Positions 1-49,672 of a stretch of DNA of 49,672 bases are shown here, one piece after another (position 1 is the first letter of the stretch; every line of letters begins with the position of its first letter). The DNA comes from Burkholderiales bacterium (GTDB taxonomy: Bacteria; Pseudomonadota; Gammaproteobacteria; Burkholderiales; Casimicrobiaceae). The stretch lies in the NCBI GenBank assembly GCA_025927765.1, contig JAICKU010000022.1:1-49672 (forward strand). Reading direction: 5' to 3'. A program made the translations under genes and the position numbers. The notes below the pieces were generated by a model, which was given only the letters and a program-made list of their open reading frames with translations, was not told where the DNA came from and did no database searches.

Positions 1-3
1 GCA

Positions 4-71
4 TCGGCGCAATCCTCCCCGGGAGTGGACGTCAAGCACCCACTTAACGAGGGAGAACAAGATTGCGCCGA
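4..71. repeat. Nested inverted repeat (palindromic element)
   Basis: Perfect 11-bp arms TCGGCGCAATC (4-14) and GATTGCGCCGA (61-71) enclose a second pair, CTCCC (15-19) with GGGAG (51-55), and a third, AGTGG (24-28) with CCACT (40-44). The nesting gives one long interrupted hairpin. I see no gene in it. Three stacked stems are unlikely to be chance and look like a small repeat element at the window edge. Confidence 0.65.
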
Positions 72-83
72 CTTCATTTTTCG

Positions 84-109
84 CTAACCCCGTGAAATAT
101 TCGGGTTAG
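84..109. repeat. Inverted repeat, 7-bp arms
   Basis: CTAACCC (84-90) pairs perfectly with GGGTTAG (103-109) around a 12-nt AT-rich loop. It lies between the nested palindrome at 4-71 and the GACCCC repeats at 110-146. It may belong to the same composite element or be a terminator for the gene that ends at 145. Confidence 0.45.
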
Positions 110-146
110 ACTTACGGCTCTGACCCCGATGTCGGACCCCGATGTC
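110..146 (-). repeat. Copy of the end-of-window repeat family
   Basis: Read on the minus strand this contains CGGGGTCAGAGCCGTAAGT. The same word with one change (CTGTAAGT) occurs twice near the other end of the window. The 12-mer GACCCCGATGTC is also repeated directly at 122-133 and 135-146. The second copy runs into the stop codon of the lipoprotein gene that ends at 145, so the element may have reshaped that gene's 3' end. Confidence 0.7.
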
Positions 147-483
147 AATCCTTCTTCTTCGGGATCTCGTACGGCTTGCACATGAAGTGCGTCGACTGCT
201 GCTCGCGCGTCAGGTCGACTTCCATCCCCTTGCCACGCAGTTCCATCAGGCCGTTGATGTAGCGGATACCGGATCCGCTCGGTACCTGGTAGAGCACCAC
301 GCGCTTGCCGTCGGGCATCAGGATGCGCGCCTCCCCCTCGGTGTAGCGGACCACGATCCGCTCTCCCGGCCGCTCGCAGTCGACCGTTTCCTTGGCGGCT
401 TCGAGCTCTTCCTTGGTCGGGCCGGTTTCGCAGGCGCAAAGCAGCACGACGGCGAGCACGGCGATCAGCGGGCGTGGCGACAT
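145..483 (-). CDS. Small predicted lipoprotein, unknown function
   Basis: This 112-residue product starts at the ATG with a signal peptide and a lipobox Leu-Cys-Ala-Cys, so Cys18 would be lipidated and the protein anchored in the envelope. Longer upstream extension is open but Arg-rich and lacks a signal sequence, so I chose this start. The mature part has a charged segment (KEELEAAKETVDC) followed by a short beta-rich stretch ending in a Lys-rich tail. I do not recognise a family. It resembles the 68-residue lipoprotein at 3539-3745 in having a charged helix just after the lipidated Cys and then a conserved Cys. It is downstream of aceK on the same strand but separated by a hairpin, so it is probably transcribed separately. 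Confidence 0.75.
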   Translation of the reverse strand: MSPRPLIAVLAVVLLCACETGPTKEELEAAKETVDCERPGERIVVRYTEGEARILMPDGKRVVLYQVPSGSGIRYINGLMELRGKGMEVDLTREQQSTHFMCKPYEIPKKKD

Positions 484-543
484 GCGAGGCTCCGGGAAAA
501 AAAGACCGCGCGAGGATAGCATCGCCGACCGCACCTCGCTCCA

Positions 544-568
544 GCCCTCTCCTGGAAGGGGAGAGGGC
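544..568. terminator. Hairpin downstream of aceK (GCCCTCTCC/GGAGAGGGC)
   Basis: GCCCTCTCC (544-552) and GGAGAGGGC (560-568) form a perfect 9-bp stem with a 7-nt loop. The surrounding CCCTCACCCC...CCCTCTCC text is of a kind found dispersed between genes in many high-GC proteobacteria. It sits just after the aceK stop and has no T-tract, so it could be a repeat that also acts as a 3'-end hairpin. Confidence 0.55.
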
Positions 569-599
569 GCCGCGCGACGCCGACGCGGGGTGAGGGCGC

Positions 600-2375
600 T
601 CACACGGGCGTCGCGCGAAGCGGCGGTGTCGCGGCGGCGTCGCGAAAGCGCACGCTGTCCGGATACGACAGCACCTCGGCCGCGCGCCCTTCGCGGTTGG
701 CGTCCTGCATCGCACGCCACCAGGCAGGATCGAGGAGATCGGCATGGAACGCGACGAACGCCTCGCGCACGGCGGGATCGGTCAGCAGGAACGTCGCGAA
801 CTCCTCGGGAAACACGTCGTGCGGTCCCACCGGATACCAGACGTCGCCGTCCAGCTCATCGACGTCCGGCGGGCGCGCGGGAATCGCGCGGAATCGGCAG
901 TCGGTCAGATACTCGATCTCGTCGTAGTCGTAGAACACGACGCGGCCATAGCGCGTGACGCCGAAGTTCTTGAAGAGCAGGTCGCCGGGGAAGATGTCGA
1001 TCGCGGCCAATTCCTTGAGTGCCGTGCCGTAGTCGCGGATCGCGCGCACCTTGGCCGGCGCCTTCGCATCGACGAGGAACAGGTTGAGCGGTGTGAGACG
1101 CCGCTCGATGTAGAGATGCCGGATCACCACGTGGTCGCCGTCGTATTCGAGCTGCGACGGGATCTCGCGCTCGAGCTCGGCGAGGAGCCTTTCGCTGAAG
1201 CGCTCGCGCGGAATGGCCACGTCGGAATACTCGAGCGTGTCCGTCATCCGGCCCGCGCGGTCGTGATGCTTGACGAGCGCGTACTTCTGCCGCACGCGCG
1301 CCGCGTCCGTTTCCTTCCGCGCAGGGATGCGGTCGCGGATCGCCTTGAACACGTACGGATACGACGGCAGCGTGAACACGCACATCACGAGGCCCGGAAT
1401 GCCCGGTGCCTCGACGAGGCGGTCGGTCGAATGCTTGAGGTGATGCAGGAAGTCGCGGAAGAAGAGCGTCTTGCCGTGCTTCTGCAGCCCCAGCATCGTG
1501 TAGAGCTCAGACGCCGTCTTGTCGGGCAGCATCGCGTGCAGGAACTGCACGTACGCCGACGGCACCTCCATGTCGACGAGGAAGTACGCGCGATTCGCCG
1601 AAAACAGCAGCGCGAGCTCGAGCGGGTCGGTCAACAGCGCATCGACATACAGGCGCTCGTCGCTGCGGCGCTTGATCGCGACGACGAACGGCTGCATGCG
1701 GTCACCGTTGACGAGCCGGCCCACGACGTATGCCGTCTGGTTGCGGAACAGCGGATTGCGCAGCACCTGGATCTGGAAATTCGCGTCGAGGCGAAACGGC
1801 CGCGCGAGGTGGCGGCGCATCGCGGCGAGCACATGGCGCAGGTCGCGCCGGAAATCCGCGAAGCGGAGGTCGAAGCCGAAGTCGAGCACCGCGTCGATCA
1901 GGGTGGCGCGCAAACCGTGGCGACGCGGGTAATAGCAGCGGTACGACGGCGCGCCGTCGTCGAGATATTCGGTCGACGCCGCGGGCCGCACGAACAGGCA
2001 CCGATTGTGGAAGTACGTGCGATGCAGGATCTTCGTCGAGACGGTGTTGAAGAACGTCTCGGCGCATTCCGGCTGCCGGTGATCGGCGAGGAGCGCGATG
2101 AACGCGCGCTTCACCTCGCCCCAGAAGGCGTCGTCGCGGCCGACGGCGAAGTCGCGCTCGATGCGCGCGACCGTCTCCGCGACGCGCCGGTCGTAGAAAT
2201 CGATGCGCTCGCGGCCGATGTGTGCGATCGCGAGCCAGTTCCCGGCCTCGAAGTAGCCCTTCGCCGCCTGCGCGCACTCGCGGAACAGCGCGTAGTGACG
2301 ATCGAAGCCGTCGAGCAGCACGCGCGCGAGTACGGCGGGCGCCGCCTCGCTCGCGCCGCCCGTCGCCTGCGCCAC
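600..2375 (-). CDS. aceK: Isocitrate dehydrogenase kinase/phosphatase AceK
   Basis: AceK is the bifunctional enzyme that phosphorylates and dephosphorylates isocitrate dehydrogenase, sending isocitrate either through the TCA cycle or into the glyoxylate shunt. The 591-residue length matches the family (about 580-600). The nucleotide-recognition segment beginning APGIPGLVMCVFTLPSYPYV is clear. The catalytic block near residues 470-500 contains GDLLFKNFGVTRYGRVVFYD followed by YDE, which holds the conserved Asn and Asp residues. The start is a GTG (2373-2375) lying 7 nt after the stop of the upstream small exported protein, so the two are probably co-transcribed. No aceA or aceB is adjacent, unlike the enterobacterial aceBAK operon. 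Confidence 0.97.
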   Translation of the reverse strand: MAQATGGASEAAPAVLARVLLDGFDRHYALFRECAQAAKGYFEAGNWLAIAHIGRERIDFYDRRVAETVARIERDFAVGRDDAFWGEVKRAFIALLADHRQPECAETFFNTVSTKILHRTYFHNRCLFVRPAASTEYLDDGAPSYRCYYPRRHGLRATLIDAVLDFGFDLRFADFRRDLRHVLAAMRRHLARPFRLDANFQIQVLRNPLFRNQTAYVVGRLVNGDRMQPFVVAIKRRSDERLYVDALLTDPLELALLFSANRAYFLVDMEVPSAYVQFLHAMLPDKTASELYTMLGLQKHGKTLFFRDFLHHLKHSTDRLVEAPGIPGLVMCVFTLPSYPYVFKAIRDRIPARKETDAARVRQKYALVKHHDRAGRMTDTLEYSDVAIPRERFSERLLAELEREIPSQLEYDGDHVVIRHLYIERRLTPLNLFLVDAKAPAKVRAIRDYGTALKELAAIDIFPGDLLFKNFGVTRYGRVVFYDYDEIEYLTDCRFRAIPARPPDVDELDGDVWYPVGPHDVFPEEFATFLLTDPAVREAFVAFHADLLDPAWWRAMQDANREGRAAEVLSYPDSVRFRDAAATPPLRATPV

Positions 2376-2382
2376 GGTGGCG

Positions 2383-2727
2383 CTACTTTTCGTTGGCCTT
2401 CTGGACGGTCTCGTTGTACGACTTGACCGCGGCGTTGTATTCGTTGATCGCCGCGTTCGACGCCTTGACGTGCGGCTCCGCCGCCGCCTGCTGCTCCTCG
2501 ATGAACTTCTTCACGCAATCGATGTACGCGACGTAGTCCTTCTGCCACGTGCGCTTCTGCGTGTCGCTCGCGAGGTTGCCCGGATATTCCGGCGGCTTGC
2601 CGCAACTGTGCTGCGGGATCGGTGCGGACGACGCGGCAGGCGCTGCCGCAGGTTGCTGCGCGACGGCGGCAGTGGCGAACGCTGCGAACGCCGCGGCCGC
2701 AACGACGTGGACGACACGAGAAGTCAT
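2383..2727 (-). CDS. Small exported protein upstream of aceK
   Basis: This 114-residue protein starts at the ATG that gives a typical Sec signal peptide (MTSRVVHVV, an Ala-rich core, then AVAQ). An upstream in-frame ATG would add 14 residues ahead of the signal and is less likely. The mature region has Pro/Ala-rich sequence, two Cys residues (SCGKPPEYPG and IDCVKKF) that could form a disulfide, and a long amphipathic helix to the Lys-rich C terminus. The domain looks like a conserved periplasmic helix-rich protein but I cannot name it. It ends 7 nt before aceK and follows the zinc-ribbon gene, suggesting an operon. Any functional link to AceK is inference from position only. Confidence 0.8.
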   Translation of the reverse strand: MTSRVVHVVAAAAFAAFATAAVAQQPAAAPAASSAPIPQHSCGKPPEYPGNLASDTQKRTWQKDYVAYIDCVKKFIEEQQAAAEPHVKASNAAINEYNAAVKSYNETVQKANEK

Positions 2728-2793
2728 CGGGGGGCTCCAGTGGTCGGACGCTTCGGATTCTACCGGCAAGCCGACGCGACCTCGCGAAGCGCT

Positions 2794-3501
2794 CTAATGT
2801 GCGAGCAGATGGTCGAGTGCGCGAAAGCCGAGCATCAGCAGATCGACGCCGCTTTCGCCCATCGCCTGCTGCCGATCCTTCGCGAGTTCGCGCTCGACAC
2901 TCGCGATCGCCATCACCGCTTCCGGCGACAGCGGCGCAGCACTCGCGGTGCGCTTGGTCTCCGCGGATTGCAACTGCGCGACGGCGCGGTCCACCGCCTG
3001 CGGGTCGAGCAGCATCACCGGCGCGCCGCAGTACGGGCATACGGCCGAGCGATCGAGCGGAACCGGCGCGCCGCAACTGACGCAGCGCACCGTCGTCACG
3101 ACGCTCTTCAGCCGCTCGATCTCCTGCGGATCGATCGGCCGGATGAAATTCTTCTCGCGCAGGAACTGCACGTACGGCGTGAAGCGTCCGTGCCCGTAGC
3201 GACAGCGGAAGTAGGTGAAGCGGGTCGTGTGCTGGATGTCCTGCGTGAGCGACAACGGCGTGGTGCAGCGCGGGCAGGGGAGCAACGCGCGGTACGCACG
3301 CCGCGCTTGCGGCTTCGACGCCGCGATCATCCGGAACATCGCAAGCACCGCCCCCGGCGTCATCTGCTGGCTCTCGGTGGCGTCGAGCCACATCGCCTGG
3401 CAGTCGTCGCACACGTCGACGGGCAGCGGCGCGAGCGGGGCACGCGCAAGCAAAGTCGACCGCATCGCCCGGTCGCAACCCGGGCAATTCGACGAACGCA
3501 T
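2794..3501 (-). CDS. Zinc-ribbon (TFIIB-type) protein
   Basis: This 235-residue cytoplasmic protein holds three pairs of zinc-knuckle Cys motifs: C6/C9 with C31/C34, C76/C79 with C100 (possibly H104), and C140/C143 with C155/C158. The first pair, ending CDDCQAMWLD, matches the zf-TFIIB pattern seen in many small bacterial proteins. The C-terminal 70 residues are helical and Ala-rich. There is no catalytic motif, so a scaffold or nucleic-acid or protein-binding role is possible. It lies 37 nt after the small lipoprotein gene and 66 nt before the exported protein upstream of aceK, on one strand. Confidence 0.82.
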   Translation of the reverse strand: MRSSNCPGCDRAMRSTLLARAPLAPLPVDVCDDCQAMWLDATESQQMTPGAVLAMFRMIAASKPQARRAYRALLPCPRCTTPLSLTQDIQHTTRFTYFRCRYGHGRFTPYVQFLREKNFIRPIDPQEIERLKSVVTTVRCVSCGAPVPLDRSAVCPYCGAPVMLLDPQAVDRAVAQLQSAETKRTASAAPLSPEAVMAIASVERELAKDRQQAMGESGVDLLMLGFRALDHLLAH

Positions 3502-3538
3502 GGCCGGCGTCAGCGGGCTGCGTGCCGGATGACGCGCA

Positions 3539-3745
3539 TCACGACGCGACGCGGAGCGTGGCCTGCGGGCAGTGCACCCAGTGCACGTCCTTGTTCTCGC
3601 GCCGCGCCGCGCGCTCGATCTCGGCCATGCGGTCCGAGTTGCACACGACCTTGCCGTCCACGTCGGCCTTGGTGAGCGGTGCGGGGGCGCAGGCGCAAAG
3701 CATCGCCGCGACCGCGAAAATCGACAACGCAGCGAGGATCTTCAT
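3539..3745 (-). CDS. Small predicted lipoprotein, 68 residues
   Basis: The start codon was chosen because it yields a signal peptide with lipobox Leu16-Cys-Ala-Cys19; the frame is open far upstream but that part overlaps the metallopeptidase gene. The mature peptide is only about 50 residues, with the conserved-looking string TKADVDGKVVC and a second Cys near the end (VHCPQ), so a disulfide is possible. It lies 62 nt after the metallopeptidase stop and is probably in its operon. The pattern of short charged helix plus Cys resembles the lipoprotein at 145-483. Function unknown. Confidence 0.75.
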   Translation of the reverse strand: MKILAALSIFAVAAMLCACAPAPLTKADVDGKVVCNSDRMAEIERAARRENKDVHWVHCPQATLRVAS

Positions 3746-3807
3746 GACGCTCCTTTCGCCCGCGATCATAGGGGCACTCGCGCGGCGCCGGCAAGCGCCG
3801 GCTACCG

Positions 3808-4701
3808 CTACGGCGAGCCCGACTGGAACGTGTTGCAATCGCGCGGATCGCCCGATTCGAGCCCGGTCTGGAACCAGTGCGTGCGCTGCGCCGCGCTGCC
3901 GTGCGTGAACGACTCGGGCACGACATAGCCTTGCGCGTGGCGCTGGATGTTGTCGTCGCCGACGGCGGCGGCGGCGTTGAGCCCGCTCTGGATGTCGCTC
4001 GTGTCGATCAGGTTGCGCTTCTTCGCGTAGAAGCCCCACACGCCGGCGTAGCAGTCGGCCTGCAGCTCGAGGCGTACCGACAGCGCGTTGGCGCGCGCCT
4101 GGCTGCTCTGCTGCATCTCCGCCTGCACCTTGTCCATCGTGCCGAGCAGGTCCTGTACGTGATGGCCGACCTCGTGTGCGATCACGTACGCCTGCGCGAA
4201 CTCGCCAGGCGCTCCGAAGCGCGAGCGCAGTTCGTCGAAGAAATGCGTGTCGAGGTAGAGCTTGCGATCCGCGGGACAGTAGAACGGCCCGACGGCCTCG
4301 CGCGCCACGCCGCAACCCGAACGCGTCGCCCCGGTGTAGAGCACGAGCGTCGGCGGCACGTACTGGCGCCCCATCTGCTTGAAAACCGCTGTCCACACGT
4401 CCTCGGTGTCGCCGAGCACGGCGCGCGAAAAATCCTTCGCGGTCGCCTGCGCCGGCGACGAGCGGCCCTGCGGCCCGTAGCCCGGTGCCGCCTGCTGCTG
4501 GACGGTGCCGCCGCCGCCGCCCTCGAGCAAACCCAGCATGTCGAGCGGGTTGATCCCGAACAGCATGCCGACGATGACGATGATGACGAGCGCGCCGCCA
4601 CCGATGTGCAGGCCCCCCATCGGAAAGCCACCGCCGCCGACCGGACCTTCACCGGTCCGATCCTCGACGTTCTCGCTCCGCCTGAAGTCGCCCCAACGCA
4701 T
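3808..4701 (-). CDS. Neutral zinc metallopeptidase, YpfJ family
   Basis: This 297-residue protein begins MRWGDFRRSENVEDRTGE, the usual opening of the family, with one membrane segment at about residues 36-50 and a Gly/Gln-rich linker. The catalytic zinc site is H176-E-V-G-H180, with a likely third ligand in the following ELQAD segment (211-216). Cys pairs (C130/C142, C217/C289) fit a periplasmic fold. The family is annotated as putative neutral zinc metallopeptidase (YpfJ in E. coli); its substrates are unknown. The ATG is preceded by GGGGGAG at good spacing. A small lipoprotein gene follows on the same strand. Confidence 0.93.
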   Translation of the reverse strand: MRWGDFRRSENVEDRTGEGPVGGGGFPMGGLHIGGGALVIIVIVGMLFGINPLDMLGLLEGGGGGTVQQQAAPGYGPQGRSSPAQATAKDFSRAVLGDTEDVWTAVFKQMGRQYVPPTLVLYTGATRSGCGVAREAVGPFYCPADRKLYLDTHFFDELRSRFGAPGEFAQAYVIAHEVGHHVQDLLGTMDKVQAEMQQSSQARANALSVRLELQADCYAGVWGFYAKKRNLIDTSDIQSGLNAAAAVGDDNIQRHAQGYVVPESFTHGSAAQRTHWFQTGLESGDPRDCNTFQSGSP

Positions 4702-4733
4702 CGTCTCCCCCTCGAATCGATGCTACCGGCGCG

Positions 4734-5855
4734 TCAAGGCTTGAGTGCGCGGTAGAGATACGGCAGGCTCACGTCCATCCGGTAGTCGATCGACGAGTGA
4801 GTGTCGTCGAATTCCTCGTACACGTGCGCGATGCCGTACTGCGTGAGGCGCTTCGACAGGAGCCTCGCACCGTAATGCAGGTGATACTGGTCGCGCCATC
4901 CGCAGTCGATGTAGATGCCGCGCATCGACTGCAGGTTCCGCTTGGACGACGCGACAAGGTGCACCGGATCGTGCTTCTGCCAGCGGCGCCAGCGCGCGGG
5001 AAGGAGTTCGCCGGTCTCGAGGTTGAACGGCAGGCGGAAGCCGAGCGGTGTGTCGGGATCGGGGTCGTAGGTCGCCGCCATCGCCAAATTCATCAGCGCG
5101 TGCACCTCGGCGTCGGACAGCTTTTCCTTGGCGAATACGTGGTCGAGAAAGCGGCGCACGCGCCCGTCGTCGATGCCTTCCGCCGCGTCGCGCTCGTCGC
5201 GGATCACGTCGACGCGTCCGGGCGTGCGCGGACGCTTGCGATAGCGGTCGAGCTCGTTCAGCGTTCGCGGCCAGTCGGTGAAATAGCAGAAGTCGAAGAG
5301 CGCGTCGCCCGAATGATCGGCGACCGCACCCCAGTACTTCGCGTATTTCATCGCATGGATGATCGCGCCGTAGCCGCCCGACGACTTGCCGAAACAGCCG
5401 CGATGCTCGCGCGACGCGAGCGTGCGGAATTCTCGATCGACGTACGGAATCAACTCGCGCGTGAGGTAATCCGCGTAGCGGCCGATCGCCGGTGAATTGA
5501 CGTACTGGTTGCCGCCCATCGACGTGAAGCAATCGGGGAACACGACGATCGTCGGGCCGATGCGCCGCTCGGCGACGAGGCGCGCCACGCGCTCGGGCAC
5601 GTTCTCGTCGAACGGCCGCCAGTTGACGTGCGCGAGCCCGGAGCCGGTGAACCCCACGAGGTCGAACAGCACGGGATAGTGCTTGCCCCGGCCGCTTGCC
5701 TGTCCGCGAACCGTGCCGCTGTCGTAGCCCGGCGGAAGCCAGACGGCAAGCTTGCGCACGTGCGGGTCGCCGAGCGGATTGTCGGCGAGGATCTTCGAGT
5801 CGAACTCGACGACGACGACGGTGCCGGCGGGGTGGCTGCTGCGCTTGCGACTCAT
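4734..5855 (-). CDS. Putative esterase (alpha/beta hydrolase, PF00756-like)
   Basis: This 373-residue protein has an esterase D/antigen 85-like layout. The nucleophile elbow is G156-K-S158-S-G160, the acid is probably Asp322 (GWRDQYH) and the base His353 (DDTHSS). An early strand reads KLAVWLPPGYD and the oxyanion region includes VVFPDCF. There is no signal peptide, so it should act in the cytoplasm. A region of about 60 residues (205-265) forms a lid-like insertion. The frame stays open far upstream, but the ATG at 5853-5855 begins the homologous part. It lies 32 nt upstream of the metallopeptidase gene. The substrate cannot be told from sequence. Confidence 0.9.
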   Translation of the reverse strand: MSRKRSSHPAGTVVVVEFDSKILADNPLGDPHVRKLAVWLPPGYDSGTVRGQASGRGKHYPVLFDLVGFTGSGLAHVNWRPFDENVPERVARLVAERRIGPTIVVFPDCFTSMGGNQYVNSPAIGRYADYLTRELIPYVDREFRTLASREHRGCFGKSSGGYGAIIHAMKYAKYWGAVADHSGDALFDFCYFTDWPRTLNELDRYRKRPRTPGRVDVIRDERDAAEGIDDGRVRRFLDHVFAKEKLSDAEVHALMNLAMAATYDPDPDTPLGFRLPFNLETGELLPARWRRWQKHDPVHLVASSKRNLQSMRGIYIDCGWRDQYHLHYGARLLSKRLTQYGIAHVYEEFDDTHSSIDYRMDVSLPYLYRALKP

Positions 5856-5996
5856 CGCGTGCTGGAGCCGCGCGTACGAAGCGGGGTGGTCATGGCGGGC
5901 ATGGGTCGAATCGGGGGCCGGGCGACGGAATGGGCGTGATTGTGAGGGCGAGGCGGCCTTCGCCGCAACGGCGGCAGCTAGAATCGCGCCTTTTCG

Positions 5997-6566
5997 ATGA
6001 ACGCGTCCTTGTCGACGAAGCCGGTGGCCGCGCTTGCCGGCATCACTCGCGGCCAGCTCTTCGCGAGCTTCCTCAAGATGGGCCTGCTGGGCTTCGGCGG
6101 CGTGCTGCCGTGGGCGCGCCGCGTGCTCGTCGACGAGCGCCGCTGGCTCTCCGACCCCGAGTTTGCCGAGCTGATCGGGCTCTGCCAGGTGTTGCCTGGG
6201 CCGAACGTCGTCAACCTCGCGGTGATCATCGGCGCGCGCACGCACGGTCCCGTGGGCTCGCTGATCGCGGTCACCGGCATCCTGTTCGTGCCCGTCGGCG
6301 TGGTGCTGCTGATCGCGACCTTCTACGCGACGATCGCGCGCGATCCCGTCACGCATGCGGCGATGGGCGGGGCGGCCGCGGCCGCGGCGGGGCTGATCCT
6401 CGGCACCGGCATCCGGCTGCTCGTGCAGACGCGGCCGCCGCCGCGCGGGCTTTTGATGGGCGGGGCAGCGTTCGTGTGCGTCGGCGTGCTGCAGTGGCCG
6501 CTGCTGTCGGTCGTCGTCGTGCTGATCGTGCTCGCCGTGGCGCTCGAGTGGCACGCGACGCGATAG
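5997..6566 (+). CDS. Chromate transporter, first half-length subunit
   Basis: A 189-residue membrane protein of the CHR family (chromate ion transporter). It has the family opening FLKMGLLGFGG, the loop DERRWLSDPEFAELIGLCQV, and the signature LPGPNVVNLAV. Full-length ChrA is about 400 residues with two homologous halves. This is one half, and the next gene encodes the other, the arrangement called short-chain CHR pairs. About five hydrophobic segments follow. No Shine-Dalgarno sequence is visible before the ATG. The substrate could be chromate or another oxyanion; resistance is only inferred. Confidence 0.93.
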   Translation: MNASLSTKPVAALAGITRGQLFASFLKMGLLGFGGVLPWARRVLVDERRWLSDPEFAELIGLCQVLPGPNVVNLAVIIGARTHGPVGSLIAVTGILFVPVGVVLLIATFYATIARDPVTHAAMGGAAAAAAGLILGTGIRLLVQTRPPPRGLLMGGAAFVCVGVLQWPLLSVVVVLIVLAVALEWHATR

Positions 6567-6594
6567 GCGAGACGCAACACTGCCCCCGATCCCC

Positions 6595-7122
6595 ATGCAC
6601 CTCGACGTTCTCGCAGAGATCGCGACGCGCTTCACCGCGCTGTCGCTGGTCGCGATCGGCGGCATCAATGCGATCCTGCCCGAAGTGCACCGCGTCGTCG
6701 TCGACGTCGAAGGCTGGATGACGAGCGCCGACTTCGCGGATCTCTTCGCCATCGCGCAACTGTCGCCCGGCCCGAACGCGATGATCGTCGCGCTCGTCGG
6801 CTGGAAAGTCGCGGGCGTGCCCGGCGCGCTGGTGGCGACGCTGGCCGCGGTGGGTCCGTCGTCGGTCGCCTGCTACGTCGCGTGGCACTGGGCCGATCGC
6901 CTGCAGCAGTCGCGGATGCGCAAGGTCGTGCAGAAGGCGCTGTCGCCGATCGCGATCGGCCTCATCCTCGCCACCGGCTACACGCTGGCGCAGGGCGCCG
7001 ATCGCTCGCCCGGCGCGTTCGCGCTGACGATGGTCGCCACCGCAATGCTCGCATGGACGCGCGTCAATCCGGTGTGGGTGCTGATCGTGGCCACGCTCGC
7101 GGGCCTCGCGCACCTCGCGTAG
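6595..7122 (+). CDS. Chromate transporter, second half-length subunit
   Basis: A 175-residue CHR-family protein, partner of the gene 28 nt upstream. It carries the matching motifs ALSLVAIGGINAILPEVHR, GWMTSADFADLFAIAQLSPG and PNAMIVALVGW, followed by hydrophobic helices to the C terminus. The two halves are clearly diverged from each other. That fits the fixed orientation of short-chain pairs, where both subunits are needed for transport in the systems studied. Likely co-translated with the first subunit. Confidence 0.93.
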   Translation: MHLDVLAEIATRFTALSLVAIGGINAILPEVHRVVVDVEGWMTSADFADLFAIAQLSPGPNAMIVALVGWKVAGVPGALVATLAAVGPSSVACYVAWHWADRLQQSRMRKVVQKALSPIAIGLILATGYTLAQGADRSPGAFALTMVATAMLAWTRVNPVWVLIVATLAGLAHLA

Positions 7123-7136
7123 GAAGCAGGCCGACC

Positions 7137-7712
7137 CTACTTCTTCTTCTTGCCCGGGTCGACCATCGAGCCGCGGCAGCGCGGCGCGCCGCAACGGCAC
7201 GCGTAGTTCGCGAGCAGCGCCTTCGTGTGGCGGCCGGGCACGTTCAGCTTGTAGTCGTACGAAAGTTCCTCGCCGGCGCGGATCGTGCGCTTCGCCTCGA
7301 TGAACACGCGGGCGTCCTCGTCCTCGTACGGCACGCAGTTCGGCTTGCAGCTGTGGTTGATCCAGCGCGCGGCGTTGCCGCGCACCGACGCGTCGATCAC
7401 GCGCCCGTCGTTCAGCTCGAACAGGAACGTGTGATAGGGGTTGTCCGGATCGCTGTCGGGCAACGCGTCCGCTTCGTCCATCGTCACGCGCCGTCCGCGG
7501 TATTCGATGATGTCCGCGCCCTTGCGGATCGTGCGCGTCGCGAACACGCCGCGGCCGTGGATGGGTGAATTGCGCACCGAGTAGGCGCGCTTCGGACGCG
7601 ACGACGCGGTCTTCGCCGACGCGCCCTTGCGCGGCGACGCCTTTCGGCTCGAATCCTTGCGCGACGCGGATTTCGGCGCCTTGCGCGATGTCTTGTCGGA
7701 AGTGGCGGGCAT
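7137..7712 (-). CDS. SET-domain lysine methyltransferase with basic tail
   Basis: SET domains transfer methyl from S-adenosylmethionine to protein lysines. Visible motifs are GRGVFA (53-58), RWINHSCKPNC (116-126), EELSYDY (148-154) and a post-SET zinc motif C172-x-C174-x4-C179, which works with C122 or C126 to bind zinc. All core residues look intact. The first 42 residues are almost only Ser, Lys, Arg, Ala, Pro and Thr, like a histone tail, and the C terminus ends in five Lys. The start is the ATG at 7710-7712; upstream extension is open but unlike the family. It is divergent from marR across about 100 nt that hold a promoter and a palindrome. Bacterial SET proteins are known but their targets are mostly undefined. 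Confidence 0.92.
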   Translation of the reverse strand: MPATSDKTSRKAPKSASRKDSSRKASPRKGASAKTASSRPKRAYSVRNSPIHGRGVFATRTIRKGADIIEYRGRRVTMDEADALPDSDPDNPYHTFLFELNDGRVIDASVRGNAARWINHSCKPNCVPYEDEDARVFIEAKRTIRAGEELSYDYKLNVPGRHTKALLANYACRCGAPRCRGSMVDPGKKKK

Positions 7713-7744
7713 GGGTCGGCGAGGGACGGCAGCGGATTGTCGAT

Positions 7745-7758
7745 TGTCGCATGCAACA
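7745..7758. promoter_or_regulatory. Imperfect palindrome, possible second MarR site
   Basis: TGTCGCATGCAACA shares the core GCATGC with the perfect palindrome at 7810-7823; their centres are 65 bp apart, close to six helical turns. It lies between the divergent SET and marR genes. Binding is inferred. Confidence 0.35.
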
Positions 7759-7779
7759 TCGTTCGCCAAGCGCGCCATC

Positions 7780-7808
7780 TTGAAAGCCGGCGTGCAATTC
7801 CCGATAAT
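7780..7808 (+). promoter_or_regulatory. Sigma70-type promoter of marR-emrAB
   Basis: TTGAAA (7780-7785) and GATAAT (7803-7808) are separated by exactly 17 bp. The start of transcription would fall near 7814-7816, inside the palindrome at 7810-7823. Confidence 0.6.
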
Positions 7809-7809
7809 G

Positions 7810-7823
7810 GTTCGCATGCGAAC
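7810..7823. promoter_or_regulatory. Perfect 14-bp palindrome, likely MarR autoregulatory operator
   Basis: GTTCGCATGCGAAC is self-complementary and overlaps the predicted transcription start of the marR-emrAB promoter. Dimeric MarR repressors bind palindromes of this size over their own promoter, so this is the obvious operator candidate. Confidence 0.6.
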
Positions 7824-8325
7824 AACTCACATGCAAACGGGCACCGGCCGCCGCCCTCCGGCGCGCGATGCGCACGCGGTCGCGGCGCAGCCGGACCGCG
7901 CCGAGACGCTCGGCCTCCTCATCCATGCGCTGTCGAAAAGCTGGCGCAGCGAGCTCGACAAGCGGCTGCGCCCGCTCGGCCTGACGCGTGCGCAGTGGCA
8001 GGCGCTGCTCGCGCTGTCGCGCGCCGGCGGCACGCTTTCGCAGCGCGAGCTCGCCGACTTCCTCGACATCGGCGCGCCGGCGATGGTCGCGCTCGTCGAC
8101 CGCATGGAGCGCGACGACCTCGTCGTGCGGTCGAGCGTGCCCGGCGACCGGCGGCGCAACGCGATCGGCCTCACGCCGCGCGCGCGGCGCCTCCTCACCA
8201 CGATCCACGCGGTTGCGCTCGAGCTGCGCCACGAAGTCAGGAGCGCACTCACCGCGCACGAAATGGATCAGCTCTGCACGCTGCTCGGCAAGGCCCGCGC
8301 GCGGCTCGACGGGTTGAAATCATGA
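7816..8325 (+). CDS. MarR-family transcriptional regulator
   Basis: A winged-helix repressor of about 169 residues. The dimerisation helix LGLLIHALSKSWRSELDKRL is followed by the recognition region LTRAQWQALLALSRAGGTLS, QRELADFLDIGAPAMVALVD and the wing DRMERDDLVVRSSVPGDRRR. It ends with the ATGA overlap that starts emrA. MarR proteins in this setting usually sense aromatic or drug-like ligands and repress their own operon. The start is uncertain: ATGs exist at 7807, 7816 and 7831. The promoter places the transcript start at about 7815, which excludes 7807. It implies a leaderless message from 7816 or a 16-nt leader from 7831. No Shine-Dalgarno sequence is present. Confidence 0.93.
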   Translation: MRTTHMQTGTGRRPPARDAHAVAAQPDRAETLGLLIHALSKSWRSELDKRLRPLGLTRAQWQALLALSRAGGTLSQRELADFLDIGAPAMVALVDRMERDDLVVRSSVPGDRRRNAIGLTPRARRLLTTIHAVALELRHEVRSALTAHEMDQLCTLLGKARARLDGLKS

Positions 8326-9323
8326 CGCGGCTCTCGTTCCGGCTGTCGCCGCGCACGATCCTGATCGTGCTGGGGCTGATCGTGGCACTCGTCGCGGCGG
8401 CGTGGTGGTGGCACGAGAAGTCGCTGTACCAGACCACCGAGAACGCGTACGTCAACGCGCGCATCGTGCAGGTATCGTCGCTCGTCATGGGGCCGATCGT
8501 GAAGGTCGACGTCCACGACAACGAGTACGTGCACAGGGGCGACGTGCTGTTCGAAATCGACCGGCGGCCGTTCGAGGCGGCGCTGGCGGAGAACGAGGGC
8601 AAGCTGCGGCTCGCCGAGCAGGGCACGCGACAAGACCAGTCCGACGTGCTCGCCGCGCAGGCCGAGGTCGCGCAGCAGACGGCGTCGCTCAACAACGCCG
8701 AGGCGAACCTGCGGCGCACCACGCAGCTCGTGCACGAGAACTTCGTGTCGAAGCAGGCCGAGGACGACGCGCAGGCGCGCGTGCGCACGGCGCAGGCGGC
8801 CGTCGAGGCGTCGAAGGCGCGCCTCGCCAAGGCGCGCGAAGCGCTGTCGAAGAACGGCACGACGACGCCGGCCGTGCGCGTCGCGCAGGCCGAGGTCGAG
8901 AAGGCGAAGCTCGACCTCGAGCATACGGTCGTGCGCGCGACCGAGGAAGGGTGGATCACGAGCTTCAACCTGACGCCGGGCACCGTCGTCACGCCCGGCA
9001 ATCCGCTGTTCGCGATCGTCGTCGCGAACAGTTTCTGGGTCGACGCGAACTTCAAGGAAACCGAGTTGACCGGCGTGGTGCCGGGACGCCCGGCGACGGT
9101 CGTCGTCGACATGTATCCCGACCACACGTTCCACGGCAAGGTGCAGAGCCTCGCCGGCGGCACCGGCGCGGCGTTCTCGCTGTTGCCGCCGCAGAACGCG
9201 AACGGAAACTGGGTGAAGATCGCGCAGCGCGTGCCGGTACGCGTCAGCATCGACGATCCGGATCCGCGGTTCCCGCTGCGCGTCGGCGCGACGGCGACCG
9301 TGAGCGTTTCGATTGCGCAGTAA
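8322..9323 (+). CDS. emrA: Multidrug efflux membrane fusion protein, EmrA/HlyD family
   Basis: A 333-residue periplasmic adaptor. It has one N-terminal membrane anchor (about residues 10-29), the EmrA signature TENAYVNARIVQVSSLVMGP, a lipoyl-like domain, a long coiled-coil hairpin (about 85-200, rich in Ala, Gln and Glu) and a beta-barrel domain (NSFWVDANFKETEL, then PATVVVDMYP). It links the inner-membrane pump EmrB to an outer-membrane channel. It overlaps marR by four bases (ATGA) and precedes emrB by 9 nt, so the three are translationally linked. No TolC-like gene is present nearby. Confidence 0.95.
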   Translation: MTRLSFRLSPRTILIVLGLIVALVAAAWWWHEKSLYQTTENAYVNARIVQVSSLVMGPIVKVDVHDNEYVHRGDVLFEIDRRPFEAALAENEGKLRLAEQGTRQDQSDVLAAQAEVAQQTASLNNAEANLRRTTQLVHENFVSKQAEDDAQARVRTAQAAVEASKARLAKAREALSKNGTTTPAVRVAQAEVEKAKLDLEHTVVRATEEGWITSFNLTPGTVVTPGNPLFAIVVANSFWVDANFKETELTGVVPGRPATVVVDMYPDHTFHGKVQSLAGGTGAAFSLLPPQNANGNWVKIAQRVPVRVSIDDPDPRFPLRVGATATVSVSIAQ

Positions 9324-9332
9324 AGCGGTGCG

Positions 9333-10856
9333 ATGAACCGACCCGCGCAGGGTTCGCGTTTCTTCGTCGTGCTGGCGGTCATGGCCGCCACCGTGATCCA
9401 GGTGCTCGACACGACGATCGTCAACGTCGCGCTGCCGCACATGGCGGGCGAACTCGGCGCGTCGCTCGACCAGATCAGCTGGGTGCTGACGAGCTACATC
9501 GTGGCGTCGTCGATCGTCATGCCGATGACCGGCTACCTCACCGATCGCCTGGGCCGCCGCAAGTATCTGCTGATCAGCATCGCGGGCTTCGTCGTCGCGT
9601 CGGCGCTGTGCGGCATTGCGACGTCGCTCACCGAGATCGTGCTGTTCCGCCTTCTGCAGGGCATCTTCGGCGCGTCGCTGGTGCCGCTGTCGCAGGCGAT
9701 CATGGTCGACAGCTACCCGCTGCACGAGCGCGGCAAGGCGATGGCGATCTGGGGCATGGGGGTGATGGTCGCGCCGATCCTCGGCCCGACGCTCGGCGGG
9801 TGGCTCACCGAAACCGTCAACTGGCGCTGGAATTTCTACATCAACGTACCCGTCGGCGTGCTGTCGTTCCTGCTCGCCGCACGCCACGTGCCCGACACGC
9901 CGGTGAAGGAACGCGGCATGGACTGGTGGGGCGTCGCGTATCTCGCGATGTTCATCGGCGGCCTGCAGTACCTGCTCGATCGCGGACAGCAGGAGGACTG
10001 GTTCGACGCGTCGTCGATCCGCTGGTCCGCCGCGATCCTCGCCGTCGGCCTCGTGCTGTTCGTCGGCCACTCGATCGTGTCGAAGCGTCACACGCTGATC
10101 AACATCCGTATCTTCGCCGACCGCAATTTCTCGGCGGCGTCGATCGTCGGCGGCGCGATGGGCCTTTCGCTGTACGGCGGCATGCTGCTGCAGCCGGTGA
10201 TGTTCGAGAGCGTGCTGCAGTACCCGACGTTCCAGACCGGCCTCGCGATGATGCCGCGCGGCTTCGGAAGCCTGTTCGCGATGCTCGTCGTCGGCCGCGT
10301 CATCGGCAAGGTGGGCGCGAAGCCGCTCATCTATTTCGGCATCGCCGTCGGTACGCTCGGCGCGTGGATGATGACGCACGTGGGCTTCAACACCACGTCG
10401 TCGTCGCTGGTCGTGCCGCTCGTGCTGCAGGGCGTCGGCATCGGCTTCGTGTTCGTGCCGCTGTCCGCGATCGCCTTCGCGACGCTGCCGAAGACGCTGA
10501 CGGCGGAAGCCGCGGGCGTCTACAGCCTGGTCCGCTCGATCGGCTCGTCGATCGGAATCTCGATCGTGAGCGTGTCGCTCGCGCGCGGCGCGCAGGCGAG
10601 CTGGGGGGCGCTGCGCGGCTACATCGATCCGTATCGCTTCGAAGTGCAGCAGTATCTCGATCCGCTGCACCTCAAGGCGCAGGGACAGGGGCTCGCGATC
10701 CTCGCACAGCAGGCGGGACTGCAGGCGCAGATGCTCGGCCTGCTGCACGCGTTCTGGGTGATCGTGCTGAGCTTCCTCGTGATGATTCCGCTCGTGATGC
10801 TGTTGCGGCCGGGGCGACCGGGCCAGGGACCGTCGCCGGCCGTGGCCGCGGAGTAG
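9333..10856 (+). CDS. emrB: MFS multidrug exporter, DHA2 (EmrB/QacA) family
   Basis: A 507-residue inner-membrane proton antiporter with about 14 transmembrane helices, the usual size for EmrB. Helix 1 has the motif VLDTTIVNVALPHMAGELGA. Motif A is GYLTDRLGRRK at the 2-3 loop, and motif C-like sequence GVMVAPILGPTLGGWLTE lies in helix 5. Together with EmrA it should form a tripartite pump for hydrophobic toxins, under control of the MarR protein two genes upstream. It ends next to a strong hairpin shared with the convergent folE. Confidence 0.95.
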   Translation: MNRPAQGSRFFVVLAVMAATVIQVLDTTIVNVALPHMAGELGASLDQISWVLTSYIVASSIVMPMTGYLTDRLGRRKYLLISIAGFVVASALCGIATSLTEIVLFRLLQGIFGASLVPLSQAIMVDSYPLHERGKAMAIWGMGVMVAPILGPTLGGWLTETVNWRWNFYINVPVGVLSFLLAARHVPDTPVKERGMDWWGVAYLAMFIGGLQYLLDRGQQEDWFDASSIRWSAAILAVGLVLFVGHSIVSKRHTLINIRIFADRNFSAASIVGGAMGLSLYGGMLLQPVMFESVLQYPTFQTGLAMMPRGFGSLFAMLVVGRVIGKVGAKPLIYFGIAVGTLGAWMMTHVGFNTTSSSLVVPLVLQGVGIGFVFVPLSAIAFATLPKTLTAEAAGVYSLVRSIGSSIGISIVSVSLARGAQASWGALRGYIDPYRFEVQQYLDPLHLKAQGQGLAILAQQAGLQAQMLGLLHAFWVIVLSFLVMIPLVMLLRPGRPGQGPSPAVAAE

Positions 10857-10877
10857 GCGCCGCCGCGAAGCGGCGCC
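10856..10877. terminator. Bidirectional hairpin between emrB and folE
   Basis: GGCGCCGC and GCGGCGCC form a perfect 8-bp stem around CGCGAA, directly between two convergent stop codons (10854-10856 and 10879-10881). It has no T-tract, but position and symmetry suggest a shared terminator. Confidence 0.6.
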
Positions 10878-10878
10878 C

Positions 10879-11448
10879 TCAGCCGCGCGCGCCGATCAGC
10901 GCCAAAAACTCCTCGCGCGTCGCCTGCGAATCGCGAAAGGTGCCGAGCACCGACGACGTGACCATTTCCGAATTCTGCTTCTCGACGCCGCGCATCATCA
11001 TGCAAAGGTGCCGCGCCTCGATCATCACGCCCACGCCCTTCGCGTCGATCGTCTCGAAGACCGCCTGCGAGATCTGCTCGGTCAGCCGCTCCTGCAGCTG
11101 CAGCCTTCGCGCATACATGTCGACGAGCCGCGCGAGCTTCGACACGCCGAACACGCGCCCCGTCGGGATGTAGCCGATGTGGCAGCGGCCGAAGAACGGC
11201 AGCATGTGGTGCTCGCACAGGCTGTACACCTCGATGTTCTTCACGATCACCATGCTGTTCGTCGTCTGCGTGAAGATCGCGCCGTTGACGAGCGTCGTGA
11301 GATCGCTCTTGTAGCCGGAGGTCAGGAAGGCGAGCGCCTTCGCGACGCGCTCGGGCGTCTTGACGAGGCCCTCGCGTTCGGGGTCCTCGCCGAGTGCGGC
11401 GATGATTTCGCGGACCAGCGTCTCGATTCGGGCGATATCGGGCATCAT
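10879..11448 (-). CDS. folE: GTP cyclohydrolase I (FolE)
   Basis: This enzyme converts GTP to 7,8-dihydroneopterin triphosphate, the first step of folate (and some queuosine) synthesis. The 189-residue product has the zinc ligands C78, H81 (in CEHH) and C149 (HLCM), the [20 protein letters not shown] helix and the [15 protein letters not shown] strand, all intact. The frame is open well upstream, but the ATG at 11446-11448 gives the normal length; the second ATG three bases on is equally possible. It is a single gene convergent with emrB and divergent from the zinc-ribbon gene. Confidence 0.97.
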
Positions 11449-11643
11449 GGTCGAAGCGCGCCTTTCGCTTGGGAGAATGTCGATTATCGCGTGCGTCCAT
11501 GCGTCGGCAACCTCGGGGCGCACGACCGATCGTCGTGTAAAAACGCGCACGTCTTCTACGGGGCTCCGTTTTGAGGCAGGATGGGGAGCCTTCGTGTCGC
11601 GCCACCTCCGTGTATTGCAGCGGGGTACGACGCCGAACGCACG

Positions 11644-12612
11644 ATGATCTGCCGAAGCTGCAATCGCACTCTTCCCGCGCGCGCCCGCTACTGCGTCCAC
11701 TGCGGCGCCGAGCAGGACCTGCCCACGCCGATCGCGTTCGCCGCCGCGATGGCCGGCGTTCGCCGCGAGGCCGCCAACGCCGTGTACGCGGAGGCCGCCC
11801 CGCCGCCCCGCGGGGAGGCGCGCGCACCCGGCACGCAAGCCGGATTTCCGCCCCGAGTCGACACGCACGCGGCGCCCGACGAGCGCTCGCCGAGTCGCGA
11901 GGGCGGGGCGGCGCCGGGCGAGCTCGATTCGACACCCGCGTACTCGAACGCGCCGTCGCGCTACCGGCTCGCGACGGCGCTCATCGTCGCGTGCCTCGTC
12001 CTGGGCGCGGTGGGTCTGACAGCCGCCTGGTGGTTGCGGCCGACGCCACCGCTCGTCGCGGCGCCATCGACCACGGATACCGCGATGCCGCCCGCGCTGC
12101 CCGCGAGCCCCCCGGCGGAGCCGGCGCCGTCACTCCCGGATGCCAACGCGGCGCCCCCCGCGCCGCCGGCCACCGCCGACACCACCACGGGGGCTCCCAC
12201 GGCGGAGGCGCCATCATCCGCCGAAGCCGCTCCCTCGGCCGAACCGGCGGCCGAGGCGCCCGTGCAGATCACGCCGTTGCCGGCGCATCGCGGCGGGTCG
12301 CGCCCGCACGCGGCGGCGCGTCCGCCCGGTCAGAGGCCGGAAGCCTCGCCCGCAGAGCCGGCAGCCGCGCCCGCACCTGTGCCGCCGACGCCGCCGAAGC
12401 AGCGGGCAGTCGCGCCGGCTCCGCCCGCGGCCACGGCCGCCGCGCCGGTCGATCGGTGGACGCGCATGAACGACGAAATGTCGCGGTGCACGCGAGAGGA
12501 TTTCATCGCCCGCGTGATCTGCGGGCAGCGCGTGCGCTTTCGCTACTGCGATGGCTACTGGGGCAAGGTCCCCGCATGCCCGGGCAACCCGGCGCCGGAG
12601 CGAGGTCAGTAA
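11644..12612 (+). CDS. Zinc-ribbon membrane protein with Pro/Ala-rich linker
   Basis: This 322-residue protein opens with a zinc ribbon, C3-x2-C6 and C17-x2-C20 ([20 protein letters not shown]). A cytoplasmic linker follows, then a single membrane helix at about 108-130 and a long Pro/Ala/Thr-rich stretch in the periplasm. The C-terminal 45 residues form a small domain with four Cys ([27 protein letters not shown]). I chose the ATG right before the ribbon; an upstream ATG at 11581 would add 21 unrelated residues. A cytoplasmic metal ribbon joined to a disulfide-rich periplasmic domain suggests sensing or anchoring, but no function is known to me. Confidence 0.75.
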
Positions 12613-12781
12613 CCGGCGTTTCGTGCGCGTCAGCCGGTCATGCGACCGATGCGCGGCGCTGGCCGCGTCGACCGTAGGCGCTTCCTTACACTGGATTCGG
12701 GACGCAGCCGATCCGCGGCGCGGCCCATCGCGTCTACGCTGACTCGACGGTCCCGCGAAGGGACAGCACCGAGGACAGGAT

Positions 12782-13363
12782 ATGACGCACATCGTGGCAG
12801 GCGTCTTCGACGACGAGGCGCAGGCGACCGCGGCGGCGCACGAACTGCGCGGCGCCGGATTCGACGCGGGCGACCTCGACCAGTTCACGCTCGGCCCGCC
12901 CGGGCGCCACGACGCGCTGCCGACCGGTGGCGACCAGCTCGCGGATTCGAAGGCGGGGGAGGGCGATGCCGGTGCCGTGAAGGGCGCGGCCGTCGGTACC
13001 GCCATCGGCGCGGTGGTGGGCCTCGCGGCCACCCCGGTCGTCGGTCCGCTGGGTGTGGCCGGAGGGGCAGCCGTCGGCGCCTACGCGGGCTCGCTCGCGG
13101 GCGCCGTGCAGAAAATGGGCGACGACACGCCGGCGCCGCAACCGCGGCCGGCGGGGGTGATGGTGGCCGTCAACACCGACACCGACGACGACCAGGAGCT
13201 GGCCGTCGACCTGCTGCACGACCACGGCGCGCGGATGATCGAGCGCGCCGACGGCGCCTGGCGCAACGGCAAGTGGGCCGACTTCGACCCGGTGAGCACG
13301 CCCAACGTGATCGAGTCGCACGTCGCGGGAAGCGCCGAGCGGCGTGACGCGACAAAGATGTGA
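12782..13363 (+). CDS. Glycine-zipper protein with stress-protein-like ends
   Basis: This 193-residue protein starts MTHIVAGVFDDEAQATAAAH, which resembles the ferredoxin-like fold of heat-induced stress protein YflT/GSP17M. It has a central Gly/Ala-rich hydrophobic zipper (about 63-108: GAAVGTAIGAVVGLAATPVV, then AGGAAVGAYAGSLAGAVQKM) and a second ferredoxin-like strand set (GVMVAVNTDTDD). No signal peptide is present. Such proteins are often general-stress proteins that insert in or associate with membranes. A Shine-Dalgarno AGGA lies before the ATG. The next small gene starts on GTG overlapping its stop codon. Confidence 0.85.
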   Translation: MTHIVAGVFDDEAQATAAAHELRGAGFDAGDLDQFTLGPPGRHDALPTGGDQLADSKAGEGDAGAVKGAAVGTAIGAVVGLAATPVVGPLGVAGGAAVGAYAGSLAGAVQKMGDDTPAPQPRPAGVMVAVNTDTDDDQELAVDLLHDHGARMIERADGAWRNGKWADFDPVSTPNVIESHVAGSAERRDATKM

Positions 13364-13491
13364 GGCCTGCCCGGACACCGCTCGCGCTCCTGCGCGCCCA
13401 GCGCGGCCGCTGGGGCTACATCCTCGCGTGGCTCGTGGGCGTGCCCGTGCCGATCCTCGTGATCATCTTCCTGCTGCGCGGATGCAGTTGA
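13360..13491 (+). CDS. 43-residue membrane protein, GTG start
   Basis: This short frame begins at a GTG that overlaps the stop of the glycine-zipper gene (GTGA) and encodes a basic N terminus (RPARTPLALLRAQRGRWGY). One strong membrane helix follows (ILAWLVGVPVPILVIIFLL), then RGCS. The Trp-Gly-Tyr-hydrophobic-VPVP-hydrophobic-Arg-Gly-Cys pattern is one I associate with very small conserved proteobacterial membrane proteins of unknown role. The 4-base overlap argues for coupled translation with the stress-type gene upstream. There is no independent Shine-Dalgarno sequence. Confidence 0.6.
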   Translation: MRPARTPLALLRAQRGRWGYILAWLVGVPVPILVIIFLLRGCS

Positions 13492-13513
13492 CGGCGTCGC
13501 GCCGGACTCGTCG

Positions 13514-14272
13514 CTAGCCTCTTCCCACGAACGGCATCTTCGTCGCCATCACGGTCAGGAACTGGACGTTCGCCTCGAGCGGCAGGCTCGCCATGTAGGC
13601 GACGGCGCTCGCGACGTTCCCGACGTCCATCACCGGCTCGACGGCGATCTCGCCGTTCGCCTGCGCCACACCCTTCTGCATCCTCGCCGCCATGTCGGTG
13701 AGCGCATTGCCGATGTCGATCTGCCCGCAGGCGATGTCGTACTTGCGTCCGTCGAGCGACGTCGACTTCGTGAGGCCGGTGATCGCGTGCTTCGTCGCGG
13801 TGTAGGGCGCCGAATTCGGACGCGGCGCATGCGCCGAGATCGAGCCGTTGTTGATGATGCGGCCGCCGCGCGGCTGTTGCGCCTTCATGATCCGGATCGC
13901 GTGCTGCGTGCACAGGAACGGGCCGAGCAGGTTCGTGTCGATGACGGCGCGAAGGGTCGCGAGCGGCAGGTCCTCGAGGCCCACCGGCGGCGAGCCGATC
14001 CCCGCGTTGTTGAAGAGCAGGTCGAGCCGCCCGAAGCGATCGTGCACCCGGTCGAACAGCCGCGCGACCGATGCATCGTCGGTGACGTCGGTGGCGACCG
14101 GCAACAGGCGCTCGCGCAGTTCGCCTGCGTTCGCGACGGCTTCGTCGAGCACACCCTGTCGGCGTCCGGCGAGCGCGACGCGATACCCGGCGCGCGCGAG
14201 CGCCAGTGCGACCGCGCGGCCGATGCCGCTGCCGCCACCGGTGACGATGGCACTCTTGTTCGCTTCGTTCAT
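13514..14272 (-). CDS. SDR-family oxidoreductase
   Basis: A 252-residue short-chain dehydrogenase/reductase. The cofactor motif is T11-GGGSGIG, then NNAG (88-91), with catalytic Ser in NNGSISA (S144 or S146) and Y157-x3-K161 (YTATK). The Arg-Arg after strand 2 (LAGRRQG) suggests NADP preference. It is the last gene of a chain, with its ATG overlapping the stop of the GGDEF-EAL gene (ATGA at 14269-14272). The substrate is unknown; link to glucan or c-di-GMP functions upstream is only positional. Confidence 0.93.
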
Positions 14273-16536
14273 GGCGCAACTCTCCCCTTGTGCATGCGCT
14301 GCCGTTTGCGTTCGCCGTCGCCGATGTGCACCACGTCGTCGCTGCGCCGGCGCTCGGCGTCGTGCCGCTCGGCCGTGCGCGCGCGTTCGCCATCGTGGCG
14401 GCCGCGCTCGGCGACGTGGCGCGCGCGCATGCCCGGCGGCGCGAACATCGTCGGCGGCGCGATCGCGTTGCCCTGCGCGTAGTCGATGCCGACGCTGCGC
14501 AGCGCATCGAGCGTTGCCGCCGACTCGACCGATTCGGCGATCGTCTGCTTGCCCATCACGCGCGCGATGCGATGGATCGCCTCGACCATCGCCGCGTCGA
14601 CGGGGTCGTTCAGCATGTTCTTCACGAAGCTGCCGTCGATCTTCAGGTAGTCGACCGGCAGTTGCTTGAGATACGTGAACGACGACACGCCGACGCCGAA
14701 ATCGTCGAGCGCAAAGCGGCAACCCGGCTCGCGGAATGCGCCGATGAATTCCGCGGCCTTCGACAGGCTCGTCACGGCCGTGGTCTCGGTGATCTCGAAG
14801 CAGATCGACGCGTGCGGGATGCGAAAGCGCGCGAAGCTCTCGCGCACGTAATCCTGGAATTCCTCGTCGCCGATCGACGCGCCCGACACGTTGATCGCAT
14901 AGGTGCCGCCCAGGCGTCCTTCGGCGCGCCGCTCGGCGAGCACGCGAAACGCCGTGCGGATCACCCAGCGATCGATCGTCGGCATCAGGTGGTAGCGCTC
15001 GGCGGCGGGAATGAAGGCGATCGGCGGGATCAGCTCGTTCTGCTCGTCGATCAGGCGCACGAGCAGTTCCTCGTGCTCGACGTGCGCCGCCGACGCCTGC
15101 ATCGGCCGCATCGGCTGCGAATACAGACACAGGCGATCCTCGGCCAGCGCGCGATGGATGCGGTTCACCCATTCCATCTCGCCGCGGCGCGCGGCGACTT
15201 CGCTGTCCTCGGGGCGATACACCTGCACGCGATTGCGACCCTTGTCCTTGGCGAGATAGCACGCGGCGTCGGCCGCGGACAGCACGCTCGCGAGCGTATG
15301 CGGCCCGTCGGCGAGGTTGACGAGGCCGATGCTGACGCCGATCGTGAACGAGCGGTTCTTCCAGGCGAAGCGGAAATCGACGATGGCCTTGCGCAGCGCG
15401 TCGGCGATGCGGAGCGCCGGCGCGGGCGGGCAGTGCGGCAGCAGCACGCCGAACTCGTCGCCGCCGAGGCGTGCGAGGACGTCCCCTTCGCGCAGCCGCG
15501 GCCGCAGCAGCGCGCCGACCTGCCGCAGCAGTTCGTCGCCGGCCGCGTGGCCGCTCGTGTCGTTGACGACCTTGAACTGGTCGAGGTCGAGGTAGAGCAC
15601 CGCATGCTGCCCCACCTGTCCGTCGCGCGCCTCGACGAGCGAGCGCACGCGCTGCTCGAACTCGCGGCGATTGAGGAGGCCCGTCAATGCGTCGTGACTC
15701 GCGAGATTGGAGAGCCGCGCGGCGTATTGGCGTTCGCGGCTCATGTCCTGGATCACGAGCACCGCCCCGACGATGTTGGCCGCGCGATCGCGGATCGGCG
15801 CCACGCTGTAGTCGATCGCGATCGACTCCGCGCCGCGGCACAGCAGCACGACGTTGCCTTCGGCCTCGACGATCTCGCCGTCGGTGAGCGCACGTGCGAC
15901 GGGGTCGGCGATCGGTGCGCCGGTCTGCTCGTCGACGACGGCGAAGACTTCCGCCACCGCGCGCTGACGCGCCTCGCCGACCGGCCACCCGGTGACGCGC
16001 TCCGCGACGGGATTCAGGTATTCGATGCGGCCCGACGTGTCGACGGTGACCACGGCATCGGCGATCGACGCAAGCGTCACCTGTGCGCGCTCCTTCTCTT
16101 CGAACAGCAGCGCTTCGGCCTGTCGGCGCTTCTGGATGTCCGAGAGCGAGCTGACAAGGCGGTCTTCGCTGGCGCGAAGCGCGTCCTGAAGGCGCGCGCG
16201 CTGCACGAACAGGCGCCGCAGCGTCAGGCCGGCGAGCACGAGCAGCGCCGTGCCGGCGACGAGCCGCAGCGCGAGCAGCGTGGCGCGCGCCGCATGCGGC
16301 GGCTCGACGAGCAGGAAATCGGTGAGCGCGAGCGCGACCAGCACGACGACGATCGCGAGGAACGGCCAGATCGAATCGAGCAGCGGCTCGACGTATTCGG
16401 CGTGCTTGCGCAGTGCCTTCGACCGCACGTTCGCCTTCACGGCGCGGCCTTCCGCGCGCGCCGCGTCGGCGCTGCGCTGCCGCGTGCGGGGACGCAGTCC
16501 GGTTCCGGCCGCGACGCTTCGCCCCGCATCATCCAT
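14269..16536 (-). CDS. PAS-GGDEF-EAL cyclic-di-GMP enzyme
   Basis: A 755-residue inner-membrane signalling protein. Two membrane helices (about 57-78 and 90-107) are followed by a coiled linker, a PAS domain (155-268), a GGDEF domain with intact G358-G-D-E-F362, and an EAL domain. EAL catalytic residues appear in place: E490 in the variant ELLVR, N549, E581, D611-D612 (DDFG), K632, E668 (AESVE) and Q688. Both synthesis and breakdown of c-di-GMP are therefore possible. About 60 C-terminal residues are Arg/His-rich and unlike the family. It overlaps opgH by 8 nt upstream and the SDR gene downstream. A GTG 32 codons in is an alternative start. Confidence 0.93.
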
Positions 16537-19054
16537 GCGCCGCGTCGGGCGTCATGGCCGGGTCGAGCGCGTCCGCGGGCGCCACCCGTGTTTCGTGCAA
16601 AACGGCCGGACGCGTCGGGCGCCGCTCCGTCGCCGCGCGCCAGCTCGGATGCGCGTCGGGCGACGTCCACACGTCGAAATGCAGTGCGGACAGCGCGATC
16701 GGATCGGTGAGCAGCTGGCTGCGATCCTGCGCCGACAGCGCATCGGCGCCCTGCCGCAGCGCGCGCGCGACGAGCGCGTCGGCCACCGCTTCGCGCGGCC
16801 AGCGCTGGATCGGCCGCATCACCGCCTGTCCCGACACGAGCGCGTTGACGATCGGATCGACGATCGCCGTGGCGAGGTCGGCGGGCGGTGGCGCGTGGTG
16901 CCAGTAACGCCGCGTCGCGCGGATGATCGGCGGCGGGTGCGACTCCTCGGGAATCAGGAAGTATTTGCGGCGCCGCAGCTTGCGCCCGAGGCCCACGCGG
17001 CTCGTCACCACCGACAGGGGAATCGACAGCACGAGCGCGCCTACGACCGGCGCCAGCCACCACAGGTACAACGGATTCAACAGCCACACGACCGCCGCCC
17101 ACACGACGCCGAAGATCGTGTGCAGGCCGTGCCGCTCGAGCGCCATCGCCCACGTCGTTTCGCTGTCGCCGCGCGGCGGCGACTTCCAGCGCAGCTTGCG
17201 GCCGAGGAACGCCATCACGACGAACTGCGTGTGGAACAGCATGCGGATCGGCGCGAGCAGCGCCGACACGAGCATCTCGCCCGCGACGCTCGCCGCGAGA
17301 TGCACGCGACCGCCGTAATGCGCCGGCTCGGTCGCCGCGACGCGCACGCCGGCGAGGATTTTCGGCAGAAACAGCAGCAGCGCCGTCGCCGAGAACAGCG
17401 TGATCGCCCATTCCGGCCGCCACTGCGGCCACAGCGGAAAGAGCTGGTACGGATGCGTGAAGTACGTGGGCTCGGTCAGCGTTTGGATCGCGAGCAGCGC
17501 CGTCGACAGGATCAGGAACAGGAACCACAGCGGCGCCGACAGGTACGCGAGCACGCCGGTCATGAACACGGCGCGATGCGCGGGATGCAGCCCCTTCATC
17601 CAGAAGAGGCGGAAGTTCATCAGGTTGCCCTGGCACCAGCGCCGGTCGCGCGCGAGCTCGTCGATCAGGTTCGGCGGCATTTCCTCGTAGCTGCCGGGAA
17701 GATCGTACGCAATCCACACGCCCCAGCCGGCGCGCCGCATCAGCGCCGCCTCGACGAAATCGTGCGACAGGATCTCGCCCGACAGCGCGCCGTGCCCGGG
17801 CAGCCGCCCGATCGCGCAGTAGCGGATGAACGGTGCGACGCGAATGATCGCGTTGTGCCCCCAGTAATGCGACTCGCCGAATTGCCACGCATGCAATCCC
17901 GCGGTGAAGAGCGGCCCGTACACGGCGGTGGCGAACTGCTGCACGCGCGCATAGAGCGTGTCGCGGCCGGCGGCGCGCGGCGCGGTCTGGATGATGCCGG
18001 CGTCGGGATTGGCCTCGGCGATGCGCACGAGCGCGGTGAGGCAATCGCCGGTCATCACGCTGTCGGCGTCGAGCACGATCATGTAGCGGTACTTGCGGCC
18101 CCAGCGCCGGCAGAAGTCGGCGATGTTGCCGCTCTTGCGCTTGATGCGGTGCTGGCGCCAGCGATAGAAGATGCGCCCGAAGCCGTCGACGGCGCGGCAC
18201 AGCGCGAACCACGCGTCGAGCTCCGCGACGCGCGTGTCCGCATTGCCGGTATCGGACAGCACGAAGAAATCGAAGCGGTCGAGCGCACCCGTGTCGCGCA
18301 GCGATTCGTACGTGGCGCGCAAGCCGCCGAACACGCGCGGCACGTCCTCGTTGCAGATCGGCATCACGATCGCCGTGCGCGCGTCGGGGGGAATCGCATT
18401 CGGCGCGTCGCCGATCATGCGGCTCGAGATCGCGTAGCGATCGCGCCGGCGCGAAAGGACCCAGAAGCCCGCGACCGCGGTCCAGAAGCCGGCGGATATC
18501 CACGCGAACAGGATCGCGAACAGCGCGAGGATCGCCATCTCGAGCGGCGTCGTCCCGTGATACGGCAGCACGAGCGCCATGTAGTCGGTGGCGACGAGCG
18601 TCTGCGTGACGATCAGTGCCACGAGCAGGAGGCGCCGATGCGACGCCTGCCGCTTCCAGCGGCTGCCGGGATGCCGCGGACGCGACGGATGGCGCCGGTC
18701 GTCCCGCGCCGGCGACTCCTCGTCGCGGCCCTTGCGCAGGCCCGGCCACGCGTGCGGCGCCATGGGGATTCGCGCGAGGCGCGGTGTCGTCTCGAGCCGC
18801 TCCCGGCCGTGCACGTCGCGCGTGTCGATCGGCGTTTGCGTGGCGGCGGTGGCGAGGCGCAGGCGCGCGCCGATGGTGCCGAATACGCTGCGTCCGGCGC
18901 TGGCCGCGTCGGCCAGCGCTTCATGGATGCGCGCGAGCGCATGCGGCGCATCGCGCGCCTTCGCCGCCTCGGCGGCGACAGCGCTGCGGCGCGCGGCGGC
19001 GAGCGGCAGGCGCGCGAGATAGCGGTCGACGACGTCCGTCGCATTCATGGTCAT
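16529..19054 (-). CDS. opgH: Glucan glucosyltransferase OpgH (MdoH)
   Basis: OpgH is the inner-membrane glucosyltransferase that makes the beta-1,2-glucan backbone of osmoregulated periplasmic glucans. The 841-residue length and multi-helix layout match the family. The GT2 catalytic set is visible: LDADSVMTGD, GHNAIIRVAPF, HDFVEAALMRRAGWG and the RDRRWCQGN (QxxRW-like) motif. Helices occur near 140-190 and repeatedly after the catalytic domain. Its ATG overlaps the opgG stop (ATGA at 19051-19054) and its 3' end overlaps the c-di-GMP gene, so expression is coupled both ways. The N-terminal cytoplasmic region (1-135) is long and basic. Confidence 0.96.
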   Translation of the reverse strand: MTMNATDVVDRYLARLPLAAARRSAVAAEAAKARDAPHALARIHEALADAASAGRSVFGTIGARLRLATAATQTPIDTRDVHGRERLETTPRLARIPMAPHAWPGLRKGRDEESPARDDRRHPSRPRHPGSRWKRQASHRRLLLVALIVTQTLVATDYMALVLPYHGTTPLEMAILALFAILFAWISAGFWTAVAGFWVLSRRRDRYAISSRMIGDAPNAIPPDARTAIVMPICNEDVPRVFGGLRATYESLRDTGALDRFDFFVLSDTGNADTRVAELDAWFALCRAVDGFGRIFYRWRQHRIKRKSGNIADFCRRWGRKYRYMIVLDADSVMTGDCLTALVRIAEANPDAGIIQTAPRAAGRDTLYARVQQFATAVYGPLFTAGLHAWQFGESHYWGHNAIIRVAPFIRYCAIGRLPGHGALSGEILSHDFVEAALMRRAGWGVWIAYDLPGSYEEMPPNLIDELARDRRWCQGNLMNFRLFWMKGLHPAHRAVFMTGVLAYLSAPLWFLFLILSTALLAIQTLTEPTYFTHPYQLFPLWPQWRPEWAITLFSATALLLFLPKILAGVRVAATEPAHYGGRVHLAASVAGEMLVSALLAPIRMLFHTQFVVMAFLGRKLRWKSPPRGDSETTWAMALERHGLHTIFGVVWAAVVWLLNPLYLWWLAPVVGALVLSIPLSVVTSRVGLGRKLRRRKYFLIPEESHPPPIIRATRRYWHHAPPPADLATAIVDPIVNALVSGQAVMRPIQRWPREAVADALVARALRQGADALSAQDRSQLLTDPIALSALHFDVWTSPDAHPSWRAATERRPTRPAVLHETRVAPADALDPAMTPDAAHG

Positions 19055-20589
19055 TGCGCGGGCAGGATGTAGCTCCACGTCTCCGAGAGCGTGGTGGTGC
19101 CGGTGCGCAGGAACGCGCGAAGCTCCGACGCCTTCTTGTCGTCGTGCCGCTTGAAGCGCAGCGCGAGCCGCCAGCCGTTGGTCACGTCGTTGCGATACGC
19201 GTTCACTTCGACGATCTCGATGTTGGCGTCGCCGCTCACCACGCCTTCCACCGGCGTGTCGATCGGCAGCTTCTTCAGCACTTCGCCTTCGAAGTCGATC
19301 ATGAACGCAATGCTGTCGTCGGGCTTGCGGCGATACCCGTGCCCGCGCCGCGATTGCGACACGTGCGCGAGCGTGGGCAGCGTCTCGTTTTCCATCTGCC
19401 ACAGCATGCGGTAGTCGAGGTCGTATCCCTGCTGCGGCGCCGGCGACACGTCGGGGACGAAATACGCGACGACGTTGTCGTTCGTTTCGTCGGGCGTCGG
19501 GATCTGCACGAGCTCGATGCGTCCGCCCCCCCATGCGCCGCGCGGCTCGATCCACACCGACGGACGCGTTTCGTAGCGCGCCTCGAGGTCCTCGTACCTG
19601 TAGAAGTGCCGGTCACGCTGCTGCACGCCGAAGCCCTGCGGGTTGTCGACCGCGAACGACGTCACGAGCAGGCGCTTGGGATTGACGAGCGGACGCCAAA
19701 GCCATTCGCCGGTGCCCGAGTGGATCGACAGGCCGTCGGAATCGTGCACCTCGGGGCGGAAGTCGTCGATGCCGATGCGATGGTTCTCGCCGAAGTAGTA
19801 CATGCTCGTGAGCGGTGCGAGCCCGAGCTTCGCGACGTTGTGGCGCAGGAAGAGCCGCGAGTGCACGTCGACGATGGTGTCCACGCCCGGGCGCAGCACG
19901 AAGCGGTACGCGCCGCTCGCCGACGGCGAATCGAGCAGCGCGTAGATGCGCAGGTCGTGCGCGTTGGGCTGCGGACGCTCGATCCAGAACTCGGTGAAGC
20001 GCGGGAACTCCTCGCCCGACGTGAGCGCGGTGTCGATCGCGAGCGCACGCGCGGAGATGCCGTAGCGCTGTCCCTTGCCGAGCGCGCGGAAGTAGCTCGC
20101 GCCGAGGAACACGAGCACCTCGTCCTTGTACTTCTGCGAGTTGACCGGGTAGTGCACGCGAAAGCCGGCGAAGCCCAGCCCCCTCAATGTATTCGGGTCG
20201 AGCTTGTTGTGGCCGTAATCGAAAAGATCGGGATCGAACGGAACGTCGCGCACGCCGCCGTTCGCCGTGATCTCGTGGATGGCGACCGGATAGTTGTAGT
20301 AGAGCCCCTGGTGAAAGAACATCACCTCGAACGGCAGCTTCGCCGTGCGCCACAACGCGCGGTCGGGCTTGTAGCGGATGTCGCGATACTGGTCGTACGT
20401 GAGCTCCTGCAGCGCCTTCGGCAGGTTCACGTCGGGCTTCTTGTACGCGCTCGCCGCGATATCCTTCGCGCGCTTCGCGACGTCCTCGAAGTCGAACGCG
20501 TGGCACGCGCCCGCCGCCGCGAGCGCGACGAGCATGAACGACGCGACGAGGACGCGCAGCCCGCGTCCTCGCGCGATCGTCACGGGCAC
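19051..20589 (-). CDS. opgG: Glucan biosynthesis protein OpgG (MdoG)
   Basis: OpgG is a periplasmic beta-sandwich protein needed to finish and branch osmoregulated periplasmic glucans; related proteins have recently been shown to act on beta-1,2-glucan. The 512-residue product has a signal peptide, then FDFEDVAKRAKDIAASAYKK and the family strings KLPFEVMFFHQGLYY, FAGFRVHYPVN, LGASYFRALGKGQRYG, SMYYFGENH and HSGTGEWLWRPLVNPK. The start appears to be a GTG at 20587-20589 (another GTG is at 20581-20583); no ATG precedes the signal peptide. It begins 8 nt after the upstream exported-protein gene. Confidence 0.95.
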   Translation of the reverse strand: MPVTIARGRGLRVLVASFMLVALAAAGACHAFDFEDVAKRAKDIAASAYKKPDVNLPKALQELTYDQYRDIRYKPDRALWRTAKLPFEVMFFHQGLYYNYPVAIHEITANGGVRDVPFDPDLFDYGHNKLDPNTLRGLGFAGFRVHYPVNSQKYKDEVLVFLGASYFRALGKGQRYGISARALAIDTALTSGEEFPRFTEFWIERPQPNAHDLRIYALLDSPSASGAYRFVLRPGVDTIVDVHSRLFLRHNVAKLGLAPLTSMYYFGENHRIGIDDFRPEVHDSDGLSIHSGTGEWLWRPLVNPKRLLVTSFAVDNPQGFGVQQRDRHFYRYEDLEARYETRPSVWIEPRGAWGGGRIELVQIPTPDETNDNVVAYFVPDVSPAPQQGYDLDYRMLWQMENETLPTLAHVSQSRRGHGYRRKPDDSIAFMIDFEGEVLKKLPIDTPVEGVVSGDANIEIVEVNAYRNDVTNGWRLALRFKRHDDKKASELRAFLRTGTTTLSETWSYILPAQ

Positions 20590-20597
20590 GTGCCCGT

Positions 20598-21062
20598 TCA
20601 GAAGCAGATCCGGCCGCCGAAGTGACGGCCAAAGCCGCCCGCGCAGACGCCGGGGCCCCAGTAGTACGGGCGCGGTGCGTAGTAGTACGGCACCGGATAG
20701 CTGTAGACCGGTGGCGCGTAATACACGGGCGGTGGCTGGACGACGACGTAGTCGCGCGGCGCGGGTGCCGCGTAATAGTCGGGCGGCACGTCGGACGGCG
20801 CCGGCGTGCTGGCGACGCCCGCCACCTGTCGTGCGATCTGCCATTCGCGCCACGCGAGCAGGCGGTCGGCTTCGGCGGCGGTGATCTCGCCACGCGAAAC
20901 GCGGCCTTCGGTTTCGCGCCGATAGAGGTCGAGGCGCTGCTCGACGGTTTGCGATTGCTCGGGCGTGAGTTGCGGCAGCGGCGGCGGCGACGATTGCGCG
21001 AGCGCCGCCGGAGCGCACAGCAGCGCCATCGTGAATCCCGACAGCGCGATCAGTCGTTTCAT
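20598..21062 (-). CDS. Exported Pro/Tyr-rich protein heading the opgGH operon
   Basis: A 154-residue protein with a clear signal peptide (cleaved after ALAQ), a helical segment with a short repeat-like SHOCT-type pattern (RRETEGRVSRGEITAAEADR), then a Tyr/Pro-rich tail (PPVYYAPPVYSYPVPYYYAP) ending in a Gly/Cys-rich motif. The ATG has a good GAGGAG site. It lies 8 nt before opgG, so it belongs to that operon. The function is unknown. The tail resembles cell-surface or matrix low-complexity proteins. Confidence 0.8.
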   Translation of the reverse strand: MKRLIALSGFTMALLCAPAALAQSSPPPLPQLTPEQSQTVEQRLDLYRRETEGRVSRGEITAAEADRLLAWREWQIARQVAGVASTPAPSDVPPDYYAAPAPRDYVVVQPPPVYYAPPVYSYPVPYYYAPRPYYWGPGVCAGGFGRHFGGRICF

Positions 21063-21457
21063 GCGAAAGCTCCTCGTTCTGTGCAGTACACGCGGATGGC
21101 GTTTCGACCGCGCGGCGAAGCGACCGTTTCCGGCCGCGGCACCGTACGGGGCGACGCGGCGAATGCGGCACCCGGGCGCGCAATCATACCGTCGTTGCGG
21201 ACCGCCTGCGCGCAGCAGGGGAACGTCGACGCACGCCGTTACAGTTGAACGTCGCCAGGTGTCGCTCGCGGGCGACGAGGCTTCGCCGTGTCATCGAATG
21301 AGGCGTCGCAAACGTTGGGGTCGTGGTGCGATGTTTGCGTCAGTGCAGCGAATGTGTGCGGCGCGAGAGTGAACGACGCGTGTGCTCGCGTAGCAATTAC
21401 ACGCGCGAGCGACATGCACGAATGCGCGCGTAGGACGACAACCCACAACAGGATGGA
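21063..21457. other. Intergenic region between divergent exported-protein genes
   Basis: These 395 bases separate the opg operon (minus) from the FecR/DUF6600 gene (plus) and should hold two divergent promoters. I see no convincing gene or RNA. A weak 7-bp inverted repeat (GCTCGCG/CGCGAGC, about 21382-21411) lies upstream of the FecR gene but is not significant in DNA this rich in CG. Confidence 0.5.
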
Positions 21458-23947
21458 ATGGTGATGACACGAGCGAGGGCATGGGCGTGGTGTGCGCGAC
21501 TCGTCGCGGTCGCGGCCGTCGTTTCGACGGGCGCGTTCGCGCAACCGCAGGACTACGGGTCCGATGTCGATCCGCCGGTGCGCGTCGGCCGGCTTTCAAA
21601 TCTCGAAGGACAGGCGAGCTTCTCGCCGGCAGGCAGCGAGGAATGGGTGGTGGCGAGTATCAACCGGCCGATCGTCACCGGGGATCGGCTGTGGTCCGAT
21701 GCGAATTCGAGCATCGAGCTCGCCACCGACAACAGCACGTGGTGGCTCGGCGACCAGACGAGCGTGACGGTGTCGAACCTCGACGATCGGATCGTGCAGA
21801 TGCAGGTGCGCGAAGGCGTGCTCGACGCGCAGGTGCAGCGCATCCCCGCGGGCTACATCGTCGAGATCGACACCCCGAACCTCGCGTTCTCCGTGACGCG
21901 TCCGGGCCGCTATCGCATCGAAGTGGACCCGCAGGAAGGCTCGACGCTCGTGGCCGTGCGCAACGGCCAGGGCGAGGTGTACGGCGAAACGGCGTCGTAC
22001 GTCATCACGTCGCAGCAGGCGTACCGTTTCTACGGCACGGACATCAGCGACAGCGAGTTCGTGTCGCTGCCGCCGCCCGATGCGTTCGATCGCTTCGTGG
22101 ACCAGCGCGCACGCCGCTACGCCGCGGCGCCGCGCTACGTGTCGCCCGACGTGATCGGCTACGAGGATCTCGACCAGTACGGCTCGTGGACCGTCGAGTC
22201 GACCTTCGGGAACGTGTGGTTCCCGCGCAGCACGCCCGTGGATTGGGCGCCGTATCGCAACGGGCACTGGTCGTGGATCGACCCGTGGGGCTGGACCTGG
22301 GTCGACGACGCGCCGTGGGGATTCGCGCCGTTCCACTACGGCCGCTGGGCCTACTTCAACCGCGGCTGGGGCTGGGTGCCGGGACCCAAGACCGTGCGCG
22401 CGGTATACGCGCCCGCGCTCGTCGCGTTCGTCGGCGGCAGCGGCTTCAGCATCGCGGTTTCGTCGGGCCCGGCGATCGGCTGGTTCCCGCTCGCGCCGCA
22501 CGAGGTATACGTGCCACCGTATCGCGTGACGCGCAACTACTTCCGGCAGGTGAACGTCAGCAACACCGTGATCAACGTGACGAACGTCACGAACATCTAC
22601 AACAATCCGGCGCGCATATCGCAACTCACGTACGCGAACAGGCGCGTGACGAATGCGGTGACCGCGGTGCCGCCCGCTGCCTTTGCACAGGCGCAGAACG
22701 TCGCGCGCGTGGCCGTGCCCGTGGCGCCCGCGGCCGTACAGCGCGCCGAGGTGCATTCGGTCGTGGCGGTGGCCCCGGCGCGTCCTGCGCTGCTCGGCGC
22801 CGGGCCGGCGGCACGCGCAAAGCCACCGGCGGCCGCGATGCAGCGCGCCGTCGTCGCGAAGGTGCCTCCGCCGCCGCCTCCGGTGCCCGACGCGCAGAAG
22901 ATCCAGGCACTCGAGAAGAACCCGGGACGTCCGCTCACGCAGACGCAGTTGCAGACGCTCCGCCGGGCCGCACCGCCGGCCGCTGCGGCACCCGCGCCGG
23001 TGCGCGTGGTCGAGCAGCCGAAGCCGGCTCCGAACGCGGCGCCGCCGGCGAACGCCGGGCCACGCGGCGCCGAGCGCCGGGCCGCACCCCCGAACGTTCC
23101 GGCGGCGGGTGCGGGCGCGGCAACGCCGCCCACGGCGCCGTCGCAGCGGCGAGGGCCACCGTCGGCGATCGAGCGGTCGGTGACCCGGCCGCCGGAAGCG
23201 CAGGGGCCGCAAGGCCAACCGGGCGCTGCACCGCGGCCGCCCGAGGCGCGTGCCCCGCAGGCCGGGCCGTCAGCCGTTCCGCGGCCGCCCGAAGCACGCC
23301 TGAAGCAAGGCGGCGCCGAAGGTCCCGCGCCGTCCGTCGCTCCACCGGGCCAGGCCAACCGGCCCGCGCCGCAGCTGCATCCGGGGCCGCGTCCGCCCGA
23401 GGCGCGACCGCAGCTCGCACCGGAACCGCGCGCAGCGCCGCGTCCGCCGGAAGCTGGCTCACCGGGCGCGGCGGAAGGCCGCGCGCCGTCTTCGGGGCCG
23501 CCGGGACAGGCCAGCCGGCCCGCGCCGCAGCTGCATCCGGCGCCGCGTCCGCCCGAAGCGCGACCGCAGCTTGCGCCCGAACCGCGCGCAGCGCCGCGTC
23601 CGCCCGAAGCCGCGCCGCCGGGGCAGGCCAACCGGCCCCCGCCGCAGTTGCACCCGGCGCCGCGGGCCCCCGAAGCCCGACCGCAGCCGGCGCCGGAGCC
23701 GCGCGCCGCACCGCGGCCGCCCGAAGCCCGACCGCAGCCGGCGCCCGAGCCGCGCGCAGCGCCACGGCCGCCGCAGCAACTGCATCCGCAGCCGGCACCC
23801 GAGCCGCGTGGCGGACCGCCGCCGCAGGCACAGGGTCGTCCTCAGCCGGCGCCGCCGGCCGCACACGGACCCGCGCAGCGGCCCACGCCGCCGGGGCAGG
23901 AGAAGGGGAAGGAGAAGGAGAACGACCGGAAGGATCAGAACGGCTAG
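21458..23947 (+). CDS. Exported FecR/DUF6600 protein with Pro-rich repeats
   Basis: An 829-residue protein with a signal peptide (cleaved after AFAQ), a FecR-like beta domain (about 42-190: VGRLSNLEGQASFSPAGSEE, GDRLW, WWLGDQTSVTV) and a Trp-rich block at 242-310 typical of DUF6600 (YGSWTVESTFGNVWFP, WAPYRNGHWSWIDPWGWTWV, FNRGWGWVPG). The last 400 residues are Pro/Ala/Gln-rich with tandem repeats built on PRPPEARPQLAPEPRAA. The domain order suggests an envelope or surface protein; FecR here is probably a structural fold rather than an anti-sigma partner, since no sigma factor gene is nearby. The end runs PGQEKGKEKENDRKDQNG, strongly charged. Confidence 0.88.
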   Translation: MVMTRARAWAWCARLVAVAAVVSTGAFAQPQDYGSDVDPPVRVGRLSNLEGQASFSPAGSEEWVVASINRPIVTGDRLWSDANSSIELATDNSTWWLGDQTSVTVSNLDDRIVQMQVREGVLDAQVQRIPAGYIVEIDTPNLAFSVTRPGRYRIEVDPQEGSTLVAVRNGQGEVYGETASYVITSQQAYRFYGTDISDSEFVSLPPPDAFDRFVDQRARRYAAAPRYVSPDVIGYEDLDQYGSWTVESTFGNVWFPRSTPVDWAPYRNGHWSWIDPWGWTWVDDAPWGFAPFHYGRWAYFNRGWGWVPGPKTVRAVYAPALVAFVGGSGFSIAVSSGPAIGWFPLAPHEVYVPPYRVTRNYFRQVNVSNTVINVTNVTNIYNNPARISQLTYANRRVTNAVTAVPPAAFAQAQNVARVAVPVAPAAVQRAEVHSVVAVAPARPALLGAGPAARAKPPAAAMQRAVVAKVPPPPPPVPDAQKIQALEKNPGRPLTQTQLQTLRRAAPPAAAAPAPVRVVEQPKPAPNAAPPANAGPRGAERRAAPPNVPAAGAGAATPPTAPSQRRGPPSAIERSVTRPPEAQGPQGQPGAAPRPPEARAPQAGPSAVPRPPEARLKQGGAEGPAPSVAPPGQANRPAPQLHPGPRPPEARPQLAPEPRAAPRPPEAGSPGAAEGRAPSSGPPGQASRPAPQLHPAPRPPEARPQLAPEPRAAPRPPEAAPPGQANRPPPQLHPAPRAPEARPQPAPEPRAAPRPPEARPQPAPEPRAAPRPPQQLHPQPAPEPRGGPPPQAQGRPQPAPPAAHGPAQRPTPPGQEKGKEKENDRKDQNG
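23345..23790 (+). repeat. Tandem Pro-rich coding repeats
   Basis: Three long units begin at 23345, 23501 and 23618. Each encodes PPGQA(N/S)RP(A/P)PQLHP and then two rounds of an APRPPEARPQ(L/P)APEPRAA-type unit. Spacings are 156 bp and 117 bp (52 and 39 residues). Near-identity at DNA level suggests recent expansion. Confidence 0.75.
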
Positions 23948-23981
23948 CAGCGCGCGCCGCGCTGCGCGAGCAGCGCGGCGC
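23948..23981. terminator. Hairpin after the FecR/DUF6600 gene
   Basis: CCGCGCTGC (23955-23963) and GCAGCGCGG (23968-23976) form a perfect 9-bp stem with a GCGA loop, directly after the stop codon and 18 nt before the end of the convergent small gene. It probably serves both directions. Confidence 0.55.
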
Positions 23982-23993
23982 TGCCGGAAGCCG

Positions 23994-24428
23994 TCAGCGA
24001 ATCCCCATGCCGGAGATCGGTCCGCCGACGGACACGGGTCCGTCGGTCGCGACCGGCACGCGGATCGCCGGCAGCGCGATGCCGCCGTTGTTGCCGCTTG
24101 CCGACGCCGAACCGCCGCTGCGGCCGAACGGAATCGCCGGGCGCATGCCCGCGACGATCTCCTCGACGCTCGCCGGCTTCCCGTTGCCGGTGATGCGCGC
24201 CTTGTCGATGGGCGGGCAGTTGTCGGTATTCATCGCGATCAACTGCTCGGCCCGCGTACGCATCGCGTCGCGCGCGGCCTTGCCGGCGTCGGAAAGGTCC
24301 ACCGGCGACGTCAGGCCCTGGTAGACCACCTCGTTGTTGCGGTCGACGATCACGTAGCATTCGGCGGCGACCGCGGGTACGGCGAGCGCAAGCGCGGCGA
24401 TGCCGGCGGCGTGGCGGAAGAAGCGCAT
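23994..24428 (-). CDS. Small exported protein, unknown
   Basis: A 144-residue protein with a signal peptide (cleaved after AVAA) and a compact N-terminal segment ECYVIVDRNNEVVYQGLTSP followed by VDLSDAGKAARDAM. This looks like a short beta-hairpin then helix, with one Cys pair (C24, C71). The C-terminal half is Gly/Ser/Asn-rich and disordered. The ATG follows a GAGGAGTTCC site. I have a sense of related Burkholderiales proteins but cannot name a function. It is convergent with the FecR/DUF6600 gene. Confidence 0.78.
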   Translation of the reverse strand: MRFFRHAAGIAALALAVPAVAAECYVIVDRNNEVVYQGLTSPVDLSDAGKAARDAMRTRAEQLIAMNTDNCPPIDKARITGNGKPASVEEIVAGMRPAIPFGRSGGSASASGNNGGIALPAIRVPVATDGPVSVGGPISGMGIR

Positions 24429-24614
24429 GCGGAACTCCTCGGTGACGGATGCGCCATGCTAAGCCGGCGGCCGGGGCATTCGCAACGCCAAGGCACCGAT
24501 CCGCGCATCGCAAGGCGCGATCGCGTGTCAAATGACAACGCAGGGGAAGTCACTGCGTGTCGCATTCGCGTCCGGACTCGACCCACGAGCGGACGCTCCA
24601 TCGAGCGGATCAGG

Positions 24615-25076
24615 TCATTGCGGCGGCGCGTCGGGCACGACGCGAAGCCAGCCCTGCGGACACGCCTGCACGGTCGGGTAGTAGCCGGTGTCGGGACAGT
24701 AGTACTGCGTCGCGGGCGCGGACCGCGTCTGCGGCTGCACGTACACGGTGGCCGGCGCGTCGTAGTCGTAGTAATACGTCGGAGAGTCGTAGTAGTACGG
24801 GTAGGCGTAGTAGCTCGGCCAGTACCACGGAATGCCGACGAACACGCTGCCGTAGCTGTGGTAGCGCGGATAGTAGCCGTGGCCGTACACCGGTCGGCCA
24901 TGGAAGTGCCCGCCGCCCCAATGCCCGCCGCGGTTGCCGCTCCAATGACCGCCGCCGCCGCTCCAATGCGCGCCGCCCCCACCCCCATGACCGCCGCCCC
25001 CGCGATCCGCCAGCGCCCCGCCCGCGACCAGTGCCGTACTCGCGGCCACCGCACATGCGACCAACGCTTTCTTCAT
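24615..25076 (-). CDS. Exported Gly/His- then Tyr-rich protein
   Basis: A 153-residue protein with a signal peptide (cleaved after ALA), a Gly/His/Trp-rich block (24-60: repeated HWSGGGG and GGHW) and a Tyr/Pro block (66-105: many YYY and YPYYYD runs). A short C-terminal domain with two Cys follows (YYCPDTGYYPTVQACPQGWL). The C-terminal piece is recurrent in small proteobacterial exported proteins. The His-rich region could bind metals, which is inference. It follows the same general design as the 154-residue protein at 20598-21062. Confidence 0.78.
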   Translation of the reverse strand: MKKALVACAVAASTALVAGGALADRGGGGHGGGGGAHWSGGGGHWSGNRGGHWGGGHFHGRPVYGHGYYPRYHSYGSVFVGIPWYWPSYYAYPYYYDSPTYYYDYDAPATVYVQPQTRSAPATQYYCPDTGYYPTVQACPQGWLRVVPDAPPQ

Positions 25077-25184
25077 GATCGACCTCCGCCACGTCCTCTT
25101 CGTTGGAATCTGCGCGTCGCGCGCGGTTCACCGTCACGGATGAAACGCGATGCCCATCGCGTCCGTTGACGCCGTAACGGTTCG

Positions 25185-26084
25185 TTACGCATGACGCGGG
25201 TCCAACGCATCGCGCAATCCGTCGCCGACCAGGTTGAACGACAGTACCAGCAGGAAAATCGAAAGCCCCGGCCACAGCGCCATCCACGGCGCGTTGTCGA
25301 TGTAGTTCTTCGCGGTGTTGAGCATGCTGCCCCACGACGGCTGCGGCGGCTGCTCGCCGAGGCCGAGGAACGAGAGGCTCGCCTCGGCGATGATCGCGGC
25401 GGCGATCGCGAGCGTCGCCTGAACCAGAAGCGGCGGCACGATGTTCGGCAGCACGTGGCGGAAGGCCACGCGCCACGGCGCGTTGCCGATCGCGCGTGCC
25501 GCCAGCACGAATTCCTCCGCCTTGACGGCGAGCGTCGTGCCGCGCGCGAGCCGCACGAACACCGGCGTGGCCGAGATACCGATCGCGATCATCGCGTTGA
25601 CGAGATTCGGCCCGAGGAACGCGGCGAGTGCGATCGCCAGGATCAGGAACGGGCAGGCGAGGAGTGCGTCGGTGACGCGCGAGATCAGCATGTCGATCGT
25701 GCCGCCCGCATAGCCCGCGAAGAGGCCGATCGGCACGCCGATCGACAGCGAGATCAGCACGGACACGACGCCGGCGGCGAGCGACGCGCGTGCGCCGAAG
25801 ATCACGCGCGACAGCACGTCGCGGCCGATTTCGTCGGTGCCGAACCAGTGCGCGGCGGAGGGCGCCTTGCGCACGGCCGAGAAACTCGTCGCGATCGGAT
25901 CGTAGGGCGCGACGAGCGGCGCGGCGATTGCCAGCGCGACGAACAGTACGATCACCGCGAGGCCGAACGCCGCCGCGGGGCGGCGCGCGAGTCGCGCGAA
26001 GACGCCGCTCCGCGCCGCGCGGGCCGCCTGCGCGGCCTCGGCACGCGCGTCGGCAACGGCTTCGAGCTCGACGATCGCCGTCAT
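25185..26084 (-). CDS. ABC importer permease, DppC/OppC family
   Basis: A 299-residue inner-membrane permease with the OppC N-terminal domain (FARLARRPAAAFGLAVIVLF, PYDPIATSFSAVRKAPSAAH, WFGTDEIGRDVLSRVI) and five or six later helices. The EAA coupling loop is visible as EEFVLAARAIGNAPWRVAFR. It pairs with the DppB-type gene 5 nt upstream. It transports peptides or other oligo-substrates. No ATPase gene (DppD/DppF) follows; the gene beyond is an unrelated exported protein. Confidence 0.94.
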   Translation of the reverse strand: MTAIVELEAVADARAEAAQAARAARSGVFARLARRPAAAFGLAVIVLFVALAIAAPLVAPYDPIATSFSAVRKAPSAAHWFGTDEIGRDVLSRVIFGARASLAAGVVSVLISLSIGVPIGLFAGYAGGTIDMLISRVTDALLACPFLILAIALAAFLGPNLVNAMIAIGISATPVFVRLARGTTLAVKAEEFVLAARAIGNAPWRVAFRHVLPNIVPPLLVQATLAIAAAIIAEASLSFLGLGEQPPQPSWGSMLNTAKNYIDNAPWMALWPGLSIFLLVLSFNLVGDGLRDALDPRHA

Positions 26085-26089
26085 CGCGT

Positions 26090-27034
26090 CTATCGCGTGC
26101 GCAAGCGCGGATTGGCGACGGCGTAGAGCACGTCGGCGACGAGGTTCAGCACGATGTACGCGGTCGCGGTGAACAGCACGACGCCCTGCACGACGGCATA
26201 GTCGCGGTTGAACACCGCGTCGACGATCAGCTTGCCGAAACCCGGAATCGTGAACACCTGCTCGGTCAGCACGGCGCCGGAGAGCAGCGTGCCGAATTCC
26301 AGCGCGCCGAGCGTGATCACCGGGATCAACGCGTTGCGCAATGCGTGCTTCAGCACGACGTCGCGCTCGCGCACGCCTTTCGCGCGCGCCGTGCGCACGT
26401 AGTCGGACGACAGCACCTGCAGCATGGCGCTGCGCGTATGGCGCATCAGCACGGCAGCGATCGCGTTGCCCAGGACGAACGCCGGCATGATCATCGCGGC
26501 GAGGTTCGCGCGGAGGTCCTCGTGCGGACTCACGTAGCCGGACGCAGGCAACCAGCCGAGCGTGACGGAGAAAAGCAGGATCAGCATGATCCCGAGCCAG
26601 AAGTTCGGTGTCGACAAGCCCCACAGCGCGAACAGGTTCGCCGCGTAATCCCATCCGGTGCCGCGCCGCACCGCCGAGACGATGCCCGCCGGAATGCCGA
26701 TGACGAGCGCGATCACGATCGCGATCGACGCGAGCTCGAGCGTCACCGGCAGCTTGTCGGCGATGAGCTTCCGCACCGGCTGCTGCATGCGCAGCGACTC
26801 GCCGAGATCGCCGTGCACCACACCGCCGAGCCAATACAGGTACCGGACGGGAAATGGCCGGTCGAGATGCATCGTCTCGCGGAGATGCGCGATCACCGCG
26901 GGGTCGCGCTCCTCGCCGGCGAGCACCATCGCGGGATCGCCCGGCAGCAACTGCTGCAGCCCGAAGATCAGGATCGACGCGAAGAGCAGCGTCGGGACGA
27001 TCTGCGCGATGCGGCGAAAAAGGTACGCAGCCAC
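26090..27034 (-). CDS. ABC importer permease, DppB/OppB family
   Basis: A 314-residue permease that starts on GTG (AAYLFRRIAQIVPTLLFASI). The conserved LLPGDPAMVLAGEE loop, LGESLRMQQPV and the EAA loop DYVRTARAKGVRERDVVLKH are intact, with about six transmembrane helices. It sits 4 nt after the binding-protein gene and 5 nt before the DppC gene, forming a three-gene operon. With DppC it forms the channel of a dipeptide-type importer. Confidence 0.95.
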   Translation of the reverse strand: MAAYLFRRIAQIVPTLLFASILIFGLQQLLPGDPAMVLAGEERDPAVIAHLRETMHLDRPFPVRYLYWLGGVVHGDLGESLRMQQPVRKLIADKLPVTLELASIAIVIALVIGIPAGIVSAVRRGTGWDYAANLFALWGLSTPNFWLGIMLILLFSVTLGWLPASGYVSPHEDLRANLAAMIMPAFVLGNAIAAVLMRHTRSAMLQVLSSDYVRTARAKGVRERDVVLKHALRNALIPVITLGALEFGTLLSGAVLTEQVFTIPGFGKLIVDAVFNRDYAVVQGVVLFTATAYIVLNLVADVLYAVANPRLRTR

Positions 27035-27038
27035 CCGG

Positions 27039-28556
27039 CTACTTGAACCGCACTCCCGTCACGCGCACGAGGCCGTCGGGAATCGGCCGCAGGCCGTCGA
27101 GCTTGTTCGTGTACGCCCACAGCCAGTGGCGGTGGTACAGGTAGACGATCGGACGGTCCTTCAGCACGACGGCTGCGAGGTCGGCGTAGAGCGTCCTGCG
27201 CTCGTTCGTGTCGAGCGTGGTGCGCGAACGCTTGAGGAGCTCGTCGACGTCGGGCTTGCAGTAGCCGGCGTAGTTGAGCGGCTGCTTGCATGCGTCGAAG
27301 CTGAAGATGTTGCCGTCGGGATCGGCGCGGCCGCTCCACGCGAGCACGTAGGCGTCGAACTGGCCCTTGTCGGCCTGGTCGAGCGACGTCGCGAACTCGG
27401 TCGACTGGATCTTCACGTCGAAGCCCGCCTCGCGCGCCATCGCCTGCACCACCTGCGCGATGCGCTGCGCATCCGCGGTGGTGGGGGTCATCAGCGTGAA
27501 CGACGGATTCGCGACGCCGGCTTCCTTCAGCAGCGCCTTCGCACGCTCGACGTTGCGCTTCGGAATCGGAACGTTCTTCGCGTAGAACGGGTTCGTCGGC
27601 GCAACCCACTGGTTGCCGACGTCGGCTTCGCCGTCCATCACGACCTGCACGATGCCGTCGCGATCGAGTGCCAACTCGAACGCCTCGCGCACCCGCGGAT
27701 CGCGGCCGAGCGGATTCTGCGTGGCGCGCTCGCTCTTGCCCACGTTGATCGTGATGCCCTGGTAGCCGATCTCGGTGATCTTGGTGAGCTTGAAGCGCGC
27801 GTCGCCCTTGAGCTGCGCGACGTCGGACGGGGCGACGCGTTCGATGAAGTCGAGCTGGCCCGAGCGCAGGTTCGCGAGGCGAACGGTGGAATCGGGAATC
27901 GGCAGGTACACGATGCGGTCGATGTGCACCGCATCCTTGTTCCAGTAATTGGCGTAGCGCTCGAGCACGATGCGATCCTGGGCGATGCGCTCGACGAACT
28001 TGTACGGCCCGGCGCACACCGGATGCGCGCCGAACTTGTCGCCCTCGGCCTGCGCCGCCTTCGGCGACACGATCATGCCCGCGCGATCGGCGAGTTGCGC
28101 GAGGAGCGGCGAGAACGGGGCCGACAGGTTGAGCCGCACCGTCATCGGATCGACGACGTCGACGCTCGCGAGCGGGGCGAGCTCGCCGCGGCGGTTCGAG
28201 CCGGGCATCGTCTTGTGCCGCTCGAGGCTGTACTTCACCGCCGCGGCATCGAGCTTCTCGCCGTCGTGGAACGTGACGCCGGGGCGCAGCCTGATCGTCA
28301 GCGCCTTGTTGTCCGGCGCCCACTGGTAGCTCTGCGCGAGCTGCGGCACGATGGCGAGCTTCTCGTCGATGTCGAACAGCTTGTCGCACAGCGCCGAGAA
28401 GACGATGCGTCCGACGAAGCTTCGCGCGAGCGTCGGGTCGAGCACGTCGGGATCCTCGGCGAGGCCGATGCGCAGCGTCGTCTGTGCGTGCGCGCCTGCC
28501 GCAAGCGCAAGCGCGAGGCCGAGCGACGCGAGCGCGCGGCGCCATGAACTCTTCAT
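27039..28556 (-). CDS. ABC importer substrate-binding protein, family 5
   Basis: A 505-residue periplasmic binding protein of the DppA/OppA family (SBP_bac_5). It has a signal peptide (cleaved after AHAQ), RIGLAEDPDVLDPTLARSFV, the family strings FHDGEKLDAAAVKYSLERHK and LNYAGYCKPDVDELLKRSRT, and the usual three-domain length. The ATG follows a strong GGAGG site. It heads an operon with DppB and DppC. Substrates could be peptides, glutathione-like molecules or opines; the family cannot be resolved from sequence alone. Confidence 0.95.
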   Translation of the reverse strand: MKSSWRRALASLGLALALAAGAHAQTTLRIGLAEDPDVLDPTLARSFVGRIVFSALCDKLFDIDEKLAIVPQLAQSYQWAPDNKALTIRLRPGVTFHDGEKLDAAAVKYSLERHKTMPGSNRRGELAPLASVDVVDPMTVRLNLSAPFSPLLAQLADRAGMIVSPKAAQAEGDKFGAHPVCAGPYKFVERIAQDRIVLERYANYWNKDAVHIDRIVYLPIPDSTVRLANLRSGQLDFIERVAPSDVAQLKGDARFKLTKITEIGYQGITINVGKSERATQNPLGRDPRVREAFELALDRDGIVQVVMDGEADVGNQWVAPTNPFYAKNVPIPKRNVERAKALLKEAGVANPSFTLMTPTTADAQRIAQVVQAMAREAGFDVKIQSTEFATSLDQADKGQFDAYVLAWSGRADPDGNIFSFDACKQPLNYAGYCKPDVDELLKRSRTTLDTNERRTLYADLAAVVLKDRPIVYLYHRHWLWAYTNKLDGLRPIPDGLVRVTGVRFK

Positions 28557-28745
28557 CGTTCCTCCCTCGGCGGATGGCGACGAACCCGCGGCGCGGCATC
28601 GCACCCGTCATTCGAAAATCCAGCATAGCACCGCTTGGCGCGCGTTGCGTATCCTTGGCGGTCTGCGCCTTCCGTGCGCTCGTCGGGAACTCGCACGCGG
28701 GCCGCGAGTCGGTGGATGACCTGCATCGGGTGTGAAGGGAGGCGT

Positions 28746-30296
28746 ATGGAGGGGTTCGGGCGGATCGTCGCGGCAGCCGCGCTGCTGCTCGTCGCGATGG
28801 CGGCGCGCGCGGGAACGTTGGAGGCGATCGAGTACTACGACGCGACGCTCGACCATTATTTCGTCACATCGTTTGCCGACGAGATCGCCAAGCTCGACGC
28901 AGGCGTGTTCGCCGGGTGGCAGCGCACGGGGCAGCACTTCACGGGGTTCGATCCCGCAACGCCGGTGGCCGGCGCGTCTCCGGTCTGCCGCTTCTACGGC
29001 CTGCCGTCGGCGGGTCTCGATTCGCACTTCTATTCCGCGTCGCCCGCGGAATGCCAGGCGGTGCTGCGGCGCTTCCCCGGCGTGTGGGAGGAGGAGACGC
29101 AGAACGCGTTCGGCATCTACCTGCCGAACACGGAGACCGGCGCGTGTCCGGCGCAAACGATTCCCGTCTATCGCGCGTGGAACGCGCGCGTCGATTCCAA
29201 CCATCGCTTCACGACGGACCTCGCGACGTTGCAGGCGATGATCGCCCGCGGCTATGTCGCCGAGGGCTATGGGCCTGCGCCCTATCCGGTCGCGATGTGC
29301 TCGCCGGCGAGCACGGCACCGCCGCCCGCGGGCGCCCCCAAGTGCACGGTGCGCGCGTCGACGGCGAGCGCGAACCTCGGCGACGACGTCACGCTCACCG
29401 CGTCGTGCACGAACGCGCCTGCGTCGTTCACGTGGACGAATTGCGCGAGCACGACGAGCACGTGCACGACGACGTCCGCAGCCATCGGTCCGCAAACCTA
29501 CACCGTGTACGCGAGCAATGCCGCGGGACAAAGCGCCGCAGCAAGCGTGACCGTGCTCTGGCAGACGCCGCCGCCGGCGCCGGTCTGCACGATCGTGCGC
29601 ACGTCGCAGACCGATCCGCCGGCGGTCGGCGGTTCGATCCTGCTCGAAGCGAACTGCGATCAGGCGGTGGGCAGCTACAGCTGGAACGGTTGCGGCAGCC
29701 TGACGAATACGTGCGTCGCGCGCGAAACGACGCCCGGCCTGCACACGTATTCGCTGATCGCACGCAACGCCGGCGGATCGAGCCCACCTGCGACGCTCGG
29801 GATCAACTGGGTGGCGAGCGCCACGTCGGCGCCCGGGTTCTGCGGGCAGTTCCCGAGCTACCTCTACAGCGACTTCGACACGCGCAGCGTACGCGTCGAA
29901 AGCGTGCAGATGCCCGCGCCGGCATTCGCCTGGAACGGCGTATGGACGGTACGCTTCGTCGTGCCGCCGACGATGCCGTCGACGGTGTTCGGCCAGATGG
30001 CCTCCGCCGAATTCGCGGGTCCGCCGACGATTCGGCAGGCAACGATCTCGCAGACGCCGTGCGACTTCCGCGCAGTCGATCCTTCGGGCGCGAGCGGGCC
30101 GTTCGCGAGCAGCGTCGGCTCGACGAACACGATCCTGTTCTCGATCAATCCGTCGCGCGCCGGCTATCCCGTGCTCGCCCCGGGCGGCACGTACTACTAC
30201 AACGTGCGCAATTTCGACCCGGCGACCAACACGATCACGTGCTCACCCGGCAGCGGGCGTTGCGACGCGCTCGTCGAGTCGCGGCTGCCGGGCTGA
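28746..30296 (+). CDS. Secreted DUF5648 protein with two Ig-like repeats
   Basis: A 516-residue exported protein. After the signal peptide (cleaved after ARA) there is a DUF5648-type domain at about 24-180 with the family patterns EYYDATLDHYFVTS, DSHFYSASPAEC and NHRFTTDLATL. Two Ig-like repeats of about 75 residues follow (KCTVRASTASANLGDDVTLT..., VCTIVRTSQTDPPAVGGSIL...), each with Cys in matching positions, and then a 130-residue C-terminal domain. Eight or more Cys suggest disulfides. A GGGAGG site precedes the ATG. Probably a surface or extracellular binding protein. Confidence 0.88.
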   Translation: MEGFGRIVAAAALLLVAMAARAGTLEAIEYYDATLDHYFVTSFADEIAKLDAGVFAGWQRTGQHFTGFDPATPVAGASPVCRFYGLPSAGLDSHFYSASPAECQAVLRRFPGVWEEETQNAFGIYLPNTETGACPAQTIPVYRAWNARVDSNHRFTTDLATLQAMIARGYVAEGYGPAPYPVAMCSPASTAPPPAGAPKCTVRASTASANLGDDVTLTASCTNAPASFTWTNCASTTSTCTTTSAAIGPQTYTVYASNAAGQSAAASVTVLWQTPPPAPVCTIVRTSQTDPPAVGGSILLEANCDQAVGSYSWNGCGSLTNTCVARETTPGLHTYSLIARNAGGSSPPATLGINWVASATSAPGFCGQFPSYLYSDFDTRSVRVESVQMPAPAFAWNGVWTVRFVVPPTMPSTVFGQMASAEFAGPPTIRQATISQTPCDFRAVDPSGASGPFASSVGSTNTILFSINPSRAGYPVLAPGGTYYYNVRNFDPATNTITCSPGSGRCDALVESRLPG

Positions 30297-30316
30297 GGGA
30301 ATCGGGCGCCACCGAC

Positions 30317-30934
30317 TCAGCGTCTCCGGGCGACGGTCGCGAGCCACGGCTGCTGTTCGCGCGGCAGGCCCGTGGGCCGGTAGTAGTGATCGACGAGGTC
30401 GAAGCCGGCGTCGTGCAGGTGGCGCGACCACGCCTCGAGGTCGTGATAGGCGCCGTAGCGCCCGCGGTTCCAGCCTTCCTCGTTGTGGCCGTGCGGATTC
30501 GACGCGAACAACACGCCGCGCGGCTTCAGCGCGTCGCGCAGTTCGCCGAGCACGCGCGGCAGCTCCTGCGTGGGCACATGGAACAGCGAGGCGTTCGCGA
30601 ACACGCCGTCGAAGCGGTTCGGCGGCAGCGCGAGCGCGAGGAAATCCTGCTGCCACACGTCGCAGCCGCTCCATTGGCGCGCCATCGCCGCGAATTCGGG
30701 CACGCCTTCGAGGCCGATCGCCACGTGCCCGAGCGCAGCGAACGCGCGGAGGTCGCGCCCGGGGCCGCAGCCGAAATCGAGGATCGTGAACGGCGGCGTG
30801 CCTTCGAGGCGCGTCAGGAACGCGTCGAGGTTCTGCCGCACGTCGTGTTCGCGCGTGCCTTCCCAGAACGCCTGCGCCTGGCCTGCGTAGTACGCGAGCG
30901 TGCGTGCCGAAACCTCGTCGCGATCGCTTTCCAT
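30317..30934 (-). CDS. SAM-dependent methyltransferase, class I
   Basis: A 205-residue soluble enzyme with SAM motif I ILDFGCGPGRDLRAF, motif II region GLEGVPEFAAMAR, a motif IV-like FDGVFANASLFHVP and a motif VI region GVLFASNPHGHNEEGW. The start was chosen because of AAGGAG upstream and the 14-nt gap after the flavoprotein stop, so the two are one operon. Typical of small-molecule methyltransferases; the substrate is unknown. Confidence 0.93.
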   Translation of the reverse strand: MESDRDEVSARTLAYYAGQAQAFWEGTREHDVRQNLDAFLTRLEGTPPFTILDFGCGPGRDLRAFAALGHVAIGLEGVPEFAAMARQWSGCDVWQQDFLALALPPNRFDGVFANASLFHVPTQELPRVLGELRDALKPRGVLFASNPHGHNEEGWNRGRYGAYHDLEAWSRHLHDAGFDLVDHYYRPTGLPREQQPWLATVARRR

Positions 30935-30948
30935 CGAAGCTCCTTCAC

Positions 30949-33900
30949 TCACTCCTTCGCCACGCCGAGCACCTCGCGCAGGCGATCGCGCCGGCGGCGT
31001 CGGCGCGGTCCCTTGGCACGATCGACCGAGCGTGCGAGCACGCGGATCGCGTGCACCGCCTCGCGCTCGCCGGTGGCGCGCGTGCCGTCGGCGATCTGGT
31101 GACGACAGCTCGTGCCGTCGGCCACGATCAGCGTGTCGCCGCTCGCCTTGCGCACGGCCGGCAGCAGCGACAGCTCCGCCATGCGCATCGACACGTCGTA
31201 ATGACGCGCGACGTAGCCGAACGATCCCGCCATGCCGCAGCACGTGGACTCGATCGGCTGCACGTCGAGGCCGGGGATCCAGCGCAGCATCTCGAGCGTG
31301 GGCCGCATCGCGTCGAACGCCTTCTGATGGCAATGGCCATGCACGAGCGCCGTGCGCGCAGGCAGCGCGGCCAGCGAAAGCGCGGCGCGCCCGGCCGCGC
31401 GCTCGCGGACGAGGAAATCCTCGATCAGCATCGCGCGCTCGGCGATGCGCGACGCGGCGTCGCCGAGCCGCAGCGCGAGGAACTCGTCGCGCAGCGTGAA
31501 CAGGCACGACGGCTCGAGGCCCACGATCGTCGCACCCGCCGCCACATAAGGCGCGAGCGCGTCGACGAGGCGCACCGCTTCGCGCCGCGCTTCGTCGACG
31601 AGTCCGAACGCGAGCATCGTGCGCCCGCAGCAGAGCGGGCGATTGGGCGATTCATCCTTCGTCGACGGCAACGCGACCTGCGTGCGATAGCCTGCTTCGC
31701 GCAGCACGCGCAGCGCGGCCTGCGCGTTCTCCGGCTCGAACGCGTTCGTGAACGTGTCGACGAAGAGCACCACGTCGACCGGCGCGATCTCGCGCGCCGC
31801 GACGTCGCGATAGCCGCGAAAGAACGTGTTGTAGCGGAAGTGCGGCAGCGATCGCTCGGCCTTGATGCCCGTCGGGCGCTCGAGCAGCCGGGCGAGGCCC
31901 GGCATGCGATCGCGCAGGTTGACGAGCGGCGCGAGCAGCGACGCGTACGGCGCCCAGCGCGGCAGGTAGCCGATCAGCCGCTCGGACAGCGCCATGCCAT
32001 GCCGCTGTTGCCATTGGTACTGGAACTCGATCTTCATCCGCGCCATGTCGACGCCGGTCGGGCATTCGCGCTTGCAGCCCTTGCAGCTCACGCAAAGGTC
32101 GAGCGCGTCGCGCACCGCATCGGTCGCGAAGGTGTCGCCGAGCTGGCCGGAGAGCGCGAGGCGCAGCGTGTTCGCGCGGCCGCGCGTCAGGTGGATCTCG
32201 TCGCGTGTCGCGCGATAGCTCGGGCACATCGTGCCCGCGTCGAACTTTCGGCAGTGGCCGTTGTTGTTGCACATCTCGACGGCCTTCGCGAACCCCTGCG
32301 AAGGATCGCCGCCGGTGCCCGGCGCGGTCAGTGTGCCCGTCATCGGATCGTTCTGCACGTTCCAGGCGGACCAGTCGAGGCCCGTCGAGAGCGCGATCGT
32401 CCGATAGGTGGGCGGGAAGCGGAAGAGCGTCGCATCGTCCATCCGCGAAGCGCCCACGATCTTCCCGGGGTTCATCAGGCCCGCCGGATCGAACAGCCGC
32501 TTCATCTGCGCGAACGCCTCGGTGAGCTGCGGGCCGAACTGCCACTCGACCCATTCGCTGCGCACGAGGCCGTCGCCGTGCTCGCCCGAGAACGCGCCCT
32601 TGTACTCGCGCACGACTTCGGCCGCTTCCTCGGCGATCTTGCGCATCTTCTCCGCGCCGTCGCGGCGCATGTCGAGGATCGGGCGCACGTGCAGCGTGCC
32701 GACCGATGCATGCGCGTACCAGGTACCGCGCGTGCCGTGCCGCGCGAAGATCGCCGTCAGCCGGTCGACGTAATCGGCGAGATGCGCGAGCGGCACCGCG
32801 CAATCCTCGATGAACGACACGGGCTTGCCGTCGCCGCGCATGCTCATCATGATGTTGAGCCCGGCCTTGCGTACGTCCCACAGCGCCTTCTGCGCCCCGG
32901 CGTCGGACAGCTTCACGACGCGCGCACGCGGCGCGCATTCGGCGAGCAGCGCCGCGAGATTGTCGAGCTTGCGCAGCAGCGACGCTTCGTCGTCGCCCAT
33001 GAACTCGACGAGCAGGATCGCCTGAGGGTCGCCCGCGAGTGCGCTGCCGATGACCGGGCGAAACACCGGATTGCCGAGGGCGAGGTCGATCATCGTGCGA
33101 TCGACGAGCTCGACTGCCGACGGCCCGAGCGTCACGATGTACTGCGCGGCCGCCATCGCATCGTGCAGCGAGTCGAAATTCACCACGCCGAGCGAGCGGT
33201 GCCGGGGCAGGTCGACGCACTGCAGCGTGAGCGTGCGCGACCACGCGAGCGTGCCCTCGCTGCCCACGAGCAGATGCGCGAAGTTCACGTCGCCGGTTGC
33301 GGTGTACGGGCGCTCGCTCTGCGGATGGAACACGTCGAGGTTGTAGCCGCCGACGCGTCGCATCACCTTCGGATACCTGCGCTCGATTTCGTCGCGCTCG
33401 CGAAAAGCCAGCTCGCGCAGCCCGCCCAGCAATTCGTGCACGCGCGGCGTCGTTGCAGGCATCGCGACCTCGGGGCCGAACCACGCTTCGGTGCCGTCGG
33501 AAAGACGCGCGTCGATCGCGACGACGTTGTGCACCATGTTGCCGTAGTGAAGCGAGCGCGAGCCGCACGAGTTGTTGCCCGCCATGCCGCCGAGCGTCGC
33601 CTGCGCCGACGTGCTCACGTCGACCGGATACCACACGGCGTGACGCCGCAGCCACGCGTTCAACTGATCGAGCACGACACCGGGCTCCACCGTCACGGTG
33701 CGCGCGTCGGCATCGAAGGCGACGACGTTGTTCAGCGCCTTGCTGTCGTCGAGCACGAGCGCCCGCCCGACGCTCTGCCCGCATTGCGAACTGCCGGCGC
33801 CGCGCGGCAGGATCGGTATGCCGGCTTCGGCGCAGATCGCCATCGCCACGCGCACGTCGTCGTCGTTCTTCGGCACGAGCACCGCGAGCGGCACGATCTG

Positions 33901-34041
33901 GTAGATCGACGCGTCCGTCGCATAGCGTCCGCGCGCCGCGTCGTCGGTCAGGAGCTCGCCGCCGATCGCATCGCGCATGCGCTTCCACGCGGCTGCGAAT
34001 TCGCGGCTGTCGGGCAGGGGCGGAGCGGCGGCGGAGGTCAT
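30949..34041 (-). CDS. FAD/Fe-S D-2-hydroxyacid dehydrogenase (YdiJ-like)
   Basis: A 1030-residue fusion: an FAD-binding PCMH domain (about 43-275, with PRGAGSSQCGQS and GGMAGNNSCGSR), an FAD-linked oxidase C-terminal domain (GEHGDGLVR, 487-495), a ferredoxin-like region with Cys sets C591/C597/C606 and C650/C653/C656/C660 for [4Fe-4S] clusters, and two CCG motifs (LCCGRTM and TCCGMAG). E. coli YdiJ has the same size and was reported as a D-2-hydroxyglutarate dehydrogenase. It feeds electrons to the membrane quinone pool through an unseen acceptor. Divergent from the TRAP genes; it shares the operon with the methyltransferase downstream. Confidence 0.93.
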   Translation of the reverse strand: MTSAAAPPLPDSREFAAAWKRMRDAIGGELLTDDAARGRYATDASIYQIVPLAVLVPKNDDDVRVAMAICAEAGIPILPRGAGSSQCGQSVGRALVLDDSKALNNVVAFDADARTVTVEPGVVLDQLNAWLRRHAVWYPVDVSTSAQATLGGMAGNNSCGSRSLHYGNMVHNVVAIDARLSDGTEAWFGPEVAMPATTPRVHELLGGLRELAFRERDEIERRYPKVMRRVGGYNLDVFHPQSERPYTATGDVNFAHLLVGSEGTLAWSRTLTLQCVDLPRHRSLGVVNFDSLHDAMAAAQYIVTLGPSAVELVDRTMIDLALGNPVFRPVIGSALAGDPQAILLVEFMGDDEASLLRKLDNLAALLAECAPRARVVKLSDAGAQKALWDVRKAGLNIMMSMRGDGKPVSFIEDCAVPLAHLADYVDRLTAIFARHGTRGTWYAHASVGTLHVRPILDMRRDGAEKMRKIAEEAAEVVREYKGAFSGEHGDGLVRSEWVEWQFGPQLTEAFAQMKRLFDPAGLMNPGKIVGASRMDDATLFRFPPTYRTIALSTGLDWSAWNVQNDPMTGTLTAPGTGGDPSQGFAKAVEMCNNNGHCRKFDAGTMCPSYRATRDEIHLTRGRANTLRLALSGQLGDTFATDAVRDALDLCVSCKGCKRECPTGVDMARMKIEFQYQWQQRHGMALSERLIGYLPRWAPYASLLAPLVNLRDRMPGLARLLERPTGIKAERSLPHFRYNTFFRGYRDVAAREIAPVDVVLFVDTFTNAFEPENAQAALRVLREAGYRTQVALPSTKDESPNRPLCCGRTMLAFGLVDEARREAVRLVDALAPYVAAGATIVGLEPSCLFTLRDEFLALRLGDAASRIAERAMLIEDFLVRERAAGRAALSLAALPARTALVHGHCHQKAFDAMRPTLEMLRWIPGLDVQPIESTCCGMAGSFGYVARHYDVSMRMAELSLLPAVRKASGDTLIVADGTSCRHQIADGTRATGEREAVHAIRVLARSVDRAKGPRRRRRRDRLREVLGVAKE

Positions 34042-34159
34042 TGGACTACCCTGCGCGCTTCGCGCGTCGGGCCTTGTTCGCGCTTGGGCCGGCCCGGCGC
34101 GCTCACGCGGCTTCCTGATCGATTGGATGCGGTGCGCGCCCGATTATAGAAGGCGAACG

Positions 34160-34187
34160 CGCCGATCGCGCTTGTGAGCGATCGGCG
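34160..34187. promoter_or_regulatory. Perfect 10-bp inverted repeat, operator candidate
   Basis: CGCCGATCGC (34160-34169) and GCGATCGGCG (34178-34187) flank an 8-nt spacer. The right arm covers the -35/spacer region of the predicted TRAP promoter, as expected for a repressor site. It could also fold in RNA as a leader hairpin. Confidence 0.5.
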
Positions 34188-34201
34188 ACTTTGTGTAGTA
34201 T
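34172..34201 (+). promoter_or_regulatory. Candidate promoter of the TRAP operon
   Basis: TTGTGA (34172-34177) and TAGTAT (34196-34201) with an 18-bp spacer; the start of transcription would be about 57 nt upstream of the TRAP binding-protein ATG. The match is modest. Confidence 0.35.
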
Positions 34202-34265
34202 GCGTGGCGAAGCGCTGCGCTCGAACGGCGCCCGCATACCGTTCCGCCCTCGGAGGAGACATCCC

Positions 34266-35270
34266 ATGGAAGCTCGTCATTCGGCCGCGCATCGCGCGAC
34301 CCGCCGCAGCGTGCTCGCTGCACTCGCCGTCGCGTCGTTCGGACTCGCCGTGCCCGCGCTCGCGCAAACCGAAATCAAGCTCGGCCACGTGGGTGAGCCC
34401 GGGTCGCTCTTCCAGAAGAGCGCCGACGAGTTCGCGAAACGCGCGAACGCAAAGCTCGCGGGCAAGGCGAAGGTCGTCGTCTACGGCTCGAGCCAATTGG
34501 GCGGCGACAAGGAGATGATCCAGAAGCTGAAGCTCGGCACGCTCGACATGGCGCTGCCGTCCACCGTGATGAGCTCCGAGGTCGACATTGCGGGTCTCTT
34601 CGAGATGCCGTACATCGTCAAGGACCGCGAGCACATGAAGCGGATCGAGAAGGACGTGTTCTGGCCGATGATCGAGCCCGCGATCGAGAAGAAGGGCCTG
34701 ACCGTGATCGCGGTGTGGGAAAACGGCACGCGCCACATCACGAACAACAAGCGACCGATCAAGGTACCGTCCGATCTTTCGGGCATCAAGCTGCGCGTGC
34801 CCGAGGGCAAGTGGCGCGTGAAGATGTTCCAGACCTACGGTGCGAATCCCAGCCCGATGAAGTTCAGCGAGCTCTTCACCGCGCTGCAGACCGGCGTGAT
34901 GGACGGCGAGGAGAATCCGCTGACGCAGATCTACTCGGCGAAGCTGCAGGAAGTGCAGAAGTACCTGTCGCTGTCCGGGCACGTGTACACGCCCGCGTAC
35001 CTGACCGTCGGCACCACGCGCTGGAAGACGCTGCCCGCCGACGTGCGCAAGGTGCTCGAGGACACGGCGAAGGAGACGCAGGCGTACGTGTACGAGACCG
35101 CCGCGAAGGACGAGGAAGACCTGCTCGGCAAGCTCAAGGCGGCCGGCATGCAGGTGAACGACGTCGACAAGGACGCGTTCGTCAAGGCGAGCGAGCCGAT
35201 CTACGACGAGTTCGCGAAGGAAGTGAACGGCGGCAAGGCGGCGATCGACAAGGCGAAGGCGCTGCGCTGA
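34266..35270 (+). CDS. TRAP transporter substrate-binding protein (DctP)
   Basis: A 334-residue periplasmic protein. The leader begins with TRRSVLAALAVASFG, a twin-arginine-like start, and is cleaved after ALAQ. Family motifs include EIKLGHVGEPGSLFQKSADE, SSQLGGDKEMIQKLKLGTLD, the carboxylate-binding Arg in LRVPEGKWR, and TALQTGVMDGEENPLTQIYS. The ATG follows a GGAGGAGA site. It delivers a carboxylate ligand to the DctQM channel encoded just downstream. Confidence 0.96.
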   Translation: MEARHSAAHRATRRSVLAALAVASFGLAVPALAQTEIKLGHVGEPGSLFQKSADEFAKRANAKLAGKAKVVVYGSSQLGGDKEMIQKLKLGTLDMALPSTVMSSEVDIAGLFEMPYIVKDREHMKRIEKDVFWPMIEPAIEKKGLTVIAVWENGTRHITNNKRPIKVPSDLSGIKLRVPEGKWRVKMFQTYGANPSPMKFSELFTALQTGVMDGEENPLTQIYSAKLQEVQKYLSLSGHVYTPAYLTVGTTRWKTLPADVRKVLEDTAKETQAYVYETAAKDEEDLLGKLKAAGMQVNDVDKDAFVKASEPIYDEFAKEVNGGKAAIDKAKALR

Positions 35271-35833
35271 TGCCGTCGACGACGATCGCGACGGCTGCCG
35301 AAGCGCCCGCGCGCCGCAACGCGCTCGACGTGTTCCGCGCGGGCTACACGCGCATGCTCGAGTGGCTCGTGTCGGCGCTGATGATCGTGCTGTTCGTCGA
35401 AGTGACCGCCGGCGTCGTGTTCCGCGCGATCGGCCAGTCGCTGATCTGGTACGACGAGATCGCGTCGGTGCTTCTCGCGTGGCTCACGTTCTACGGCGCG
35501 GCGCTCGCGTCGGCGAAGCGCGCGCACATCGGCTGCCCCGAGGTCGTCGACGCGATGCCGCCGCGTGCGCGGCGCGCGGTCAACATCGTCGCGCAACTGC
35601 TCGTGATCGCGTTCTTCGTGCTGCTCGGCAGCGTCGGCGCGTTGATCATGCCGATCCTCGCGACCGATGCGCTCGTCAGCGTCCCCGAGATCCCGATGAG
35701 CATCGTGCAGTCGGTGATCCCGATCTCGTCTGCGCTGATCATCGTCGCCGAGCTCTTGCACCTGATGGATCTCGTGCGCCGGCGTGCGCCCGCGGATAGC
35801 GGCGGACTGTCGTTGTCCGAAGGACTCCACTAA
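35270..35833 (+). CDS. TRAP transporter small permease (DctQ)
   Basis: A 187-residue membrane protein with four helices and the DctQ signature (RAIGQSLIWYDEIASVLLAW and the following ASAKRAHIG). Its ATG overlaps the TRAP binding-protein stop (TGATG at 35268-35272). It joins DctM to form the sodium-driven permease. Confidence 0.95.
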   Translation: MPSTTIATAAEAPARRNALDVFRAGYTRMLEWLVSALMIVLFVEVTAGVVFRAIGQSLIWYDEIASVLLAWLTFYGAALASAKRAHIGCPEVVDAMPPRARRAVNIVAQLLVIAFFVLLGSVGALIMPILATDALVSVPEIPMSIVQSVIPISSALIIVAELLHLMDLVRRRAPADSGGLSLSEGLH

Positions 35834-35854
35834 AGGCTCGACGGGGGAGTTCGC

Positions 35855-37138
35855 ATGACGATGCTCGGCCTTTTCGTGGCAGTGCTGCTGCTCGTGCTCA
35901 TCAACGTGCCGATCGCGGTATCGCTCGGCATCGTCGCCGTCACGGCGATGGTCGCGACGCACGGCACCGGCGTGCTGCCCAACCTCGCCGTCGTCACGTA
36001 CAACGGCGCGACGAGCTTCCCGCTGCTCGCGATCCCGCTCTTCATCCTCGCGGGCTCGATCATGAACGCGTCGGGCATCTCGCGACGGCTGATCGCGTTC
36101 GCGTCGTCGGTGTTCGGGTGGATCCGCGGCGGGCTCGCGCACGTGTCGATCGGCGCCTCGCTGTTCTTCGCGGAAATCTCCGGCTCGGCCGTAGCCGACG
36201 TCGCCGCACTCGGGTCGATCCTGATCCCGGGCATGAAGGCGAAGGGCTATCCGGCGAACCTCGCGGCCGCGGTCATGTCGTCGTCGGCCACGCTCGCGGT
36301 GATCATTCCGCCGTCGATCCCGATGATCCTGTACGCCGTGATGGCGGAAACGTCGGTCGTGCAGCTCTTCGTCGCGGGCATCGTGCCGGGAATCATCGGC
36401 GGCGTCGGGCTGATGGCGATGGCGTACTACTTCGCGCGCCGCTACGACCTCCCCCAGGAAGCGGCGTTCTCGTGGGGTCGCGTCGCCGCCACCGCCCGCG
36501 ACGCGGTGTGGGCGTTCCTGCTGCCGATCATCATTCTCGGGGGCATTTTCGGCGGCGTCGTCACGGCGACCGAAGGCGCCGCCCTCGCCGTCGTGGCTTC
36601 GCTCTTCGTGGGGCTCGTCATCTATCGCGAACTCGACATCGCCGAGCTGAAGCGCGCCGTCATCGAAGGCGGCGTGCAGACCGCGGTGGTGATGCTGCTC
36701 GTCGCGACGAGCGCGCTGCTCGGCACGTACCTCTCGGAGGTGCAGGCGCCGCAGCACCTCGCGCAGAGCGTCGCGCACTTCACGCAGAACAAGTGGCTCG
36801 TGCTCGCGCTCCTGAACGTGCTGTTCCTGCTGCTCGGCATGTTCCTGCATTCGGCGGCGGCGATCATCCTCGTGGTGCCCGTGGTGATGCCGCTCGTGCG
36901 GGCGGTGGGCATCGATCCGGTGCACTTCGGCCTGATCGTCACCGTCAACCTCGGCATCGGCCAGCAGACGCCGCCGGTCGCGAGCGTGCTGATGGTCGCG
37001 AGCGCGATCGCGAAGGCATCGATCTGGGACGTGACGCGCGTCAACGTGTATTTCATCGCGGTGCTCGTCGCGGTGCTGCTGCTCGTGACCTACGTGCCCG
37101 TGACCGGCATGGGTCTCGTCGACCTCTTCTATCGATAA
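35855..37138 (+). CDS. TRAP transporter large permease (DctM)
   Basis: A 427-residue permease with about 12 helices. Family strings include NVPIAVSLGIVAV, SFPLLAIPLFILAGSIMNAS, GGLAHVSIGASLFFAEISGS, MSSSATLAVIIPPSIPMILY and the repeat GIVTVNLGIGQQTPPV-like segment in the C-terminal half. The ATG has a GGGGGAG site. The next gene's ATG overlaps its stop (TAATG), so uptake and the CoA enzymes are coupled. Confidence 0.96.
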   Translation: MTMLGLFVAVLLLVLINVPIAVSLGIVAVTAMVATHGTGVLPNLAVVTYNGATSFPLLAIPLFILAGSIMNASGISRRLIAFASSVFGWIRGGLAHVSIGASLFFAEISGSAVADVAALGSILIPGMKAKGYPANLAAAVMSSSATLAVIIPPSIPMILYAVMAETSVVQLFVAGIVPGIIGGVGLMAMAYYFARRYDLPQEAAFSWGRVAATARDAVWAFLLPIIILGGIFGGVVTATEGAALAVVASLFVGLVIYRELDIAELKRAVIEGGVQTAVVMLLVATSALLGTYLSEVQAPQHLAQSVAHFTQNKWLVLALLNVLFLLLGMFLHSAAAIILVVPVVMPLVRAVGIDPVHFGLIVTVNLGIGQQTPPVASVLMVASAIAKASIWDVTRVNVYFIAVLVAVLLLVTYVPVTGMGLVDLFYR

Positions 37139-37929
37139 TGAATTCACTGGCAGGCGGCACCATCCTCGTCGATCGCGACGAAGCGATCGCGACCATCACG
37201 CTCAATCGCCCCGAGAAGCTCAACGCGCTGACCAAGGCGATGTGGGGCGGCCTCGGCGAAGCGGTCGATGCCCTCGGACGCGACGCGTCGGTGCGCTGCA
37301 TCCTCATCCGCGGTGCCGGCGAGCGCGCGTTCTCGCCGGGCAACGACATCGGCGAGTTCGCGCGCGAGCGCTCGAACAAGGCGCAGGCGATCGAGTATGG
37401 CCGCTTCATGCACACGACGGCGCACACGCTCGCCGCGTGCCCGGTGCCGATGGTCGCCGAGATCCACGGCATCTGCGTCGGCGGCGGCCTCGAGATCGCG
37501 TCGCTCTGCGATCTTCGCATCTGCGGCGCGTCGAGCCGCTTCGGCGCGCCGATCAAGAACCTGGGGCTCGTGATGGCGTACGCCGAAATGGGGCCGCTCG
37601 TGCGCCTCGTCGGCCCGAGCGTGGCGCTCGAGATCCTGCTCGAAGGGCGCATCTTCGACGCGGCCGAGGCGAAGGACAAGGGGCTCGTCACGCGCGTCGT
37701 GCCCGATGACCAGGTGAGCACGGAAGCGCGCGCCGCGGCGCTGCGCATCGCCGAAGGGGCACCCCTGACTGCGCGCTGGCACAAGAAGTTCGTGCAGCGG
37801 CTGCGCGATCCGGCGCCGATCAGCGACGCCGAAGCCGACGAATGCTTCGACGCCTTCGACACGGAGGACTTCCGCGAAGGCTACGCGGCGTTCCTCGCGA
37901 AGCGCAAGCCGGCGTTCCGAGGACGATGA
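37138..37929 (+). CDS. Enoyl-CoA hydratase/isomerase (crotonase) family
   Basis: A 263-residue crotonase. The oxyanion strings are AFSPGNDIGEF (64-74) and GICVGGGLEIASLCDLRICG (111-130). E119 sits at the first catalytic Glu position, but the second Glu of classical hydratases is replaced by Ile139 in FGAPIKNLG. The enzyme may therefore act as an isomerase, thioesterase, or atypical hydratase. It overlaps DctM upstream and the CoA-transferase downstream by an ATGA. Confidence 0.93.
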   Translation: MNSLAGGTILVDRDEAIATITLNRPEKLNALTKAMWGGLGEAVDALGRDASVRCILIRGAGERAFSPGNDIGEFARERSNKAQAIEYGRFMHTTAHTLAACPVPMVAEIHGICVGGGLEIASLCDLRICGASSRFGAPIKNLGLVMAYAEMGPLVRLVGPSVALEILLEGRIFDAAEAKDKGLVTRVVPDDQVSTEARAAALRIAEGAPLTARWHKKFVQRLRDPAPISDAEADECFDAFDTEDFREGYAAFLAKRKPAFRGR

Positions 37930-39170
37930 CGCCGCCGCAAGCGACTGCGCGCGCTGGCGCGCATCCTGGCCCGCTCGCCGGCATGCGCGTGCTCGAGCTC
38001 GCGCAGATCATGGCGGGTCCCACCTGCGGCATGCTGCTCGCGGACATGGGCGCCGACGTGATCAAGGTCGAGAAGCTGCCGGGCGGCGACGATGCGCGCG
38101 GCTATCGCGAGCCCCGCGTCAACGGCGTGTCGGCGCCGTTCATGATGCTGAACCGCAACAAGCGCGGCATGGCGCTGAATCTCAAGTCGGCGGCCGGCCG
38201 CGACGTGCTGTTGCGCATGGTGCGCGACGCCGACGTGCTGACGGAGAACTACCGTCGCGGCACGCTCGAGAAGCTCGGACTCGGCTACGACGTGCTGTCG
38301 TCGGTCAATCCCGGGCTCATCTACTGTGCCGTGTCCGGCTACGGACGCGACGGCCCGTTCGCGGACAAGGGTGGCTTCGACCTGATCGCGCAAGGGTTCG
38401 CCGGACTGATGTCGATCACCGGCGAACCGGGCGGGCCACCGGCCAAGGACGGCAACTCGGTCGCCGACATCAACGCGGGCATTCTGGCCGCGCTCGGCGT
38501 GTGTGCCGCCTACGCTCACAAACTGAAGACCGGCGAGGGGCAGGTGGTCGACACGTCGCTCATGGAGGCGGCGTTGCAGCAGACGTACTGGCACGCCGCC
38601 ATCTATTTCGCGACCGGCGTGTCACCCGGGCCCACCGGCTCGGCGCACCTGTTGACGGCACCGTATCAGGCGTATCGCGCGAAGGACGGCTGGATCAACA
38701 TCGGCGGCGCGAACCAGGCGAACTGGGAGCGCATCGCCGACGTGCTCGGCCATCCGGAATGGCGCGACGATCCGCGCTTCGTCACCAACTCGGCACGGAT
38801 GCAGAACATCGACGCGCTCGCCGACGCGATGAGCGCCGTGGTCGCCACGCGCACGAAAGCCGAGTGGATCGAGGCGTTCGATGCCGCGGGCGTGCCGGTG
38901 GGTCCCGTGCATTCGATCGGCGAAGCGCTCGAGCATCCGCAGACGCGCGCGCGCGGCATGGTCGTCGATCTCGTGCATCCACAGGCCGGTGCGACCAAGG
39001 CCGTGGGCTGCCCGGTGCATTTCTCGAAGACGCCCACGCGCATCGACCGGGCGGCGCCGATGCTGGGCGAGCACACGCGCGCGCTGTTGAGCGAGTACGG
39101 CTACGACGACGCAGCGATCGACGCGCTCGTCGCCGAAGGCGTCGTCGCGCCGGCCGACGGCGGGCGGTAG
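37926..39170 (+). CDS. Class III CoA-transferase (CaiB/BaiF family)
   Basis: A 414-residue enzyme that moves CoA between carboxylic acids. The opening LAGMRVLELAQIMAGPTCGM, ADMGADVIKVEKLPGGDDAR, the ENYRRGTLEKLGLGYDVL loop and catalytic Asp181 (VADINAG) are intact, and QVVDTSLMEAAL follows. Its ATG overlaps the crotonase stop. Together they would activate and modify the TRAP substrate. Its last 70 nt overlap the end of the convergent methyltransferase gene. Confidence 0.95.
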   Translation: MTPPQATARAGAHPGPLAGMRVLELAQIMAGPTCGMLLADMGADVIKVEKLPGGDDARGYREPRVNGVSAPFMMLNRNKRGMALNLKSAAGRDVLLRMVRDADVLTENYRRGTLEKLGLGYDVLSSVNPGLIYCAVSGYGRDGPFADKGGFDLIAQGFAGLMSITGEPGGPPAKDGNSVADINAGILAALGVCAAYAHKLKTGEGQVVDTSLMEAALQQTYWHAAIYFATGVSPGPTGSAHLLTAPYQAYRAKDGWINIGGANQANWERIADVLGHPEWRDDPRFVTNSARMQNIDALADAMSAVVATRTKAEWIEAFDAAGVPVGPVHSIGEALEHPQTRARGMVVDLVHPQAGATKAVGCPVHFSKTPTRIDRAAPMLGEHTRALLSEYGYDDAAIDALVAEGVVAPADGGR

Positions 39171-39898
39171 TCGTACACGCACTTCACGCCGTCCCAGCCG
39201 GCGTGAATGTCAGCGAGATCGATCTCGAACAGCGGCGTCAGGTGCGCGCCGAGCGACGCGCATTTGCCGGCGCGTACGTACGTTCCATCCGGGGCCTCGG
39301 CGAGGCTTCCGCCGGCCTGCAGCAGATAATCGCCGAACGTCAGCAGGCGGCCGTCGTGCCAGATCTCGACGAGGCGCGCGTACTCGCCCGGTAGCCTCCG
39401 CTCGACCTCGTCGGCGTCGATCAGCGCGATGCCCGACGGCGACAGGACGCGCATCGCCTCGCGCAGCACGCGCGCCTTGCCGGCGAAGTACTGCCAGGCG
39501 ACCTGGCTCACGATGAGGTCGAACGCATCGTCCGCGAACGGAAAGCCGCGCGACACGTCGGCGACGGCAATGGCGGGAAGGTGCGTGCCGGGAGCGATGC
39601 TGCGCCGCGCCGCTTCCCGGTGCTGGACGTCGCGATCGGCATCAGAACGAAGCTGCGTGATGCCGACCGTCTGCACGCGCTCCCCGTAGTGCGCAACGAG
39701 GTCGAGCAGCGCCATGCCGAAGCCGCAGCCCAGTTCGAGCACCCGTACGACGTCCTGGCGCGCGAGGCGCGCGTCGATCTCGGCGCGCACGTTACCGACG
39801 CGCCGCTCGAGGTCGGCGAGGCCGCGGCCGCGATGCTCGCGCTTGCGCTCGTAGCGCGACGCCGGATTTGCGGGGCGGGTGGTACGCATCGGCGCCAT
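39101..39898 (-). CDS. SAM-dependent methyltransferase, convergent with CoA-transferase
   Basis: A 265-residue class I methyltransferase: VLELGCGFGMALLDLVAHYG (motif I), TDAD-like VADVSRGFPFADDAFDLIVS, then QVAWQYFAGKARVLREAMRV and SPSGIALIDADE. It is divergent from the first glycosyltransferase gene, so it could decorate the glycan made by the neighbours. The last 23 residues (after DYRPPS) lie antisense to the CoA-transferase and are low-complexity, so this tail may be a recent extension. The start at 39898 or the ATG at 39889 are both possible. Confidence 0.85.
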   Translation of the reverse strand: MAPMRTTRPANPASRYERKREHRGRGLADLERRVGNVRAEIDARLARQDVVRVLELGCGFGMALLDLVAHYGERVQTVGITQLRSDADRDVQHREAARRSIAPGTHLPAIAVADVSRGFPFADDAFDLIVSQVAWQYFAGKARVLREAMRVLSPSGIALIDADEVERRLPGEYARLVEIWHDGRLLTFGDYLLQAGGSLAEAPDGTYVRAGKCASLGAHLTPLFEIDLADIHAGWDGVKCVYDYRPPSAGATTPSATSASIAASS

Positions 39899-40010
39899 TG
39901 TCCGCTATGCTAGCCGCCCGCGCTTGAGCGCGCCGCGCCGCCCCGGACACGCATTGGCCCGAAGGGCGGACGCTCCATTTCGCGGGACCGGCGATCGGAG
40001 GGAGGTTGTC

Positions 40011-41225
40011 GTGGACAGGCTCCATAACGCGCGCATCCTGATCTACAGCCACGACAGCTTCGGCCTCGGCCACCTGCGCCGCTGCCGCGCGATCGCCCAC
40101 GCGATCGTCGATCGCTACAAGGGCGTGTCGGTGCTGATCCTGTCCGGCTCGCCCATCATCGGCAGCTTCGACTTCCTGCCGCGCGTCGACTTCGTCCGCA
40201 TTCCCGGCGTGATCAAGCTCACGAACGGCGAATACCAGTCGCTCGGGCTGCACATCGACCTCGAGCAGACGATGGCGATCCGCATGGCGATCATCGAGCA
40301 GACGGCGCTGTCGTTTCGCCCCGATCTCTTCCTCGTCGACAAGGAGCCGCTCGGCCTCGAAGGCGAGGCCGCGCGCACGCTGCGCCTTCTGAAGGCGCGC
40401 GGCACGACGCTCGTGCTGGGACTTCGCGACATCATGGACGAGCCGTCGACGCTGCTTCGCGAATGGAAGCGCAAGAAGGTGCTGCCCGCGCTCGAGCATC
40501 TGTACGACGACATCTGGGTGTACGGCCTCGAGCACTTCGCCGACCCGCTGCATGGCATCGCGTGCCCGGCGTCGGTGCGCGGCAAGATGGTGTACACCGG
40601 CTACCTGCGGCGCAGCGTGCCGCGTCGCAAGACGAACGTGCCGCCCGTGAGCCGAGAGCCGTACGTGCTCGTGACGGTGGGCGGCGGCGACGACGGCATG
40701 GCGGTGCTCGATTGGGTGCTCGCCGCGTACGAACGCGACGCGTCGCTGCCGCTTTCCGCGGTGATCGTCACGGGCCCGTTCATGGCGCCCGAGCAGCAGC
40801 GCCAGTTCCGCGAGCGCGCGCGACGCCTCGGGCGCATCGAGGTGCTGACGTTCGACGCGAACCTGGAAGCGCTGATGGAAGGCGCGGTCGGCGTCGTCGC
40901 GATGGCGGGCTACAACACGTTCTGCGAGATCCTGTCGCTCGACAAGCGCGCCATCCTCGTGCCCCGCGTGCGGCCGCGCCGCGAGCAGGTCATGCGTGCG
41001 ATGCGCGCGGCGAGCATCGGCCTCGTGCGCACGCTCGATCCGGAACGCCCGCACGAAGCGTCGCGCATGACCGACGCGCTGCGCGAGCTCGCGTTGCAGC
41101 CTACGCCGTCGCAGCGGGGCGCGTCGCGGATGCTGAACGGCCTCGACGTGATCACCAACCTCGTCGGCGAGCGCGTGCGGCGGCCCGCGCGGCGGCGCAT
41201 GAACCTCTTCGCGCGCGCGAGCTGA
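40011..41225 (+). CDS. Predicted glycosyltransferase, COG4671-type (first copy)
   Basis: A 404-residue GT-B enzyme starting on GTG with a near-perfect GGAGGGAGG site. The N-terminal domain begins ARILIYSHDSFGLGHLRRCR, with the Gly-His-Leu-Arg-Arg nucleotide-sugar loop typical of this MurG-related group. The C-terminal domain has VTVGGGDDGMAVLDWV and VVAMAGYNTFCEILSLDKRAI, the donor-binding motif. No signal or membrane helix is present. It is followed 25 nt on by a diverged homologue. The linker between domains is about 16 residues, useful as a reference for the insertion in the second copy. An extension upstream is open but lacks similarity. Confidence 0.93.
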   Translation: MDRLHNARILIYSHDSFGLGHLRRCRAIAHAIVDRYKGVSVLILSGSPIIGSFDFLPRVDFVRIPGVIKLTNGEYQSLGLHIDLEQTMAIRMAIIEQTALSFRPDLFLVDKEPLGLEGEAARTLRLLKARGTTLVLGLRDIMDEPSTLLREWKRKKVLPALEHLYDDIWVYGLEHFADPLHGIACPASVRGKMVYTGYLRRSVPRRKTNVPPVSREPYVLVTVGGGDDGMAVLDWVLAAYERDASLPLSAVIVTGPFMAPEQQRQFRERARRLGRIEVLTFDANLEALMEGAVGVVAMAGYNTFCEILSLDKRAILVPRVRPRREQVMRAMRAASIGLVRTLDPERPHEASRMTDALRELALQPTPSQRGASRMLNGLDVITNLVGERVRRPARRRMNLFARAS

Positions 41226-41250
41226 CGTCAGGTCCCTGCGGAGCACTGCG

Positions 41251-42471
41251 ATGCCGTGCGTGATGATCTACGTCCAGCACCTGCTCGGCATCGGGCACCT
41301 GATGCGCGCGCGGCGCCTCGCCGAAGCGCTCGCGGACGCCGGCTTCGACGTGCATCTCGTGAGCGGCGGCATGCCGATCGGCGGGCGCCTGCCGCGCGGC
41401 GCGTGGACGATGCAGCTGCCGCCCATTCGCGTGAGCGACGCGAGCTTCACGCCGCTTCGCGACGCCGGGTTCACGCCCATCGACGATGCCTATCGCGAGC
41501 GCCGGCGCGACCTGCTGCTCGACGCGTACGCACGCATTCGACCCGACGCGCTGCTGTTCGAGACGTTTCCGTTCGGGCGCCGCTCGCTTCGCTTCGAGCT
41601 CGTGCCGCTGCTCGAGCGCGTCGACGCGACGCATCCGCGGCCGCTCGTCGTTTCGTCGATCCGCGAGATCCTGCAACTGCAGCAGAAGCCCGAGCGCGAG
41701 CGCGAAATGCTCGAATGGGCCGCGCGCTGGTTCGACGCGGTGCTCGTGCACGGCGATCCGCGCTTCGCGCGTTTCGACGACACGTATTCGTTCGTCGACG
41801 CGCTGGCGATTCCGGTCCACTACACGGGCTTCGTCGTCGACCGGAAAGCGGGGCCGGACTCTACTTTTCCGGCTACGCCGTCACGAAAAGCCGAGTCCGA
41901 CCCTGCTTTCCTCGAAGACCCTGCCTCGCGCGACGAGGTCGTCGTGTCCGCGGGCGGCGGCGGCGTGGGCGTGGAACTCCTCGCCGCCGCGCTCGCCGCG
42001 CAGGCGCATTCGCGGCTGTCGCACCTCACCTGGCGCGTGCTCGCGGGACCGAACGTGCGCGACGACGGCATGAAACGGCTGGAGGCGCTGCGCGGGCCGA
42101 ACGCCATCGTCGAACGCTCGCGCGCCGATTTCGCCTCGTTGCTGCGCCGCGCGTTCGTGTCGATTTCGCAGGCCGGCTACAACACGACGATGGACGTGAT
42201 GACGAGCGGCGCGCGACCGGTCGTCGCGCCGTTCACCGGCAATGGCGAGACCGAGCAGCGCGCGCGCGGCGAGCGGCTCGCACGGTTCGATCTCGCGGTC
42301 GTCGTCGACGACCGCACGCTCACCCCGCAGCGGCTCGCGGCGGCCGTCGACGAGGCGGCGTCGCGCACGTTCGCGCGCTGGGATTTCGCAAGCGACGGCG
42401 CCACGCGGACCGCGGAACTGTTGCACGAACTGCTCGCCCCGCGCGGCGGCCGGGCGAAAAGCGCAGCATGA
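41251..42471 (+). CDS. Predicted glycosyltransferase, COG4671-type (second copy)
   Basis: A 406-residue GT-B enzyme related to the gene just upstream: MIYVQHLLGIGHLMRARRLA at the N terminus, VVVSAGGGGVGVELLAAALA in the C-terminal domain and ISQAGYNTTMDVMTSGARPV as donor site. Between residues 198 and 220 it carries 23 extra codons that are a palindromic DNA element (41843-41911), so the interdomain linker is about 16 residues longer than in the first copy. The reading frame is intact through the element. Its stop overlaps the deacetylase ATG by four bases. Confidence 0.93.
   Translation: MPCVMIYVQHLLGIGHLMRARRLAEALADAGFDVHLVSGGMPIGGRLPRGAWTMQLPPIRVSDASFTPLRDAGFTPIDDAYRERRRDLLLDAYARIRPDALLFETFPFGRRSLRFELVPLLERVDATHPRPLVVSSIREILQLQQKPEREREMLEWAARWFDAVLVHGDPRFARFDDTYSFVDALAIPVHYTGFVVDRKAGPDSTFPATPSRKAESDPAFLEDPASRDEVVVSAGGGGVGVELLAAALAAQAHSRLSHLTWRVLAGPNVRDDGMKRLEALRGPNAIVERSRADFASLLRRAFVSISQAGYNTTMDVMTSGARPVVAPFTGNGETEQRARGERLARFDLAVVVDDRTLTPQRLAAAVDEAASRTFARWDFASDGATRTAELLHELLAPRGGRAKSAA
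41843..41911. repeat. 69-bp palindromic element inside the glycosyltransferase gene
   Basis: Arms GGAAAGCGGGGCCGGACTC (41843-41861) and GAGTCCGACCCTGCTTTCC (41893-41911) are inverted repeats, 17 of 19 matching. An inner pair CTTTTC/GAAAAG (41864-41869 and 41885-41890) and a small CGGC/GCCG tip complete a long hairpin. Length is 69 bp, exactly 23 codons, so the frame is kept. The GGGTCGGACTC word resembles the GGGGTC(A/C)GAGC words of the window-end repeats. It fits a REP-like or miniature mobile element. Confidence 0.82.
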
Positions 42472-43265
42472 GCGACGCGCAGGCCTTCGCTCCGCTCGTG
42501 CAGGAACTCGATCGCTGGCGGGCGGACGGACGCAGCGCGACGTTCTGGTGGCGCGACGACGACGCCTGCGTCGATTCGCCGGCGCTGTCACGACTGCTGT
42601 CGCTCGCGGCGCGATATCGCGTTCCGGTGGCGATCGCCGCGATACCCGCGGCCGTCGAGTCGTCGCTCGTCTCGGCGATCGGCGCCTGCGAGTGCGCGCT
42701 CGTCGTGCAGCACGGCTACGCGCATCGCAATCACGCAGCGAGCGGCGCGCGCAGTGCCGAGCTTGCCGAGGATCGCGCCGCCGATGCGACGCTCGCAGAA
42801 CTCGCGCGCGGCCGCCGCACGCTCGCAGCGGCGTTCGGCGATCGCTTCGCGACGATCCTCGTGCCCCCGTGGAACCGCATCGCGGATCACCTGCTGCCGC
42901 ATCTGCGCGACGAGGGCTACGCCGGGTTGTCGCGCTTCGGGCCGCGCGCATCGCCATTCGCCGCACCCGGCGTCCCCGAAGTCAACACGCACGTCGACCC
43001 GATCGCGTGGCGGCGTGGACGGGCGTTCGTCGGCATCGCCACGGCCGTCGCGCGCATCGTCGCGCATTTGCACGGGCGACGCGAGAAGTCGTGCGACGCC
43101 GGCGAGCCGACGGGGCTTCTCACGCATCACCTCGCGTTCGGCGACGACGCCTTCGCGTTCGTCGACGCGTTGCTCGACGTGATCGCGCGCCACGATGCCG
43201 CGCGCTGGCTCGATCCGCGCGACGCGTTCGTACTGCGCGAGCTCACTTGCGCCCGATGCGCATGA
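42468..43265 (+). CDS. Polysaccharide deacetylase-family protein
   Basis: A 265-residue NodB-like enzyme. The metal and catalytic Asp cluster is D30-D-D32 (WWRDDDACVD), and the metal-binding pair is H82-x3-H86 in QHGYAHRNH. Later strings PPWNRIADHLLPHLRDEGY and GLLTHHLAFGDDAF match motifs 3-5 of the family. No signal peptide, so it would act on an intracellular glycan or lipid-linked precursor. ATGA overlap with the second glycosyltransferase indicates a three-gene unit. The last 23 nt overlap the convergent methyltransferase gene. Confidence 0.9.
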   Translation: MSDAQAFAPLVQELDRWRADGRSATFWWRDDDACVDSPALSRLLSLAARYRVPVAIAAIPAAVESSLVSAIGACECALVVQHGYAHRNHAASGARSAELAEDRAADATLAELARGRRTLAAAFGDRFATILVPPWNRIADHLLPHLRDEGYAGLSRFGPRASPFAAPGVPEVNTHVDPIAWRRGRAFVGIATAVARIVAHLHGRREKSCDAGEPTGLLTHHLAFGDDAFAFVDALLDVIARHDAARWLDPRDAFVLRELTCARCA

Positions 43266-43896
43266 ACCGCGTGTAGCGGCGCATCGGCCGCGCGCCTTCG
43301 TACAGCACCTCGCGCATCGGCGCCTGCGCGCCGAACGCGGCGAGCGAGGGCACGCAGTTCACGTGCTCGGCGCACGCGACGTAATCGTTCGTCTGCAGCA
43401 CGACGAGCTGGCCGCCGGGCACGCGCGCGTACCAGCGGTCGAAGTCGACGACGTGCTCGCAGCTCGTGTTGACGACGAGCGCGAAGCGTTCCGCGGCGTA
43501 GTCGAGCTCGCGCATGTCGGCGGTCCGCGCCTCGAACCGGCCGGCCGCAGCGTGCGTCGCGTTGAGGGCGCGCGCCAGGGTCTCGCAGCGCGGATCGATG
43601 TCGACGCTGACGATGCGTCCGATCGCGAAGCGCGGATCGCGCAGCAGCAGCGCGGACAGCGCGCCGATCCAGCCGCCGAGCACGAGCACGTCCGTAAAGC
43701 GCGTGCCCGCGCTTTGCGCCAGTGCATCGATGAGCCAGCGCTTGCTCGCCATCTGGTTCGCATTCAGCGCCGCGCCGAGGCGCGGCTCGTCGTGGCGTGC
43801 AATGGTGGCGACGAGGTCGCGCAGGAACGGCCGTTCGTCGAGGACGGCGAGGCCCTCGAGGATGTCCCGATAGAACTCGTCGTCGAAATGCGTCAT
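43243..43896 (-). CDS. Class I methyltransferase of phage-like type
   Basis: A 217-residue protein with SAM motif DVLVLGGWIGALSALLL, acidic strand VSVDIDPRCE, and the strings NANQMASKRWLIDAL, NTSCEHVVDFDRWY and QTNDYVACAEHVNC. From memory, the GGW(I/Y)G, NTSCEH and E-H-(I/V)-N-C combination occurs in methyltransferases of cyanophages and other large viruses; this needs a database check. It is divergent from the cyclic-nucleotide-binding gene across 33 nt. The 3' end overlaps the deacetylase gene. Confidence 0.82.
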   Translation of the reverse strand: MTHFDDEFYRDILEGLAVLDERPFLRDLVATIARHDEPRLGAALNANQMASKRWLIDALAQSAGTRFTDVLVLGGWIGALSALLLRDPRFAIGRIVSVDIDPRCETLARALNATHAAAGRFEARTADMRELDYAAERFALVVNTSCEHVVDFDRWYARVPGGQLVVLQTNDYVACAEHVNCVPSLAAFGAQAPMREVLYEGARPMRRYTRFMRIGRK

Positions 43897-43929
43897 AGTG
43901 TGCCGGTCATCCGACGGCGGAGGCGTCGC

Positions 43930-44424
43930 GTGGACGTCGTGAAGGAAGCGGAAATGCTCGGCAAGGTGCCGCTCTTCGGCGGGATGTCCTCCGCCGAGCT
44001 CAAGCTGCTCGCGTTCACGAGCCAGGTGATCTGCTTCGCGCACGGCGAAACGCTGATGCGCCAGGGCGAACGCGCCGATTGCGCGTACGTGATCCTCGAG
44101 GGTCGTGCGGAGGTGATTGCGGAGACGCCGAACGCGAGCTTCGTCGTCGCCGAGCTCGGACCGAACGCGGTGCCGGGGGAGATCGGCGTGCTCACGGATG
44201 CCCCGCGCACGGCGACGGTGCGGGCGAAGGGCCCGCTGCGCGCCCTGCGCATCTCGCCCGACGTGTTCGTGCGCCTTGCGACCAGTCGTCCCGAGCGCGC
44301 GCTGTACGTGATGCGCCAGCTGTCGGCCCATATCGCGAACGACCTCCACGCCATCGCATCGCTCAAGGAAGCGCTGGAGAAGGTGCAGGCCGAGATGGCC
44401 GAGCTTCGCGCCGCGCAGCACTGA
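43930..44424 (+). CDS. Stand-alone cyclic nucleotide-binding protein
   Basis: A 164-residue protein with one cNMP-binding beta-roll: VPLFGGMSSAELKLLAF at the start, P82-G-E84 and R93-T-A95 in the phosphate-binding cassette (PGEIGVLTDAPRTATV), and an amphipathic C-terminal helix (140-162) suited to dimerise. No HTH or enzyme domain follows, so it is not a CRP-type regulator. The start is a GTG with CGGAGG six bases upstream. Placed in a glycan locus, it may regulate a partner such as the ABC exporter or a glycosyltransferase by cAMP or cGMP. The 3' end overlaps the convergent glycosyltransferase by 62 nt. Confidence 0.85.
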   Translation: MDVVKEAEMLGKVPLFGGMSSAELKLLAFTSQVICFAHGETLMRQGERADCAYVILEGRAEVIAETPNASFVVAELGPNAVPGEIGVLTDAPRTATVRAKGPLRALRISPDVFVRLATSRPERALYVMRQLSAHIANDLHAIASLKEALEKVQAEMAELRAAQH

Positions 44425-45502
44425 CGACGTCGCGGAGCAGTGCGTCGAGCTTCGCCGCGGCGCCGACGATGTCGTGGTGCGCGAAGGCGCGCGCGCTGGC
44501 CGCGTGCGCCATCCGCGCGCGCAGCGCTGCATCGACGATCACACGGCGCACGGCATCCGCGAACGCAGCATCGTCGAGCGGCGTGAGCAGTCCCGACCGT
44601 CCGTCGTCCACGATTGCGGCGACACCCGGCGAACGGCCGGCGACGACCGGCAGGCCGGCCGCCTGCGCTTCGACGAACGCCATGCCGATCGCCTCATCCA
44701 CGGCCGGCCACACGAAGAGATCGGCGTCGCGCAGTGTGGCGATCACGGCCGTGCGGGGCAGGGCGCCACGCCACTCGACGCGATCGCCGAGGGGCGCGAG
44801 CGCCGCCTCGACGTCGGCGCGCGCCGGGCCGTCGCCGACGACGACGAGCGAGAACGCGAGATCGTCGAGCGCTGCGAGCGCGCGTCCGAGCATCCGGTAC
44901 GACGCGAGCTTCGCGCGCTGGCGCATCATCGCGACGGTGACGAGGCGAACTTCATCGCGCTGCCGCACGCGCTCGCGGGCGTAGGCGGCGACGTCGACGA
45001 ACGGGCCGAGCCACAGATCGCGCGCATCACCGCGTACGCGGCGCACCTCGGCGATGTCGGCGGGATTGAGATGCACGATCGCGTCGGCGTCGCGGATCGC
45101 GTCGCGCGCGAGCGCGTAGCCCACCGACCATGTGCCGGTCGCCTGCCGCGGGGCGAGCGACGCCTCGGCGACGACGTACGGAATCGACACCGCGTGCGCG
45201 ACGTGCGGCCCCACGCAATCGGGCGCCTTGTGGTGAAGGTGGTAGGTGAACCACACGTCGGGGCGCCCTGCGGACGCGTATCGGGCGGCGAGGCCCCTCG
45301 CATCGCGTTCGCCCTGCGCGCGATGGCCGTGCTGCACACGCGCGTCGCCGTCGCGATCGAACGTGCGAAGGCGCGAGGCGAGTGTCACCTCGTGACCGGC
45401 GAGCGCGAGCGCACGCATCAGCGCACGTGCGATCTCGCGATCGCCCGACGGCGTCGGATGATCCGGCGGCTTCATCGGCGCGTAGAAGGAGATCTTCATC
45501 AT
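44363..45502 (-). CDS. GT4-type glycosyltransferase
   Basis: A 379-residue GT-B enzyme. It begins MKISFYAPMKPPDHPTPSGD, and the C-terminal domain has VVVGDGPARADVEAAL, VEWRGALPRTAVIATL, and the EX7E catalytic motif in DEAIGMAFVEAQAAGLPVVA. The ATG overlaps the stop of the upstream glycosyltransferase (ATGA at 45499-45502). The last 20 residues (REARPSRPAPSPALP) lie over the end of the cNMP-binding gene and are low-complexity. Acts in the cytoplasm on a lipid-linked or soluble acceptor. Confidence 0.92.
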   Translation of the reverse strand: MMKISFYAPMKPPDHPTPSGDREIARALMRALALAGHEVTLASRLRTFDRDGDARVQHGHRAQGERDARGLAARYASAGRPDVWFTYHLHHKAPDCVGPHVAHAVSIPYVVAEASLAPRQATGTWSVGYALARDAIRDADAIVHLNPADIAEVRRVRGDARDLWLGPFVDVAAYARERVRQRDEVRLVTVAMMRQRAKLASYRMLGRALAALDDLAFSLVVVGDGPARADVEAALAPLGDRVEWRGALPRTAVIATLRDADLFVWPAVDEAIGMAFVEAQAAGLPVVAGRSPGVAAIVDDGRSGLLTPLDDAAFADAVRRVIVDAALRARMAHAASARAFAHHDIVGAAAKLDALLRDVVSAARREARPSRPAPSPALP

Positions 45503-46767
45503 GCAACGAACGCGTTGAGCCTCATCGCGAGGCGATCGACGCCGGCGTCGAGCGAGAAGCAGCGCGTGGTCCGCTCGCAGCCGGCGGTGCCGAGGGCGAC
45601 ACGAATCACCGGGTCGGTGATCAGCCGGTCGAGCGCCTCGGCGAGAAGGATCGGGGCGCGCGGCGGCACGAGCACGCCGGTCTCGCCGTCGACGATCAGC
45701 TCGGGAATGCCCGACACGTTCGTCGATACGCAGGCCAGCGCCTGGCTCTGCGCTTCGAGCAGCACGTTCGGCAATCCGTCGCGATCGCCATCGTCGCCGA
45801 TCCGGCACGGCAGCACGAAGAGGTCCGCGTCGCGGTAGGCGGCGAGCACGTCGTCGTGCGCGCGCGCGCCCTCCCAGCGAATGCGCGCGGTGATGCCGAG
45901 GCGCCGCGCCTGCTGCTGCAATGCCGCGAGCCGCGGCCCGTCGCCGATGTGCACGAGCTGCCAGTGGCGATCCCCGGGCAGCCGCGCGAGCGCATCGAGC
46001 AGGTCGTCGAAGCCCTTCTTCTCGACCGCGCGGCCCACGGCGAGCAGCCGCACCGGCGACGACGCATCGCGTCCGTCGCGTGCGCCGCGCGCGTGCGGAT
46101 GCGGCGGAAAGCGCGTGGCGTCGATGCCGTGATAGACGAGGTCGACGCGATCGTCGGCGCACAGCGCGCGCAGGTGCTGCGCGTTGCACGCCGTGCACGT
46201 CGTCGCGAAGGCCGACGCGGCGAGCTTCTCCCGCTTCTCCCACTCCGGCGTGGTCCAGATGTCCTTGGCGTGGGCCGACACGCTCCAGGTGAGTCCGCGC
46301 AGCAGCGCCGCGTATCGGGCGACCGACGCCGGCGTATGCAGGAAGTGCGCGTGCAGATGCACGACGTCGTTCGGCAGCTCCGACGCGAGCACGAGCGCCT
46401 GGCCGAAGCGGCGCACGCGGCTTCGCGTGCGGTCGCGGCAGAGGTCGCGCGCAAACGCGGCCAGCGTGGCGCGGTAGCCGGGGAGCCGCCGTGCAGCACG
46501 CCAGCCGCGCAGCACGCGCCACGGTCCGCGGTGCAGGTACTCGGGCAGGTAGTTCACGCTGGCCCGGATGCGCGCGTGCAGCGGATGCGTCGCCGGGTCC
46601 GACGGCCTGCGCAACGAAAAGAGCGCAAGTGCGAGACCGCGCGCCTCGAGCGCGTGGAGCTCCTGCGCGATGAACGTTTCCGACAGGCGCGGATAGCCCT
46701 TCAGCACCACGCCGATCACGCGGTCGGCGCGTCGTGCAGGCGGTGCTGCGCGGCCTTCGATACGCAT
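45499..46767 (-). CDS. GT4-type glycosyltransferase, colanic-acid-like
   Basis: A 422-residue enzyme. It starts GVVLKGYPRLSETFIAQELH, the typical opening of the WcaL/exopolysaccharide glycosyltransferase group. Then come HLHAHFLHTPASVARYAALL, VYHGIDATRFPP, AVGRAVEKKGFDDLLDALAR and the EX7E string DGLPNVLLEAQSQALACVST. The ATG at 46765-46767 was preferred over an in-frame upstream ATG that would overlap the exporter's promoter region. First gene of a two-gene unit divergent from the ABC exporter. Confidence 0.93.
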   Translation of the reverse strand: MRIEGRAAPPARRADRVIGVVLKGYPRLSETFIAQELHALEARGLALALFSLRRPSDPATHPLHARIRASVNYLPEYLHRGPWRVLRGWRAARRLPGYRATLAAFARDLCRDRTRSRVRRFGQALVLASELPNDVVHLHAHFLHTPASVARYAALLRGLTWSVSAHAKDIWTTPEWEKREKLAASAFATTCTACNAQHLRALCADDRVDLVYHGIDATRFPPHPHARGARDGRDASSPVRLLAVGRAVEKKGFDDLLDALARLPGDRHWQLVHIGDGPRLAALQQQARRLGITARIRWEGARAHDDVLAAYRDADLFVLPCRIGDDGDRDGLPNVLLEAQSQALACVSTNVSGIPELIVDGETGVLVPPRAPILLAEALDRLITDPVIRVALGTAGCERTTRCFSLDAGVDRLAMRLNAFVA

Positions 46768-46883
46768 GCGAACGACCTCGGCGCAGGGCGCCCGAGTGGA
46801 GACGACGGGCGCGCTGATGCTACCATCGTCGAGCCGCGTCGAGCGGGCGGAGGAGCTTCGGCGCGGCCACATCACGGGAAGGC

Positions 46884-49517
46884 ATGGACCGGTCCCTCTT
46901 TCGCTACATCCTCCGCTACACGTGGCGCGACCAGCTCGCGCTGCTGGCGTTCACGCTGGTCAGCTTCCCGCTGATCTACGTGAACCTCGAGCTGCCGAAG
47001 AAGATCGTCAACGAGGCGCTCCAGGGCAAGCACATTCCGAAGGAGATTCTCGGCGTCCACGTCACGCAGGTCTCCTACCTGATGGCGTTGTCGCTGCTGC
47101 TGCTGATCCTCATCACCATCAACGGCGCGCTCAAGTACGTGATCAACGTCTACGCGGGCGTCGTCGGCGAGCGCACGCTGCGCAGGCTTCGCCACGACCT
47201 GTATTGGCAGGTGATGCGCTTCCCGCTCGCGCACTTCAAGACGACGTCGCCGGGCGAGATCATCCCGATGATCGTCGCCGAAACCGAGCCGGTCGGCGGG
47301 TTCATCGGCGAATCGTTCGTCACGCCCATCTTCCAGGGCGGCCTGCTCGCCACGTACGTGCTCTTCATCTTCATGCAGGATCCGTGGCTCGGGCTCGCGG
47401 CGATCGCGCTGTGGCCGCCGCAGATGTACCTGATACCGAAGCTGCAGCGCAGGATCAACCTGCTCGCGAAGGAGCGCGTGCAGACCGCGCGGCAGCTTTC
47501 CGATCGCATCGGCGAGACGGTGGTCGCCGCATCGGAAATCCGCGGCAACGACACCACCGAGTTCGAGCGCGCCGACGTGAGCGACCGGCTCGGCCACATC
47601 TTCGCGATCCGCTACGAGATCTACCGGCGCAAGTTCTTCGTCAAGTTCCTGAACAACTTCCTCGCGCAGATCACGCCGTTCTTCTTCTATTCGGTCGGCG
47701 GCTACCTCGTGATCCGCGGCAACCTGTCGCTCGGCGCGCTCGTCGCGGTGCTCGCCGCGTACAAGGACATCCTGGCGCCGTGGAAGGAGATCCTGAACTG
47801 GTACGCGACCAAGGAGGACGTCCGCATCAAGCACGAGCAGATCGTCTCGCAGTTCGAGCCGCCGAACCTCGTCGACCGCAAGCTCCTCGAGAACGCACCC
47901 GAGACGATTCCGCCGCTTGCCGGCGACATCGCGGCCAAGGACCTGTCGTTTTCGGAGAATGGCATCACGAATCGCGTCGACCGGCTGTCGTTCCGCATCC
48001 CGCGCGGCCAGCATGTCGCGCTCGTCGGCAATGGCAACAGCGGCCGCGACGATCTCGTCCACCTGCTCGCCCGCCTCGACCTGCCGAGCGGCGGACGGCT
48101 CGACGTCGCCGGCATCAGCTTCACCGACGTGCACCAGGCGGTGCCGGGCCGGCGCATCGCGTACGCCGCGCAGAACGCGCACGTGTTCAGCGGTACGGTC
48201 GCGCACAACCTGTTTTATGCGCTGAAGCACCGGCCGGTGCACCCCGCCCCCAGCGACGAGGCGGGCGCGCGCCTCTCCGAGCGGCGCGTGCGCGACGCGC
48301 TCGCAGCCGGCAACAGCGCCTACGACATCCGCGCCGACTGGATCGACTACGACGGGGCCGGCGTCTCCGATCGCGCGGAACTGACGGCGCTCGCCGAGCG
48401 CACGCTCGCCATCGTCGACATGCGGCGGGAGGTGATGGGGTTCGGTTTCGCGAGTTCGACCGATCCCGCGCGGCATCCGGCGCTCGCCGAGAAGTCGGTC
48501 GCCGCCCGGTCGCTCGTGCGGGCACGCGTGGCACGCGACCAGCTCGCGGGCAGCGTCGAGTTCTTCGAGCGCGATGCGTACTTCGACAACATGAGCGTCG
48601 CCGAGAACCTGCTGTTCGGTACGCCGAGGCGCGCCGAATTCCAGCCGGCGGTACTCGCCCACAACCCGGCGATCGTGGAGCTGTTGCGCGAGGTCCGGCT
48701 CTTGGACGACCTGTACCAGGCGGGCGCGAAGGTCGCCGAGCTTATGGTCGAGATCTTCGCCGACGTGGCCCCCGACAGCGATCTGTTCGAGCAATACAGC
48801 TTCATCAGCGCCGAGGATCTTCCCGAGTTCCGCGACATCGTGATGCGTCTCGGCAAGCGAGGGCTCGGCGCGATCTCGCCGCAGGACAAGGCGCGTCTGC
48901 TCGCACTCACCTTCCGGCTCGTCCGCGCGCGGCATCGCCTCGGCATCATGGAGGGGTCGATGCAGGCGCGACTCGTCGATGCGCGCAACGAGTTCCGGCG
49001 CCGCTACCACGACCGGGGCGTCGTCGAGTTCTTCGACCCCGATCGCTTCAGTCCGGCGCTGTCCGTGCAGGACAACATGCTGTTCGGCCGCGTCGGGTTC
49101 GACCAGGCGAGTGCGCAATCGCGAATCAGCGCGCTGGTGCGCGACATCGCGTCCGAGGAGGGCATGTGCGACGCGCTGGTCGAGCTCGGGCTCGAATACG
49201 ACGTCGGCTCGTCGGGCTCGCGGCTGTCGTATTCGGAGCGGCAGCGGCTCGCGATTGCGCGCGCACTTCTCAAGAACGCGGACATCCTCGTGTTCAACGA
49301 GCCCACGTCGGGACTCGATCCCGGCACCGAGCTGCGCGTGCTGCGTCACGTCCTCGAGTGGGCGAAAGGACGCACGGTCATCTGGTCGCTGTCGCGGCCC
49401 GAGCTCGCACGCGAGTTCGACCGCGTGCTGGTGTTCGCCGACGGCCGGCTGGTCGAGGAGGGGCGCTTCGACGAGCTCGAGCGCGAGGGGAAGGCGCTGG
49501 CGCAGCTCGTCGCGTAA
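46884..49517 (+). CDS. Large ABC exporter with degenerate nucleotide-binding domain
   Basis: An 877-residue half-transporter. Residues 1-300 form an ABC type IV membrane domain (helices near 16-34, 62-80, 150-168, 255-275). The nucleotide-binding domain starts at about 345 but is odd. Walker A reads G382-NGNSG-R388-D389, with Lys to Arg and Ser/Thr to Asp. The signature is LSYSE (781-785), Walker B ends in Asn805-Glu806 (ILVFNEP), and the H-loop His is replaced by Ser (IWSLSRPE). Between Q430 and the signature lie about 350 residues, against fewer than 100 normally, with the post-Q-loop motif repeated (GTVAHNLFY, MSVAENLLFG, LSVQDNMLFG). The frame is unbroken, so this is not decay by frameshift. 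It probably exports the glycan of this locus. Confidence 0.9.
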   Translation: MDRSLFRYILRYTWRDQLALLAFTLVSFPLIYVNLELPKKIVNEALQGKHIPKEILGVHVTQVSYLMALSLLLLILITINGALKYVINVYAGVVGERTLRRLRHDLYWQVMRFPLAHFKTTSPGEIIPMIVAETEPVGGFIGESFVTPIFQGGLLATYVLFIFMQDPWLGLAAIALWPPQMYLIPKLQRRINLLAKERVQTARQLSDRIGETVVAASEIRGNDTTEFERADVSDRLGHIFAIRYEIYRRKFFVKFLNNFLAQITPFFFYSVGGYLVIRGNLSLGALVAVLAAYKDILAPWKEILNWYATKEDVRIKHEQIVSQFEPPNLVDRKLLENAPETIPPLAGDIAAKDLSFSENGITNRVDRLSFRIPRGQHVALVGNGNSGRDDLVHLLARLDLPSGGRLDVAGISFTDVHQAVPGRRIAYAAQNAHVFSGTVAHNLFYALKHRPVHPAPSDEAGARLSERRVRDALAAGNSAYDIRADWIDYDGAGVSDRAELTALAERTLAIVDMRREVMGFGFASSTDPARHPALAEKSVAARSLVRARVARDQLAGSVEFFERDAYFDNMSVAENLLFGTPRRAEFQPAVLAHNPAIVELLREVRLLDDLYQAGAKVAELMVEIFADVAPDSDLFEQYSFISAEDLPEFRDIVMRLGKRGLGAISPQDKARLLALTFRLVRARHRLGIMEGSMQARLVDARNEFRRRYHDRGVVEFFDPDRFSPALSVQDNMLFGRVGFDQASAQSRISALVRDIASEEGMCDALVELGLEYDVGSSGSRLSYSERQRLAIARALLKNADILVFNEPTSGLDPGTELRVLRHVLEWAKGRTVIWSLSRPELAREFDRVLVFADGRLVEEGRFDELEREGKALAQLVA

Positions 49518-49522
49518 TTCGG

Positions 49523-49599
49523 AGTACTTCGGGGTCAGAGCTGTAAGTATTCGCCTGCGCGTAGTACTTCGGGGTCAGAGCTGTAAGTATTCGCCTGCG
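49523..49599. repeat. Two direct repeats of 37 bp, period 40
   Basis: The 37-base unit starting AGTACTTCGGGGTCAGAGC occurs at 49523-49559 and 49563-49599 with no mismatch, separated by 3 bases. It continues CTGTAAGTATTCGCCTGCG. This is the same family as the repeat at 110-146. Confidence 0.9.
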
Positions 49600-49624
49600 A
49601 ATACTTACAGCTCGGACCCCGAAG
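49567..49624. repeat. 58-bp palindrome, end-of-window element
   Basis: Arms of 28 bp with a single mismatch surround a 2-nt centre. The inner 16 bp (AGCTGTAAGTATTCGC, 49579-49594) is perfect, and the outer 12 pairs CTTCGGGGTCAG with CGGACCCCGAAG. A further GACCCCGAAGTTA follows at 49630-49642. It begins 49 nt after the ABC exporter stop and could also stop transcription. Confidence 0.88.
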
Positions 49625-49654
49625 TTACTGACCCCGAAGTTAGCGATACGGGTC

Positions 49655-49671
49655 GGCTGCGTCGCGCAGCC
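49655..49671. repeat. Short hairpin at the window end
   Basis: GGCTGCG and CGCAGCC form a perfect 7-bp stem around TCG. It lies outside the 58-bp palindrome and may be part of a further repeat cut by the window edge. Confidence 0.5.
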
Positions 49672-49672
49672 C

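Follow-up and report, generated by a model that had tools for sequence, protein, structure and literature searches.

A family of ABC exporters with degenerate ATP sites, a constant insert in the nucleotide-binding domain, and a cNMP-binding partner

The window, a stretch of 49,672 nucleotides of a draft contig from a member of the Burkholderiales, carries near its end a gene for a degenerate type-I ABC exporter, in which a transmembrane domain (TMD) precedes a nucleotide-binding domain (NBD) enlarged by an insert. Upstream lie genes for glycosyltransferases and other enzymes, together with a gene for a protein with a cNMP-binding domain (cNBD). The cNBD partner and the glycosyltransferase cluster are new, being absent from an earlier sequence-only reading of the window. 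The genes are as follows.

39879–41225, + strand: MurG-like glycosyltransferase with a GT28 C-terminal domain
41251–42471, + strand: second MurG-like glycosyltransferase
42459–43265, + strand, start approximate: deacetylase-like neighbor (putative name), 53% identical over 247 residues to the copy at locus L103
43243–43896, − strand: SAM-methyltransferase-like gene, its Pfam match below the cut-off
43930–44424, + strand: cNBD protein of ~164 residues (PF00027), GTG start assumed, alternative GTG at 43939; phosphate-binding motif GEIGVLTDAPRTA
44363–45502, − strand: GT4-type glycosyltransferase
45499–46767, − strand: GT4-type glycosyltransferase, divergent from the exporter gene
46884–49517, + strand: degenerate type-I ABC exporter of 877 residues (TMD, then NBD with insert), with Pfam ABC_membrane and ABC_tran above cut-off

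No Pfam family matched the relative of the deacetylase-like gene at L103:677–1465. Elsewhere in the window, at 14269–19555, a PAS-GGDEF-EAL protein adjoins a family 2 glycosyltransferase frame of ~1000 residues, and the two are perhaps a c-di-GMP-controlled polysaccharide synthase. Just past the exporter stop, at 49520–49672 and near the contig end, lies a REP-like palindromic repeat made of two direct 40-nt copies with inverted arms of 29–34 nt. A 16-base core of this repeat turns up at 80 places genome-wide, several of them near contig starts, and not once in the reversed control; the repeat probably broke the assembly at the contig end. An Rfam scan of the window returned nothing at the gathering threshold.

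The exporter frame is intact, as had been claimed, with 877 residues and no internal stops. Pfam locates ABC_membrane (PF00664) at residues 65–291, with 60.6 bits against a cut-off of 28, and ABC_tran (PF00005), with 62.3 bits against 25, in two stretches of which the better is 707–809; this is the TMD-then-NBD architecture of a type-I exporter. The motif substitutions listed in the sequence-only reading are borne out, R388 and D389, N805, LSYSE and S837 all being read directly in the translation, and the protein lacks the canonical set of Walker A, Walker B, LSGGQ and H-loop. Four of ten scored ATPase positions are canonical: the Q-loop Gln Q430, S782, E806 and D812. Retention of the catalytic Glu of Walker B (E806) and of the D-loop Asp (D812) is an addition to the earlier account. 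The features within the gene, all on the + strand, are these.

46884–47855: transmembrane domain, residues ~1–324, containing the PF00664 match
48027–48050: Walker A GNGNSGRD (382–389, from the translation), with Lys replaced by Arg and Ser/Thr by Asp
48192–48218: first post-Q-loop motif, GTVAHNLFY (437–445), from the translation and the repeat comparison
48228–49019: insert, residues ~449–712, matching no Pfam family
48501–48731: repeat unit B, residues 540–616, containing MSVAENLLFG (570–579) at 48591–48620
48978–49196: repeat unit C, residues 699–771, containing LSVQDNMLFG (726–735) at 49059–49088
49224–49238: signature LSYSE (781–785, from the translation), replacing LSGGQ
49284–49301: Walker B ILVFNE (801–806, from the translation), with Asp replaced by Asn and the catalytic Glu retained
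49392–49394: Ser837 of the H-loop WSLSRP (from the translation), replacing His

As controls we took five other exporter loci in this genome (L002, L004, L005, L006 and L007), which comprise four distinct genes, as L002 and L006 are one. All five match the patterns for canonical Walker A, LSGG[QE] and Walker B; the H-loop pattern is matched in only two. None of the best 25 of 182 NCBIfam models comes near its cut-off for the window exporter. The MsbA model TIGR02203 stands at the top of these 25, with 187.9 bits against a cut-off of 602, and the protein does not qualify as an MsbA equivalog. For the Sinorhizobium meliloti homologue the best 25 of 26 models are likewise far from cut-off.

Between Q430 and L781 there are 350 residues, the figure that had been taken as the size of the insertion. 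Because canonical exporters of the same genome have 54–56 residues between Q-loop and signature, the net insert is ~295 residues. No Pfam family reaches its cut-off with the insert sequence, and solved chains give E 0.65 at best. Similarities to Kdo/WaaP (E 0.13) and to ABCC3 (E 0.65) were too weak for use. The insert is repetitive. The three motifs previously pointed out are real, and their asparagines, N442, N575 and N731, are kept in 84, 86 and 86 of 86 aligned family members. Units B and C align with each other in hhalign over 73 columns with a score of 85.6 (E 7.8e-16), as compared with 8.7–14.9 in 20 column-shuffled controls, and both carry SVxxNxLFG, a motif normally found after the Q-loop. 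Alignment of the units with the segment that follows the true Q-loop covers 21–22 columns, with E values of 1.3e-5 (probability 80%) and 2.2e-6 (probability 89%). The suspected duplication of part of the NBD is thus borne out for units B and C, whereas support for a third copy, at the true Q-loop, is weak. AlphaFold gave a mean pLDDT of 43.6 for the full protein from four input sequences; for the NBD part the best of five models reached 60.9 and the others 44–48. Foldseek with that best NBD model retrieved exporter NBDs at low TM-scores, and the insert itself is not reliably modeled.

Relatives of the exporter are widespread. Of 385 alphaproteobacterial genomes sampled, 130 give profile matches, spread over 86 of 276 genera. 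Most matches span the full length; others are partial, split or truncated where a contig stops. The insert has been verified in the 86 aligned members. The sampled class appears to be Alphaproteobacteria, since the match G495:C2:124961–127558 shares coordinates with CP131057.1 (Hyphomicrobiales). A phylum-wide sample gave matches in 27 of 398 genomes. Among 300 genomes of the Burkholderiales there are five, the window's own and four of one other family, and within the window's family the matches (6 of 64 genomes) all fall in the window's genus (6 of 22 genomes, one match being truncated by the end of its contig), with none in the 42 genomes of other genera. Beyond the phylum, coverage consists of a plasmid collection and one pattern-based scan of genome contigs; 262 plasmid records match the Rhodospirillaceae homologue at E 1e-60, 144 of them from Rhizobium and 80 from Sinorhizobium. 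In a quick TMD tree, with outgroups on long branches, the five betaproteobacterial sequences form one clade (SH-aLRT 100) nested among alphaproteobacterial sequences, and they group with L086, L087 and L091 at SH-aLRT 97. Because the beta clade sits inside the alphaproteobacterial sequences, the gene was probably gained by transfer in the window's lineage.

A decayed or misassembled gene can be given almost no weight. The draft contig does end 155 bases past the stop codon, and the match in one of the 130 positive genomes (G647) holds a stop, so that single broken copies may exist. Full-length, intact orthologues are nevertheless found at 55–74% identity within the genus and at 44% in alphaproteobacteria, and they rule out a pseudogene or misassembly at the window itself. 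Pairwise comparison of five genes gave whole-gene dN/dS (NG86) of 0.28 to 0.82, so that none of the 10 pairs reaches 1, values that are compressed and unreliable between distant pairs at a GC3 of 0.87–0.98. Far from being confined to the window, the insert is present in every one of 86 aligned members (128 collected sequences before removal of near duplicates), with a Q-loop-to-signature spacing of 325–424 residues (median 352). The earlier preference for a specialized transporter over a pseudogene therefore stands.

Across these 86 members the ATP site is degenerate throughout. None is canonical at all ten scored positions; eight members reach the maximum of six, and three have no canonical residue at all. 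The Walker A Lys is present in 47/86 and the adjacent Ser/Thr in 9/86, with Asp or Glu in its place in 63/86. The Q-loop Gln is kept in 15 members, the H-loop His in 24, the signature Ser in 43 and its first and second Gly in 8 and 14, and the Asp and Glu of Walker B in 15 and 47, respectively. Of the four most catalytic residues (K, Q, E and H), none remains in 28 members and all remain in two. Homologues thus restore single canonical residues, such as the Lys and the His, but in no case all ten. The structural residues behave otherwise: the D-loop Asp (D812) is found in 78/86, the X-loop glycines G775 and G778 in 83/86 and 85/86, R793 in 84/86, and E125 and E133, which we take to lie in the first intracellular loop, in 86/86 each. 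The TMD is the best conserved region, with a mean conservation of 0.67 as against 0.52–0.56 in the other three. Judged from the alignment, the scaffold is maintained while the catalytic residues are not, and the recurrent acidic residue in Walker A favors a settled new state over random decay.

Hydrolysis of ATP may be reduced or lost in the family. Since the Lys and the Glu each persist in 47/86 and two members keep all of K, Q, E and H, some members may still hydrolyze ATP. One could then suppose that the protein remains an ATP-driven exporter with unusual working sites and that the cNBD is a simple regulator, the more so as the window exporter keeps E806 and D812 and the NBD is only moderately less conserved than the TMD. 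We consider this unlikely in view of the scarcity of the signature glycines and the Walker A Ser/Thr, and because Rhizobium-type members and most members fused to a cNBD are without nearly all catalytic residues.

Neighborhoods were compared at 65 loci (the window, L010, L011, L048–L050 and 59 fetched stretches), a subset picked by hand from the hits; where a fetched stretch stops short, its neighbors may be undercounted. At all 65, a cNBD resembling the window's or the S. meliloti one is adjacent to, near or fused with the exporter, and at 64 by a stricter cut-off, with L132 missing. From the background density (83 PF00027 matches in ~47 Mb of 10 of these genomes), about two of 65 twenty-kb loci would be expected to contain such a domain by chance. 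At 55 loci the cNBD lies downstream on the same strand, its match starting −10 to 625 nt from the exporter end (median 32); at four, all betaproteobacterial and including the window, it lies 2.4–6.8 kb upstream on the same strand; and at six it is fused to the exporter C-terminus. Ten tree rows labeled as fused, in six of which the cNBD was tested, form one clade with SH-aLRT 88. The canonical count out of ten in the six fused members is 0 in L128 and L130, 1 in L132, 2 in L131, 3 in L126 and 6 in L135.

The cNBD partner does not have the make-up of a CRP/FNR regulator, which would combine cNMP-binding and DNA-binding domains: Pfam finds PF00027 only, and no HTH or DNA-binding domain, in the cNBD proteins of the window, of S. 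meliloti and of one other locus. The phosphate-binding cassette pattern is matched by 52 of 64 cNBDs, one of them (L097) at the wrong place. By eye, most of the 12 misses have a variant of GE...PR type; L139 is among the few that lack it. Adjacency alone does not imply that the cNBD touches the exporter; a direct cNBD–NBD contact may occur.

In most loci the cluster looks built for making a glycan or glycolipid. Related glycosyltransferases occur at 54 of the 65 loci (GT28-type at 53, GT4-type at 54, with queries cross-matching within each type). None is present in the fetched stretch of the other 11 (L099, L116, L121, L126, L128, L130–L133, L135 and L137), among which are all six fused forms; the glycan link is therefore not universal, and these loci may serve another substrate or have its genes elsewhere. 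Deacetylase-like genes are found at 43 loci, histidine phosphatases at 45, methyltransferases at 8 and cyclase relatives at only 8, the last of which counts against cyclic-nucleotide gating. In Mesorhizobium WSM1497 the surroundings of the exporter and cNBD (L048 1–1452 and 16883–18223) include a DUF3095 gene and two genes for adenylate/guanylate cyclases, a possible source of ligand. Mesorhizobium, Rhizobium leguminosarum and S. meliloti share the order glycosyltransferases, exporter, cNBD; in Mesorhizobium and S. meliloti a methyltransferase is interposed. Another related ABC ATPase is found at 41 loci and is of the two-NBD importer type at 31, often at the edge of the stretch. Near the cluster this is an ATPase of peptide-importer type, as at L103 15051–17267 and L104 17723–19501; in S. 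meliloti and Rhizobium the glycosyltransferases are preceded by genes for two permeases, an ATPase and a substrate-binding protein.

These neighborhoods also bear on whether the exporter pairs, as a heterodimer, with a canonical half encoded at another place. Exporters with degenerate sites, both heterodimeric and full-length, are familiar and have been reviewed (PMC7756269). In the present family, however, the Walker motifs and the signature are lost jointly, so that both composite ATP sites would be affected, and a second exporter-type frame lies beside the gene at only one locus (L132) by the family profile, with none in window positions 33001–49672. A search of the loci with canonical TMDs gave no second exporters; that search is weak, having recovered the family itself at only 13 of 65 loci. 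A heterodimer is thus rather improbable. Alternatively, the protein might be an ABC-derived membrane sensor or scaffold that transports nothing. SUR proteins would be comparable in principle, and catalytic loss, a large insert, a signal-binding partner and an enzyme cluster at most loci are all in keeping with such a role. A sensor would hardly account for a TMD that is the best conserved region of the protein, or for the invariance of the two acidic loop residues, and we regard this role as distinctly unlikely.

If catalysis is weakened or absent and no partner half lies beside the gene, the conformation of the NBDs must be set in some other way, and because the constant neighbor is a ligand-binding cNBD, we propose a signal-gated flippase. 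The exporter would, in most lineages, move a glycosyltransferase-made glycoconjugate, its NBDs would no longer act as an ordinary ATPase, and the gate would be set by the cNBD; we give this reading, tentatively, a probability of about 40%. Exporters of the MsbA and PglK fold flip lipids and lipid-linked sugars. By the proposed mechanism these conserved exporters are probably homodimers that move a product, probably lipid-linked, across the inner membrane. The pair of NBDs, enlarged by the inserted repeat module, would constitute a mechanical gate, set by the cNBD partner upon its binding of a cyclic nucleotide or similar ligand. Most members may have little or no affinity for ATP, and the net drive for transport could come from a product gradient, from assembly outside the membrane, or from residual use of ATP. 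The stronger form, in which ATP hydrolysis has been given up altogether and NBDs with a duplicated Q-loop/helical module serve as a cNBD-operated gate, making the protein a ligand-gated glycolipid flippase and not an ATP pump, is doubtful.

ABC transporters are defined by coupling to ATP, and CFTR and SUR in animals are ABC transporters rebuilt into gated forms. A conserved family lacking the usual residues of the ATP site, while retaining structural residues and a partner that binds a signal, would show an ABC transporter rebuilt as a gated channel or flippase. The family also points to a system of surface-glycan-like character in rhizobia and other bacteria. The ligand of the cNBD need not be a cyclic nucleotide: in HetC, a peptidase-containing exporter of Nostoc, the cNBD reportedly binds ppGpp in vitro but not cAMP (PMC10986499).

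No paper that we recognized as treating this exporter family was found in a literature coverage outside which most subscription journals fall. The nearest system by description is in S. meliloti. The operon of MsbA2 (SMb21191) resembles the present loci in having an exporter and glycosyltransferases on pSymB, but the two are different genes: the family member of strain 1021 lies at ~841.7–844.4 kb and the msbA2 operon fragment at 938.3 kb (PMC3687685), ~94–97 kb apart. The strain 1021 record carries no annotated features in the two stretches inspected, and no locus tag is assigned to the family member here. SMb20813 is called the msbA homologue of S. meliloti in PMC10945364, and it may or may not be the family member. 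SMb20811 (PMC6180224) was of no help in identifying that member.

Among characterized systems, HetC offers a likeness in that a cNBD works with an ABC exporter (PMC10986499). Its cNBD is N-terminal, it includes a peptidase domain, and its catalytic Glu is essential; in the present family the ATP site is degenerate and the cNBD is either a separate protein or C-terminal. Degenerate ATP-site residues are shared with TM287/288, TmrAB and the ABCC family (PMC7756269). In contrast to heterodimers of the TM287/288 type, the two Walker motifs and the signature are all degenerate within a single gene, and only 1 of 65 loci shows another exporter frame beside it. With MsbA (TIGR02203) and PglK (NF050066) the family shares TMD and NBD homology, and the X-loop and D-loop residues are kept; unlike these, it has a ~295-residue insert and not one fully canonical ATP site among 86 members.
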